DNA of 42,077 bases from positions 25,290 through 67,366 of the forward strand of contig NZ_QEAS01000015.1 in NCBI RefSeq assembly GCF_003130405.1, written 5' to 3'. The notes below the pieces were generated by a model that saw only the letters and a list, made by a program, of their open reading frames with translations, was not told where the DNA came from and ran no database searches. Shown here piece by piece: positions 1 to 42,077 of the stretch. The translations under genes and the position numbers were made by a program. The stretch is from Pararcticibacter amylolyticus. Lineage in GTDB: Bacteria > Bacteroidota > Bacteroidia > Sphingobacteriales > Sphingobacteriaceae. How positions within the stretch are numbered: position 1 is the first letter of the stretch; the number at the start of each line of letters is the position of its first letter.

Positions 1-40
1 CGAATGTAAAAAAGGGTGAAGACTTGCAATCATCCTACAA

Positions 41-77
41 AACGGGGACTGACAGACAAACCCTATCAGCCCCCGTT
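41..77 (-). terminator. Stem-loop terminator at the end of the fructan operon
   Basis: Positions 41-52 (AACGGGGACTGA) and 66-77 (TCAGCCCCCGTT) form 12-bp arms with one mismatch around a 13-nt loop. It lies just beyond the stop codon of the last leftward GH32 gene. On the minus strand the stem is followed by a short T run (TTTTG), so it is a plausible but not textbook intrinsic terminator. Confidence 0.55.
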
Positions 78-109
78 AAAATGCTGCCCACACAGAAGTA
101 TCTGGCAAA

Positions 110-1801
110 TCAATGCCAGATACTCTTCAACGCGTAGACTTTTATATCGGAAATGGCAGCGGTGCCGCCACTGGCAGAAAGCGAAAGAGTCCTGTTTTCG
201 GGTTTTATGTTAATATTTACAGGCATGAACAGCAGGCCGTCTCCGGCGAAAACTTCAAGTCCGGTTCTGTCAGCATAAATTATCCACCTTTGCTTTCCTT
301 TTATTAAGGGTGCGGGGGCTGTAACTCCATCAATGGTCAGCTGCTGCTTTTCGGCGTTATAAACCACCGGCACTCCCCGGACATTTAGAGCAACGTCTTT
401 TGCGGTGCCGGGTGCAAACTCAAGTCTTATTTCGGCCAGCTCAATATCAACGGAAGCCAATGGGTTAGCTGAGCCTTTGCCAAGCTTCATTTTACCAAAG
501 GAATAAGTCTTGTCGCGAAGACCTTCAAGCTCCTTAACGGGCATTCTGGTTAGCCTGAGGCCCTGCGCCCTGCTTTCAAGTTTCAACTCGAGGGGAATAC
601 TCATCGACTGATTAAAGTTCATTCCTTCGCGGTCGGTGTTGGTACGCCACCAGCCAATCTCTATCCGCCTGCCTTTTGGTTCATTGCTAAACGTCTGAGC
701 GGCATAGAAGTCGCGCCCCTGCTGCCCCTTAAGCTTTTCAATCTCAGGTTTGAATACTTTTCCATCGAAGGTCCCGATGGCGTACTCGCTGTTCGCTCCG
801 GTTAGGATCCACTTCTTCTCGTTGCTTCCTTCGATTTTCAGTTCAAAGAACTCGGGGCATTCAAAAAGATAGCCGTCTCCCCCAATTCCTCCGTTTACAC
901 TGCTGACTTTAGTCCAGTTCTTCAGGTTGGGAGAGGTGAGGAACTGAATGCTGTGCTGCCCTTTATCACGTTCAACATAAAGCACCATTACCCATTGTTT
1001 TGAGGGTTCGTGCCATATTACCTTGGGGTCGCGGTTGTCCTTGTTAATCCGGGGCAGAACCGGCTTGTCGAGTTTTTGAAACGTACGGCCGTCTGTGCTC
1101 CAGGCCAGGCACTGCGCCCAGGATCTGGCTCCGGTATAAAATGCTACCATCGCAGGTTTTCCGGGACTTCCTAATCCACTGGTGTTCTTTTCATCGATCA
1201 CCGCACCTCCGCTGAACATGGGCCCGGACTGATCAGGATGCAATGCGTCTCCTACTTCTTCCCAATGAAGGAGGTCTTTACTGACAGCATGCCCCCAGGT
1301 CATATTCCCCCATCCGCGGCCATACGGGTTATGCTGAAAGAAGAGATGGTATTCGCCATTGTAATAGACCATTCCATTAGGGTCGTTTGTCCAGCCTCTT
1401 TTAGGTGAAAAATGAAACTGGCCCCTGAACTTCTCCTTATACAGGTTGCTGTCGTCGCCATCGGTATCACTTTGAGCAACCGCATTGAATACGCGTGATC
1501 CCTGCTTAATCTTGTCCACTCTTAATTCAACCTGCTTACCCTTCCATTGCGAGATATCCAGATAAGCCAGCCAGTCCGGCGTATCCTCCGCGAGTTCTAT
1601 ATCAAAAAAACGGGTATTAACCCCATCTACCCAAAGCTCTATGTTCCGTTTGGGTGCCCCATTTTTTACAGGCAGAACAAGGAAGTTCTTTTCGGCTGTA
1701 AAATAATTACTGTAGTTTACCTCGGCCGGCGCGTTACTTTGCTGTCCCCATGCGGTGATGGATAATAAAGTGAGAAAGAAAATGCCTGATACTATCTTCA
1801 T
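110..1801 (-). CDS. GH32 beta-fructosidase (exo-levanase/inulinase/invertase type), canonical
   Basis: A secreted glycoside hydrolase family 32 enzyme that releases fructose from fructans or sucrose. The start at 1801 gives 563 residues with a clean signal peptide ending near AWG-QQ; an upstream ATG at 1840 would add 13 residues. Residues ~30-110 form an extra N-terminal beta-rich region like the one found in Bacteroidota GH32 proteins (DUF4980-like, from memory). The five-blade propeller begins with WTNDPNG (nucleophile D140). It carries QHNP, the RDP motif (D258, transition-state stabiliser) and FECP (E314, acid/base), so the catalytic triad is complete. A C-terminal beta-sandwich follows. 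It is the last gene of the operon. Chain-end versus internal attack and levan versus inulin preference cannot be read from the sequence. Confidence 0.93.
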   Translation of the reverse strand: MKIVSGIFFLTLLSITAWGQQSNAPAEVNYSNYFTAEKNFLVLPVKNGAPKRNIELWVDGVNTRFFDIELAEDTPDWLAYLDISQWKGKQVELRVDKIKQGSRVFNAVAQSDTDGDDSNLYKEKFRGQFHFSPKRGWTNDPNGMVYYNGEYHLFFQHNPYGRGWGNMTWGHAVSKDLLHWEEVGDALHPDQSGPMFSGGAVIDEKNTSGLGSPGKPAMVAFYTGARSWAQCLAWSTDGRTFQKLDKPVLPRINKDNRDPKVIWHEPSKQWVMVLYVERDKGQHSIQFLTSPNLKNWTKVSSVNGGIGGDGYLFECPEFFELKIEGSNEKKWILTGANSEYAIGTFDGKVFKPEIEKLKGQQGRDFYAAQTFSNEPKGRRIEIGWWRTNTDREGMNFNQSMSIPLELKLESRAQGLRLTRMPVKELEGLRDKTYSFGKMKLGKGSANPLASVDIELAEIRLEFAPGTAKDVALNVRGVPVVYNAEKQQLTIDGVTAPAPLIKGKQRWIIYADRTGLEVFAGDGLLFMPVNINIKPENRTLSLSASGGTAAISDIKVYALKSIWH

Positions 1802-1876
1802 GAAGTTTGATTTAAAAAAATGCAATAATCTGTTTACCATCCCTTATTCTGCTGATACAACTTGTTTCTGAAGGTT

Positions 1877-3400
1877 TTACCAAATCGATTTCATAGGGGC
1901 AAGGACCAGTCGTTTTACCACTGTTTCTTTGTTTACTTTAATGATCAGTTGCTGATAGGGTTTCGCCGGAAAAAATAAACTTGTCATTACAGTCAGTCCC
2001 TGATCGGCAAACAGCTCAACGGAAGAAGCGTCGACAACTAACTTCAGGTCACCTGAAGAGGCTGCGGTAAGCCGCGGCGCATAGGCGATGCCCGCGAAGC
2101 CCGGGTTAAAGCCGGATAAGCCTGCGTGGGTGCGGTCAATGAAATACCTGTCTTCGGCTTTATTGTATCCCAAAATCAGCTTTTCGCCCTGGTCATTAAA
2201 CATCTCTATGGAATAGGAATCGATCTTATCCAGCTTGAATTCCAAAGTATACTGACCGGGTAACTTTATATGGTTGGTAACCTTGAGGCTCCCTGTCTTC
2301 GCGATTTCTGAACTGGCGATTGCAACAGGTTTTCCGGCAAGTTTATTCAGCTCGGGTGAAGGATGTGACGTAAGAAGTATCTGCCCCTTTATATTTACGA
2401 GGCCGAGGTCCCTGGGTACGGTCGCCGAATTACGCCAGGTATCGGTAGGAACCTCGTTGGCGTAGTTCCAGTTGCTCATCCATCCAAGAAAAATCTTTCT
2501 TGAACCGGTATTCGACCAGGTAATTCCTGCATAGTTGTCCGGACCGTAATCTATCCAGCGGGTCTGCTGCTGATCCGACTTAAATGTGTGCCCGTCGAAC
2601 TGCCCTATGAAATACTGGGTTGCAGAGCCCCCATTCGGGCCTCCGGGATTAATGCTGACGAGCAGTACCCAATATGTTTTACCATTTAACGCCAAAGGGA
2701 ACAGATCGGGGCATTCCCATACTCCTCCGTGTGCTCCGCGCTGTTCGCCAAATTCGCTTTCTTTTTTCCAGTTCTTCAGGTCAGGAGAGGAATAAAATGT
2801 GATCCTGTCTTTGGTGGCCAGAGTCATGATCCACTTTTTACCTGCTGCAAACCACATCACCTTAGGGTCCCTGAAATCGCGGATACCCGGGTTTTTCACG
2901 ACAGGGTTACCGGCGTATTTCGTCCAGGTGTTGCCATTGTCCACACTGTAGGCAATGCTTTGGTTCTGGAAGTTTTCTTTCCCTTCTTTCTCTCCTTTAG
3001 GGTCGTGATGGGTGAAGATGGCCACCAGGGGAACCTGTCCTTTTTTTCCGAAGCCGGAGGTGTTGTTGACATCGGCAACGGCGCTTCCCGAAAAAATATA
3101 ACCTAAACTGTCGGGATACAAGGCTATGGGCTTTTGCTGCCAGTGGACGAGATCTTTACTGGTGGCATGTCCCCAGTGCATCGGCCCCCAGGTAGTCCCG
3201 CCGGGAAAATGCTGATAAAACAAGTGATAGGTGCCCTGAAAATATACCATCCCGTTGGGGTCATTCATCCATTTAGCGGCTGGTGAAAAATGGAGCTGGG
3301 GACGGTGGTGTTCGTTATACTTCAGATTTGTCTGCTGTGCTCTTGAGCTTATAATACAGAGCAAGCAGCATAAGCATGAAAGGACTTTTTTTAAATTCAT
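1877..3400 (-). CDS. GH32 beta-fructosidase, canonical
   Basis: A 507-residue secreted GH32 enzyme. The Cys-rich signal peptide ends near SRA-QQ. The catalytic set is complete: WMNDPNG (D47), QHFP with WGPMHWGHA, FRDP (D178) and WECP (E229), followed by a C-terminal beta-sandwich. Length and motif order match typical bacterial levanases/invertases with no extra domain. It lies 25 bp after the 666-residue GH32 variant and 75 bp before the last GH32 gene, all leftward, so it is probably co-transcribed. This and the last gene are the two proteins in the locus for which standard fructosidase activity is confidently expected. The predicted location is the periplasm. Confidence 0.95.
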   Translation of the reverse strand: MNLKKVLSCLCCLLCIISSRAQQTNLKYNEHHRPQLHFSPAAKWMNDPNGMVYFQGTYHLFYQHFPGGTTWGPMHWGHATSKDLVHWQQKPIALYPDSLGYIFSGSAVADVNNTSGFGKKGQVPLVAIFTHHDPKGEKEGKENFQNQSIAYSVDNGNTWTKYAGNPVVKNPGIRDFRDPKVMWFAAGKKWIMTLATKDRITFYSSPDLKNWKKESEFGEQRGAHGGVWECPDLFPLALNGKTYWVLLVSINPGGPNGGSATQYFIGQFDGHTFKSDQQQTRWIDYGPDNYAGITWSNTGSRKIFLGWMSNWNYANEVPTDTWRNSATVPRDLGLVNIKGQILLTSHPSPELNKLAGKPVAIASSEIAKTGSLKVTNHIKLPGQYTLEFKLDKIDSYSIEMFNDQGEKLILGYNKAEDRYFIDRTHAGLSGFNPGFAGIAYAPRLTAASSGDLKLVVDASSVELFADQGLTVMTSLFFPAKPYQQLIIKVNKETVVKRLVLAPMKSIW

Positions 3401-3425
3401 AACAATTTATTTAAGTGGCGTGTTG

Positions 3426-5426
3426 TTATTCCTCATTCTGCCATATTCCATTAAGTGGCCAGATAGTTAATTTCTGTATTTTTACCTTTCCTGTTGGGGC
3501 CCTCCAACTTATCTCTGTAGCGTCGGACCCGGGAAATAACTGACAGGTTAGGTTCGCCTCACCGTCATTTGCAAAAACTTCGATGGAAGACTGATCAATC
3601 AGAATATGTAATTTTAAAAGACCTGATTTCAACTTAACAGGGGCGGAATAAAATCCGGGAAATGAAGGACTAAAACTTACGTCTCCTGACTTACTGCGAT
3701 CGACACTTAATATCCCTTCGTCGGCATTATAACTGACGATCGTTTTATTTTCTTTCTTCCCGCATAGTCCTAATTCAAATTTACCATTTTCCGGCAGTTC
3801 TATTTCCGCGACCATTTCGTACACATTCGCCGGAATACGCTGATCCAGCATGGTACTTCTATTACTGACCTGCAGATTTTCCCGATGTATTGCATCGCGA
3901 CGTAATATCTCTATTTCCCTGACAAGGTTTTGTCTTATCCTGAACCCTTCAGATGTATTTACTAACTTTAACTCACGCGGGAAAGTGTGTCCCCCTTTCC
4001 ATGGCATAGAGGGCACTTTTGTGGCATACAGCCAACTGCCCAACCACGCAACGGAAATCCTGCGGTTGTCCTGGGCTGGTCCGTTAACCCACGATCTTAC
4101 TGCATAAAAATCGGGGCCGTAGTCAAGCCAGAATGCATTCTCCCGGCTTTTCCGTGCAAGTTTATCAGCCAGCATAACGTGGTCGATCATGATATGACCA
4201 AACGGGCCTGTTTCGTTATCGACTATTTCAAGTCTTGCTTTCCGCCCTTTCCATGATGACACGTCCCATCCGGTCCAATAGAGCGCTTCTGTCTCCGTTC
4301 CGGTTTGTGTCCTTACAACTTTATTGTCTATTATAAGATTGACACATGCTGTCGAGGGGTGCAAACCTCCTCCAATCAGAAAATTCAGAAAGGGACGGTC
4401 AATCAGGAATTCCGGCGAAGTCAATTTACCAGTCCCCTTATCTCCCGGATAAAAGCTGTTGATCAGGTGTCTTCCCGCATATCCCAGGACTGCATTCTGA
4501 TAGGGAAGCGGTCCGCTGGCCGGTGATGCGGAAAAAGCTCCACCTTCTTTTTTCCAATCTGCTAATCCTTCTTCAAAATCAAAGATCACCTTGCCTTCAG
4601 GTAATTCAATACCTGATGTTTTCATGAACTCAGCATCAGCAGTAAACGCCCTGCCATCAAAATCTCCTATGAAATACTGGCCTCCGATTGGTTGAACACT
4701 TACTTCGAGTACCCACTTAGATACTCCGGTGGAATCCCTGACCTGAAGGGGAAAGAAATCGGGACATTCCCAAACACCGTTAACCGCACCAAACGGTCCA
4801 AAGTCGCTTAAGAATTGCCATTCTTTAAGATTGGCGGAGGAGTAAAACCGTATTTTCCTTTCGGCTGCCAGTGCGACAACCATCACCCATTTCTTTTCGG
4901 GTGCAAACCAGAACACCTGCGGATCCCGGAATTCTGTTGAGTTTATATCTATCACTGGGTTGCCTTTATAATTGGTCCATGTTTTGCCACTATCCGTGGA
5001 GTAGGCTATATTTTGAAACTGACGCCCGTCTTTCCGCCGCAAGCCCGAGTAGATGGCAACCATGGGAGGTTCTCCATTTACTCCAAAACCGCTGGTGTTA
5101 AAGCTGTCAATTAGTGCAGAACCGGACATTTCGGCAACCGAATCTGTGCTCAAGCTCTGTGCCCTCCCTAATTTCCAATGCACCAGATCTTTGCTCAGAG
5201 CGATTCCTTTGTTGACCTGATATTCGCCATCTACGTAAACAAGCGCAGTAGGATCAAATAACGGACCACGCGGCGGGGTCAGATGGTATTGCGGCCTATA
5301 TTTTTCGTGGTAAGTGACTTCCGCTGACGGATATTTGGGTGTGGTTTGCTGTGAATATCCACAGGACACAGCAAGCATGACTGTCGCACTCGTTAGTTCT
5401 GCAAGAATTATGTTGAATCGTTTCAT
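3426..5426 (-). CDS. Divergent GH32 protein with inserted CBM-like domain and a shortened first blade
   Basis: A 666-residue secreted protein, possibly a lipoprotein (AVSC, C22). The GH32 fold is clear from EFRDP (D168) and WECP (E220), but the start of the propeller is unusual. WMNDPNG is replaced by LFDPTAL, which keeps an Asp (D58). About 15 residues that normally hold the QHNP and WGxMHWGHA motifs are absent: the chain goes from DGEYQ almost directly to ALSKDLVHW. Residues ~277-425 are an inserted beta-sandwich (FDFEEG, IGGGLHPST, FGHIMID) like that in some Bacteroidota and planctomycete GH32 proteins; the propeller then resumes at WLDYGPD. It may have altered specificity or be a fructan-binding protein. 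It sits 18 bp after the LamG-GH32 gene. A fructan locus context is certain; activity is not. Confidence 0.85.
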   Translation of the reverse strand: MKRFNIILAELTSATVMLAVSCGYSQQTTPKYPSAEVTYHEKYRPQYHLTPPRGPLFDPTALVYVDGEYQVNKGIALSKDLVHWKLGRAQSLSTDSVAEMSGSALIDSFNTSGFGVNGEPPMVAIYSGLRRKDGRQFQNIAYSTDSGKTWTNYKGNPVIDINSTEFRDPQVFWFAPEKKWVMVVALAAERKIRFYSSANLKEWQFLSDFGPFGAVNGVWECPDFFPLQVRDSTGVSKWVLEVSVQPIGGQYFIGDFDGRAFTADAEFMKTSGIELPEGKVIFDFEEGLADWKKEGGAFSASPASGPLPYQNAVLGYAGRHLINSFYPGDKGTGKLTSPEFLIDRPFLNFLIGGGLHPSTACVNLIIDNKVVRTQTGTETEALYWTGWDVSSWKGRKARLEIVDNETGPFGHIMIDHVMLADKLARKSRENAFWLDYGPDFYAVRSWVNGPAQDNRRISVAWLGSWLYATKVPSMPWKGGHTFPRELKLVNTSEGFRIRQNLVREIEILRRDAIHRENLQVSNRSTMLDQRIPANVYEMVAEIELPENGKFELGLCGKKENKTIVSYNADEGILSVDRSKSGDVSFSPSFPGFYSAPVKLKSGLLKLHILIDQSSIEVFANDGEANLTCQLFPGSDATEISWRAPTGKVKIQKLTIWPLNGIWQNEE

Positions 5427-5444
5427 CGTCGTTATTTTAACTGA

Positions 5445-7616
5445 CTAGAATGCCGTTTGGTTATTGCTGCTTTTTAGCATCCATACTTTGGCCTCCGATA
5501 ACTGAATGCTCCCACCTCTGGAAAACAGCTCTACGCGGTTGCTTTCAGCCTTTGAAGGAAATATCCTGGTTGTAAAAGCATCCTGATTGTTGATGAATCC
5601 TTCTATAACAGACCCGTCTATAAACAGGTGCAGATTTATTTTCTGGCCGGGTGTAACAGTAAAGCCTCCTGTACGAACCTGGAGCGGAACATATTTCCGA
5701 AGGCTCGAATGCGTTTGATCAACCACTAAAAGACGCTTGTCGACATCGAAATATATCTTGCTGACCTCGTTCCCTTCTGCATCTTTTCCGAGGAGTAGGC
5801 CAAATTGCTTTGCATCTGCCGGTGTAATATCTACACTGATCTCAACCTGGTGGTTATCCCTGGTCAGCAATAAAGTTGATGTCGTGTCAATGGTTGTTTG
5901 AGGGAATTCTGTTACCGATGATCTTAACCCGGATAATGCCGGATGTGGCGATTGCTTGATTCTGCCGTTATCAAGAGTCCAAACTCTCGGAATACTGTAT
6001 AAGTGAGTCCATCCTCTGCTGAAGGTTTCTTGTGCACTGGTTTCATCGGGAATAATGGCAATGGCGGTGGTATTGCCCATAGCGTCTATAGCAACTGAAG
6101 GCGACAACAGCCGGTTGATGACTTCCAGTCGCTTTGGCGCCGGATCGTCAGGGACGAACTTTTCGCGGGTGAAGTCGCCTGTCCAGTACATGGCAACCGC
6201 AGGCTTTCGCCTTTCGGGTACCTTATTCACGAGCAGGACGTATTTATTTCCCATTTTCCAGAACAGGGGCATTTCCCAGAACACGCCCGAATCATCACAC
6301 TCCGGATCACCGGTAAACAGCGGATGGAGGTACGTCCAATTTTTTAAATCGGTTGATTTATAAAGTAAGATGGTTCCTTTCTGAATACCATTTTCCTCAA
6401 GGCCGAAACCAACGCCCATATACCAGGTTTCTTCATGTTTCCATACGATCGGGTCGTGAAAATCCGTTCGGCTGAATTGTCCCGGATTGCCTTTTATTAC
6501 CGGGTTGCCGGAGTATTTATGCCAGCCATTGAGGCTGTCATCATCAGGGTATGCAGCACTGATATTCATACCCTTATCGCCGCCTGCTGAATAAAATATT
6601 ACGGGATGACCGGTGTCGTCAGTAATAACACAGCCTGACCATATACCGTTTTGATCATAGCCTGGCTGAGGTGTAAGAACAGGCTTATGTTCGGTCCACT
6701 GAATGAGATCGGGGCTGCTGAAATGTCCCCAGTTTATTTGTCCCAGAAATAAGTTTGCTCCATTTTTCTGATTGAATACATGATATTTCCCTTTGTAGAA
6801 AATCAGCGCATGAGTTTCATTCGTCCAGTTCGCGGCAGGCAAAAGGTGATAGCGCGGCCGGGTAAAATCATTTTTAAATCGTTCCTGAGGAATTGCAAGT
6901 ATGGCTTTTTGATGCTTACGGCGATCGTTAAGCCTGGTAATTTCTGTCTTATTCAGCTCGTCAGGAGAGGCAACAAGTTCATCAATGATGCCGTTGATTG
7001 CTGTCACCGGAAAAACTCCGACACTTTTTTCCCTCCAGTCACGGCCAATTAAGACAGTATCGGCACCTGCATAAACCGGATTTGTGGTAATGTCAATTGC
7101 AACTACAGATTTGCCATTGAGAAGTAATTCCACTTCCCTGCTGGTGAGATTGAGCGCGACATTGATCCATTTAAATTTTTCAATAGTCACATTCGAACCA
7201 TAATAGTTTACCCTATCATTCTTACTGACTCCCAGTATGGGTTGCCCGAAACGGTCAACACATGCCGAAATCCAGAACTGTCCGTTCCCCAACGCAAAAA
7301 AGCCGGCAGTGTCTGTTGGATAGGTTTCGAGGGCGAATTCTGCCTGCAGGCTGCGCAGATGCGAATCCCCAACCTTACCGGAAAGCCAGGTGGAGTATCC
7401 ATCTGTCCTCAGGCCTTTACCCTTAAAACCATTCACTAACTCTGGTCTACTCCGGTTACTGGTAATATGCAGCTCTATGGAGCCTGGCCTCCTTGTTTCA
7501 GCCTGTAAAGACTCATCTTCAAAATGCCAGGTACTCTGACCATTTGCAGCTCTTGTCTGGCTAAAAAGAAATACAAGTGAAATAATGGTTGTGAGAAGGT
7601 ATCTATAACGGATCAT
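5445..7616 (-). CDS. LamG-like domain plus GH32 with nonstandard nucleophile motif
   Basis: 723 residues from the start at 7616; an ATG at 7634 would add six. The signal peptide ends near TRA-ANG. Residues ~30-220 look like a concanavalin/LamG-type beta-sandwich (FFALGNGQF, FKWINVALN, NGIIDELVAS). The C-terminal two thirds are GH32-like: NWGHFSSPDL, FHDPIVW (D388) and FWEMPLF (E448). Where family members have N-D-P-N-G this protein has N-E-T-H-A, so the nucleophile Asp is replaced by Glu (E267), and the usual Cys after the acid/base Glu is Met. It is the first GH32 gene after susD, separated by a hairpin. It could be an enzyme with altered chemistry or substrate, or a binding protein. Family assignment is firm and function is open. 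Confidence 0.85.
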   Translation of the reverse strand: MIRYRYLLTTIISLVFLFSQTRAANGQSTWHFEDESLQAETRRPGSIELHITSNRSRPELVNGFKGKGLRTDGYSTWLSGKVGDSHLRSLQAEFALETYPTDTAGFFALGNGQFWISACVDRFGQPILGVSKNDRVNYYGSNVTIEKFKWINVALNLTSREVELLLNGKSVVAIDITTNPVYAGADTVLIGRDWREKSVGVFPVTAINGIIDELVASPDELNKTEITRLNDRRKHQKAILAIPQERFKNDFTRPRYHLLPAANWTNETHALIFYKGKYHVFNQKNGANLFLGQINWGHFSSPDLIQWTEHKPVLTPQPGYDQNGIWSGCVITDDTGHPVIFYSAGGDKGMNISAAYPDDDSLNGWHKYSGNPVIKGNPGQFSRTDFHDPIVWKHEETWYMGVGFGLEENGIQKGTILLYKSTDLKNWTYLHPLFTGDPECDDSGVFWEMPLFWKMGNKYVLLVNKVPERRKPAVAMYWTGDFTREKFVPDDPAPKRLEVINRLLSPSVAIDAMGNTTAIAIIPDETSAQETFSRGWTHLYSIPRVWTLDNGRIKQSPHPALSGLRSSVTEFPQTTIDTTSTLLLTRDNHQVEISVDITPADAKQFGLLLGKDAEGNEVSKIYFDVDKRLLVVDQTHSSLRKYVPLQVRTGGFTVTPGQKINLHLFIDGSVIEGFINNQDAFTTRIFPSKAESNRVELFSRGGSIQLSEAKVWMLKSSNNQTAF

Positions 7617-7657
7617 ATCAGAATTTTTAATCATGTCAACAATTCCTTTAAAAGAGG

Positions 7658-7682
7658 GCAGAATGCTAACCGCGCATTCTGC
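7658..7682 (-). other. Perfect inverted repeat between susD and the GH32 genes
   Basis: GCAGAATGC at 7658-7666 and GCATTCTGC at 7674-7682 are perfect 9-bp arms with a 7-nt loop. On the transcribed strand the hairpin is followed by CCCTCTTTT. It lies in the 83-bp gap after susD. It may act as a partial terminator or an mRNA-stabilising hairpin that keeps susCD transcripts more abundant than those of the downstream hydrolases. Confidence 0.6.
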
Positions 7683-7699
7683 TTCCAGGGATTATCCCA

Positions 7700-9445
7700 T
7701 TATAGATACCCAGGATTTTGTTTATACAGACCTCCCGAAAAATTTATCTGAGCTTGAGGTATTGGAAAATACTCGTCACGCCCTTTTATAAATTTTGCAT
7801 TTTGCAGGTAGGTTCTCAGGTTCTTTTCCTTTGCAAAGTACTCCTCGTTTAGCACCCGTTCTGCAATTCCCCATCTGATAAGATCAAAAAAGCGTTCCCC
7901 CTCCATTGCAAACTCGAGCTTTCTTTCAAACCGCAAAGCTTTTCGTGCATAATCCTGGGTCCAGTTACAATTTACTCCCGGCTGATAGGTCGCAATTGTA
8001 TATCTCGCAGCATAGTCAGTAGAGCTGGTATTGTTCCATGCCAGAACATACTTACTGTTCCCGGCACGGGTCCTGGTCTCATTTATCAGCGAAACGGCTT
8101 CCACCTGACGACCTAACTCTATCAATGCTTCTGCTTTCCATAATAAAAGGTCAGGATAGCGGATGATGCAAAAGTTGAGTGCTGAACCGCCCCAGGGAAA
8201 ACCTTTTACCATGGAAGGAGATTCTGGAGATACTAATGCTTTTTTATTGGCGTAATACCCGTAAGTTGCCGGTTCACGGGCCCAGTCCGCACCATACGGC
8301 GCCGCTGCATAGTTTTTCCAGCGTATTCCGATCCGGCCAACGGTAAAGTCGAGTCGGGGATCTACATTGTTATTAAGACCGTCCCCGACAGTCATGATAT
8401 TACTGTTATTATAGCTGTCAAATAACGGCAATCCATTTGCGTCAGTTTTATAAGAGTTGACCAGATTCTGGCTGGGTTGAAAAAAGCCATCACCGCTATA
8501 AGCCGGGCCACGCGGCGCATTCAATAAATTGCTCCAGTTAATCCTGCCTTGGGCAGTGCCATCATTTATGGAATACTGAACGGCGAATACCGATTCTCTG
8601 CTGTTGTCATATTCGGCCTGCGAAAGTTGCTGGAAGTCGGATAACAAATGGTAACCTCCGTTGGCGATAACATCATCACAAAGGCTGATTACCTTGTTCA
8701 GCAATGTTTGGTCAACGCCAGCAAGCGTATTATCTGCATTTTGCTTATAGGCACGATACAAGGTCACCTTTGCCTCGTAGGCTTTAGCTGCATACTTGGT
8801 CGCGCGACCGGGTTCGGGCTGAGTGGCCGGTAATAATTCTGCGGCAGCAGCAAATTCTGCGGCAATTTTTTCCAGGATCTGATCCCTGGTAAACTCAATA
8901 TTTGAAATTTTAATATAATCCTTCGTAGCAACATTTTCATCGAAATATGGGATTTTGTTAAACAGCCTGCTTAGTTCGAAGAAAAAATGCGCGCGCAAGA
9001 ATCTCATTTCTCCCAGTCGGATGTTTTTCAGAGGCACTTGTTGTTCGGTCACCGCATTCAGCCTCCTTATAGCATTATTAGCACGCTGAACACTGATGTA
9101 GAGATTGAACCATTTACGATCCAGCAATCCGTTTGTTGCATACACCCCGTTAAAGGTTTCAAAAGCATTAAATTCGCCTATGTCTCCAATGCCGCCACCC
9201 CCTTTATAAGCAGTTTCTGCACGTACGTCCCCGTAAACCCAGTTAGTTGTCGGGGATAGAAAAGTTCCGTCATTCCCTTCCGGACCTGCCAGTGCCGCAT
9301 AAGCAGAAACACATAGCGATTCGATGCCGTCGGGCGTATTGAGCAGTTCGTCGCTCAGTTTTCCTTTAGGCTTAGTATCTAAAAAATCGTTTTTACAAGC
9401 GGTGCCAAACAGCAGCAACCCCAGTAATACACAGATATATTTCAT
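7700..9445 (-). CDS. SusD/RagB-family outer-membrane fructan-binding lipoprotein
   Basis: A 581-residue lipoprotein (GTAC, C17 acylated) of the SusD family. It is the surface lid that captures glycans for the partner SusC channel. The N-terminal half carries the helical TPR-like repeats (RANNAIRRLN, GEMRFLRAHFFFELSRLFNKIPY). The C-terminal part has the usual RYPDLLLWKAEALIELG and a late RFFDLIRWG segment before the closing FPIPQ-type motif (YFPIPQAQINF). It lies 28 bp after susC and before four GH32-related genes, so a fructan ligand is inferred from context. No separate SusE/F-like surface glycan-binding protein is present in this locus. Confidence 0.95.
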   Translation of the reverse strand: MKYICVLLGLLLFGTACKNDFLDTKPKGKLSDELLNTPDGIESLCVSAYAALAGPEGNDGTFLSPTTNWVYGDVRAETAYKGGGGIGDIGEFNAFETFNGVYATNGLLDRKWFNLYISVQRANNAIRRLNAVTEQQVPLKNIRLGEMRFLRAHFFFELSRLFNKIPYFDENVATKDYIKISNIEFTRDQILEKIAAEFAAAAELLPATQPEPGRATKYAAKAYEAKVTLYRAYKQNADNTLAGVDQTLLNKVISLCDDVIANGGYHLLSDFQQLSQAEYDNSRESVFAVQYSINDGTAQGRINWSNLLNAPRGPAYSGDGFFQPSQNLVNSYKTDANGLPLFDSYNNSNIMTVGDGLNNNVDPRLDFTVGRIGIRWKNYAAAPYGADWAREPATYGYYANKKALVSPESPSMVKGFPWGGSALNFCIIRYPDLLLWKAEALIELGRQVEAVSLINETRTRAGNSKYVLAWNNTSSTDYAARYTIATYQPGVNCNWTQDYARKALRFERKLEFAMEGERFFDLIRWGIAERVLNEEYFAKEKNLRTYLQNAKFIKGRDEYFPIPQAQINFSGGLYKQNPGYL

Positions 9446-9473
9446 AACTTATATATTTATAATTTGGTTATAA

Positions 9474-12400
9474 TTAAAATCCAACGTTCAGACCAACAGT
9501 ATAAATTCTTGGCAGGGGATATGGATAACCCAGGCCTTCAGGATCTGCACCCTTATACTTAGTAATAGTTAATAAGTCCTGTCCCTGTAAATAAATGCGC
9601 AGATTTTTTATATTTAACCTGCCTGCCACTGACGAGGGCAACGTATAGCCCAACTGGATGTTCTTTAGTTTGAGGTAGGATCCGTTCTCAATGAAATAAT
9701 CAGATAGCCTGCCTTCGTCGTTCAGATTAACTGCAGTCAATGCAGGAATCGAAGAATCGTAATTCGTTGTTGGATTCCAGGCGCCGAGCAGCCGGGTTCC
9801 GTGATTACCTGTCCATAGTTGAAAAAAGTCGGTGTAGAACTTGGCATTATTATATGCGTCTCTGATCATGCCATTTACGAAAAACGCGAAATCAAAAGCT
9901 TTATAGCTGAGGGCCACGTTTAACCCTCCTGTGAATTTTGGCTGATCAGAACCCAGCCACACACGGTCTTTATCGTCAATTATTTTATCATCATTGACAT
10001 CAACATAACGGATCCTTCCCAATCCCTTGCCCGGCTGATTAATACCGTCATTCAGTTCTTCGGTGGTGCGATATAAACCGTTGGTTTTATAACCGAGCCA
10101 GGACCCTGCGGGCTGACCAACAATACTTAAGTTTATTCCGTTTCCGCCGCCATAGGTATAATAAATGTCTTCAGGGACCTCAGTTACCCTGTTTTTGTAG
10201 CCCGAACCAGTAAGGGTAAGGCTATAGCTAAAATCCCTTCCGATTTTATCCTGCCAGTTTACTGTCCCTTCGACACCTTTATTACTCAAAGAGACACCAT
10301 TGTAAGCCATATATCCGCCTTCCCCGATTATCCCGATATAAGGGCGGTCAAAGAGCAGGTTACTTGTGTTCTTTATGAAATAATCAAATGTGAAATTCAA
10401 CCTGTTCTTTAAGGCAGAAAGATCAAATCCGAAATCGGTCTGAGCTGTAGATTCCCATTTTATATTTGGATTACCTGTTCGCTCTTTGATAATACCATTG
10501 GGAATTGTCCCCTGATTGATACCTCCCAAATCATATCCGGCACGTATGAGGTCTGTACGGTATTTCGTATAGGTAGCCTCGTTATCAATCTGATCATTTC
10601 CGTTTTTCCCCCAGCTCGCCCTGAGTTTCAAGTCAGAGATGAAACTCACATTTTTCAGGAAGCTTTCCTCACTGATTCTCCACCCGGCTGAAACAGAGGG
10701 AAAGAATGCTTCGTTATTATTGGCCCCGAACCGGGAGGAGGCGTCTCGTCTTAATGTCCCCTGTAGCAGATATTTGCCACTGTAGGCATAATTTAACCTG
10801 CCAAAATAAGAGGAAATAGCGTAACGGGAGGCTCCGTTTCCATTAGTTTGTTTACCATCTCCGGCATTCAGGTAACGGTAATCCAGGGCTTCGATCAAAA
10901 AGTTTTCCCGGTAACCGGTGAGGTTTTCATTAAGCTGTTCTTTTGATTCTGTACCTGCAAATAAATTAACCGAATGCTTTTGCATGATATATTGATAAGA
11001 CACTGAGTTTGTCCATATCCACTGGCGGTCATAATCAGAGTTAACAGTCAGCATATTTTTATCCACGGTCCTGTCGCCCTCCTTCCATTTAGGCTCGAAA
11101 TTGGATGAGAAGCCATTACGGTAATTAATGCTGAAATTGGAACGGAAAACGAGGTTTTTTAAAGGCTCGATTTCTAAATACGCATTGCCAAAAATACGCC
11201 ATTGCTCAGACCTGTTCTGGCGCTGCTGATCAAGCAGCCGGATAGGATTAGGTTTGTCGCCAATACCCTGTGTCGGGCCGGCATATCCTCCGTATATATC
11301 ATAGACAGGGATAATCGGATGCTGGGCAATAGTTAATTCCTCTATTCCACCTGGCTTAAACTTCTCGTTCCATTTACTGACATTTAAGTTCTCACCAATC
11401 CGGATCCTGTTTTTTAAAAAGCTATAATCGGAATTCGACCGCCCGTTAAAGCGGGTAAAATTCGTATGTTTAATCAAACCATCCTGATCAAAATAGTTGA
11501 AAGAGAAGGTCGAACTCCCGTTGTCTGAGCCTTTTGATACGGACAAGTTGTAGTTCTGCAGTAAGGCGTTATGATACACCTCTTTAGCCCAATTGGTGTT
11601 TCCGGCACGAATTGTTTTCTTTGCATCTATAAACTCAGGAATTACCGGAGCATCCCCGCTGCCGTACAGGTCGTGATGGGGCTTTACGCCGTCATTCTGG
11701 TAGGCAGTCCAGTACGCCTCCCCCCATTGCTGAGTATTCTGCATATCAATTCCGGTGTGAAACTGCTGCAAGGAATGATTAGAGTCAAAGTTTATCCTGA
11801 CTTCGTTCTTTTTAGCCTTCTTAGTCGTAATTATAATTACTCCGTTTGCTGCCTGTACACCATAAATAGAGGCTGAAGCGGCGTCTTTTAACACCTGGAT
11901 GGATTCGACATCATTTGAATTTAAAAGGGTGGCAATATTGTCGCGTGTTTGCACTCCGTCCACCACATAAAGAGGGGTGTTGTTGCCCAGGCTGGTTAGC
12001 CCTCTTATAGCGGTTGAAGTGCCAACACCGCCGGGAGTACCATCATTAAAGACAGTTAAACCCGGGACTCTTCCCTGCAGGGAAGAAGTTACATTACCGG
12101 TGGGTATGCTGGCAATGTCTTTTGTATTTACAACCGCCACCGCTCCGGTAATATCGGCCTTGCGTTGTGCCTGATAGCCGGTTACGACTACATCGTTGAG
12201 GGCAGTGGACCCTATTTCAAGTTTAATATTTACATTAGCGGTTGCAGCATCGACCTTCCAGGTAAAAGGCTTCGACCCTATGTAGCTTATACGTAATGTT
12301 TGTCCGACAGAGGCACGGATCTGGAATTTCCCCCTGTTGTCTGTTAGTGTTCCTTTCTGTGTTTCTGCAACAGCGACATTAGCTGCCTCCAGGGGTTCTC

Positions 12401-12500
12401 CGGAACTACTGGTGACTGTTCCTGATACCATCCTGGATTGCCCGAAAGATGTACCTGCACAGGCACATATCAGGCTTAAGAGAAGTATTAATTTTCTCAT
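9474..12500 (-). CDS. SusC-family TonB-dependent outer-membrane transporter
   Basis: A 1008-residue importer that works with SusD to bring fructan fragments across the outer membrane using TonB energy. It has a signal peptide (ending near SFG-QS), then a carboxypeptidase-D regulatory-like domain at ~22-100 (SGTVTSSSGEPLEAANV), a TonB-box-like DVVVTGY near 105-112, a plug domain (LQGRVPGLTV, STAIRGLTSLG, PLYVVDGV) and a beta-barrel ending in a terminal aromatic strand (IYTVGLNVGF). There is no N-terminal STN signalling domain, so it is not expected to signal to an anti-sigma factor; the locus has a hybrid two-component regulator instead. It lies 28 bp after the fructokinase gene. Confidence 0.96.
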   Translation of the reverse strand: MRKLILLLSLICACAGTSFGQSRMVSGTVTSSSGEPLEAANVAVAETQKGTLTDNRGKFQIRASVGQTLRISYIGSKPFTWKVDAATANVNIKLEIGSTALNDVVVTGYQAQRKADITGAVAVVNTKDIASIPTGNVTSSLQGRVPGLTVFNDGTPGGVGTSTAIRGLTSLGNNTPLYVVDGVQTRDNIATLLNSNDVESIQVLKDAASASIYGVQAANGVIIITTKKAKKNEVRINFDSNHSLQQFHTGIDMQNTQQWGEAYWTAYQNDGVKPHHDLYGSGDAPVIPEFIDAKKTIRAGNTNWAKEVYHNALLQNYNLSVSKGSDNGSSTFSFNYFDQDGLIKHTNFTRFNGRSNSDYSFLKNRIRIGENLNVSKWNEKFKPGGIEELTIAQHPIIPVYDIYGGYAGPTQGIGDKPNPIRLLDQQRQNRSEQWRIFGNAYLEIEPLKNLVFRSNFSINYRNGFSSNFEPKWKEGDRTVDKNMLTVNSDYDRQWIWTNSVSYQYIMQKHSVNLFAGTESKEQLNENLTGYRENFLIEALDYRYLNAGDGKQTNGNGASRYAISSYFGRLNYAYSGKYLLQGTLRRDASSRFGANNNEAFFPSVSAGWRISEESFLKNVSFISDLKLRASWGKNGNDQIDNEATYTKYRTDLIRAGYDLGGINQGTIPNGIIKERTGNPNIKWESTAQTDFGFDLSALKNRLNFTFDYFIKNTSNLLFDRPYIGIIGEGGYMAYNGVSLSNKGVEGTVNWQDKIGRDFSYSLTLTGSGYKNRVTEVPEDIYYTYGGGNGINLSIVGQPAGSWLGYKTNGLYRTTEELNDGINQPGKGLGRIRYVDVNDDKIIDDKDRVWLGSDQPKFTGGLNVALSYKAFDFAFFVNGMIRDAYNNAKFYTDFFQLWTGNHGTRLLGAWNPTTNYDSSIPALTAVNLNDEGRLSDYFIENGSYLKLKNIQLGYTLPSSVAGRLNIKNLRIYLQGQDLLTITKYKGADPEGLGYPYPLPRIYTVGLNVGF

Positions 12501-12528
12501 ATCGGTTTTAAATTGGGTTTATTATGGT

Positions 12529-13434
12529 TTATAAAAAAATTTCTCTTCGGAAGGTAAGATATTCTTCTGCGTCGTATTCCGGGCAGCCACCTTTACGGGT
12601 TGCTACAAAACCGCCCATAGCAATAGCGTTTCGAAGCATAATCCTTGGCTCTTCGCCTATATAATGATTGGATAAAAAAGCTGCCAGAAACGCATCGCCA
12701 CTGCCGATGGTATCCGCTACCTTTACTTCACGCCCTGCACAATGATACGCTTTGTCTCCTTTATAATACGAAGCTCCAAATTCCCCTTTCGTTACAATTA
12801 TTTCTTGTATGCTGAATTTGTCCTGGATAAATTTGATTTGATCTGCCTCCTTCTCATATGATCCATGAAAAATGGACTGTACCATTTCCAGCTCGGCTTC
12901 GTTAAGCTTTGCCAAATCACACTTTTCAAGTAATTTCATCAAGAGCGTCCTGTTGACAAATGGTGGTCGAAGGTTAATATCGAATACCTTAAATGAGTCT
13001 TTTTCAAGTAGCTTGAAAAGTGTATTCCGTGTGATGTCATTGCGGGAGGCAAGGCTTCCAAATACAAAGTACGTCTGCGGCTTAATATAGCTACTGATTT
13101 CTGTTGCGTCATTGATATAATCCCAGGCTACTGGAAATACAATTTCATAAGACACTTCATTCCTATTGTTCATTTTAGCGATTACTTCGCTGGTAGGATG
13201 GTCTCCATCTTCCTGTAGTAACTGGCGGTTGATACCCCATTTATCCATAAGGTTCTCTAGTTTCCGGCCGTTGTCGTCTTTTCCCACTCTACTGATCAGG
13301 CTGGCAGGCAGTCCAAGTTTATTGAGATGATAAGCTACATTAAGTGGAGCACCTCCAGGCTGAGGTCCGTCCGGTAATACATCCCATAAGATTTCACCGT
13401 AACAAATTACCGGTATAATTTCACTATTATTCAT
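12529..13434 (-). CDS. PfkB-family fructokinase
   Basis: A cytoplasmic 301-residue ribokinase-family sugar kinase, most likely phosphorylating fructose released by the GH32 enzymes. It has the N-terminal PfkB signature region (PGGAPLNVAYHL) and the C-terminal active-site signature DTIGSGDAF, with catalytic base D247. GSGD replaces the commoner GAGD. The start at 13434 was chosen because the family core (IPVICYGEILWDVLP) begins right after it and it leaves an 11-bp gap to the symporter gene. The longer open frame would overlap that gene by 70 bp and add a Lys/Arg-rich unconserved stretch. Fructokinase rather than another PfkB kinase is inferred from the locus and from the fructokinase-like GEILWDVLPDG. 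Confidence 0.92.
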   Translation of the reverse strand: MNNSEIIPVICYGEILWDVLPDGPQPGGAPLNVAYHLNKLGLPASLISRVGKDDNGRKLENLMDKWGINRQLLQEDGDHPTSEVIAKMNNRNEVSYEIVFPVAWDYINDATEISSYIKPQTYFVFGSLASRNDITRNTLFKLLEKDSFKVFDINLRPPFVNRTLLMKLLEKCDLAKLNEAELEMVQSIFHGSYEKEADQIKFIQDKFSIQEIIVTKGEFGASYYKGDKAYHCAGREVKVADTIGSGDAFLAAFLSNHYIGEEPRIMLRNAIAMGGFVATRKGGCPEYDAEEYLTFRREIFL

Positions 13435-13445
13435 AAAAATATCAG

Positions 13446-14774
13446 TTAATGGAGTATAACGTTTGTTCCTATCTGTTCCAGTGATTTTCCTTTTGTTTCG
13501 GGCATGAAACGCCATACAAAAATGAGCTGCAGTATCATCATGGAGCCGAAAAAGTAAAAGGTGACGGCGCCGCCTAGCTTCTCGGCCAGGTAGGGGAAGC
13601 TGAAGGCGATTAATGCAGCCATTATCCAGTGGGTAGAGCTGCCCAAAGTCTGGCCTTTGGCCCTTACCTGGTTGGGGAAGATCTCGGAAATGAATACCCA
13701 GATAACGGCACCTTGCGAAAAAGCAAAGAACGCGATGAACACCATCACGTAAATGGGGATTGCAAAGCCGCTGAACTGCCCTGAATTGAATGTGACCGCC
13801 ACCAGGAAGAGGGAGCCGATTAAGCCGACGGACCCGATTAGCATCAGTACACGCCTTCCTACTTTATCAATGAAGTTGATGGCCATGAGCGTGAATGCAA
13901 AGTTAATGGCTCCGATGCCTACTGTTGACAGGAGCGAGGAATGGGCGCCTAGTCCCGCCATTTCGAAGATCCGGGGAGCGTAATAGATGATGGCGTTTAT
14001 GCCGGAAACCTGGTTGAAGAATGCGAACAATACCGCCAGGATGACCGGTGCTTTATATTGCCTGGAGAAAAGCCGTGTCTCAGGGGCACTTGTCTGGCTT
14101 AACTTAGAATTTTCGATCGATCTTAGCTCCTGTTCGCAGTTAAGCGGATTGATAATCCGCAAGATCTCAAGAGCCTGAGCACTTGCTCCTTTTTTGAGGA
14201 TGAGCCACCGCGGACTTTCGGGGATAAAACGGATTAATATAAGAAACAGCAAGGAAGGGGCTGCCTGAACTCCCAGCATCCAGCGCCATGAACTTTCGCC
14301 GCCCTGGCTGATCAGGTAATTGGAGAGATAGGAGATCAGGATGCCTAACACCACGTTAAACTGGAACAGACCAACCAGCCTGCCGCGCCTGTCGGCAGGT
14401 GATACTTCTGAAATATAGATAGGAGCGGTAACGGATGAAGTGCCGACACCTAAGCCTCCGAGAAATCTGAAAAATAAAAAGATATGCCAGTTGTCGGCTA
14501 GTGCGGTGCCTAAAGAGGATATTAAATAAGCAAAAGCGACCATGTATAAGGTGTTCTTACGTCCGAAGTGGTCGGACGGACGGGACCCGAGCATCGAGCC
14601 TATAACTGTTCCGATGAGTGCAATCGAAATGGTCAGGCCATGCTCAAAAACCGACAGGTTCCAGTATTGCTGGATAGATTTTTCAGCACCTGAAATCACC
14701 GCCGTATCGAAGCCAAACAGAAATCCGCCGAGAGCCACGACCATGGACCAGGCCAAAACAGAATTTTTTTTCAT
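13446..14774 (-). CDS. MFS sugar porter (probable fructose/H+ symporter)
   Basis: A 442-residue inner-membrane transporter of the sugar-porter branch of the major facilitator superfamily, with about 12 hydrophobic segments. Diagnostic motifs are FGFDTAVISG in TM1, SDHFGRKN after TM2, RFLGGLGVG, PESPRWL at the end of TM6, QVSGINAIIYYAP in TM7, DKVGRR between TM8 and TM9, and PETKGKSLEQI at the C-terminus. Fructose is the likely substrate given the fructokinase immediately downstream. It is the first gene of the leftward operon, and its promoter must lie in the 335-bp region shared with the regulator. Having the symporter and kinase ahead of susCD, not behind the hydrolases, puts monosaccharide use first in the transcript. 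Confidence 0.93.
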   Translation of the reverse strand: MKKNSVLAWSMVVALGGFLFGFDTAVISGAEKSIQQYWNLSVFEHGLTISIALIGTVIGSMLGSRPSDHFGRKNTLYMVAFAYLISSLGTALADNWHIFLFFRFLGGLGVGTSSVTAPIYISEVSPADRRGRLVGLFQFNVVLGILISYLSNYLISQGGESSWRWMLGVQAAPSLLFLILIRFIPESPRWLILKKGASAQALEILRIINPLNCEQELRSIENSKLSQTSAPETRLFSRQYKAPVILAVLFAFFNQVSGINAIIYYAPRIFEMAGLGAHSSLLSTVGIGAINFAFTLMAINFIDKVGRRVLMLIGSVGLIGSLFLVAVTFNSGQFSGFAIPIYVMVFIAFFAFSQGAVIWVFISEIFPNQVRAKGQTLGSSTHWIMAALIAFSFPYLAEKLGGAVTFYFFGSMMILQLIFVWRFMPETKGKSLEQIGTNVILH

Positions 14775-15109
14775 ATAATTTAAATGGGTATGAGGGTATT
14801 AATTAGTTAACTCCGGCAAGTTACGGTGCCTGTCTGCCTGAAGGCATTGATTTTATTTCAAAAATCTCTGAATTTTGTTCGGTTTTGTTAAGTGGCTATT
14901 TGTTAGGTGTTTGTGTTGGTTTTTGCGTTGTGGTAGTCATACTGATCTACAATTATGTTGCACCAATCTTCGGTTGTGTTTCATATTTTCTATGGAGCCA
15001 GGTGATCATCAGCAGTCCTGATTTGTCGGGCTAAAAACTTTATTCTTACATTTGAAGGAAGAGTCGTTAAGCCAATTATTTTTTCCCGGGATTATTCTTT
15101 TTAAAGTTT
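14775..15109. promoter_or_regulatory. Divergent control region of the fructan locus
   Basis: 335 bp with no gene between the leftward operon and the rightward regulator. It contains a good promoter for the regulator (15022-15054), a strongly G/T-skewed plus-strand tract at 14873-14934 with repeated TTTGTT/TTTTG words, and short repeats around 14827-14846 (TGCCTGTCTGCCTGAAGGCA). I could not find a convincing TAnnTTTG element for the leftward operon, as expected if it depends on an activator. Binding sites for the AraC domain of the regulator are likely here. Confidence 0.6.
15022..15054 (+). promoter_or_regulatory. Bacteroidota-type promoter for the fructan regulator
   Basis: TTTG at 15022-15025 (-33 element) and TACATTTG at 15047-15054 (-7 element, consensus TAnnTTTG) are separated by 21 nt. 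The predicted transcript would start near 15061, about 50 nt before the regulator's start codon. This fits constitutive low-level expression of the sensor. Confidence 0.6.
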
Positions 15110-17890
15110 ATGTTGATGACAACGTCGAAGATGCGGTTATACGGTGCGGGTGTCTGGGTGATCATGCTGATAACATTTTTGCTGTCGGGGTGTGGGCAGG
15201 ATAACAAAAAAGCAAAGTTTACGATCGGCTTTTCCCAGTGTGTGGGATCTGACCTGTGGAGAAGAACGATGCTGGAGGAGATGAAAATGGAGCTTTCCCT
15301 GCATCCCGGCGCGAATTTTATCTATGAAGATGCCGGTGGAAATAGTGCACAGCAGATCCAGCAGGTCAGACGTTTGCTTGATAAAGGCATCGATCTCCTT
15401 ATTATTTCCCCTAATGAAGCCAGGCCTTTAACGCCCATTGTGGAAGAAGTATATAACCGCGGAATACCGGTGATTATCATAGACCGGAAAACAGCCTCGC
15501 CGCTGTATACTTCGTATGTAGGTGCCGACAACTACCAGGTAGGCAAAATTGCCGGGCAGTATATTTCCTCTCAGGCTACCACCCCTGTTAACCTGATCGA
15601 AGTGATGGGCCTGCCTGGTTCATCCCCCGCCATAGAACGGGACAGGGGCCTGACTGAGGCTATCAGGGACAACAAAAATGTTCGCCTGAAAGCGAAAGTG
15701 TACGGCAACTGGTTAAAAGAACATGCCGAAAAACAGCTTTGGAAGATCAGGGAACAGTTGAAGGATGCGAGCTATATTTTTGCGCAGAACGATGTGATGG
15801 CGGCAGGTGCCCGGAATATACTGAATAAGCTAAACCTGTCGGGGTCGGTAAAGGTGATCGGCGTGGATGCGTTGCCCGGTACCGGCGGCGGCCTGGAAAT
15901 GGTGTCAGGCAAAATGCTGAATGCCAGTTTGCTGTATCCCACCGGTGGCAAGGAGGCTATTGTTACTGCCTTCCGTATTCTCAGCAAAGAGCCGTTCAGC
16001 CGGGAAAATAATATGCAGTCGCTGGTGATTGATTCTTCCAATGTGCAGTTAATGAAAATGCAGTGGAACAAGATCAACAGCCAGCAGAAAGATATAGAAA
16101 AGCAGCAGGCGCTGCTGGAAGAACAACGGGCCGTTTATAACAGTCAGCAGGTGGTGTTGAATATCCTGGTGATTACACTTGTTTTAACGATCGTGCTGGG
16201 GGGACTGGCATCATTCTCGCTGATGGAAAACCGGAAGATCAATAAGAGCCTGGAGGCTAAGAACATGGAGATCCTGGCGCAGCGGAACCAGCTGGTTGAA
16301 ATGTCTGAGAAAGCAAAAGTGGCAGCGGAAGCGAAACTGAACTTTTTTACGAATATATCCCATGAGTTTCGCACACCTCTTACCTTAATGCTCTCGGTGG
16401 TAGATGATTTGCTGAAGCAGGACCGGATGCCGGAGGGGGGGAAGAATATCCAGATCATCCGGAAGAACGCCTTCCGTCTTTTAAAGCTGGTGAACCAGCT
16501 GCTCGATTACAGGAAAATTGAATATGATAAACAGAAGATTAAAGCTTCTGAAAATGACCTGGTTGCTTATGTCCGGGAGATTACAGAGAGTTTCCGCCAT
16601 CATGCCCAAAAGCTTAATGTGCAGCTGAATTGTATCTCGCAGGACCGTGAGATGAAGGTTTGGTTTGATACCCAGATGCTTGATAAGGTATTTTTTAACC
16701 TGATATCTAATGCGCTCAAATTTACGAGGGATAAGGGATTGGTATATGTCCGCATCTGGCAGGATGGTGAGGGGTATGCATGTGTGGCGGTGGAGGATAA
16801 TGGCATCGGTATGAGCCCGGGGGAAACGGGGCAGCTGTTTAACCAGTTTTACCAGGCTGATCATACCCCGACTGTAGGTTCGGGAATCGGCTTGTCTCTC
16901 TCCCGTGAAATCGTCCGCCTGCACCAGGGAATGATCGAAGTTAAAAGTGAAAAATGGAATGGCTCAGTCTTTACGGTTCGCCTGCCATTGGGAAGCGGGC
17001 ATCTGAGTCAGGAGGAAAAAGTAACGGCGCAGGAGGATATGGTGGACCTGGATCGGCAGTCTAAACTCTATACTGCCGACTTTGACCTGGTTCCTGCTGT
17101 AAAGAAAAGCGATGCTTTGGCAGCTCCTAAGGAATTTTCCGTCCTGCTTGTGGAAGACAACGAAGATTTGCTGCAATACCTGGAGGAAAAGCTCAGCGAG
17201 CATTACGAGGTATACACGGCCGGCAACGGGCCTGCTGCGTTGAACCTTGCGTTTCAATGGGTGCCCGATCTTATATTGTCGGATGTGGTGATTCCTGACC
17301 TGTCGGGAAAGAGTTTGTGCGGGAAGCTTAAATCGGATTTTAGAACCTCGCACATCCCGGTGGTCCTGCTGACGGCTCAGAACAGCATCGAACAGCAGAT
17401 TTCGGGCATGAATGCTATGGCTGATCTGTATATTACCAAGCCCTTCAACTTTGATTTTTTACTGGCCAGCATTCAGAACCTGATCAGGAACAGGATTAAG
17501 CTGAAGGAACATTTTACCAGTGATATCAGCGGAACAGAGAAGCTGGCGCTCCCCAAAAGTTTAGACCGGAAGTTTATCAACGATTTTAACGGGATCATAG
17601 AGCAGAACTTGTCTAATGATAAGTTTAGTGTGGATGATATCTGCAAAGAGATCGGGGTGTCGAGGGTGCAGCTGTACCGGAAGGTTAAGGCGCTGCTTGG
17701 CTATAGTGTTTCTGATTACATCCTGAACCGCAGAATGAAAAAAGCAGAGTATCTCCTGGCAAATGAGGATTATACAATTGCGGAAGTGACATACATGATC
17801 GGCTTCGCAAATCCCAATTATTTTTCGACTGCGTTTAAATCGAAGTACGGGTGTACGCCTACGGAGTTTAAGAAACAGCGGCAGCTTTAG
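15110..17890 (+). CDS. Hybrid two-component sensor-regulator with periplasmic sugar-binding domain
   Basis: A 926-residue single-polypeptide signalling protein resembling the B. thetaiotaomicron fructose sensor BT1754. Order: N-terminal signal with a strong lipobox (LLSGC, C28); a type I periplasmic-binding domain at ~36-312 (IGFSQCVGSDLWR, SYVGADNYQVGK, FAQNDVMAAGA, VIGVDALPG); a coiled stretch; one membrane segment ~347-370; HisKA with H418 (ISHEFRTP); HATPase with NALKF, DNGIG and GSGIGLSL; a receiver at ~676-795 with D725 and K777 (ITKPF); and an AraC HTH at ~825-926. It probably binds fructose in the periplasm, phosphorelays internally and activates the divergent operon. A lipobox on a protein that also has a membrane helix is odd. 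Confidence 0.95.
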   Translation: MLMTTSKMRLYGAGVWVIMLITFLLSGCGQDNKKAKFTIGFSQCVGSDLWRRTMLEEMKMELSLHPGANFIYEDAGGNSAQQIQQVRRLLDKGIDLLIISPNEARPLTPIVEEVYNRGIPVIIIDRKTASPLYTSYVGADNYQVGKIAGQYISSQATTPVNLIEVMGLPGSSPAIERDRGLTEAIRDNKNVRLKAKVYGNWLKEHAEKQLWKIREQLKDASYIFAQNDVMAAGARNILNKLNLSGSVKVIGVDALPGTGGGLEMVSGKMLNASLLYPTGGKEAIVTAFRILSKEPFSRENNMQSLVIDSSNVQLMKMQWNKINSQQKDIEKQQALLEEQRAVYNSQQVVLNILVITLVLTIVLGGLASFSLMENRKINKSLEAKNMEILAQRNQLVEMSEKAKVAAEAKLNFFTNISHEFRTPLTLMLSVVDDLLKQDRMPEGGKNIQIIRKNAFRLLKLVNQLLDYRKIEYDKQKIKASENDLVAYVREITESFRHHAQKLNVQLNCISQDREMKVWFDTQMLDKVFFNLISNALKFTRDKGLVYVRIWQDGEGYACVAVEDNGIGMSPGETGQLFNQFYQADHTPTVGSGIGLSLSREIVRLHQGMIEVKSEKWNGSVFTVRLPLGSGHLSQEEKVTAQEDMVDLDRQSKLYTADFDLVPAVKKSDALAAPKEFSVLLVEDNEDLLQYLEEKLSEHYEVYTAGNGPAALNLAFQWVPDLILSDVVIPDLSGKSLCGKLKSDFRTSHIPVVLLTAQNSIEQQISGMNAMADLYITKPFNFDFLLASIQNLIRNRIKLKEHFTSDISGTEKLALPKSLDRKFINDFNGIIEQNLSNDKFSVDDICKEIGVSRVQLYRKVKALLGYSVSDYILNRRMKKAEYLLANEDYTIAEVTYMIGFANPNYFSTAFKSKYGCTPTEFKKQRQL

Positions 17891-17932
17891 ATAAACAAGG
17901 AAACTTTGCTGTCGGAATATAGCCTGATCGCC

Positions 17933-18118
17933 CTATTTTGCTCTTCTGGCGATTGAATCAAGTTCGGCCATAAAAACTTCAGCATCCTTGCTGTTTCTGA
18001 TCACTTTACTTAAACTGTCTGATCCGAACGCCATCTCGCTAGTGGCAGAAGCAGGTTTTGCTGACTTGCTCGCCATCTTCTTCAGTTCGGCCATCTTTTG
18101 TTGAACACGCTGATTCAT
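17933..18118 (-). CDS. Small basic protein of unknown function, partner of the upstream 181-residue protein
   Basis: 61 residues from the start at 18118; an ORF start at 18151 would add 11 hydrophobic, unlikely residues. It has a Lys/Met-rich helical N-terminus (QQKMAELKKMASKSAK), an Ala/Ser linker and a C-terminal helix (SLSKVIRNSKDAEVFMAELDSIARRAK region). No membrane segment is evident. It starts 39 bp after the 181-residue gene on the same strand and converges with the fructan regulator gene. The size, charge and pairing resemble an antitoxin or small accessory subunit, but I do not recognise the family. Confidence 0.6.
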   Translation of the reverse strand: MNQRVQQKMAELKKMASKSAKPASATSEMAFGSDSLSKVIRNSKDAEVFMAELDSIARRAK

Positions 18119-18157
18119 AATACAAATATATCCAATTCTCAACAAAAACAATGCCTG

Positions 18158-18703
18158 CTACGAACATCGACGGAACATATAATATCGATAGAGATCTCTG
18201 TTCTCCCGATTGTAATCAAAAGGTTCAGATCTTGGTTTGGCTATGTATGTCCCATCCGAATTCTGTTCATAGCTTCCATCTCTAAAAATACGTACATACC
18301 AGTCAACGCCAATTGCAATAAAATAGTCACTCAAATATTGACGGTTGTGTTTTAACATTCGGTGATAAAATCTTGCCCGAAAATCATCAGACCCATCGAC
18401 TCCTATTACTAAAGACGGATTTTCATCCAGAAAGACCAATGCCAGAATTAAGATGGTTGAAAATACCTTGTTTATATTTTTGTGATGCAATCTGACATTG
18501 TCACGGAAACCTCCGCTTCTGTTAGGCGGCCCAAATCCAAGGTTATAAACATTTGGCAAGTGCGGATCCGGATGCTTTTTGATTTTAACAAGCAGTTGAC
18601 AAGTGTTTCCATCATTCTGCGGGGCATTGAAAATCATTTCTGTTAAATCATCAGATATCGAGACAGCATCATAAATATCGTCAAAGTTGATAGAGACCTG
18701 CAT
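18158..18703 (-). CDS. Uncharacterised 181-residue protein (weak DUF6934-like pattern)
   Basis: A soluble 181-residue protein with no signal peptide. Visible features are YNLGFGPPN at ~53, a helix (NINKVFSTILILALVFL), a GVDGSDDFRARFYHRML block near 101-117, and an aromatic/Arg-rich C-terminus (DLYRYYMFRRCS). The pattern of a NLGFG turn, a helix and a GS...R.R.Y block reminds me of the Bacteroidota family DUF6934, but that is from memory and unverified. The G+C looks lower than in the neighbouring fructan genes. Together with the 61-residue gene 39 bp downstream it forms a compact two-gene unit that could be a toxin-antitoxin-like or accessory module. Confidence 0.65.
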   Translation of the reverse strand: MQVSINFDDIYDAVSISDDLTEMIFNAPQNDGNTCQLLVKIKKHPDPHLPNVYNLGFGPPNRSGGFRDNVRLHHKNINKVFSTILILALVFLDENPSLVIGVDGSDDFRARFYHRMLKHNRQYLSDYFIAIGVDWYVRIFRDGSYEQNSDGTYIAKPRSEPFDYNRENRDLYRYYMFRRCS

Positions 18704-18814
18704 CGCGGTTGGCTTTTCTTTATATGGTTCTACGTCAGAAATTTTAAAATGTAACAGATTTTGGAAGTATTATCCGTCAAAGAAACTGAAACGACTGAAC
18801 CAAACTTGCCTTGA

Positions 18815-19708
18815 TTAATTCAGTTGCCTGTAGGCTTTTGGAGAATACCCGGTTTTGCTTTTGAAAAGCTTCGTGAAATGAGAAGGATGCTCAAATCCAA
18901 GGTCGTACGCTATTTCGCTGATGGCGTTTTCGGTGCTCCAGAGCAATGCCTTTGCTTTGTCAATCAGCTTCAGGTGTATGTGTTCCTGGGTGGATTTGCC
19001 GGTATATTTGCTTAACAGGTCGGTGAGGTAATTGGCTGAGAGGTTGAGCTCTGAAGCGAAATGTTTTACGTCGGGCAGGCCCGATTCTATCAGCGAACCT
19101 TTGGCAAAGTAATCATTCAGAAGCCTGTCGAACCTTTCCACGATATCATGGCTGACTTTTGTCCTCGTGAGGAACTGGCGGTCGTAAAACCGCGAGCAGT
19201 ACGACAGCAGCAGTTCGAGGTTCGTGAGGATGAGATTGTAGGAGTGCTGGTCTAAATTGCCGGATATCTCCCTGGAGATGTTCCGGAGGCAGTCTTCGAG
19301 GACATTCTTTTCAGCGTCTGAGATATGGAGGGATTCGTTGGCCTCATAGCCGAAGAAAGAATATTCGGTGAGCTTGCTTCCCCGGGCACTTGCATTCAGG
19401 AAATCAGGATGGATGTAGATGGCCCATCCTGTCACTTTATTCTCAATGCCTGGCGATAACACCTGGTGGGGCGCGGTAAACATCAGGGTGCCTTCGGAGA
19501 AATCGTAGTTTGTATGGCCATATTTCATCCGGCCCTCTATCTTTTTGCAGGCCACAGAGTATAAATTGAGCCTGTATCTGGCGCCTTCCTTTCTATGTGA
19601 ACGGTCGACTTTGGCGAGGTCGACAATGGTGATCAGGGGATGCAGCGGCTTATCGTAATGAAAAAACTCGTGCAGCTCTGAAACTGACCGGATATCTGTA
19701 TACTCCAT
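18815..19708 (-). CDS. AraC-family transcriptional regulator
   Basis: A 297-residue cytoplasmic regulator with an N-terminal cupin-like sensory half and a C-terminal double helix-turn-helix (HFASELNLSANYLTDLLSKYTG; ISEIAYDLGFEHPSHFTKLFKSKTGYSPKAYR region). The start at 19708 (MEYTDIRSVSELHEF) was chosen because the longer frame from 19783 would run through a large palindrome at 19741-19785 that looks like an operator. It follows an SDR oxidoreductase gene on the same strand, 124 bp apart. AraC/SDR pairs of this kind are frequent in Bacteroidota, where the regulator commonly activates the oxidoreductase; that role is inferred here. The effector is unknown. Confidence 0.92.
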   Translation of the reverse strand: MEYTDIRSVSELHEFFHYDKPLHPLITIVDLAKVDRSHRKEGARYRLNLYSVACKKIEGRMKYGHTNYDFSEGTLMFTAPHQVLSPGIENKVTGWAIYIHPDFLNASARGSKLTEYSFFGYEANESLHISDAEKNVLEDCLRNISREISGNLDQHSYNLILTNLELLLSYCSRFYDRQFLTRTKVSHDIVERFDRLLNDYFAKGSLIESGLPDVKHFASELNLSANYLTDLLSKYTGKSTQEHIHLKLIDKAKALLWSTENAISEIAYDLGFEHPSHFTKLFKSKTGYSPKAYRQLN

Positions 19709-19740
19709 TGCGTTCGGATGGTTGAAAATTGAAAAGATGA

Positions 19741-19785
19741 ACTTGTTTATATGCAAGTTCTGATAAAGTTGCATATAAAACAAGT
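19741..19785 (-). promoter_or_regulatory. 45-bp imperfect palindrome before the AraC regulator
   Basis: The left arm is 19741-19756 (ACTTGTTTATATGCAA). The right arm is 19769-19785 and its reverse complement is ACTTGTTTTATATGCAA, so the arms are identical except for one extra T. The spacer is 12 nt. It lies 32 bp upstream of the regulator start codon. Likely an operator for autoregulation, or a leader hairpin; the length of the arms is unusual for either. Confidence 0.65.
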
Positions 19786-19832
19786 TTTGAGCTCCTATCT
19801 TTTAGCACGCATCATGGATGCGCGGGTGCCGT

Positions 19833-20600
19833 TTATATCATGATGCCCCCGCCTGCTTCAATGCGCTGCGCATTAACAAAGCGGCTGTCGTCGGAAAGGA
19901 GGGAGACGACGAAAGCGCCTATGTCGTCGGCTTCGCCCAGGCGGCCGAGCGCTGTACTGGCGGCTATCTGCTGGCGGTGGGCTTCGTCGCCTTTTCCGCC
20001 GCCGAACTCAGTGTCGATGGCCCCGGGCGCCACGGAATTCACCCGGATCTTGCGGTCGGCGTATTCTTTGGCGAAATACCGTGTCAGTGCTTCTGTTGCT
20101 GCCTTCAATGCTCCATACACGGCTACACCTGGAAATGCAAAACGGGCCAGTCCGGAGGTGATGTTAATGATCTGGCCGCCATCATTGATGAGCGGCAGGA
20201 GCTTCTGTGTGAGAAAGAAAACACCCTTGAAGTTGACATTCACCAGTTCGTCAAACTGCTCCTCTGTGGTGTCTTTAATAAGTGTACGCTGAGCTATCCC
20301 TGCATTGTTCACCAGGTAATCGAAGTTTTCCCGGTTCCATTCCTGCCGGAGTGCTTCTGAAACCTGGCCGGCGAAACGGCTGAAGGAGCGGATATCGGCG
20401 GCATTTAACTGAAGGGCGACTGCTTTGCCTCCGTTGCCTTTGATCTCTGCGGCTACTGCCAGCCCTTCTTCTGAACGGTTGTTATAGGTCAGGATCACGC
20501 CGAGTCCCCGTTCTGCGGCGTGTAATGCGATGCTTTTCCCGATCCCGCGGCTTCCCCCGGTTACCAGGACGATTTTTGCTTGTTCGTTATTTGTCTTCAT
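19833..20600 (-). CDS. Short-chain dehydrogenase/reductase (FabG-like)
   Basis: A 255-residue classical SDR using NAD(P)H. It has the Rossmann glycine motif TGGSRGIG (14-21), NNAG (98-101), catalytic S149, Y162 and K166 (YGALK), and a C-terminal FVNAQRIEAGGG. Arg17 and Ser16 in the glycine motif favour NADP(H). The substrate is unknown; FabG-like sequence is no proof of fatty-acid synthesis, and stand-alone copies next to an AraC regulator are usually stress or xenobiotic reductases. It is transcribed leftward, ahead of the AraC gene, and diverges from the toxin-antitoxin module. Confidence 0.93.
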   Translation of the reverse strand: MKTNNEQAKIVLVTGGSRGIGKSIALHAAERGLGVILTYNNRSEEGLAVAAEIKGNGGKAVALQLNAADIRSFSRFAGQVSEALRQEWNRENFDYLVNNAGIAQRTLIKDTTEEQFDELVNVNFKGVFFLTQKLLPLINDGGQIINITSGLARFAFPGVAVYGALKAATEALTRYFAKEYADRKIRVNSVAPGAIDTEFGGGKGDEAHRQQIAASTALGRLGEADDIGAFVVSLLSDDSRFVNAQRIEAGGGIMI

Positions 20601-20751
20601 GTTGCGGAAATTTTATAAGACAAAGTTCCGGGATGATGTCGGCTTGTATTTGAATATTTAAGGGAAAGACTTATACTTTTCTCTGGCATGACGTGGTGGC
20701 TGGCGTTTAAAGGGGGCCGATCTGGGGTGTTTTTTTGTAAACAATTTTGTT

Positions 20752-20759
20752 TATATTTG
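20752..20759 (+). promoter_or_regulatory. Candidate -7 element directly before the XRE antitoxin gene
   Basis: TATATTTG matches the Bacteroidota -7 consensus TAnnTTTG and ends three bases before the ATG at 20763. The nearest upstream TTTG (20734-20737) is only 14 nt away, shorter than usual. If used, transcription would start at or just after the start codon, so the mRNA would be leaderless or a different element is used. Confidence 0.35.
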
Positions 20760-20762
20760 TAT

Positions 20763-21257
20763 ATGGACAAGCGGTTTGAGAAATATAAGGGTATTCATCC
20801 TGGAGTAGTTCTTGAGCGTGAATTAAAAAAACGCTCGCTCAAGCAACGGCCGTTTGCTTTGTCGGTTGCCGAACATCCTCAGACATTTAATGCAATAGCG
20901 AGGGGAAAGAGGGGAATCAGTACAGCCCTCGCTCTAAAAATAGAGAAGGAATTGGGCCTTGAAGAAGGAACGTTGGTATTACTACAGGCCTATTACGATA
21001 TTCGTATGGAAAAAGAGAAATGGGAGAGAGCTAAACCCGATTTATCTCTTTTGAGAAAGTCTTTATTCTGGGATGCTGATATCGATCGAATCGATTGGAA
21101 CAAGCACTATAAAGCGGTTATTCAGCGGGTTTTTGAACGTGGCAATGAGCAGGAGAAGAATGAGCTCGTGCGGTTTTATGGGGAAGAGCTGGTTCAGTCG
21201 GCCTTAAACACGGGGAGGACTCCTCGTTCTTTCCACATACCGGGTGCCTCAAAGTAG
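20763..21257 (+). CDS. XRE/HigA-like antitoxin of an AbiEii-type pair
   Basis: 164 residues from the ATG at 20763; the open frame extends upstream but the family-typical KYKGIHPGVVLERELKKR starts here. It has an N-terminal Cro/C1-type helix-turn-helix (~8-70; RPFALSVAEHPQTFNAIARGKRG), then a helical C-terminal part with DADIDRIDW, a VIQRVFERGNEQEK block and RFYG. It is followed after 6 bp by the nucleotidyltransferase gene, so the two are co-transcribed. The likely role is to bind and neutralise that toxin and repress the operon. Classic AbiE systems use AbiEi, with a winged-helix N-terminus, as antitoxin; this one uses a HigA-like domain. Confidence 0.85.
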   Translation: MDKRFEKYKGIHPGVVLERELKKRSLKQRPFALSVAEHPQTFNAIARGKRGISTALALKIEKELGLEEGTLVLLQAYYDIRMEKEKWERAKPDLSLLRKSLFWDADIDRIDWNKHYKAVIQRVFERGNEQEKNELVRFYGEELVQSALNTGRTPRSFHIPGASK

Positions 21258-21263
21258 ACTGTG

Positions 21264-21917
21264 ATGTTACATTATAATACGATTGGTGATCTTTTACGAG
21301 AATACCTTCTTGTCCTGATGAACTCCAGGGAGTTTGAGAAATTCCGCTTGGTTGGAGGGACAGCATTAAGTTTACAATTAGGACATCGCGAATCAATAGA
21401 TATTGATCTTTTTACAGACTCTCCTTACGGAAGTATTGATTTTTCCGAACTTGACAGTTTCCTGCAAAGTACCTTTCCTTATACGGAACACTCGGCAGAT
21501 TTGATTCCTGCGATGGGCAAGTCGTATTTCATTGGGGCAGAGGCGGGGCATTCTATTAAACTGGATGTCTTTTATACTGATTCTTTTATTCAACCCGCTT
21601 TAGTGGAAGATAATATCCGGCTTGCAACTGCCGAAGAAATTGCAGCGATGAAGATTGATGTGGTGCAACGTGGTGGTCGTAAAAAAGATTTTTGGGATCT
21701 TCATGAACTATTATCCGTTTTAAGTATTGAGAGGATGCTGGGCCTGCATCAGCAACGCTATCAATACAACCACGACGAACATCTTATTCTGAATAATTTT
21801 TCAGATTTCAGTCTTGCTGATGAGGATTTCGACCCCAAATGCTTACGTGGAAATTATTGGGAATTTATAAAAGAAGACATTGAAGATGCATTGGCTGCAT
21901 ATTGGTTACGTAAATAA
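21264..21917 (+). CDS. AbiEii/AbiGii-like nucleotidyltransferase toxin
   Basis: 217 residues of the DNA-polymerase-beta-like nucleotidyltransferase fold. Motifs are RLVGGTALSLQLGHR (GG at 31-32), SIDIDLFT (D46 and D48, metal binding), IKLDVFY (the third acidic strand) and the family-typical IDVVQRGGRKKDFWDLHELL. Related AbiE/MenT toxins transfer nucleotides to tRNA or other targets and arrest growth, protecting populations from phage. The ATG at 21264 is preferred over the adjacent in-frame GTG at 21261. It starts 6 bp after the XRE gene and its stop is 13 bp from the convergent GH67 gene. The gene appears intact. Confidence 0.9.
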   Translation: MLHYNTIGDLLREYLLVLMNSREFEKFRLVGGTALSLQLGHRESIDIDLFTDSPYGSIDFSELDSFLQSTFPYTEHSADLIPAMGKSYFIGAEAGHSIKLDVFYTDSFIQPALVEDNIRLATAEEIAAMKIDVVQRGGRKKDFWDLHELLSVLSIERMLGLHQQRYQYNHDEHLILNNFSDFSLADEDFDPKCLRGNYWEFIKEDIEDALAAYWLRK

Positions 21918-21930
21918 TGTATATACTATC

Positions 21931-24090
21931 CTAATTCATACTTACTTTCAAAGCCTTATAATATTCCAAATCATGCGCCGGCGCTTCCAGCTCTGCTGGA
22001 ATAGGTCTTTTTGAAAAAGTCTGGAAATAGAGCAGGCAGGCATCCCGCCATATCACGGCTTCTTTTTCCTGTTCGGTCAGCAAGTTCTTTACGAGTGTGA
22101 AGCGTTCGGGATCGACGAGCGTTTTCAGGGTTTCCCATTTGTTTTGCATGGCCCTGACGGTGTAGACTCCGGCGGAATAACGGTAGCAAAGTTCATTCCA
22201 GAGGGTTTTCCCGGAGGAGGTTTTGTAGTCCCAGTCGGCATGGTGAAACCATAGCAGAAATTTTTCGGGGCAGGTATGAATATCGTTGAACCGTTCTTTC
22301 AAGGCGCCGGCATACTGGCTGACTGCATCGCTTCCGGCTGCTGTGCGGTCGAACCCAATGCCTTTTTCATCTGCGCGGTGGAAGCTCTCCCTGGTGCCGG
22401 TTGGCGCCGGTTTATCGCGTCTCCAGGGGGCGGGGCGATAGTGGCTGATATCCATAAGCATCGTCAAACCAAGCGGACCCATATAGTTGACGGCCGCTTC
22501 ACGGGATTGCATGGTGATTTGCTGCAAGCCGTCAAGCAGCACTTTATTGTTCCCGAAGGTGAGAATGTTCCATTCGCGGATCACGCCGGATGCTTTAAGT
22601 TCGGGATTCCATGACATCCTGCCAAAGGCATACCAGTTGGCCTGGGCAAAGGGATGTGCCGTCCAGTTGCGGGCATCACCGATGTTGGCAACGCCTGCGA
22701 TACCCGTCATTTTCTGAGGGCTGACCTTGCCTTCAATTACTTTTGCCACGGTCGTTCCCTGTCCTTTTGCGTAGGTGTCGCTCTGAAGGCATTCTTCAAA
22801 GAGCGGCCCGAGATAGACCAGGTGTGTACTGAAGCCCAGATATTCCTGCGTAAGCTGAACTTCGAGCATCAGGGGCGTTTTGTCCATCGCTCCAAACAGG
22901 GGATGAAAGGGTTCTCTCGGCTGAAAATCGATCGGCCCGTTCTTTACCTGCAGGAATACGTTGGATGCAAACTTGCCGTTGGTGGGATGAAATTCGTCAT
23001 AGGACTCCCGGATGCGGTCCTGTTCCCTGTTTTTATAGACAAAGGCTCTCCACATCACGATCCCCCGATGAGGAGCAAGAGCTTCGGCGAGCATATTTGC
23101 TCCGTCGGTATGTGATCGTCCATAATCCTGGGGACCAGGCTGCCCTTCTGAATTTGCTTTTACGCAGAACCCACCGAAGTCGGGGATGAGCTGATAGATC
23201 TCATCTGCTTTCTTCTTCCACCATTGTTTTACTGCCGGATCTGCGGGATCGGCAGTGGCCAGTTTCCCGATCCTGATGGGAGCGGCGAAGTTGACAGAAA
23301 CGTACACTTTTATTCCATACGGTCTGAATGCGTCGGCTAGCGCTTTTACCTTTACCAGGTATTCAGGGGTGAGGATATTGGGATTGGCATTTACATTGTT
23401 GAGGACGGTCCCGTTGATGCCGACGGAGGCGTTGGCTCTTGCGTAATCGATATATCGCCGGGATATTTTTCCGGGGAGTGTGTTCCATTCGAAAATAGAT
23501 CTTCCGGCATATCCGCGCTCGATGCTCCCATCGGGGTTATCCCAGTGATTGAGCAGGCGGTTTTGCAGTCTGGGAAAATCGCTTACAGAAAGGCGGGCGA
23601 TACTGGTTTCGGAAGCTAAGATCTGCAGGAAACGGAAGGTGCCGTAGAGCAGCCCGATGTCGGAATTGGCAGTGATAAGCGTGTAATTCTTTCCTCCTCC
23701 TGTGATGTTTTTGATGATGAAGCCTTCTTTGCCAAGCTGGCGAAGCTGTGCACGCAGCTCTTTATCTGCATTTGCTCCAAGCCTGGAAAGGGGGGCCACC
23801 ACGATGCTGTTGTTCTTTATTGCGTCTGTTTCGGGGATCTTTTTGCCTAGCAAGCTGCTGAGGCCGTTACGGAGTTCAGTTTTGGCAGCGTTGATGGTAG
23901 CTGAACTGCCCATGAAGGTATATTGCTTCAGCTGATCCTGGTACAGGCTGAGTGTTTTTTTATTTTGGATCCGGTCGTACCTCAGCCACAGTTTATAACC
24001 ATCTTCTGCATGAGTCTTGGCTTGCAGGAGTAAAAGGATGAGTAAACTGAATATTCTTAAATGGGTGGAACGGAATGTGGTGCGAAACAT
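21931..24090 (-). CDS. GH67 alpha-glucuronidase
   Basis: A 719-residue secreted enzyme (signal peptide ending near THA-EDG) that removes (4-O-methyl)-glucuronic acid from the ends of xylo-oligosaccharides. The start at 24090 avoids a 29-residue unconserved extension. The GH67 active site is complete: acid E315 in KANSEGQPGP, and bases D388 (NGPIDFQ) and E416 (QLTQEYLG). These are all offset by 23 from E292, D365 and E393 of the Cellvibrio enzyme as I recall them. Other family blocks are RLLNHWDNPDGSIERGYAG and MWRAFVY. It stands alone: no xylanase, SusC/D or hybrid regulator is adjacent. Confidence 0.95.
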   Translation of the reverse strand: MFRTTFRSTHLRIFSLLILLLLQAKTHAEDGYKLWLRYDRIQNKKTLSLYQDQLKQYTFMGSSATINAAKTELRNGLSSLLGKKIPETDAIKNNSIVVAPLSRLGANADKELRAQLRQLGKEGFIIKNITGGGKNYTLITANSDIGLLYGTFRFLQILASETSIARLSVSDFPRLQNRLLNHWDNPDGSIERGYAGRSIFEWNTLPGKISRRYIDYARANASVGINGTVLNNVNANPNILTPEYLVKVKALADAFRPYGIKVYVSVNFAAPIRIGKLATADPADPAVKQWWKKKADEIYQLIPDFGGFCVKANSEGQPGPQDYGRSHTDGANMLAEALAPHRGIVMWRAFVYKNREQDRIRESYDEFHPTNGKFASNVFLQVKNGPIDFQPREPFHPLFGAMDKTPLMLEVQLTQEYLGFSTHLVYLGPLFEECLQSDTYAKGQGTTVAKVIEGKVSPQKMTGIAGVANIGDARNWTAHPFAQANWYAFGRMSWNPELKASGVIREWNILTFGNNKVLLDGLQQITMQSREAAVNYMGPLGLTMLMDISHYRPAPWRRDKPAPTGTRESFHRADEKGIGFDRTAAGSDAVSQYAGALKERFNDIHTCPEKFLLWFHHADWDYKTSSGKTLWNELCYRYSAGVYTVRAMQNKWETLKTLVDPERFTLVKNLLTEQEKEAVIWRDACLLYFQTFSKRPIPAELEAPAHDLEYYKALKVSMN

Positions 24091-24129
24091 GTTTAAGGAG
24101 TGTGTGTAACTGGTGTTTATTGTGTGTGG

Positions 24130-24137
24130 CAAATATA
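24130..24137 (-). promoter_or_regulatory. Candidate -7 element for the alpha-glucuronidase gene
   Basis: On the minus strand this reads TATATTTG, a match to TAnnTTTG, about 40 nt before the start codon at 24090. No clear TTTG -33 element is found at the usual spacing, so the promoter may need an activator. Confidence 0.4.
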
Positions 24138-24244
24138 AACGAATATTTTGGATACGAATCAGCCGCGGGTTGTCCAATAATGTACAATGGGGTCATAATG
24201 GTTATCCTCTTTTGCTACCTTTACTGAAGTTTATTTATAGAGAA

Positions 24245-24742
24245 ATGATTCGTGAAAATTTGCTTATAGTATTGATAGGGGGCCTCTTGGCCGTGGGATG
24301 TAAAACCAGGAAAGAGTCCGGAAGTGGACTTGAAAGTGGTTCTGGTCCCGTTGTGAAGCTGCAAACTGCGGGTGCGCCTGTGAATGCTGATTCAGTGATG
24401 CTGACTTTTGTGGTTTATAATCACTCGGATACGGTTCAGCATTTTTGTAAATGGGATACGCCTTTTGAGCCTCTTCTGGGCAAATATCTGAGTGTAACCG
24501 ATAAGGCAGGAACAGAAGCGGATTATAAGGGAGCGATGGCCCGCAGGGTGATGCCGCCGCCGTCTGAAAGTTATATCCTGGTGAACCCTCACGACAGCGT
24601 GTCTGCTACTTTCAACCTGGCTAAGGGATATGCTGTTAAGCCGGGGAGCTATACTGTACGGTATATTGCTTCGGGCTTGAGCGGCCTTCAGGCTGGAAAT
24701 GAGTTGAAGGTGGTGGTGCCGGGGGGAGTAAGTAGTAAGTAG
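24245..24742 (+). CDS. Lipoprotein resembling the propeptide domain of M35 metallopeptidases
   Basis: A 165-residue lipoprotein (AVGC, C20) starting at 24245; the upstream frame is not conserved-looking. The mature part is one beta-sandwich: VVKLQTAG...VMLTFVVYNHSD, HFCKWDTPFEPLLGK, LSVTDKAG, YKGAMARRVMPP, YILVNPHDSVSATFNLAKGY and PGSYTVRYIA. The KWDTPFE, Y-G-R and GSYTVRY blocks match, from memory, the N-terminal propeptide-like domain of deuterolysin/peptidyl-Lys (M35) proteases. There is no HExxH catalytic domain here or beside it. It may be a stand-alone envelope protein or a protease inhibitor. It diverges from the GH67 gene. Confidence 0.75.
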   Translation: MIRENLLIVLIGGLLAVGCKTRKESGSGLESGSGPVVKLQTAGAPVNADSVMLTFVVYNHSDTVQHFCKWDTPFEPLLGKYLSVTDKAGTEADYKGAMARRVMPPPSESYILVNPHDSVSATFNLAKGYAVKPGSYTVRYIASGLSGLQAGNELKVVVPGGVSSK

Positions 24743-24747
24743 TAAGT
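24727..24747 (+). repeat. Three tandem 7-bp repeats spanning a stop codon
   Basis: AGTAAGT occurs three times head to tail (24727, 24734, 24741), and the lipoprotein's TAG stop (24740-24742) lies on the junction of copies two and three. A gain or loss of one 7-bp copy would shift the frame at the C-terminus. Just downstream, GTTTTGAAATTTG is repeated at 24774-24786 and 24809-24821. Confidence 0.7.
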
Positions 24748-24856
24748 TTTAAGACGGGGCTTTGGGGATTTGAGTTTTGAAATTTGTGAGGAAGTGTGAT
24801 GCCTTACTGTTTTGAAATTTGAGCTTCTGTCTGACGTATATTTAAGGTTGAATAAC

Positions 24857-24864
24857 TATATTTG
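24857..24864 (+). promoter_or_regulatory. Candidate -7 element for the antitoxin/ParE-RelE pair
   Basis: TATATTTG matches TAnnTTTG and lies 20 nt before the antitoxin ATG at 24885, giving a leader of about 14 nt. No perfect TTTG -33 element is present at 19-21 nt. Confidence 0.45.
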
Positions 24865-24884
24865 TTAGTATTCATTTTTTGCGT

Positions 24885-25103
24885 ATGGATTTACAGTTTT
24901 TGTCGGACGGGAGAGGGCGTACAACAGCAGTACAAATGTCATTGGAAGACTGGGAGCGCATAAAAAGCTTATATCCCGATATTGAATATCTTTCTGGTGA
25001 TTTGCCGGCTTGGCAAAAAGATTTACTGGATATGCGATTAAAGGCGATAGCTGAGAACCCTGACCGCATCAGACCCGGAAGTGAATTATTTGATGAGTTA
25101 TAG
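24885..25103 (+). CDS. Antitoxin of a ParE/RelE-type toxin-antitoxin pair
   Basis: A 72-residue protein from the ATG at 24885. The N-terminus (LQFLSDGRGRTTAVQMSLEDWERI) looks like the short beta-hairpin plus helix of Phd/RelB-type DNA-binding antitoxins. The C-terminal half (AWQKDLLDMRLKAIAENPDRIRP) is an amphipathic helix suited to wrapping the toxin. It is followed after 10 bp by a ParE/RelE toxin gene, which makes the antitoxin role likely. The gene is intact although its toxin is frameshifted. Confidence 0.75.
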   Translation: MDLQFLSDGRGRTTAVQMSLEDWERIKSLYPDIEYLSGDLPAWQKDLLDMRLKAIAENPDRIRPGSELFDEL

Positions 25104-25113
25104 AAATTGTTAA

Positions 25114-25418
25114 ATGTCTTCATGGAGTTTATTCTATTATGATGAAGTCAGATTTGACATTAGAGATGCTAAAGAATGGTATCGGAAAACGCAGACCGGT
25201 TTGGAAAAGAGGTTTGCCTCAAGTGTCAAAGAGACTATCCTAAGGCTTCAAGAGACTCCATTGATATATCAACCTCGTTATAAGCATGTTCGTGTAGCCT
25301 ACACACCAATATTTCCTTATGCAGTACATTTTATGTGAACGACTCGTTAAAGCAGATTGTAATAATAGCTATAGTACATCAGCACAGAAACCCTGAACAC
25401 TTTAAGCAACGGTTATAA
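25114..25418 (+). pseudogene. ParE/RelE-family toxin, frameshifted near the 3' end
   Basis: The first frame (25114-25338) encodes 74 residues of a RelE/ParE-fold toxin: a helix (AKEWYRKTQTGLEKRFASSV) and beta strands (YKHVRVAYTPIFPYAVHF), then a premature TGA. The expected ending continues in another frame from 25335 to the TAA at 25416-25418 (VNDSLKQIVIIAIVHQHRNPEHF, then KQRL), typical of the family's last strands. One missing T in the TTTT run at 25329-25332 explains the break. Restoring it gives about 101 residues, the normal length. It could be an inactivating mutation or a homopolymer sequencing error. Loss of the final strands should abolish ribosome or gyrase targeting. Confidence 0.8.
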
Positions 25419-25744
25419 ACCATCGCATCAAAATACCGCGGATGCGGCAATCCTGTTAGGTTTTTAAGTGGCGTTAATTTCGTGGCTGATGTAAGGTAAT
25501 TGATCGGAATAAGCTTGTCGTTTCCGGAAAAGGGGAGCAAATTGACGCTGGTGCCGGGAAATACCGGGGTAAAGCAAAAATGTCTTTTCAGCAGATGCCT
25601 GATGATAAATCAGCCAGGGGAGATGCTTCAGCAGAAAAACAGAAAGCGGATGAGCAACTTATGGAAGCCGACAGCATTACCTTTAGTTTACGCAGCCTGA
25701 AGGGGAAGGCGGTTGGGAAATAAGGGGGATAACGGGGGGCTGGC
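25419..25744. other. 326 bp without a recognisable gene; possible 47-residue ORF
   Basis: Between the broken toxin and dnaE2. The plus strand has an open frame with an ATG at 25580 and TAA at 25721-25723 (47 residues; Lys/Ala-rich, MSFQQMPDDKSARGDASAEK at the start). It remains open upstream to about 25486 without a start codon, which may be a decayed gene remnant. I do not recognise the product, and see no hairpin or repeat. Confidence 0.3.
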
Positions 25745-28693
25745 CTAATCCATCACGGGATTGCTTTTGATCTCCAGCTTGGCAAACCGCCTTACTTCGA
25801 GACCCGGATAACCAAAGTCTTCTACTATTTTTCCTTCTACCAGGTAGCAGCCCGCCCCACGGAAAGGATAGGAGGGTGTGGAATCGGGGAAGTGTACGGT
25901 GTCGAAGAAATCGCCCCGGGCATCCAGAAAGGTGCCGAACCACATTTTTTTATTGTTCTTCGTGTATACGGTTTTTTCGCAAACGTAAAGTCCTACCATT
26001 CGTACTATTGCGCCCACATGTTTGTTCATTTGCCGGGCCATCACGTTTCCCCTGAAGCTGGTTTTCAGCATACCGAACATGGATAGAGAAAGCGGATATC
26101 CGAGAAGTTCGAGTTCGTGATAGGCATCTTCCAGGGGGCTGACGGTGAGTTCGGGCAGCTGGTACTGTTTCTTATCTATTTGGAACAGTTCCGCTGCGTT
26201 CACCGGCTTTACTTTGTTGCCCAGCAGCGTGTGGACCTCCCAAAGCAGCTGTTTTTTGTTTTTTCCCGTGAAACGGAGAGCTCCCAGGCGTATCAGGATG
26301 ATGGCCTGTTCCAGGCTGATGGCGGTGCGTTTTACAAAGTTTTCGAGGCTGAGATAGGTGCCGTGCTGATCCCGTTCTTTTGGAATAAGCTGGATAAGTT
26401 TGTTTTCCAGTCCCTGGATCCCGATAAACCCGAGCCAGCAATCTGTTCCTTTCACGTTGACGGCGCTGTCACTATGGTTCACACAGGGAAGATGAACCTT
26501 TGCCCCGGCATTGTGGAGTTCGTGGACATATAGCCAGCGGGTGTAGAAGCCTCCGTAGTTGTTGAGCACAGCCACCATGAATTCGATGGGATAGTACGTT
26601 TTTAAATACAGGCTCTGGTAGCTTTCGACGGCGAAACTCGCTGAATGAGCTTTGTTGAAGCTGTATCCTGCGAAGCTGCTTACCTGGCGCCATACTTCCC
26701 TGATGGTTTCTTCGGGCCTGCCGAGGCGGCGGGCGCCTTCGAAAAAGCGGTCTGTCAGCCGGTCGAATTCCAGCCGGGAGCGGTATTTGCCGCTCATGCC
26801 GCGGCGGAGGGTATCGGCGTCTGATCCGTCCATGCCAGCAAAATGGATGCATACTTTCATCACATCTTCCTGGTATACCATCACTCCATAGGTTTCTTTC
26901 AGCTGTTCTTCCATTACGGGGTGAAGATATCTGACTTCTTCGGGGTGATGATGGAAGCGAATATAGGTGGTCATCATACCGGAAGAGGCTACCCCGGGTC
27001 TGACGATGGAGCTGGCGGCCACCAGCACAGGGTAATTGTCGCATCGGAGTTTGCTGAGAAGCTGGCGCATGGCGGGCGATTCGATATAGAAGCAGCCCGT
27101 GGTATCACCCGTTTTCAGCCGTTCGTTAAGGCGCCGGTCATTCATAAACCCGCGTACCTGGTGAATGTCGATCTTTTGCTGCTGGTTTTCTTCTATGAGA
27201 CGGACGGCCTGTTTTATATGACCGATTCCGCGCTGGCTGAGGATGTCGTACTTATCGTAGCCCACCTCTTCGGCTTCGTACATGTCCCATTGAACCACAG
27301 GCAATCCTTTTGGAGGAAGGTCAAGGGCGGTATAATAGGTGATAGGTTCTTCGGATATCAGGATGCCTCCGGCATGGATGCTTCGCTGGTTGGGCATATC
27401 GCTCATAATCCCATGGATGGTCATGATCTTTTTATAGGTCGCGTTATCGCGGTTTTCCAGTTCTTTGGTACGGTCAGTGAAGCTGTCGATCTCTGCTTTG
27501 GGCAGGCCCATTACTTTGCCGATCTCCCGGATGACCGACCGGTCGCGGAACGTGGTGATGGTTCCGAGCAATGCCGTATGGGTGCTGCCATACTTTTTAA
27601 AGATATATTCCTGGATGTCATCGCGTTCGTCCCAGGAGAAATCAAGATCAAAGTCGGGCGCGGATGTGCGCTGCTCGTTTAGAAACCGCTCAAAATACAG
27701 GTCGAGGCTAATCGGGTCGACATCCGTGATGCGCAGGCAATAAGCGACGAGGCTGTTGGCGCCCGAACCCCGGCCTACATGATAATAGCCTTTTGACATA
27801 GAATAACGGATGATATCATGCGTGATGAGAAAATAAGAGCAGAAACTGAGATCGTTAATGACCTGCAGTTCATGTTCCAGTCTTTTCTGCGCTTCTTTGT
27901 TATCTGGTCCATAGCGGTAAAGCAAGCCCTCCTGCGCGAGTTTTTCAAGCTGTATTCTGTCTGTCTCACGGTTGCCGGTGAAGGTTTTCCTGTTCAGCCT
28001 TACACGTCCTTCAGGGTAGTCCATGTGGCACTGATCCAATAATTTGTGTGTGTTTCCGATAATGAAGGGGTACTCAGAAAACTTCGCTTCCAGTTCCCCT
28101 GGCGCCAGGAACTGGTCTGTCTCAAGGCATTTATCGTCATCGTCCACTTTAGTCAGTACCGTGTTCAGGTCAATTCCCCTTAAGTATTCATGGAGGCGGT
28201 ATTCTATGCGGCCGGAAATGAAGACGGGTTGAAGGACAACTAATTTGTCTTTAATGAGAGAAATGTCTTTCTTATAAAGGTGATGCAGTTGGGTACTCCG
28301 GATGCCCAGGAATTCATTCTGCCTTAGCTCTGTGTTAACCTGGCTGAAGGGGTAGACGACAAAGGCATGATTAAATTGAGGGGGACGGGCAGGTAAATCT
28401 TTTTTCTGAAGGTTGTGCTCTGTCAGGAACTCATTGAGCTCTTTCATTCCTTCTTTATTTTGTGCGATGCCGATATAGAGCAGTTTCTTGTCGTGCCGAA
28501 ACTCCATGCCGCCGATGGGGGATAAAGCGCCTGTTTTCCGGCATTTCCGGATAAATTCCATGACACCTGTGGAGTTGTTGATGTCGGTGAGTACCATGCG
28601 GGTAATGCCCCTGGCACAGGCTTCTTCAATGAGTTTGTCTACCGGCATGGTTCCGTAGCGCAGGCTATACCAGGAATGAACGTTGAGATACAT
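25745..28693 (-). CDS. dnaE2: Error-prone DNA polymerase III alpha-like subunit (DnaE2/ImuC type)
   Basis: A 982-residue C-family polymerase, short relative to replicative DnaE (~1160-1500). The N-terminal PHP domain lacks metal ligands: the usual H-x-H-S is N-x-H-S (N4, H6), and the TDH motif is TDI, so no proofreading is expected. The polymerase active site is intact (SAPDFDLDFSW with the DxD pair, and the later KYDILSQRG). Fingers and tandem helix-hairpin-helix segments follow, and a C-terminal OB domain is present (VRMVGLYVCEK...GTFLDARGDFFDTVHFP). It starts 5 bp after dinB, forming a translesion-synthesis operon. The companion imuA (RecA-like) is absent here. Its likely role is damage-induced mutagenic bypass synthesis. 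Confidence 0.93.
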   Translation of the reverse strand: MYLNVHSWYSLRYGTMPVDKLIEEACARGITRMVLTDINNSTGVMEFIRKCRKTGALSPIGGMEFRHDKKLLYIGIAQNKEGMKELNEFLTEHNLQKKDLPARPPQFNHAFVVYPFSQVNTELRQNEFLGIRSTQLHHLYKKDISLIKDKLVVLQPVFISGRIEYRLHEYLRGIDLNTVLTKVDDDDKCLETDQFLAPGELEAKFSEYPFIIGNTHKLLDQCHMDYPEGRVRLNRKTFTGNRETDRIQLEKLAQEGLLYRYGPDNKEAQKRLEHELQVINDLSFCSYFLITHDIIRYSMSKGYYHVGRGSGANSLVAYCLRITDVDPISLDLYFERFLNEQRTSAPDFDLDFSWDERDDIQEYIFKKYGSTHTALLGTITTFRDRSVIREIGKVMGLPKAEIDSFTDRTKELENRDNATYKKIMTIHGIMSDMPNQRSIHAGGILISEEPITYYTALDLPPKGLPVVQWDMYEAEEVGYDKYDILSQRGIGHIKQAVRLIEENQQQKIDIHQVRGFMNDRRLNERLKTGDTTGCFYIESPAMRQLLSKLRCDNYPVLVAASSIVRPGVASSGMMTTYIRFHHHPEEVRYLHPVMEEQLKETYGVMVYQEDVMKVCIHFAGMDGSDADTLRRGMSGKYRSRLEFDRLTDRFFEGARRLGRPEETIREVWRQVSSFAGYSFNKAHSASFAVESYQSLYLKTYYPIEFMVAVLNNYGGFYTRWLYVHELHNAGAKVHLPCVNHSDSAVNVKGTDCWLGFIGIQGLENKLIQLIPKERDQHGTYLSLENFVKRTAISLEQAIILIRLGALRFTGKNKKQLLWEVHTLLGNKVKPVNAAELFQIDKKQYQLPELTVSPLEDAYHELELLGYPLSLSMFGMLKTSFRGNVMARQMNKHVGAIVRMVGLYVCEKTVYTKNNKKMWFGTFLDARGDFFDTVHFPDSTPSYPFRGAGCYLVEGKIVEDFGYPGLEVRRFAKLEIKSNPVMD

Positions 28694-28698
28694 GGTGT

Positions 28699-29856
28699 TT
28701 ACAGGTTGATATTCATTGTTGACGCCAGAGAAATGGCCTGTTCGCCAAACCGGGACCGGATCTTGTCCATCGCCTGGTACAGGCTGTATTGTTCACGCGA
28801 GTCGCTGTAAAGGTCGATCTGCTCGAAGCCGCTGACGAGGTTGGACAGCCGTACGCCGACAAGGCGGATGAGCATACGCTTTTGGTATACCTGGTTGAAC
28901 AGCTCTTTTGCTTTATGAATGAGGACGCTGTCGAGGGATGTATAGGGAATGACGGCCTGTTTGGTGACGTCTTCAAAATTGGAATACCTGACGGTGACGG
29001 TTATGCAGGCGGCGAGCTTCCGTTTTTGCCTTAGCTCGTAGGCAATCCCGGTGACCATAGCCGTCAGCAGGGTATGGATAGAGGCTACATCAATGGTGTC
29101 GGTCTTGAACGTACTTTGGGTCCCGATGCTTTTTTGTTCATGATAGGGGATAACGGGTGATATATCTATTCCTTTTGCTTTCTGAAGGAGGACGAGTCCG
29201 TTTTTACCTAATACGGTATTCATCTGATCCGGGTGCATTTGGGAGAGGGTGCGAATCTTCCGCACCCCCATGTCACTGAGCTTCATAAAGGTTTTTTCTC
29301 CGAGGCCGGGAATCTTTTTTATGGAAAGCGGATCCAGGAAGTTGCGGACTTCCGGCTGCCGCACGTTGAGCTCGCCATTGGGCTTGCACTCATTGGTGCA
29401 CATTTTGGATACGGTCTTGTTGACCGACAGCCCGAAGGAGATGGGAAGGCCGGTTTCTTTTATGACCTTTTTACGTAATTCGTGTGCGTAGAGCTGTGTG
29501 TGATGGAACCGGTCCATGCCGGTCATGTCAATATAGTGTTCGTCGATAGAGGCCTTTTCAATGAGCGGGACATGCTGACGGAGAATGTCGGTAATTTCGT
29601 GCGATGCTTTGGAATACTCGTCCATATTTCCGCGGATAAACATGGCGTGAGGGCACAGCATCCTGGCCATCCGGGATGACATGGCTGAATGGATCCCATA
29701 TTTCCGGGCTTCGTAACTACAGGAGGCTACCACTCCGCGGTCTGAGGTGCCGCCAATGATAACCGGCTTTCCAGCCAGTGAGGGATCTTTCCGTGTTTCT
29801 ACCGATACGAAAAAAGCATCCTGGTCCATGTGAATGATCTGCCGCTCTGTCTGCAT
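28699..29856 (-). CDS. dinB: Y-family DNA polymerase (DinB/ImuB-like)
   Basis: A 385-residue translesion polymerase. The catalytic carboxylates are present in HMDQDAFF (N-terminal Asp) and KASIDEHYID (Asp-Glu pair), so it should be an active polymerase, unlike many ImuB proteins that have lost these residues. FF after the first motif includes the steric gate. The thumb helix-hairpin-helix (KIPGLGEKTFMKL) and the little finger (STFKTDTID...ITVTVRYSNFEDV) follow. It is the first gene of a two-gene operon with dnaE2, 5 bp apart. Its start codon is 10 bp from a 45-bp palindrome that contains the promoter, implying tight repression. DinB and ImuB cannot be separated with certainty. Confidence 0.93.
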   Translation of the reverse strand: MQTERQIIHMDQDAFFVSVETRKDPSLAGKPVIIGGTSDRGVVASCSYEARKYGIHSAMSSRMARMLCPHAMFIRGNMDEYSKASHEITDILRQHVPLIEKASIDEHYIDMTGMDRFHHTQLYAHELRKKVIKETGLPISFGLSVNKTVSKMCTNECKPNGELNVRQPEVRNFLDPLSIKKIPGLGEKTFMKLSDMGVRKIRTLSQMHPDQMNTVLGKNGLVLLQKAKGIDISPVIPYHEQKSIGTQSTFKTDTIDVASIHTLLTAMVTGIAYELRQKRKLAACITVTVRYSNFEDVTKQAVIPYTSLDSVLIHKAKELFNQVYQKRMLIRLVGVRLSNLVSGFEQIDLYSDSREQYSLYQAMDKIRSRFGEQAISLASTMNINL

Positions 29857-29865
29857 GATACTATC

Positions 29866-29910
29866 GATTGTGAATACAAAAATATGCTAATATTTTTAGT
29901 ATTTACAATC
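29866..29910 (-). promoter_or_regulatory. Operator-like 45-bp palindrome containing the dinB-dnaE2 promoter
   Basis: The outer arms GATTGTGAATAC (29866-29877) and GTATTTACAATC (29899-29910) pair with one mismatch. The inner arms AAAAATAT (29878-29885) and ATATTTTT (29890-29897) pair perfectly. On the minus strand a TTG -33 element (29906-29908) and the -7 element TATTTTTG (29877-29884) lie inside it, 21 nt apart, giving a start near 29870. A repressor bound here would block the polymerase. LexA or an S24-type repressor is the natural candidate, but is not identified. Confidence 0.7.
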
Positions 29911-29942
29911 CGGTTTAAAATTATGCGATAGATATCTGAGAG

Positions 29943-29958
29943 CAGGTATTAATACCTG
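29943..29958. promoter_or_regulatory. Perfect 16-bp palindrome upstream of the dinB promoter
   Basis: CAGGTATTAATACCTG is an exact palindrome, located 32 bp beyond the 45-bp dyad and just after the collagen-like operon's terminator. It is a plausible second protein-binding site. It shares GTATT with the larger dyad. Confidence 0.45.
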
Positions 29959-29971
29959 TCAGGATTGGGGC

Positions 29972-30003
29972 AAAAAAAAAAACTGCGCCGATGGGCGACG
30001 CAG
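29972..30003 (-). terminator. Intrinsic terminator of the collagen-like operon
   Basis: On the minus strand a GC-rich stem (CTGCGTCGCC / GGCGCAG around CAT, with a small bulge) is followed by a run of about eleven T. It lies some 130 bp after the last collagen-like gene and separates that operon from dinB. Confidence 0.75.
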
Positions 30004-30132
30004 CTAGAATCTTTGATTGTGGATCGTTTCGGTATGATCCAACTTATACGACCTTTATAACAGATACGTATTTATACTTGTTTTAATTTTTTGTTAAACA
30101 ATTTTAAAATAGCCGCGAATTGTTTTGATGAT

Positions 30133-31107
30133 CTACTTTAGGGAAGTTCTTTTCAGAAATTTCTCAACTTCGGCCATATTATTACTATTGACATTGGCTG
30201 CTTTCATCATAGAGAGGGTATTAGGAAGCAGCAGTATGATTTTTTGGTCAAACCTGCATTCGGTAACTGCTTGTGTCTGTCCGCTTTGTGTCCATGCGAC
30301 AAAAGTCAAACCTAATTTGCCGCTGTTTGCCGCATCTCCGTATATTTTAACAGATCCGAAAGGATTTGTGATCAGAAGATCATTAGACTTATCGAAAGCA
30401 TTATACCATTTTCCGGATGGATCATTTGTTTCCCGGATATAGACCAAAATTCCTCCCTGATCATAGGCTTGCGTGTAATAGCCATTGAAGTAGTAAGTAC
30501 TGATTCCCCGTGTGCTGTTTGCTGGAACTGAAAAACGGCAGTTTGTCATAAAGATCACCTTGTTTGCAAAGGAGGATTTAGTGAGGTTGATACCTGGTCC
30601 CCATCCAAAAGAGCTTTTAGGCCCGTAAAATTGAGCACTTACTATATCGATAAAGAAGTCGCCTTCTTTTCCCTGACTGGTTGCGGGCGCAGCGCTCCCA
30701 CTCAGAATGATGGCGCCGTCCTTACCATTTACGCCGTCGCGGCCATCTGTCCCATTGCTACCATCTGTTCCATCAGCTCCGTCTACGCCATCTGTTCCAT
30801 CCTGGCCTCTATCCCCTGTAACACCGCGCAGCGTAAGGGGCTGTCCCCATCCTGAAGAGGATTTAGGACCGTAGAATTCGGTTGTACTAAGATTCAGGTA
30901 GAAGTCGCCTTCTATTCCGGTACTTGCCTGCGGAACTGTTATACCGCTCAGGATTGAATTGCCATCCAGCCCGGCGATACCCTGTATTCCCGGCATTCCT
31001 TTGTCGCCTGGTTCGCCGTTCTCAGCTTCTTTGCAGGATATAAAGACCAAACACATCACGAGCAGTGACAGGCTGTACGTTTTAAATGGGAAGTAAAATG
31101 TTTTCAT
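30133..31107 (-). CDS. Collagen-like lipoprotein, third of three paralogs
   Basis: A 324-residue lipoprotein (FISC, C25) predicted at the outer membrane. After the acylated Cys comes a short Gly-X-Y stretch (~32-50), then a module ending FYLNLSTTEFYGPKSSSGWG. A longer Gly-X-Y run of about 12 triplets rich in Asp, Asn and Thr follows (GDRGQDGTDGVDG...), then a second copy of the module (FFIDIVSAQFYGPKSSFGWG) and a unique C-terminal beta-rich domain (~180-324). Gly-X-Y runs form triple helices in bacterial collagens, so a trimeric stalk presenting the C-terminal domain is likely. The C-terminal domains of the three paralogs diverge. It is the last gene before a strong terminator. Confidence 0.85.
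   Translation of the reverse strand: MKTFYFPFKTYSLSLLVMCLVFISCKEAENGEPGDKGMPGIQGIAGLDGNSILSGITVPQASTGIEGDFYLNLSTTEFYGPKSSSGWGQPLTLRGVTGDRGQDGTDGVDGADGTDGSNGTDGRDGVNGKDGAIILSGSAAPATSQGKEGDFFIDIVSAQFYGPKSSFGWGPGINLTKSSFANKVIFMTNCRFSVPANSTRGISTYYFNGYYTQAYDQGGILVYIRETNDPSGKWYNAFDKSNDLLITNPFGSVKIYGDAANSGKLGLTFVAWTQSGQTQAVTECRFDQKIILLLPNTLSMMKAANVNSNNMAEVEKFLKRTSLK
30717..30833 (-). repeat. Nine-base-periodic repeat encoding Gly-X-Y triplets
   Basis: Direct repeats with 3- and 9-base periodicity (on this strand, variants of ccatctgttccat) encode the collagen-like run. Similar tracts occur at about 31650-31790 and 32640-32750 in the two paralogs. They are coding repeats and probable slippage or recombination sites. 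Confidence 0.7.
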
Positions 31108-31145
31108 AATTATATAGCAACGTTTCAGGGTAATTGAGATGTTCT

Positions 31146-32081
31146 TTAATTGAGTTTTGCTGCCGGAATTAATACAACTTTAATGTCTATCGTACTTCTG
31201 GCGAGATCATCAGCTACCCTCGCTTCTCCTACCATTTTAAATGAGGTGCGGGTAGAGGACTTAAGATCACGATATATAAATATTTCCGAGGTGGGAGTGT
31301 AATAATATGTCTGGCCCGAAAAATCGGCATCGTGCCATCCGGAATCTTCCTGCTGTCCTAGTTTAAAGTATATTTTCACACTTCCTGCTTCGAACACCGA
31401 TGCATAATCACCTCCGGGAACCACAACAATTTCGCCTGTGCTAAGCAGCGGAGGTGCTGAGGGGGCGACTGAGAAAGTTAAACCTGTGATGAAAATGGTT
31501 TTAATGCCAGATTCTGAACCCGACGAGCTGATGCTGAGCCCTGCTCCCCAACCGCTTTCGGTCCTGGGACCGTAAATGGCTGACCGCGATTTGTCAATAT
31601 AAAAATCCCCTGGTTTCCCTATAAATGCTTGCGGAGCATCCATCCCACTTAGCAATGCAGAACCGTCTTTCCCGTTTGTACCATCTTTTCCGTCTTTCCC
31701 GTTGGAACCGTTGATGCCGTCGCGGCCATTTGTTCCGTTTTGTCCATTGATGCCGTTTGGCCCTTTTTCGCCTTTCAGGCCTTTCAGGCTGAAAGGTGTT
31801 CCCCAGCCTTCGGCTGTTTTAGGACCGTATATTTCTGAGCTGGATGTATTGATGTACAAGTCTCCGTTTGCACCGGTTTCCGCAGATGGTGCAACAGGGC
31901 CCGAGTAGACTACTTTGCCGTCCAGCCCGTTTACTCCCTGAATCCCCTGGTCTCCTGTGGTGCCTAATTCTCCCTGTGCCCCCTTTTGACAGGATACTGC
32001 GACGAGAGATATCAGGACGAAACACAGAAGATATGTCTTTTTTATAGACGATGAAAAAATGTTCATATCATTATATTTCAT
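31146..32081 (-). CDS. Collagen-like lipoprotein, second of three paralogs
   Basis: A 311-residue lipoprotein (AVSC lipobox). An ATG at 32066, five codons in, is an equally good start. It has the same plan as its neighbours: a short Gly-X-Y run (GAQGELGTTGDQG), a module with LYINTSSSEIYGPKTAEGWG, a longer run (GEKGPNGINGQNG, rich in Asn and Lys), a second module with FYIDKSRSAIYGPRTESGWG, and a distinct C-terminal domain with KTIFITGLTFSV and IDIKVVLIPA. The spacing is 27 bp to the first and 38 bp to the third gene, so the three are probably one transcript. No function is known; surface adhesion or a stalk is inferred. Confidence 0.85.
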   Translation of the reverse strand: MKYNDMNIFSSSIKKTYLLCFVLISLVAVSCQKGAQGELGTTGDQGIQGVNGLDGKVVYSGPVAPSAETGANGDLYINTSSSEIYGPKTAEGWGTPFSLKGLKGEKGPNGINGQNGTNGRDGINGSNGKDGKDGTNGKDGSALLSGMDAPQAFIGKPGDFYIDKSRSAIYGPRTESGWGAGLSISSSGSESGIKTIFITGLTFSVAPSAPPLLSTGEIVVVPGGDYASVFEAGSVKIYFKLGQQEDSGWHDADFSGQTYYYTPTSEIFIYRDLKSSTRTSFKMVGEARVADDLARSTIDIKVVLIPAAKLN

Positions 32082-32108
32082 TGGTTACTTATTCATTTCT
32101 CTTTATTC

Positions 32109-33029
32109 TTACATCGATGGAGGAACGCCGGATGCCGGAATCATCACTATTTTAACATCTACAGCGATGGCCGTAAGGTCAGATTCTGCAGTGCTTTCTG
32201 AAGAAGTTCCTTGTATTACCAGGTTAGAGTTGGTTGACTTTGCCTGATTGGCATAGACCCGGGTTGTTCCCTGCCAAAGATCCTGTGCCTGTACAAATGC
32301 CAATCTCCACACGCTTTCGGGATCATAGCTGTCCCGGAAATAGATCAGGACTGTTCCGTCTTCATATGGAGTTCCTGTAAGGCCTGGCAGACCAATGTTG
32401 ATGGTGCCGGTTGTGATACCGGTTTCTGCAGACGTTACTATATTCTGCAGCCGAAGGGTAATATAATGTAATGTTTTGACTCCGTATTCAGTGTTCGTAA
32501 TGAATAAACTTACTCCGTTGCCCCATCCGTTAGCGGTCTTTGGCCCGAACACAAGAGCAGAAGTGAGATTGATAAAATAATCGCCGGTATTGCCTGTCGT
32601 CACTGATGGGGTTCCTGTGCCACTAAGAATCGTTGTCCCATTCTTTCCGTCGAGGCCATTGGTACCGTTCTGTCCATTTTGCCCGTTGGTACCGTTCTGA
32701 CCATTTGTTCCATCCGTTCCAGGAGTTCCGGGTTCTCCTTTGGCGCCGATCAGAATAACCGGAGCACCCCAGCCCCGTGCCGTTTTAGGGCCGTATAATT
32801 CAGAGGTGTTTGTATTCAGATAGAAATCACCCGTTGCTCCGGCGCTCGCTAAGGGGGCTGTGAGGCCAGATAGAACGGTTTTCCCGTTGAGCCCTGCGAT
32901 TCCGCTGATGCCTTGCTGTCCTCGTTGTCCCGGTTCGCCAGAATCTTCTTTCTTACATGAAGTAAATCCTATACTTATAATGATCGACATTACAAGCCAG
33001 TTTTTAAGTGAGAAATAAACATTAGTCAT
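32109..33029 (-). CDS. Collagen-like lipoprotein, first of three paralogs
   Basis: A 306-residue lipoprotein (FTSC lipobox). Order: Gly-X-Y run (GEPGQRGQQGISG), module with FYLNTNTSELYGPKTARGWG, Gly-X-Y run dominated by NGT/NGQ triplets (GTNGQNGTNGQNG), second module (YFINLTSALVFGPKTANGWG), and a C-terminal domain ending IAVDVKIVMIPASG. The end is similar to that of the second paralog (IDIKVVLIPA), which supports recent duplication. The Asn-Gly-rich triplets differ between the three proteins, as expected of repeat slippage. It is the first gene of the operon; no TAnnTTTG promoter was found in the 193 bp upstream. Confidence 0.85.
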   Translation of the reverse strand: MTNVYFSLKNWLVMSIIISIGFTSCKKEDSGEPGQRGQQGISGIAGLNGKTVLSGLTAPLASAGATGDFYLNTNTSELYGPKTARGWGAPVILIGAKGEPGTPGTDGTNGQNGTNGQNGQNGTNGLDGKNGTTILSGTGTPSVTTGNTGDYFINLTSALVFGPKTANGWGNGVSLFITNTEYGVKTLHYITLRLQNIVTSAETGITTGTINIGLPGLTGTPYEDGTVLIYFRDSYDPESVWRLAFVQAQDLWQGTTRVYANQAKSTNSNLVIQGTSSESTAESDLTAIAVDVKIVMIPASGVPPSM

Positions 33030-33139
33030 ATGAGAATTAATTTATTGCCGGTGGGGTATTGTGAAGAAGCGCCAGTTGGGGGCTATCGGATACTTATGGT
33101 GAAGAGTAGTTTCGTTGTTTCATGTTATAAGATGTTTTA

Positions 33140-33162
33140 AGAGAACAACTTAGTTGCTCTCT
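33140..33162. other. Stem-loop between the VOC gene and the collagen-like operon
   Basis: AGAGAACAAC (33140-33149) and GTTGCTCTCT (33153-33162) form 10-bp arms with one mismatch and a TTA loop. On the minus strand it is followed by CTTAAAACATC, so there is no proper T run; it may still end or stabilise the VOC-gene transcript. Confidence 0.45.
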
Positions 33163-33222
33163 ATGCGATCTTATACGCCGAAAAATTGATAAGGGTTACG
33201 GGAAATATTTTCGCTGAAAAGT

Positions 33223-33615
33223 TTATTCGCTGCAGATCTCAATATAGTTTCCTTCAGGATCCAGAATGGCACTTTCGTAATATCCATCTCCTGTAAGCCG
33301 GGGTTCGCTTACCACCTGGTATCCTTCTGCGCGCAACCGTTCGGTTTGTTGCCTGACCTCTTCTTTGCTGCTAACTAAAAAAGCCATGTGAGCGATGCCC
33401 TGACTGAACCCGCGCGCTGTTCCTGAATTGTCGATGCCGGGCTTTTGCATCAGCTCAATCCGGGTGCTTCCGCCCGGAAATGCGAGGAAGTAGGACTTAA
33501 ATTGTTTGACTGGATTATGATACTGTTCTCCTGCTTTCGCCTGAAAGTACTTTTCGTAAAAATTCCTCATCTTTTCAAGGTCTCCGACCCAGATGGCTAA
33601 ATGCTCTATTTTCAT
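33223..33615 (-). CDS. VOC-superfamily (glyoxalase-like) protein
   Basis: A 130-residue cytoplasmic protein with the two beta-alpha-beta-beta-beta repeats of the vicinal oxygen chelate fold. Probable metal ligands are H5 (IEHLAIWV), the Glu in TRIELMQ, the His in IAHMAFLV and the Glu in NYIEICSE. That is the four-ligand pattern of lactoylglutathione lyase and its relatives. Substrate unknown: it may detoxify methylglyoxal or act on another small molecule. It diverges from a methyltransferase gene, with well-matched promoter elements for both in the 98-bp gap. Confidence 0.88.
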   Translation of the reverse strand: MKIEHLAIWVGDLEKMRNFYEKYFQAKAGEQYHNPVKQFKSYFLAFPGGSTRIELMQKPGIDNSGTARGFSQGIAHMAFLVSSKEEVRQQTERLRAEGYQVVSEPRLTGDGYYESAILDPEGNYIEICSE

Positions 33616-33636
33616 GTGTATTATATGTATGGGCTC

Positions 33637-33668
33637 CGAAGGTAAATGATCGGTACAAAAGTCGCAAA
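33637..33668 (-). promoter_or_regulatory. Candidate promoter for the VOC gene
   Basis: On the minus strand a TTTG element (33665-33668) and TACCTTCG (33637-33644, one mismatch to TAnnTTTG) are 20 nt apart. The start codon is about 20 nt downstream. Confidence 0.4.
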
Positions 33669-33674
33669 TATCAT

Positions 33675-33706
33675 TTTGAACAGGGCCGTTTGTTTCCTTA
33701 TCTTCG
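33675..33706 (+). promoter_or_regulatory. Candidate promoter for the methyltransferase gene
   Basis: TTTG (33675-33678) and TATCTTCG (33699-33706) are 20 nt apart. It has the same TTCG-type -7 as the divergent promoter next to it. Transcription would start one to three bases before the ATG at 33714, so the mRNA would be nearly leaderless. Confidence 0.4.
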
Positions 33707-33713
33707 GGGCTTT

Positions 33714-34532
33714 ATGAATTTGATAGATTCCAGCATTTCTGATTTTTATGCTAAAAGCTCTGAGGATACGCGTTTAACCCAGGGAGTCGGGCCACTTGAA
33801 TTTGAGAGGAATAGGGACCTCATTTCCCGCTTTTTTATTCAGAAGCGGGCAGATATATTCGATGTGGGAGGCGGCACAGGGCATTACTCGGAATGGCTGG
33901 CGTCTGTGGGGCACCGGGTTTCCCTGGTTGATCCGGTAACCAAGCATATTAAACTAGCTCAGAAGCGTTCGCGTAATGCGAAGAAGCCGTTTGAATGTAT
34001 CCTGGGAGAGGCGCGCAAGTTGCCGTTCGCGGACGGATCGGCTGATATGGTGATCCTGCACGGACCCCTGTACCATCTGCAGCAACAAAAAGACCGGATT
34101 GCTGCACTAAATGAGGCACACCGGGTACTTAGAAAGGGCGGTGTGGTGCTGGGCTTTGCCATTACCTCTGCCGCATCGACGGTTGCCGCTCTTGGCAATG
34201 GTCTGATCCATCATGATAGTATTTTCAATATGTGCAGGGAAGAGCTCATTACCGGGATTCATCATCCTCCGGCCGAGTTTCCCGGGATCCTTTCCGATGC
34301 CTTTTTCCACCGGCCTGATTTACTGAGGACGGAGCTCGAAATGGCGGGCTTTTCAACAGAAGCCCTTCTCGCAGTGGAAGGGATGGCATGGCTGGACGGT
34401 AGTTTCTTTCAGAGCTGGAACAATCCTGAAAAAAAACAGCGCCTGCTGGAGCTTTTGAAATTGACAGAGGACAGGGAAGACCTACTGAGTTTTAGTCCCC
34501 ATATGATGATTGCCGGAAGAAAGGGCAGGTGA
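33714..34532 (+). CDS. Class I SAM-dependent methyltransferase
   Basis: A 272-residue cytoplasmic enzyme. Motif I is IFDVGGGTGHYSEWLA (glycines at 52-56), followed by an acidic strand-2 end (VSLVDPV), a motif near GEARKLPFADGSADMVI and HGPLYHL, and a HRVLRKGGVVLGF strand, as in Methyltransf_11/25-type proteins. The substrate cannot be told; the long C-terminal part (EFPGILSDAFFHRPDLL) may form it. The start at 33714 is preferred to an upstream in-frame one because it fits the promoter. Its last 51 bp overlap the 3' end of the convergent XylR-like gene. Confidence 0.88.
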   Translation: MNLIDSSISDFYAKSSEDTRLTQGVGPLEFERNRDLISRFFIQKRADIFDVGGGTGHYSEWLASVGHRVSLVDPVTKHIKLAQKRSRNAKKPFECILGEARKLPFADGSADMVILHGPLYHLQQQKDRIAALNEAHRVLRKGGVVLGFAITSAASTVAALGNGLIHHDSIFNMCREELITGIHHPPAEFPGILSDAFFHRPDLLRTELEMAGFSTEALLAVEGMAWLDGSFFQSWNNPEKKQRLLELLKLTEDREDLLSFSPHMMIAGRKGR

Positions 34533-35672
34533 GAATTTCTTTTTCCACTCTACGGGGCTAATCCCTTCGAGGTTGGAAAACCATCTGCTGACATGACTGT
34601 GGTCGGGAAAACCTAATGCAAAGGCTATTTCTTTTATACTCATATTATTTCTCAGCAATTGCTTGAACCTGATGAGCTTTCTATGCTGGATTTCGTCATG
34701 AATGGAATGTCCGGTTACTTTTCTGAACCGGTTGTTCAGGGTTTTTGCCGACAGGGAGGTCTCCGCAATCACGTCGGCCGGATTTATTGGCCTCCCTGTG
34801 TTACGGGAAATGAAGTTTATAGCCCTGGCGACCTCTTCATCTGCTGCTGCGATGGTGTCGGTGGAAGAGCGTTCTGCAACTTCTGCAGCCTCCGTCAGGA
34901 TTACTTTTTCCCGGGGTTCTGCTCCGTTCATCATATCGCCCAGCGTGGAACAAATGATGGCGGCGGTTTGATGGTGGTTCCGGGAGATGCTGGAGAGGTT
35001 AGGATAGGTGATATTGCAGATCAGTTCGTCGTTATCAATTCCCAGTACAGCGATTTCGTAGGGTACCTTTATTTCGGCCATTGAGCAGGCATTAATGAGG
35101 ATTTGCCCGAAGTCGTCGTTGCAGCACAGGATCCCCGTAGGACTGGGCAGACTCCTTAACCATCGGATAAGTTCGCCGAAGTTATGGGTTAGGATGTCGC
35201 TCTCGTTTCCTTTAAGCAGGTAGGAGAAAAATTGTGCTCCTGACTGCTGTGCGTGTTTCTGGAAGCTTTTGAGCCGTGCAACAGACCATTCCAGTTTTTC
35301 GATACCAAAGAATGCCAGGTTTTTAAATCCTTTGTTGCTGAAGTAGCTGGCCGCCAGTGCTCCGTCTGTGTCGTAATTCCCTTTTACGTACGGGATGTCT
35401 TCAAAATGATTAACGGAAGTAACCTGAATGATGGGAATCCCCAGTTCGCGGAGTTCGGGGATATTGTCTCCGAATTCGAGGATGCAGCCATCAGGCTTAA
35501 CTGTCCTGATGATACTTAAGTCGTTCCTGGCGGGCTTTGTTTTGAGAAACCAGGCCGGTTCAAATATGATCTGCCACTGGCTGACCTGGTTATTATAGTC
35601 GTAAATACCTCTCAGAAGGTCCCTGCTGTATCCTCTTCCTGATTCGAGATGTACAAATACTTTTTTTCTCAT
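34482..35672 (-). CDS. XylR-like AraC-family regulator with periplasmic-binding-protein-like sensor domain
   Basis: A 396-residue cytoplasmic regulator with a LacI/PBP1-type sugar-sensing domain at ~1-275 (MRKKVFVHLESGRGYSRDLLRGI, GILCCNDDFGQ, VAVLGIDND-like EIAVLGIDNDELIC) and a C-terminal AraC double HTH at ~283-385 (DVIAETSLSAKTLNNRFRK; SIKEIAFALGFPDHSHVSRWF). This is the architecture of E. coli XylR. It diverges from the enolase-superfamily/SDR operon across an 84-bp gap with two dyads, so it probably controls those genes in response to a sugar or sugar acid. The 3' end overlaps the convergent methyltransferase gene by 51 bp. Confidence 0.93.
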   Translation of the reverse strand: MRKKVFVHLESGRGYSRDLLRGIYDYNNQVSQWQIIFEPAWFLKTKPARNDLSIIRTVKPDGCILEFGDNIPELRELGIPIIQVTSVNHFEDIPYVKGNYDTDGALAASYFSNKGFKNLAFFGIEKLEWSVARLKSFQKHAQQSGAQFFSYLLKGNESDILTHNFGELIRWLRSLPSPTGILCCNDDFGQILINACSMAEIKVPYEIAVLGIDNDELICNITYPNLSSISRNHHQTAAIICSTLGDMMNGAEPREKVILTEAAEVAERSSTDTIAAADEEVARAINFISRNTGRPINPADVIAETSLSAKTLNNRFRKVTGHSIHDEIQHRKLIRFKQLLRNNMSIKEIAFALGFPDHSHVSRWFSNLEGISPVEWKKKFSPALSSGNHHMGTKTQ

Positions 35673-35684
35673 TTTGGGAAATAA

Positions 35685-35739
35685 TTGGCGTTAAATTAGC
35701 CAAAAAAGGCTGCAATTAAAAAGTGATCTGCTTTTAATT
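35685..35739. promoter_or_regulatory. Two dyads between the XylR-like gene and the enolase-family operon
   Basis: TTGGC (35685-35689) pairs with GCCAA (35699-35703). AATTAAAA (35714-35721) pairs perfectly with TTTTAATT (35732-35739) over a 10-nt spacer. Both lie in the 84-bp divergent region and are plausible operator half-sites for the XylR-like regulator. Confidence 0.5.
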
Positions 35740-35756
35740 TGAAGAAAAAAAGAAAC

Positions 35757-36845
35757 ATGAGTTCTTCAATAAAAATCAGGGATTTTAAATTATACAAGGC
35801 TGTTGCGCAGTTAAAGAAACCAATTGCGGATGCTACACATACGCTGGATGAGATATCGTTTCTGGTATTGAGGCTGCAGCTTGAAAACGGAATTGTAGGA
35901 GAGTCTTATCTTTTGTCGTTCCAGTATTCTCCTAATGCGATACAGGGCGCCTTTAAAGACCTGCTGCCTTTGGTAAAAGGCTATTCTGTGAATGAGACAG
36001 GCAAGGTGTTCAGCATGCTCGACGGGGTGTCTGAGTATTTCGGAAATACCGGGATCAACCGGTGGGCGCAGGCGGCGATCAATGTGGCTATGTGGGACGC
36101 ATGGGGTAAATATCTGAATCAGCCGGTAGGAAAGCTGTTTGGTACGAACCGCGACAAGTGTGCGATATACGGAAGCGGCGGCTGGATCTCCTATACCATT
36201 GATGAGTTGGTTGCTGAAGTTTCTGACTACGTGAGCAGGGGATTTCCGGCCGTCAAGATTAAGGTTGGATCGCCTGACTGGCGCACAGATGTTGAACGTT
36301 TGAAGATTGTCAGGAATGCGGTGGGTAATAAGGTAAACATTATGATGGACGCCAACCAGGGCATGACACTTCCTTCGGCTATACAACTGGCCAGGGCAGC
36401 AAGGGATCTTGATATATTCTGGTTTGAGGAACCGGTGCACCACCAGGATTTTGACAGTTACCAGGCTTTGAAGCAGCAGACCGGTATCTCGCTGGCAATG
36501 GGTGAAAGGGAATATGATACGCTTGCCCTTTGCCAGTTACTGGAAAGAAAGGCCATTGATATCTGGCAGCCCGACTTGCTGCGGATAGGTGGTGTAGAGG
36601 CATGGCGTGATAGTGCTGCGCTTGCCGGCAGTTATCATGTGCCGGTGCTGCCGCATTATTACAAGGATTATGATGTGCCGCTGGTTTGTTCGGTGCCTAA
36701 CGGTATCGGGGTAGAATCGTTTGACTGGATAGATCCGCTGATCGACAATCCGATGGTAATAAAGGATGGGTTTGCTTATCCGCACGAGGGACCGGGATGG
36801 GGCTTTAATTTTATTGACGATCGTTTAACTGAAATTGCATTTTAA
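35757..36845 (+). CDS. Enolase-superfamily enzyme, mandelate racemase subgroup (likely sugar-acid dehydratase)
   Basis: 362 residues. All active-site positions of the mandelate racemase subgroup are present with a constant offset of three from mandelate racemase numbering as I recall it: K167/K169 (KIKV), metal ligands D198, E224 and E250, the D273-H300 dyad and E320. The barrel therefore has bases on both faces and binds Mg2+. Most bacterial relatives dehydrate acid sugars (galactonate, gluconate, rhamnonate and similar); the true substrate is not evident. The start at 35757 is preferred over a TTG at 35739. The stop codon directly abuts the ATG of the SDR gene, a translationally coupled pair. 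A sugar-acid pathway is supported by the XylR-like regulator. Confidence 0.93.
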   Translation: MSSSIKIRDFKLYKAVAQLKKPIADATHTLDEISFLVLRLQLENGIVGESYLLSFQYSPNAIQGAFKDLLPLVKGYSVNETGKVFSMLDGVSEYFGNTGINRWAQAAINVAMWDAWGKYLNQPVGKLFGTNRDKCAIYGSGGWISYTIDELVAEVSDYVSRGFPAVKIKVGSPDWRTDVERLKIVRNAVGNKVNIMMDANQGMTLPSAIQLARAARDLDIFWFEEPVHHQDFDSYQALKQQTGISLAMGEREYDTLALCQLLERKAIDIWQPDLLRIGGVEAWRDSAALAGSYHVPVLPHYYKDYDVPLVCSVPNGIGVESFDWIDPLIDNPMVIKDGFAYPHEGPGWGFNFIDDRLTEIAF

Positions 36846-37607
36846 ATGGGACTTGAAGCATTTTCTCTGAAAGATAAAGTTGCGCTGGTTACTGGCGGAG
36901 GTACCGGGATCGGGTTTGGGATCAGTAAGGCTCTTGCTGAGGCAGGAGCGAGGGTGCTGATCACTGGCAGGAGGGAAGAGGTGCTGAGGAAAGCGGTGGA
37001 AGAGCTGGGAGGGAACGCCGGGTATGAGGTGATGGATGTCACAGATAAAACCGCCATTCCGGCATTCGTGTCCCGGGTGAACACAGAATACGGGGCAATT
37101 GATATCCTGGTGAACAATGCCGGGATTCATCTGAAGAAGATGGCCCTGGAGACATCGGATGACGAGTTCGAAAGTATTATGCAGACCAATCTTCTGTCGG
37201 TATTCTCCCTGTCGAGGGAATGTGGCAGGTATATGACGGAACGGAAAAGCGGTTCGATCGTTTTCATTGGTTCTATGGCCGGTATTTTCGGTATCGACAG
37301 GGTATCTGCATACGGTACTTCTAAGGCTGCCCTTACCGGTTTGATGAACAACCTGGTGACTGAGTTTTCGAAGCATAACGTGCGGATAAACACAATTGCT
37401 CCGGGATGGATAGAATCGCCTATGTTCCTGAATGCTGTAAACGCTGATCCTGCCAGGAAGGAAAAAATAGAGAACAGGATCGCTATGTCTTGCTTCGGAA
37501 ATCCCGGAGATATCGGCAATGCTGTGGTGTTCCTGTCTTCGGAGGCCGGAAGATATATTACAGGTGTGGTATTGCCCGTTGATGGCGGTGCTACTGTCAA
37601 TTTTTAA
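36846..37607 (+). CDS. SDR dehydrogenase (gluconate 5-dehydrogenase/KduD-like)
   Basis: A 253-residue classical SDR. It has TGGGTGIG (16-23), NNAG (90-93), S143 in the VFIGSMAG block, Y156 and K160 (YGTSK), and the C-terminal YITGVVLPVDGG. It resembles sugar-acid dehydrogenases such as gluconate 5-dehydrogenase or KduD. R43 after the second strand (ITGRRE) suggests NADP preference. Its ATG follows the enolase-family stop codon with no gap, so the two act in one pathway: dehydration of an aldonic acid to a keto-deoxy acid, and oxidation or reduction at a hydroxyl. The order of steps is unknown. Confidence 0.92.
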   Translation: MGLEAFSLKDKVALVTGGGTGIGFGISKALAEAGARVLITGRREEVLRKAVEELGGNAGYEVMDVTDKTAIPAFVSRVNTEYGAIDILVNNAGIHLKKMALETSDDEFESIMQTNLLSVFSLSRECGRYMTERKSGSIVFIGSMAGIFGIDRVSAYGTSKAALTGLMNNLVTEFSKHNVRINTIAPGWIESPMFLNAVNADPARKEKIENRIAMSCFGNPGDIGNAVVFLSSEAGRYITGVVLPVDGGATVNF

Positions 37608-37610
37608 GCA

Positions 37611-37638
37611 GGCAGGGGCTTTTTTAAGCCCCGCCTTT
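37611..37638. terminator. Bidirectional terminator between convergent SDR and creD
   Basis: GGCAGGGGCTT and AAGCCCCGCC form a GC-rich stem with a small T loop, followed by TTT on the plus strand and flanked by stop codons of the two convergent genes. The minus-strand side lacks a T run, so it is weaker for creD. Confidence 0.65.
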
Positions 37639-37646
37639 ACCTTAAC

Positions 37647-39029
37647 TTATGACACCGCAGCTTCATCCTGAGGAAGACTTCTTTTATAAAGGTCTATTTT
37701 GGCTGAGAGATACATGAGTACTGCGGTGATGATAAATAAACCTATGCTGCCGAAGAGAAGTGCCAGATCCTGCAGCTGGATAATGACATATATAAAGCTG
37801 TAAAAGACGGCCAGAATACTTCCAAAAACAAGCGACGCTTTTTTATTCCTGAGAAGGGCTGTGATGAAGCTGGTGATCAGCGTTACTGTGGCGATTGAAG
37901 CGATCAGGTAGGCGATGCTGAAGCCCCAGCGTTCGCTGAACGACAAAAGGAGTGTGTAGTAGATGATCATGGCGGCGCCGATCAGGATATACTGAAGCAG
38001 ATGAACTTTTCTTTTTGTCAGGAGCTCTGTAAAGATCAGGGCTATAAAAGACAAAAGGATGATCAGCATCGAGTATTTGGCCGAGCGCATGGTTTTCTGG
38101 TACTGGTCGACAGGCAGGATAAATTCTACCCCGAAGGCTGCCTCTTCATTTAAGATTTTAGATGCCGTGTTCTCCTGGATCCATTGCTGAGGAAAAGGTC
38201 TGCTGAAATAAGGCAGGTTCCAGCTGGCCCTGAATGTTCCGGATGTAATATTCCGGTTGTCGGGAAGGGTGCGGCCGATAAACTTAGGATTGTTCCAGTT
38301 ACCGGAAAGGGTCGCTGTGGTGGTCTTGCCTAGCTGAACAAAGCTCAGGGCACTGCTTCCGCGCAGGTTGAGGTTGAAACTGAAAGGCAGGGAGGTGCCT
38401 TCTTCCGGGAGCAGTCCGGGCATGATCATCAGGTTGTTGTCAAACAGTTTCAGCGGAGAGAAATCTGGTTCTACTTCATAAGTGTGCTTACCCAGCCGGA
38501 TTGCGGGATTGCTTCTGAGTCCTTTCAGATCGGAAACGCCCACTACCAGCCTGGCTTTGTCCCACTGGATCATCGCCGGATTGATTCCCGACTTTTTTAG
38601 TTCGAGAGGCGCGAATTTGCCGCTGAACGAGACCGTGCTGTTATATACTACCGCATCAAATATTCCCCGGTGAAGTACCTCGGGAGAGGCATTGCTTTTG
38701 ATATTCAGTACCTCGGGTAGGATACAGATATTGGTAATGGCTTCCCTGTAAGTCATTTTGCCGGTAGTATCGCGCGTGCCTATTGTTGTTTTATAGGGCA
38801 GCACCATAACTGGACCGGCTACTTCCTGTTTTCCTGACCATTTATCGGATATTTCACTTGTGGCTTCTTCCTGGCGTGCCTGGCGTTCCCGGATGAGGTC
38901 CTGGATGGCGACGGAGGGGATTAACAGGATTAGTGTCAGTACTCCGATAAGAAACAGTTTAATTAAGACGGATTCTCCAAACCAGCTTCTGAAGCTGTTA
39001 TAGAGCGAGGATGGATCTTGAGGTGTCAT
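37647..39029 (-). CDS. creD: CreD-family inner-membrane protein
   Basis: A 460-residue membrane protein of the CreD (cell envelope integrity, colicin E2 tolerance) family. It has an N-terminal membrane segment (~24-44), a large periplasmic beta-rich domain (IRERQARQEEATSEISDKW, GPVMVLPY, SALSFVQLGKTTTATLSGNW) and four to five C-terminal hydrophobic segments (~320-450; AAFGVEFILPVDQYQK just before). Family function is poorly defined; in proteobacteria it is induced by CreBC under beta-lactam stress. No CreBC is present here. The start lies 12 bp from a palindrome repeated 110 bp further upstream, so a dedicated repressor is expected, but none is in the window. Confidence 0.92.
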   Translation of the reverse strand: MTPQDPSSLYNSFRSWFGESVLIKLFLIGVLTLILLIPSVAIQDLIRERQARQEEATSEISDKWSGKQEVAGPVMVLPYKTTIGTRDTTGKMTYREAITNICILPEVLNIKSNASPEVLHRGIFDAVVYNSTVSFSGKFAPLELKKSGINPAMIQWDKARLVVGVSDLKGLRSNPAIRLGKHTYEVEPDFSPLKLFDNNLMIMPGLLPEEGTSLPFSFNLNLRGSSALSFVQLGKTTTATLSGNWNNPKFIGRTLPDNRNITSGTFRASWNLPYFSRPFPQQWIQENTASKILNEEAAFGVEFILPVDQYQKTMRSAKYSMLIILLSFIALIFTELLTKRKVHLLQYILIGAAMIIYYTLLLSFSERWGFSIAYLIASIATVTLITSFITALLRNKKASLVFGSILAVFYSFIYVIIQLQDLALLFGSIGLFIITAVLMYLSAKIDLYKRSLPQDEAAVS

Positions 39030-39041
39030 ATTGCTTAAAGT

Positions 39042-39058
39042 ACTTTGTGATTCAAAGT
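39042..39058 (-). promoter_or_regulatory. Operator-like palindrome 1 before creD
   Basis: ACTTTGTGATTCAAAGT is a dyad with perfect 6-bp arms and a 5-nt spacer, 12 bp upstream of the creD start. On the minus strand it includes TAACTTTG (39053-39060), a match to the -7 consensus, so binding here would block the promoter. Confidence 0.6.
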
Positions 39059-39065
39059 TAATGGT

Positions 39066-39090
39066 TAAAAAAATGAGCCCTTATCAGGCT
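39066..39090 (-). terminator. Weak terminator between bat genes and creD
   Basis: On the minus strand AGCC/GGCT arms (39076-39090) are followed by CATTTTTTT. It would end transcripts coming from the bat operon before the creD promoter. Confidence 0.5.
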
Positions 39091-39151
39091 GATTTTAGTT
39101 TCTGTGCTCTTTGCGGCTATTAGATTTTATCTTTATGTTTTTTATAAAAGA

Positions 39152-39168
39152 ACTTTGTGTTTCAAAGT
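39152..39168 (-). promoter_or_regulatory. Operator-like palindrome 2, copy of the creD element
   Basis: ACTTTGTGTTTCAAAGT has the same 6-bp arms as the creD palindrome, differing only in the spacer, 110 bp apart. Similarity extends downstream into an A-rich tail (AAAAAATGA) in both copies, so this looks like a duplication of about 33 bp. The minus-strand -7 element of the first copy is not preserved. Confidence 0.55.
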
Positions 39169-39232
39169 AAGTGATAAAAAATGATAACGTCAACAGGAAA
39201 AGTGAATTTTTGCGTGCAGAAATTTTCAGAGG

Positions 39233-40015
39233 CTATATTTCCCTGGCAGCAGAACTTCTGATCCAGCCTGAATTGCCGTTAGGGAGCCTGATCTTCATCC
39301 AGTCGCCTTCTTTCCCCGTGATATCTACTTTCGAGCCGCTATGAATGACAAATACTGCTTTGGAGACATCGTCGGGTTCACTTTTCGCTGTGACAGAACC
39401 GCTGAAGATAATGGCTTCACGCTGCAGTGAGAAGTAATGGGCCTGACGGTTGGCCATAAAAAGGGTGGTGAAAGCAAAAAGCAAGAGGAAAACGCCGGGA
39501 AAGAAGGTCGCTTTCTTTAAAGAGACTGAGCCGGCAAATAAGTAGAATATAAGACTGCTGCATCCGAGGATGAAGAAGATAATGCTTAAAACCGCCAGTG
39601 TGTTAAGGGAAAAGAGGAGGATAAACCCGCGCCACCAGCGGAAGATGAAGAATTCGGGAACGGCTTCCATCTTATCGGTAGTCCTGAGATTTGCTACCTG
39701 GATATTGAAGATGATGTCTTCATCGCCCGGATCGAGTTTATGAGCCTTCTCATAGTAGAGGAGGGCAGAGGGAATATCCCCGGTACGGTAGAAGGCGTTA
39801 CCGAGATTGTAGTAGAGGGAAGCAGAACGGTGCCCGGCCTGAACGATCTTTAACCAGGTGTCTGCGGCTTCCTTGTACCTGCTTTTGGCGAACAGGTTAT
39901 TGCCCCTGGCAAAAAGTTGTTCACTGTCGTCATTTGCGAACACAGGAGACAATTGCCAGAAGCAGAGCAGAAAAAACAGGATTCGGGCTATTTTATAAGT
40001 TACTTTCAATTGCAT
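39233..40015 (-). CDS. batE: BatE: TPR/SH3 membrane protein
   Basis: 260 residues from 40015. Signal or first helix (~8-27), two to three TPR units at ~30-105 (ARGNNLFAKSRYKEAADTW, YYNLGNAFYRTGDIPSALLYYEKAHKLDPG), two membrane segments (~123-165 and ~170-190; FFILGCSSLIFYLF, FLLLFAFTTLF) and a C-terminal SH3-like domain (SGSKVDITGKEGDWMKIRLPNG, GWIRS). That is the layout of BatE in the Bacteroidota aerotolerance operon. The first 23 bp overlap the 3' end of batD. An ORF start at 40090 would overlap far more and lacks a signal peptide. Confidence 0.92.
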   Translation of the reverse strand: MQLKVTYKIARILFFLLCFWQLSPVFANDDSEQLFARGNNLFAKSRYKEAADTWLKIVQAGHRSASLYYNLGNAFYRTGDIPSALLYYEKAHKLDPGDEDIIFNIQVANLRTTDKMEAVPEFFIFRWWRGFILLFSLNTLAVLSIIFFILGCSSLIFYLFAGSVSLKKATFFPGVFLLLFAFTTLFMANRQAHYFSLQREAIIFSGSVTAKSEPDDVSKAVFVIHSGSKVDITGKEGDWMKIRLPNGNSGWIRSSAAREI

Positions 40016-41801
40016 AGATCGTGCTTTTTGCTTTTTCAAATACTTCCTTCGCTGAAATTCCGGTGATGGGTGCGAAGCGGGCCATTTCACACAGACTGAG
40101 GGTTTCGGTCAGCTGACCGATCGTTTCATCATTCACGTTCTGAGACCTCAAGTCTGCCGCAATTCTCTCTTTACTGAGGTCGGCAGACGGGATATTCAGT
40201 TTGTCGCTGAGATAACCGTAAAGCCCCCTTGAGATATCTTCGTAAAATTCTTTGCCGCGATTGGCAGTGAGCTGTTTTTCGGCATTCGCCAGGTGCTTTG
40301 CAGCTAGTTTTGCGGCTTTCCTGCTTTTAACGAGTACCGGATCAGCATTATTCTTCCGGTGCCAGTTTCTGTACCAGAGGGCGCCGGCAAACGCGAGAGG
40401 CCCCAGGAGCAGGAGTATATAGAACAGGAAAGAACCATAAAATTCTTCTCCTTCCTTATAGAGTTCGGGATCGCCGGTTTTAATGTACCGGATATCTTTA
40501 TTTAACAGCTTAACGTCTTGCTTATCCGAAGAAGTGTATACCTGGTTGTCTGCAGGATTCCCTTTATTGACCCTAACCGGAAAAGAAGGGGTACTGAGCG
40601 TAACATACTTTCCCGTAGAGGGGTTAAAATAAGAAAAGTGCTGAGCTTCTATCGCGTAGTCACCCTCATGTCTGGGGATCAGCAAATAATTATAGCTTCT
40701 GCTGCCAGAGACACCAGATTCCTGAACTGAAATAGCATCGGTAATTTTGGGATCATATTTTTCGAAGTCGGGCGGAAAGCTGATGAGGGGAGCTTTTAAT
40801 AGTTTCAGATTTCCGGATCCGCTGATCTTAAAGCTGTAATTCAGTGCTTCGTTGGCTTTCAGTTCTTTTTTATCAGCGGAGGCCGCTATGGTGAAATTTC
40901 CTACCGCTCCTGTAAAATCCTGTGGTTTCCCTGCTTCCGGAAGAGGTTTCACGTGGATGGTTAAGGGAAGGCTTTTGACCTTGTATTTTACATCCTCATA
41001 CGTTCCGAAAAATTCGTCCATGAGGGTCCTGGCGGGTGCTGCCTGCCTGACCACAAATGTCATTTGCAGGGGGTCGATAGTCAGGTTTCCTGCGTGGTCA
41101 GAAAAAAGGATAGTTTTCTTCACAGTTGCAACGTGATACTTCTGTCCTTTATAGGTCTCAGTTGTCCATTCTGCATTCTGGTTATCAGTTTTGACATCTT
41201 CGCTCCAGAAGCCATTCAGGTCGGGCAGCTTGTCGACCTGGCTCGCAACAATCGATACCCGGGTATAGAGCTTATAACTTACTGTGATCTGTTGTCCGTG
41301 GAATACATTTGTTTTATCAGCAACCGTGCGGAGGAAAATTGAATTAGACAATTTTGCCGGGCGGCTTTCGATGATATCCTCATCCGGGGGAGCTGCCTGT
41401 GCCTGTTGTCCGCTCCGGGGAACCGGTCGCCCTTTTACTACCCTGACCTGTACCGCGTTTGACCGGATGGTGCGGCCGTTAACGGATATTGCCGCCGGCC
41501 CAATGGTATAAGTGCCTTCTTTTACCGGCATCAGGTAGTAACTATAGGAGGTGCTGGATGACATGTTGCCATTGATGGACGTCATGCTCGACGAAACATT
41601 CGGTCCGGCCAATACCTGGAAGCCCCTGAAATCGGGAGGGGTAAAATTGTCGGCATTGCTGTTGACGGAAAACGAAATCTCGAATTCCTCCCCGGTGCCT
41701 GCTATCGTTTTGCTGACTGAGGCAGTGAACCTGACTCCCTGGGCAAAAGCTCCGGCGTTAATAATTAATAAAAAAGCAAGTATATAATGTCTGGCCATCA
41801 T
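39993..41801 (-). CDS. batD: BatD: aerotolerance-operon membrane protein
   Basis: A 602-residue protein with a signal peptide (ending near AFA-QG), a large periplasmic part of several beta-sandwich domains (VRFTASVSKTIAGTGEEFEISFSV opening; SNSIFLRTVADKTNVFHGQQITVSYKLY; GAVGNFTIAASADKKELKANEAL), one membrane segment near 460-480 (SFLFYILLLLGPLAFAGALWY) and a cytosolic C-terminal helical tail. An M2 start at 41798 is equally possible. The Bat proteins act with a MoxR ATPase and the VWA proteins BatA/B in envelope stress and oxygen tolerance; those genes would lie beyond the right end. It starts 18 bp after batC. Confidence 0.95.
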   Translation of the reverse strand: MMARHYILAFLLIINAGAFAQGVRFTASVSKTIAGTGEEFEISFSVNSNADNFTPPDFRGFQVLAGPNVSSSMTSINGNMSSSTSYSYYLMPVKEGTYTIGPAAISVNGRTIRSNAVQVRVVKGRPVPRSGQQAQAAPPDEDIIESRPAKLSNSIFLRTVADKTNVFHGQQITVSYKLYTRVSIVASQVDKLPDLNGFWSEDVKTDNQNAEWTTETYKGQKYHVATVKKTILFSDHAGNLTIDPLQMTFVVRQAAPARTLMDEFFGTYEDVKYKVKSLPLTIHVKPLPEAGKPQDFTGAVGNFTIAASADKKELKANEALNYSFKISGSGNLKLLKAPLISFPPDFEKYDPKITDAISVQESGVSGSRSYNYLLIPRHEGDYAIEAQHFSYFNPSTGKYVTLSTPSFPVRVNKGNPADNQVYTSSDKQDVKLLNKDIRYIKTGDPELYKEGEEFYGSFLFYILLLLGPLAFAGALWYRNWHRKNNADPVLVKSRKAAKLAAKHLANAEKQLTANRGKEFYEDISRGLYGYLSDKLNIPSADLSKERIAADLRSQNVNDETIGQLTETLSLCEMARFAPITGISAKEVFEKAKSTIYAIESNL

Positions 41802-41819
41802 GGTCTTTTCACGGTTAAG

Positions 41820-42077
41820 CTACCAGTCTTTCGATATCGGACGCCGGGCACCTTTAAACTTTTTATCCTTCAGTTTGTCTTGTGTGCCTTGTTCCTGGTT
41901 ATTGAGGGCTTCCAGCATTCTCTCTGCGTCTTCCTTTGAAAGCTGGTCAGGACGGGGTTGCTGCTGCTTGTTTTGCTGGTCATTCTTTTTATCCTGATTC
42001 TGTTTGTTCTGGTCTTTATTCTGATCGTTCTTGTTCTTCTGATTTTTATCCTGCTGATCTTTTTTATCCTTATCCTG
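41820..42077 (-). CDS. batC: BatC (3' end only), TPR protein with Gln/Asp/Lys/Asn-rich tail
   Basis: The gene continues past the right end of the window; the last 85 codons are visible. The visible part begins as a low-complexity stretch of Q, N, D and K (QDKDKKDQQDKNQKNK...) and ends in the conserved C-terminal block LSKEDAERMLEALNNQEQ and DKLKDKKFKGARRPISKDW. That highly charged tail followed by RMLEAL and a KDW ending is typical of BatC in Bacteroidota, whose N-terminal TPRs lie outside the window. The stop is TAG at 41820-41822. It is the upstream neighbour of batD on the same strand. Confidence 0.85.
   Translation of the reverse strand, partial: QDKDKKDQQDKNQKNKNDQNKDQNKQNQDKKNDQQNKQQQPRPDQLSKEDAERMLEALNNQEQGTQDKLKDKKFKGARRPISKDW

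Follow-up and report, generated by a model that had tools for sequence, protein, structure and literature searches.

A predicted fructan locus of Pararcticibacter amylolyticus encodes four GH32 proteins in one operon, two of which depart from the canonical motifs at the nucleophile or in loop 1, and an earlier note on this DNA had suggested that these two may be binding proteins or enzymes for an unusual linkage. A glycosidase whose nucleophile Asp is exchanged for Glu would ordinarily be expected to be severely impaired. We assessed which of these roles fits the altered pair by a combination of alignments, trees, predicted structures and genome scans, centered on the window, that is, the whole analyzed stretch of 42,077 nucleotides.

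Gene content of the predicted fructan locus

The locus comprises the following genes:

110..1840, minus strand: canonical GH32, 576 aa (WTNDPNG, FECPE); GH32N E-value 5e-74
1877..3400, minus strand: canonical GH32, 507 aa (WMNDPNG, WECPD); GH32N E-value 7e-98
3426..5426, minus strand: short-loop (SH) GH32, 666 aa, with inserted domain; GH32N E-value 2e-55
5445..7634, minus strand: Glu-clade (NE) GH32, 729 aa (723 aa); GH32N E-value 4e-53
7700..9445, minus strand: SusD
9474..12500, minus strand: SusC
12529..13515, minus strand: PfkB sugar kinase, fructokinase-like (top NCBIfam match PRK09434, under its cut-off)
13446..14774, minus strand: MFS transporter, sugar porter family
15110..17890, plus strand: hybrid two-component regulator with a sensor domain of the periplasmic sugar-binding-protein type

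By its gene content (a SusC/SusD pair, GH32s, a fructokinase-like kinase, a sugar transporter and a sensor-regulator), this is a predicted Bacteroidota fructan utilization locus. The 507-aa and 576-aa proteins keep WMNDPNG and WTNDPNG, respectively, in agreement with the earlier claim of two canonical GH32s in the same operon. Both altered proteins have a GH32N propeller and a GH32C sandwich scoring above the Pfam cut-off. Sequencing or frame error was ruled out, since all four GH32 ORFs, all on the minus strand of the window, are uninterrupted and each variant is found again in other, independent genomes. Local pseudogene decay was likewise ruled out by clade membership and by omega values well below 1: three of 11 pairs were saturated, and the eight with finite dS gave 0.08-0.26, two of them at dS above 1.4. 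Both altered proteins are under purifying selection.

Active site of the 729-aa protein

The 729-aa protein consists of a signal peptide, a LamG domain, a GH32 propeller and a GH32C sandwich. The 723-aa form is the same ORF begun at the second Met, so that E267 in that numbering is E273 here. The relevant features, all on the minus strand, are:

6939..7349, minus strand: LamG (Laminin_G_3) match, residues 96-232 (Pfam)
6816..6818, minus strand: E273 codon (E267 in 723-aa numbering), in the column of the GH32 nucleophile Asp (alignment)
6744..6746, minus strand: L297 codon, replacing the loop-1 Trp (W65 of exo-inulinase, W47 of AtcwINV1) (offset and alignment)
6453..6455, minus strand: D394 codon, stabilizer Asp of FHDP (alignment)
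6270..6275, minus strand: E454 acid/base and M455 codons, Met replacing the Cys of ECP (alignment)

The segment W270-T-N-E273-T-H-A aligns with WMNDPNG of the 507-aa neighbor, which upholds the earlier observation of Glu for Asp in NETHA and places Glu273 at the predicted nucleophile position. The Arg of RDP is replaced by His and its Asp is retained. The AF2 model (mean pLDDT 90.7) matches the plant fructan 1-exohydrolase 2AEZ with Z 43.0 and 1.8 Å over 459 residues, and the best fold matches in the structure comparison are exo-acting plant enzymes (1-FEH) and invertases. The Frischella beta-fructofuranosidase 7VCO is the closest protein by profile and ties with the plant fructan 1-exohydrolase 1ST8 as the closest fold, but it has an Asp nucleophile and an ECP motif, and the LamG part of the 729-aa protein falls outside the region aligned with it. 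A crude pattern scan found no lipobox in the 729-aa protein, which makes a periplasmic location probable; there is less need for endo cleavage in that compartment, and this counts against an endo mode.

The 666-aa protein and the short-loop clade

The second altered protein carries the following features:

5253..5255, minus strand: D58 codon, nucleophile Asp retained (alignment)
5211..5213, minus strand: N72 codon, adjoining the 14-residue loop-1 deletion (alignment)
4143..4613, minus strand: inserted domain, about residues 272-428, splitting the GH32N match; without family match

As the earlier note had it, the Asp of LFDPTAL is kept; in the alignment PLFDPTAL puts D58 in the nucleophile column. 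The claim that about 15 residues are missing was right as to loop 1, where a 14-column gap lies opposite YQHFPGGTTWGPMH of the canonical protein and the -1 subsite Gln and Trp are gone (both columns are empty in 8/8 short-loop rows), and wrong as to WGHA, which is degenerate (KGIA) rather than deleted. The RDP/HDP Asp and acid/base Glu, said to survive in both altered proteins, were indeed found in each, as D394 and E454 in the 729-aa protein and as the stabilizer D168 and acid/base E220 in the 666-aa protein, and these two positions are invariant in 25/25 rows of the short-loop alignment, four of which are canonical. Few members of its clade are as eroded as the 666-aa protein (W38 to P, N to F, WGHA to KGIA), whose N-terminus is, by a crude pattern, that of a possible lipoprotein. 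Of the 27 sequences scoring as short-loop, 22 showed the short loop in a pattern search; the remaining five are the window protein (read by alignment), three fragments and L173, whose loop is canonical.

The AF2 model of the 666-aa protein (mean pLDDT 84.5) matches exo- and endo-inulinase structures with Z 48-50, the closest being the exo-inulinases 1Y4W (Z 48.2) and 8I12 (Z 49.7) together with 3SC7. Unlike the 666-aa protein, 1Y4W and 8I12 retain the complete loop 1, Gln and Trp included, and read WMNDPNG or WLNDPNG, and the insert is absent from their aligned sequence. Extra beta-sandwiches had been proposed for both altered proteins. LamG just passes the Pfam cut-off (28.5 vs 27.6 bits) and the insert is predicted to be beta-rich, but the label "CBM-like" is unproven, the insert having no Pfam family match and no PDB sequence match better than E 0.14. 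A similar-looking beta-sandwich insert, judged by eye, is also present in a GH32 whose site is fully canonical (L173:14301-16430), and possession of the insert thus does not depend on an altered site; as a mark of such a site it was rejected, since a canonical GH32 in genome G707 seems by eye to carry one.

Conservation of the Glu clade across Bacteroidota

In the genome scans the Glu clade was present in many Bacteroidota families but rare in them; only the top first-look candidates were scored, two per genome in two samples and four in two others. The Glu-clade profile was the best-scoring one for 72 sequences, of which six gave no motif by script: L115 is truncated, and L012, L017, L029, L031 and L033 are Asp-type and lie outside the Glu-clade branch. 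The nucleophile column is Glu in 66/66 members with a readable motif, a count that favors Glu because the scan used the patterns NWTNETH and QINWGHF. A fairer count comes from the sequences with neither pattern of their own (five from profile searches and nine second genes beside a pattern-bearing gene), in which Glu was found in 14/14, two of them (L082 and L083) looking like close copies.

The phylogeny that the earlier note had suggested for NETHA and FDPTA proteins resolved two separate clades. The Glu clade forms one side of a branch with support 100/100 (18/18 rows of a 50-row tree), and the short-loop proteins form the second clade with support 100/98. Truncated and similar rows were dropped (122/207 kept); the columns removed were those of the nucleophile and loop 1 in the 118-row tree, and just five per motif at two motifs in the 50-row tree. 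Among 33 hand-chosen rows with a mean column identity of 34%, N272, E273, Q289, W302-G303-H304, D394 and E454 are invariant (33/33). The loop-1 Trp is present in 1/66 Glu-clade sequences vs 96/98 canonical ones, as read at a fixed offset of +24 where indels blur the count, and the W335 equivalent is Trp in 0/18 Glu-clade rows, the blade-5 Trp being E531 in the 729-aa protein; the W65 and W335 columns were matched by hand. The Cys beside the acid/base is also replaced, mostly by Met (WECP to WEMP). Counts over Asp-type rows in the motif alignment exclude rows L013, L029 and L031. In the Asp-type rows L029 and L031, which branch beside the Glu clade, the acid/base position is occupied by Ala (YACP, GACP), and some close relatives may therefore be inactive.

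In 14 of 37 loci, the gene immediately downstream of the Glu-clade gene is a short-loop one. Of 10 proteins scanned from Glu-clade or short-loop loci, six contained DUF4960, two of them fused to GH32. This domain is a demonstrated levan and inulin binder, and 5 of 103 DUF4960 sequences are reported to be joined to GH32 domains (PMC10076258).

Comparison with characterized GH32 enzymes

Our literature search returned no description of the Bacteroidota Glu clade among the matches listed. The notion that a Glu nucleophile is unheard-of in GH32 was rejected on the precedent of the fungal endo-inulinase INU2 (Aspergillus ficuum, 3RWK/3SC7), for which Glu43 is reported as the nucleophile and which has an EVPD motif (PMC5245892, PMC6042768); a computational study that draws on the crystal paper describes this Glu and V234 as critical (PMC6042768). 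By alignment, the Glu clade appears to be a new instance of this known exchange. The earlier note had missed the INU2 precedent, the clade-wide occurrence of Glu in Bacteroidota and the insert look-alike in a canonical GH32.

INU2 shares with the 729-aa protein the GH32 fold (Z 40.4) and, as aligned, a natural Glu nucleophile, and both Glu lineages have also replaced the Cys beside the acid/base by a hydrophobic residue (WECP to WEVP in INU2, mostly to WEMP in Bacteroidota). In contrast to the 729-aa protein, INU2 retains P-N-G after the Glu as well as the loop-1 Trp, so that the Glu-clade pocket is probably not simply INU2-like. To our knowledge INU2 has no LamG domain; its Asn42 is reportedly the subject of work by Vandamme in 2013. 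A common origin is not supported by the tree, in which INU2 falls among the Asp-type GH32s and the Glu clade holds together at 100/100 without it; this topology suggests that the Bacteroidota Glu nucleophile arose independently.

The Bacteroides thetaiotaomicron endo-levanase BT1760, likewise from a Bacteroidota fructan locus and of GH32 fold (Z 33.8), resembles the Glu clade in having a loop 1 without Trp, according to a source which also states that Trp38, Trp65 and Trp335 narrow the exo-inulinase pocket (PMC6560043). BT1760 differs from the 729-aa protein in having an Asp nucleophile in GDPMP, a retained Cys and a surface lipoprotein location. Its nucleophile and acid/base lie 5.2 Å apart.

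Proposed function and alternatives

The reading that we consider probable, though well short of certain, is that the altered pair are working enzymes representing two old and distinct branches of GH32 in the fructan loci of Bacteroidota; the 729-aa protein would be a beta-fructanase with a Glu nucleophile and an opened pocket for internal or branch cutting. Its mechanism would be retaining, Glu273 serving as nucleophile, Asp394 stabilizing the transition state and Glu454 acting as acid/base. Its pocket would be opened by the two Trp losses (L297 in loop 1, E531 in blade 5) and further reshaped by the Thr and His of NETH and by Met455, and it most likely cuts internal or branched fructan residues that the two canonical operon enzymes would handle poorly. 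The 666-aa protein, with Asp58, Asp168 and Glu220 kept and loop 1 lost, would have an open -1 side, with the same oligosaccharides or related ones as its most likely substrates.

It appears unlikely that the 729-aa protein is instead an ordinary exo beta-fructosidase specific to a single type of linkage or chain end (e.g., sucrose or kestose ends), with the Glu neutral or tuning. The plant 1-FEH and invertase fold matches and the lack of a lipobox by crude pattern would suit such an enzyme, but the W65 and W335 equivalents, which narrow the exo pocket, are lost, and Glu is hardly neutral because it is found in 66/66 members although a single base change separates it from Asp.

That both proteins are non-catalytic fructan-binding derivatives of GH32 enzymes seems quite improbable, even though normally essential sites (the nucleophile, the Cys beside the acid/base and the loop-1 Trp) are changed, extra LamG and inserted domains are present, and the adjoining rows L029 and L031 have the acid/base Ala. 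In the exo-inulinase KcINU1, W79L, C239A (beside the acid/base), R181L and R181K are reported to be inactivating (PMC7545266), so the Arg and Cys losses in the 729-aa protein could also mean inactivity. Against a binding role, the acid/base Glu and stabilizer Asp, unneeded for binding, are invariant over deep divergence in both clades, the Glu nucleophile is reported to be functional in INU2, and SusD in this locus and DUF4960 proteins in related loci are already there for glycan binding. A pure binding role is therefore unlikely for either protein, since the other catalytic carboxylates are kept under purifying selection; this disfavors the binding half of the earlier reading, and the enzyme half is favored by the locus genes, the intact triads and the Trp losses.

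It is very improbable that the pair acts on an alpha-fructosyl substrate or on one other than a fructan, for instance a modified or arabinofuranosyl glycan: locus L086 has DUF2961 (GH172) beside both variants, L075 has GH36, and the GH172 founder is reported to cleave alpha-fructofuranosyl bonds (PMC8605356), but the same operon carries a fructokinase-like PfkB and canonical GH32s, and DUF4960 is a reported levan and inulin binder (PMC10076258).

Within the preferred reading of two working enzymes, a doubtful but conceivable extension is that Glu-clade and short-loop proteins co-evolved as a pair for branched, mixed-linkage fructans of the graminan or agavin type, and that the exchanges of Asp for Glu and of Cys for a hydrophobic residue form a switch, reached at least twice (fungi and Bacteroidota), that turns chain-end GH32s into internal cutters. 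By analogy with AtcwINV1, where the loop-1 Trp holds O6 of the -1 fructose and the nucleophile Asp holds O1, loss of the former would admit O6-substituted and exchange of the latter O1-substituted fructosyl residues.

Glu fixed over many Bacteroidota families, in parallel to fungi, amounts to a natural experiment in accommodating a longer nucleophile within an active site, with residues 273, 455, 297 and 531 as coupled positions for testing. The clade would also mark fructan loci, some in Bacteroides and Prevotella, for which a plain GH32 annotation may point to the wrong substrate, and it provides candidate enzymes with which branched fructo-oligosaccharides might be made or opened.

Co-occurrence with BT1760-like sequences

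The window genome has just one weak, short match to a BT1760-type sequence. The idea that the Glu-clade gene is an exclusive stand-in for a BT1760-like endo-levanase was unsupported, since 6 of the 22 Glu-clade genomes searched have a match, five of them strong. In L112, a Glu-clade locus and a BT1760-like locus lie side by side.

The GH32 locus and its genome

The locus lies on the minus strand in the order sugar porter, PfkB kinase, SusC, SusD and four GH32 genes, and a hybrid two-component regulator with a periplasmic sugar-binding-type sensor is oriented toward it. The genes named here are as follows.

13446-14774, minus strand, sugar porter
12529-13515, minus strand, PfkB kinase
5445-7634, minus strand, GH32 protein of 729 aa (723 aa from the second Met)
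3426-5426, minus strand, GH32 protein of 666 aa
1877-3400, minus strand, canonical GH32 protein of 507 aa
110-1840, minus strand, canonical GH32 protein of 576 aa

The 6.3-Mb genome has 11 GH32N-profile matches at E up to 0.001, five of them within the four locus genes; the other six are weak (E 7e-9 or worse). Elsewhere in the window are a tandem trio of genes of ~310 aa apiece with collagen triple-helix repeats (30133-33029) and a DNA polymerase III alpha-type gene adjoining a Y-family (ImuB-like) polymerase gene (25745-29856), a pair that we take to resemble an inducible mutagenesis cassette.

Two altered active sites

The alignments confirmed the observation of the earlier note that two of the four GH32 proteins have altered nucleophile regions. 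The 729-aa protein has W270-T-N-E273-T-H-A where its 507-aa neighbour has WMNDPNG, and HDP in place of RDP. The 666-aa protein keeps an Asp, in P-L-F-D58-P-T-A, and its loop 1 is shorter by 14 residues. Both proteins retain the acid/base Glu and the Asp at the RDP position. The accompanying interpretation, that these are binding proteins or else enzymes for an unusual fructan linkage, proved half right.

The Glu-type family

A contig scan of genomes gave 53 loci encoding relatives of the 729-aa protein (the NE family), in Sphingobacteriaceae, Chitinophagaceae, Flavobacteriaceae, Bacteroidaceae, Prevotellaceae, Tannerellaceae, Saprospiraceae and Muribaculaceae, among others, where the organism was named. 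Since the scan patterns themselves favour the Glu motif, Glu was counted separately on profile-assigned sequences. The NE profile was the best-scoring one for 72 distinct sequences; the motif was readable in 66 of them, every one with Glu at the nucleophile column. Of these 66, 52 bear a scan pattern and 14 do not, the latter comprising five found by profile search (two in genome G274, two in G632, one in G707) and nine second genes adjoining a pattern-bearing one. The profile separates the clade well (608-853 bits in G274 and G707 vs at most 215 for the next matches; 470-477 vs at most 170 in G632). The clade is rare: with few candidates scored per genome, it was found beyond the window in 2 of 250 family genomes, and in 2/394 genomes of both the phylum and the class sample, G274 being among the positives of both.

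NE sequences form one side of a branch in a 118-row tree built without the nucleophile and loop columns (51/51 rows, support 94) and in a careful 50-row tree (18/18 rows, support 100/100). In 33 aligned NE proteins, most obtained by pattern scan, N272, E273, Q289, W302-G303-H304, D394 and E454 are invariant at a mean column identity of 34%. Of 11 NE pairs, eight had a finite dS (above 1.4 in two of them) and gave omega (Nei-Gojobori) values of 0.08-0.26; the other three were saturated. Asp and Glu codons differ by a single base, so that a Glu fixed over such depth points to selection.

Two ~740-aa GH32-like proteins (L012:676-2895 and L017:1489-3726) read ILDPAG, with Asp, where the nucleophile is expected; they sit on a long branch adjoining that of the NE clade and are possible Asp-type relatives. 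Two NDPNG proteins that branch beside the NE clade (L029:1102-2829 and L031:1270-2946) carry Ala at the acid/base position (YACP, GACP); these are possibly inactive or reprogrammed, and inactive relatives of the clade may thus exist.

A precedent in fungal endo-inulinase

Three papers (PMC5245892, PMC6042768, PMC13416181) describe the fungal endo-inulinase INU2 with Glu43 at the nucleophile position, WMNEPNG, and EVPDM at the acid/base; the 3RWK sequence contains both motifs. One of them, citing the crystal paper, lists the Glu and V234, which adjoins the acid/base, as critical for activity (PMC6042768). The residue beside the acid/base is Cys in 94 of 98 canonical GH32 sequences; in NE it is Met in 60 of 66 (Leu 1, Thr 2, not read 3). 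In the exo-inulinase KcINU1, C239A and W79L are reported as inactivating (PMC7545266), a sign that both positions are important to Asp-type enzymes. Because INU2 falls amid Asp-type enzymes in the 50-row tree, the paired changes, Glu nucleophile and loss of the Cys beside the acid/base, most likely arose twice. What appears new here is a second, independent Glu-nucleophile GH32 lineage with a co-occurring short-loop lineage. NE proteins probably catalyze with Glu as the nucleophile.

Pocket and mode of cleavage

PMC6560043 describes an exo-inulinase pocket narrowed by Trp38, Trp65 and Trp335, and a loop 1 of the endo-levanase BT1760 without Trp. In AtcwINV1, W47 (the Trp65 equivalent) holds O6 of fructose (PMC3360783), and D23 holds O1. 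The Trp65 equivalent is Trp in 96/98 canonical vs 1/66 NE sequences, and at the Trp335 column Trp occupies 17/20 Asp-type rows (the remainder being two gaps and one Phe), 0/18 NE and 8/8 short-loop rows. From these losses and the role of D23, we infer that NE enzymes might accept fructosyl units bearing a substituent on O6 or O1, i.e., internal or branch residues. An endo or branch mode is nearly, if not quite, an even prospect.

The AlphaFold2 models of the 729-aa (pLDDT 90.7, pTM 0.88) and 666-aa proteins (pLDDT 84.5, pTM 0.80) are confident. By VIA-align, with rows within 1 Z counted as tied, the folds nearest the 729-aa model are plant exo-enzymes, a weak point for the endo reading: fructan 1-exohydrolase (Z 43.0, 1.8-1.9 A, 459 residues), tied with the Frischella beta-fructofuranosidase 7VCO (Z 43.0, 2.4 A, 463 residues), with INU2 at Z 40.4 (2.6 A, 454 residues). 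The 666-aa model matched the exo-inulinase 8I12 (Z 49.7, 1.9 A, 462 residues), INU2 (Z 48.3, 1.9 A, 458 residues) and the exo-inulinase 1Y4W (Z 48.2, 1.8 A, 464 residues). A crude pattern detected no lipobox in the window 729-aa protein, which makes surface endo-cleavage like that of BT1760 doubtful for it; the same pattern marked six NE proteins elsewhere and the window 666-aa protein as possible lipoproteins.

Gene neighbourhoods

Of the 36 loci L069-L104, whose NE proteins are 44-56% identical to the query, 29 have a same-strand SusD upstream of NE and separated from it by no more than three genes. Pfam placed DUF4960 in upstream proteins at all three loci scanned there (L072, L074, L106), and NE GH32, LamG and a C-terminal DUF4960 in one polypeptide at L111:6298-9858 and L117:9188-13504. 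According to PMC10076258, DUF4960 binds levan, and its binding to inulin is about ten times weaker.

A relative of the 666-aa protein (the short-loop, SH, family) is the next same-strand gene after NE in 14 of 37 loci, the window included; these are not all independent, L092 and L104 sharing one assembly:

window, L078, L084, L086, L087 (split), L089, L092
L093, L094, L095, L096, L099, L103, L104 (fragment)

L070 is a fifteenth, with one gene intervening, and elsewhere several loci stop or switch strand right after the NE gene. No SH gene was seen in the distant NE loci L105-L121 (0/17). In family loci with SH and without NE, SH adjoins a BT1760-like GH32 in 9/10, the profile for which was built from eight of those same neighbours; the best PDB matches of the one in L041 are BT1760 structures (196 bits vs 40 for the best other structure). 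In either setting, then, SH has as its partner a GH32 that is endo-type or putatively so.

In L112 (Prevotella denticola, 8981-end), the Glu-type fructan locus has another SusCD locus immediately after it, this one containing a BT1760-like GH32, an arrangement that suggests two fructan types handled by one organism. At L086:13581-15662, a DUF2961 gene (GH172, alpha-fructofuranosidase family) lies between the SH and a canonical GH32 gene.

The short-loop family

Among 251 genomes searched at family level, the window's own included, 10 besides that one encode an ortholog of the 666-aa protein at 36-42% identity, nine matching over nearly the whole length and the tenth (L049) split. All nine readable in one ORF have WIGDPDG or WMGDPDG and a 13-column loop-1 gap, and the other fragment of L049 has the same GDPDG-type motif and gap. 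Versions of ~500 aa that lack the insertion, of GDPCG/GDPSG type, came to light when the sampling was widened. The 20 SH rows form one branch in the 118-row tree (support 98), outside which fall L012 and L017, labelled short by the motif rule; in the 50-row tree 8/8 do so (support 100/98).

D58, D168 and E220 are invariant in 25/25 aligned rows, four of them canonical. The loop-1 Gln and Trp are missing in 8/8 SH rows, and the residue preceding the nucleophile, Asn elsewhere, is Gly in six and Phe in two. Omega (Nei-Gojobori) was 0.13 and 0.07 in two of three SH pairs, the second at dS 3.1, and the third was saturated. By its motifs (W38 to P, WGHA to KGIA), the window 666-aa protein is among the most eroded of the family. 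In L087 (Bacteroides rodentium draft), SusC and the SH gene are each broken into several ORFs, which may reflect either faulty assembly or genuine decay. A 710-aa GH32 protein (L173:14301-16430, in G707) with seemingly the same inserted domain as the 666-aa protein and a fully canonical active site likely pictures the state prior to loop-1 loss.
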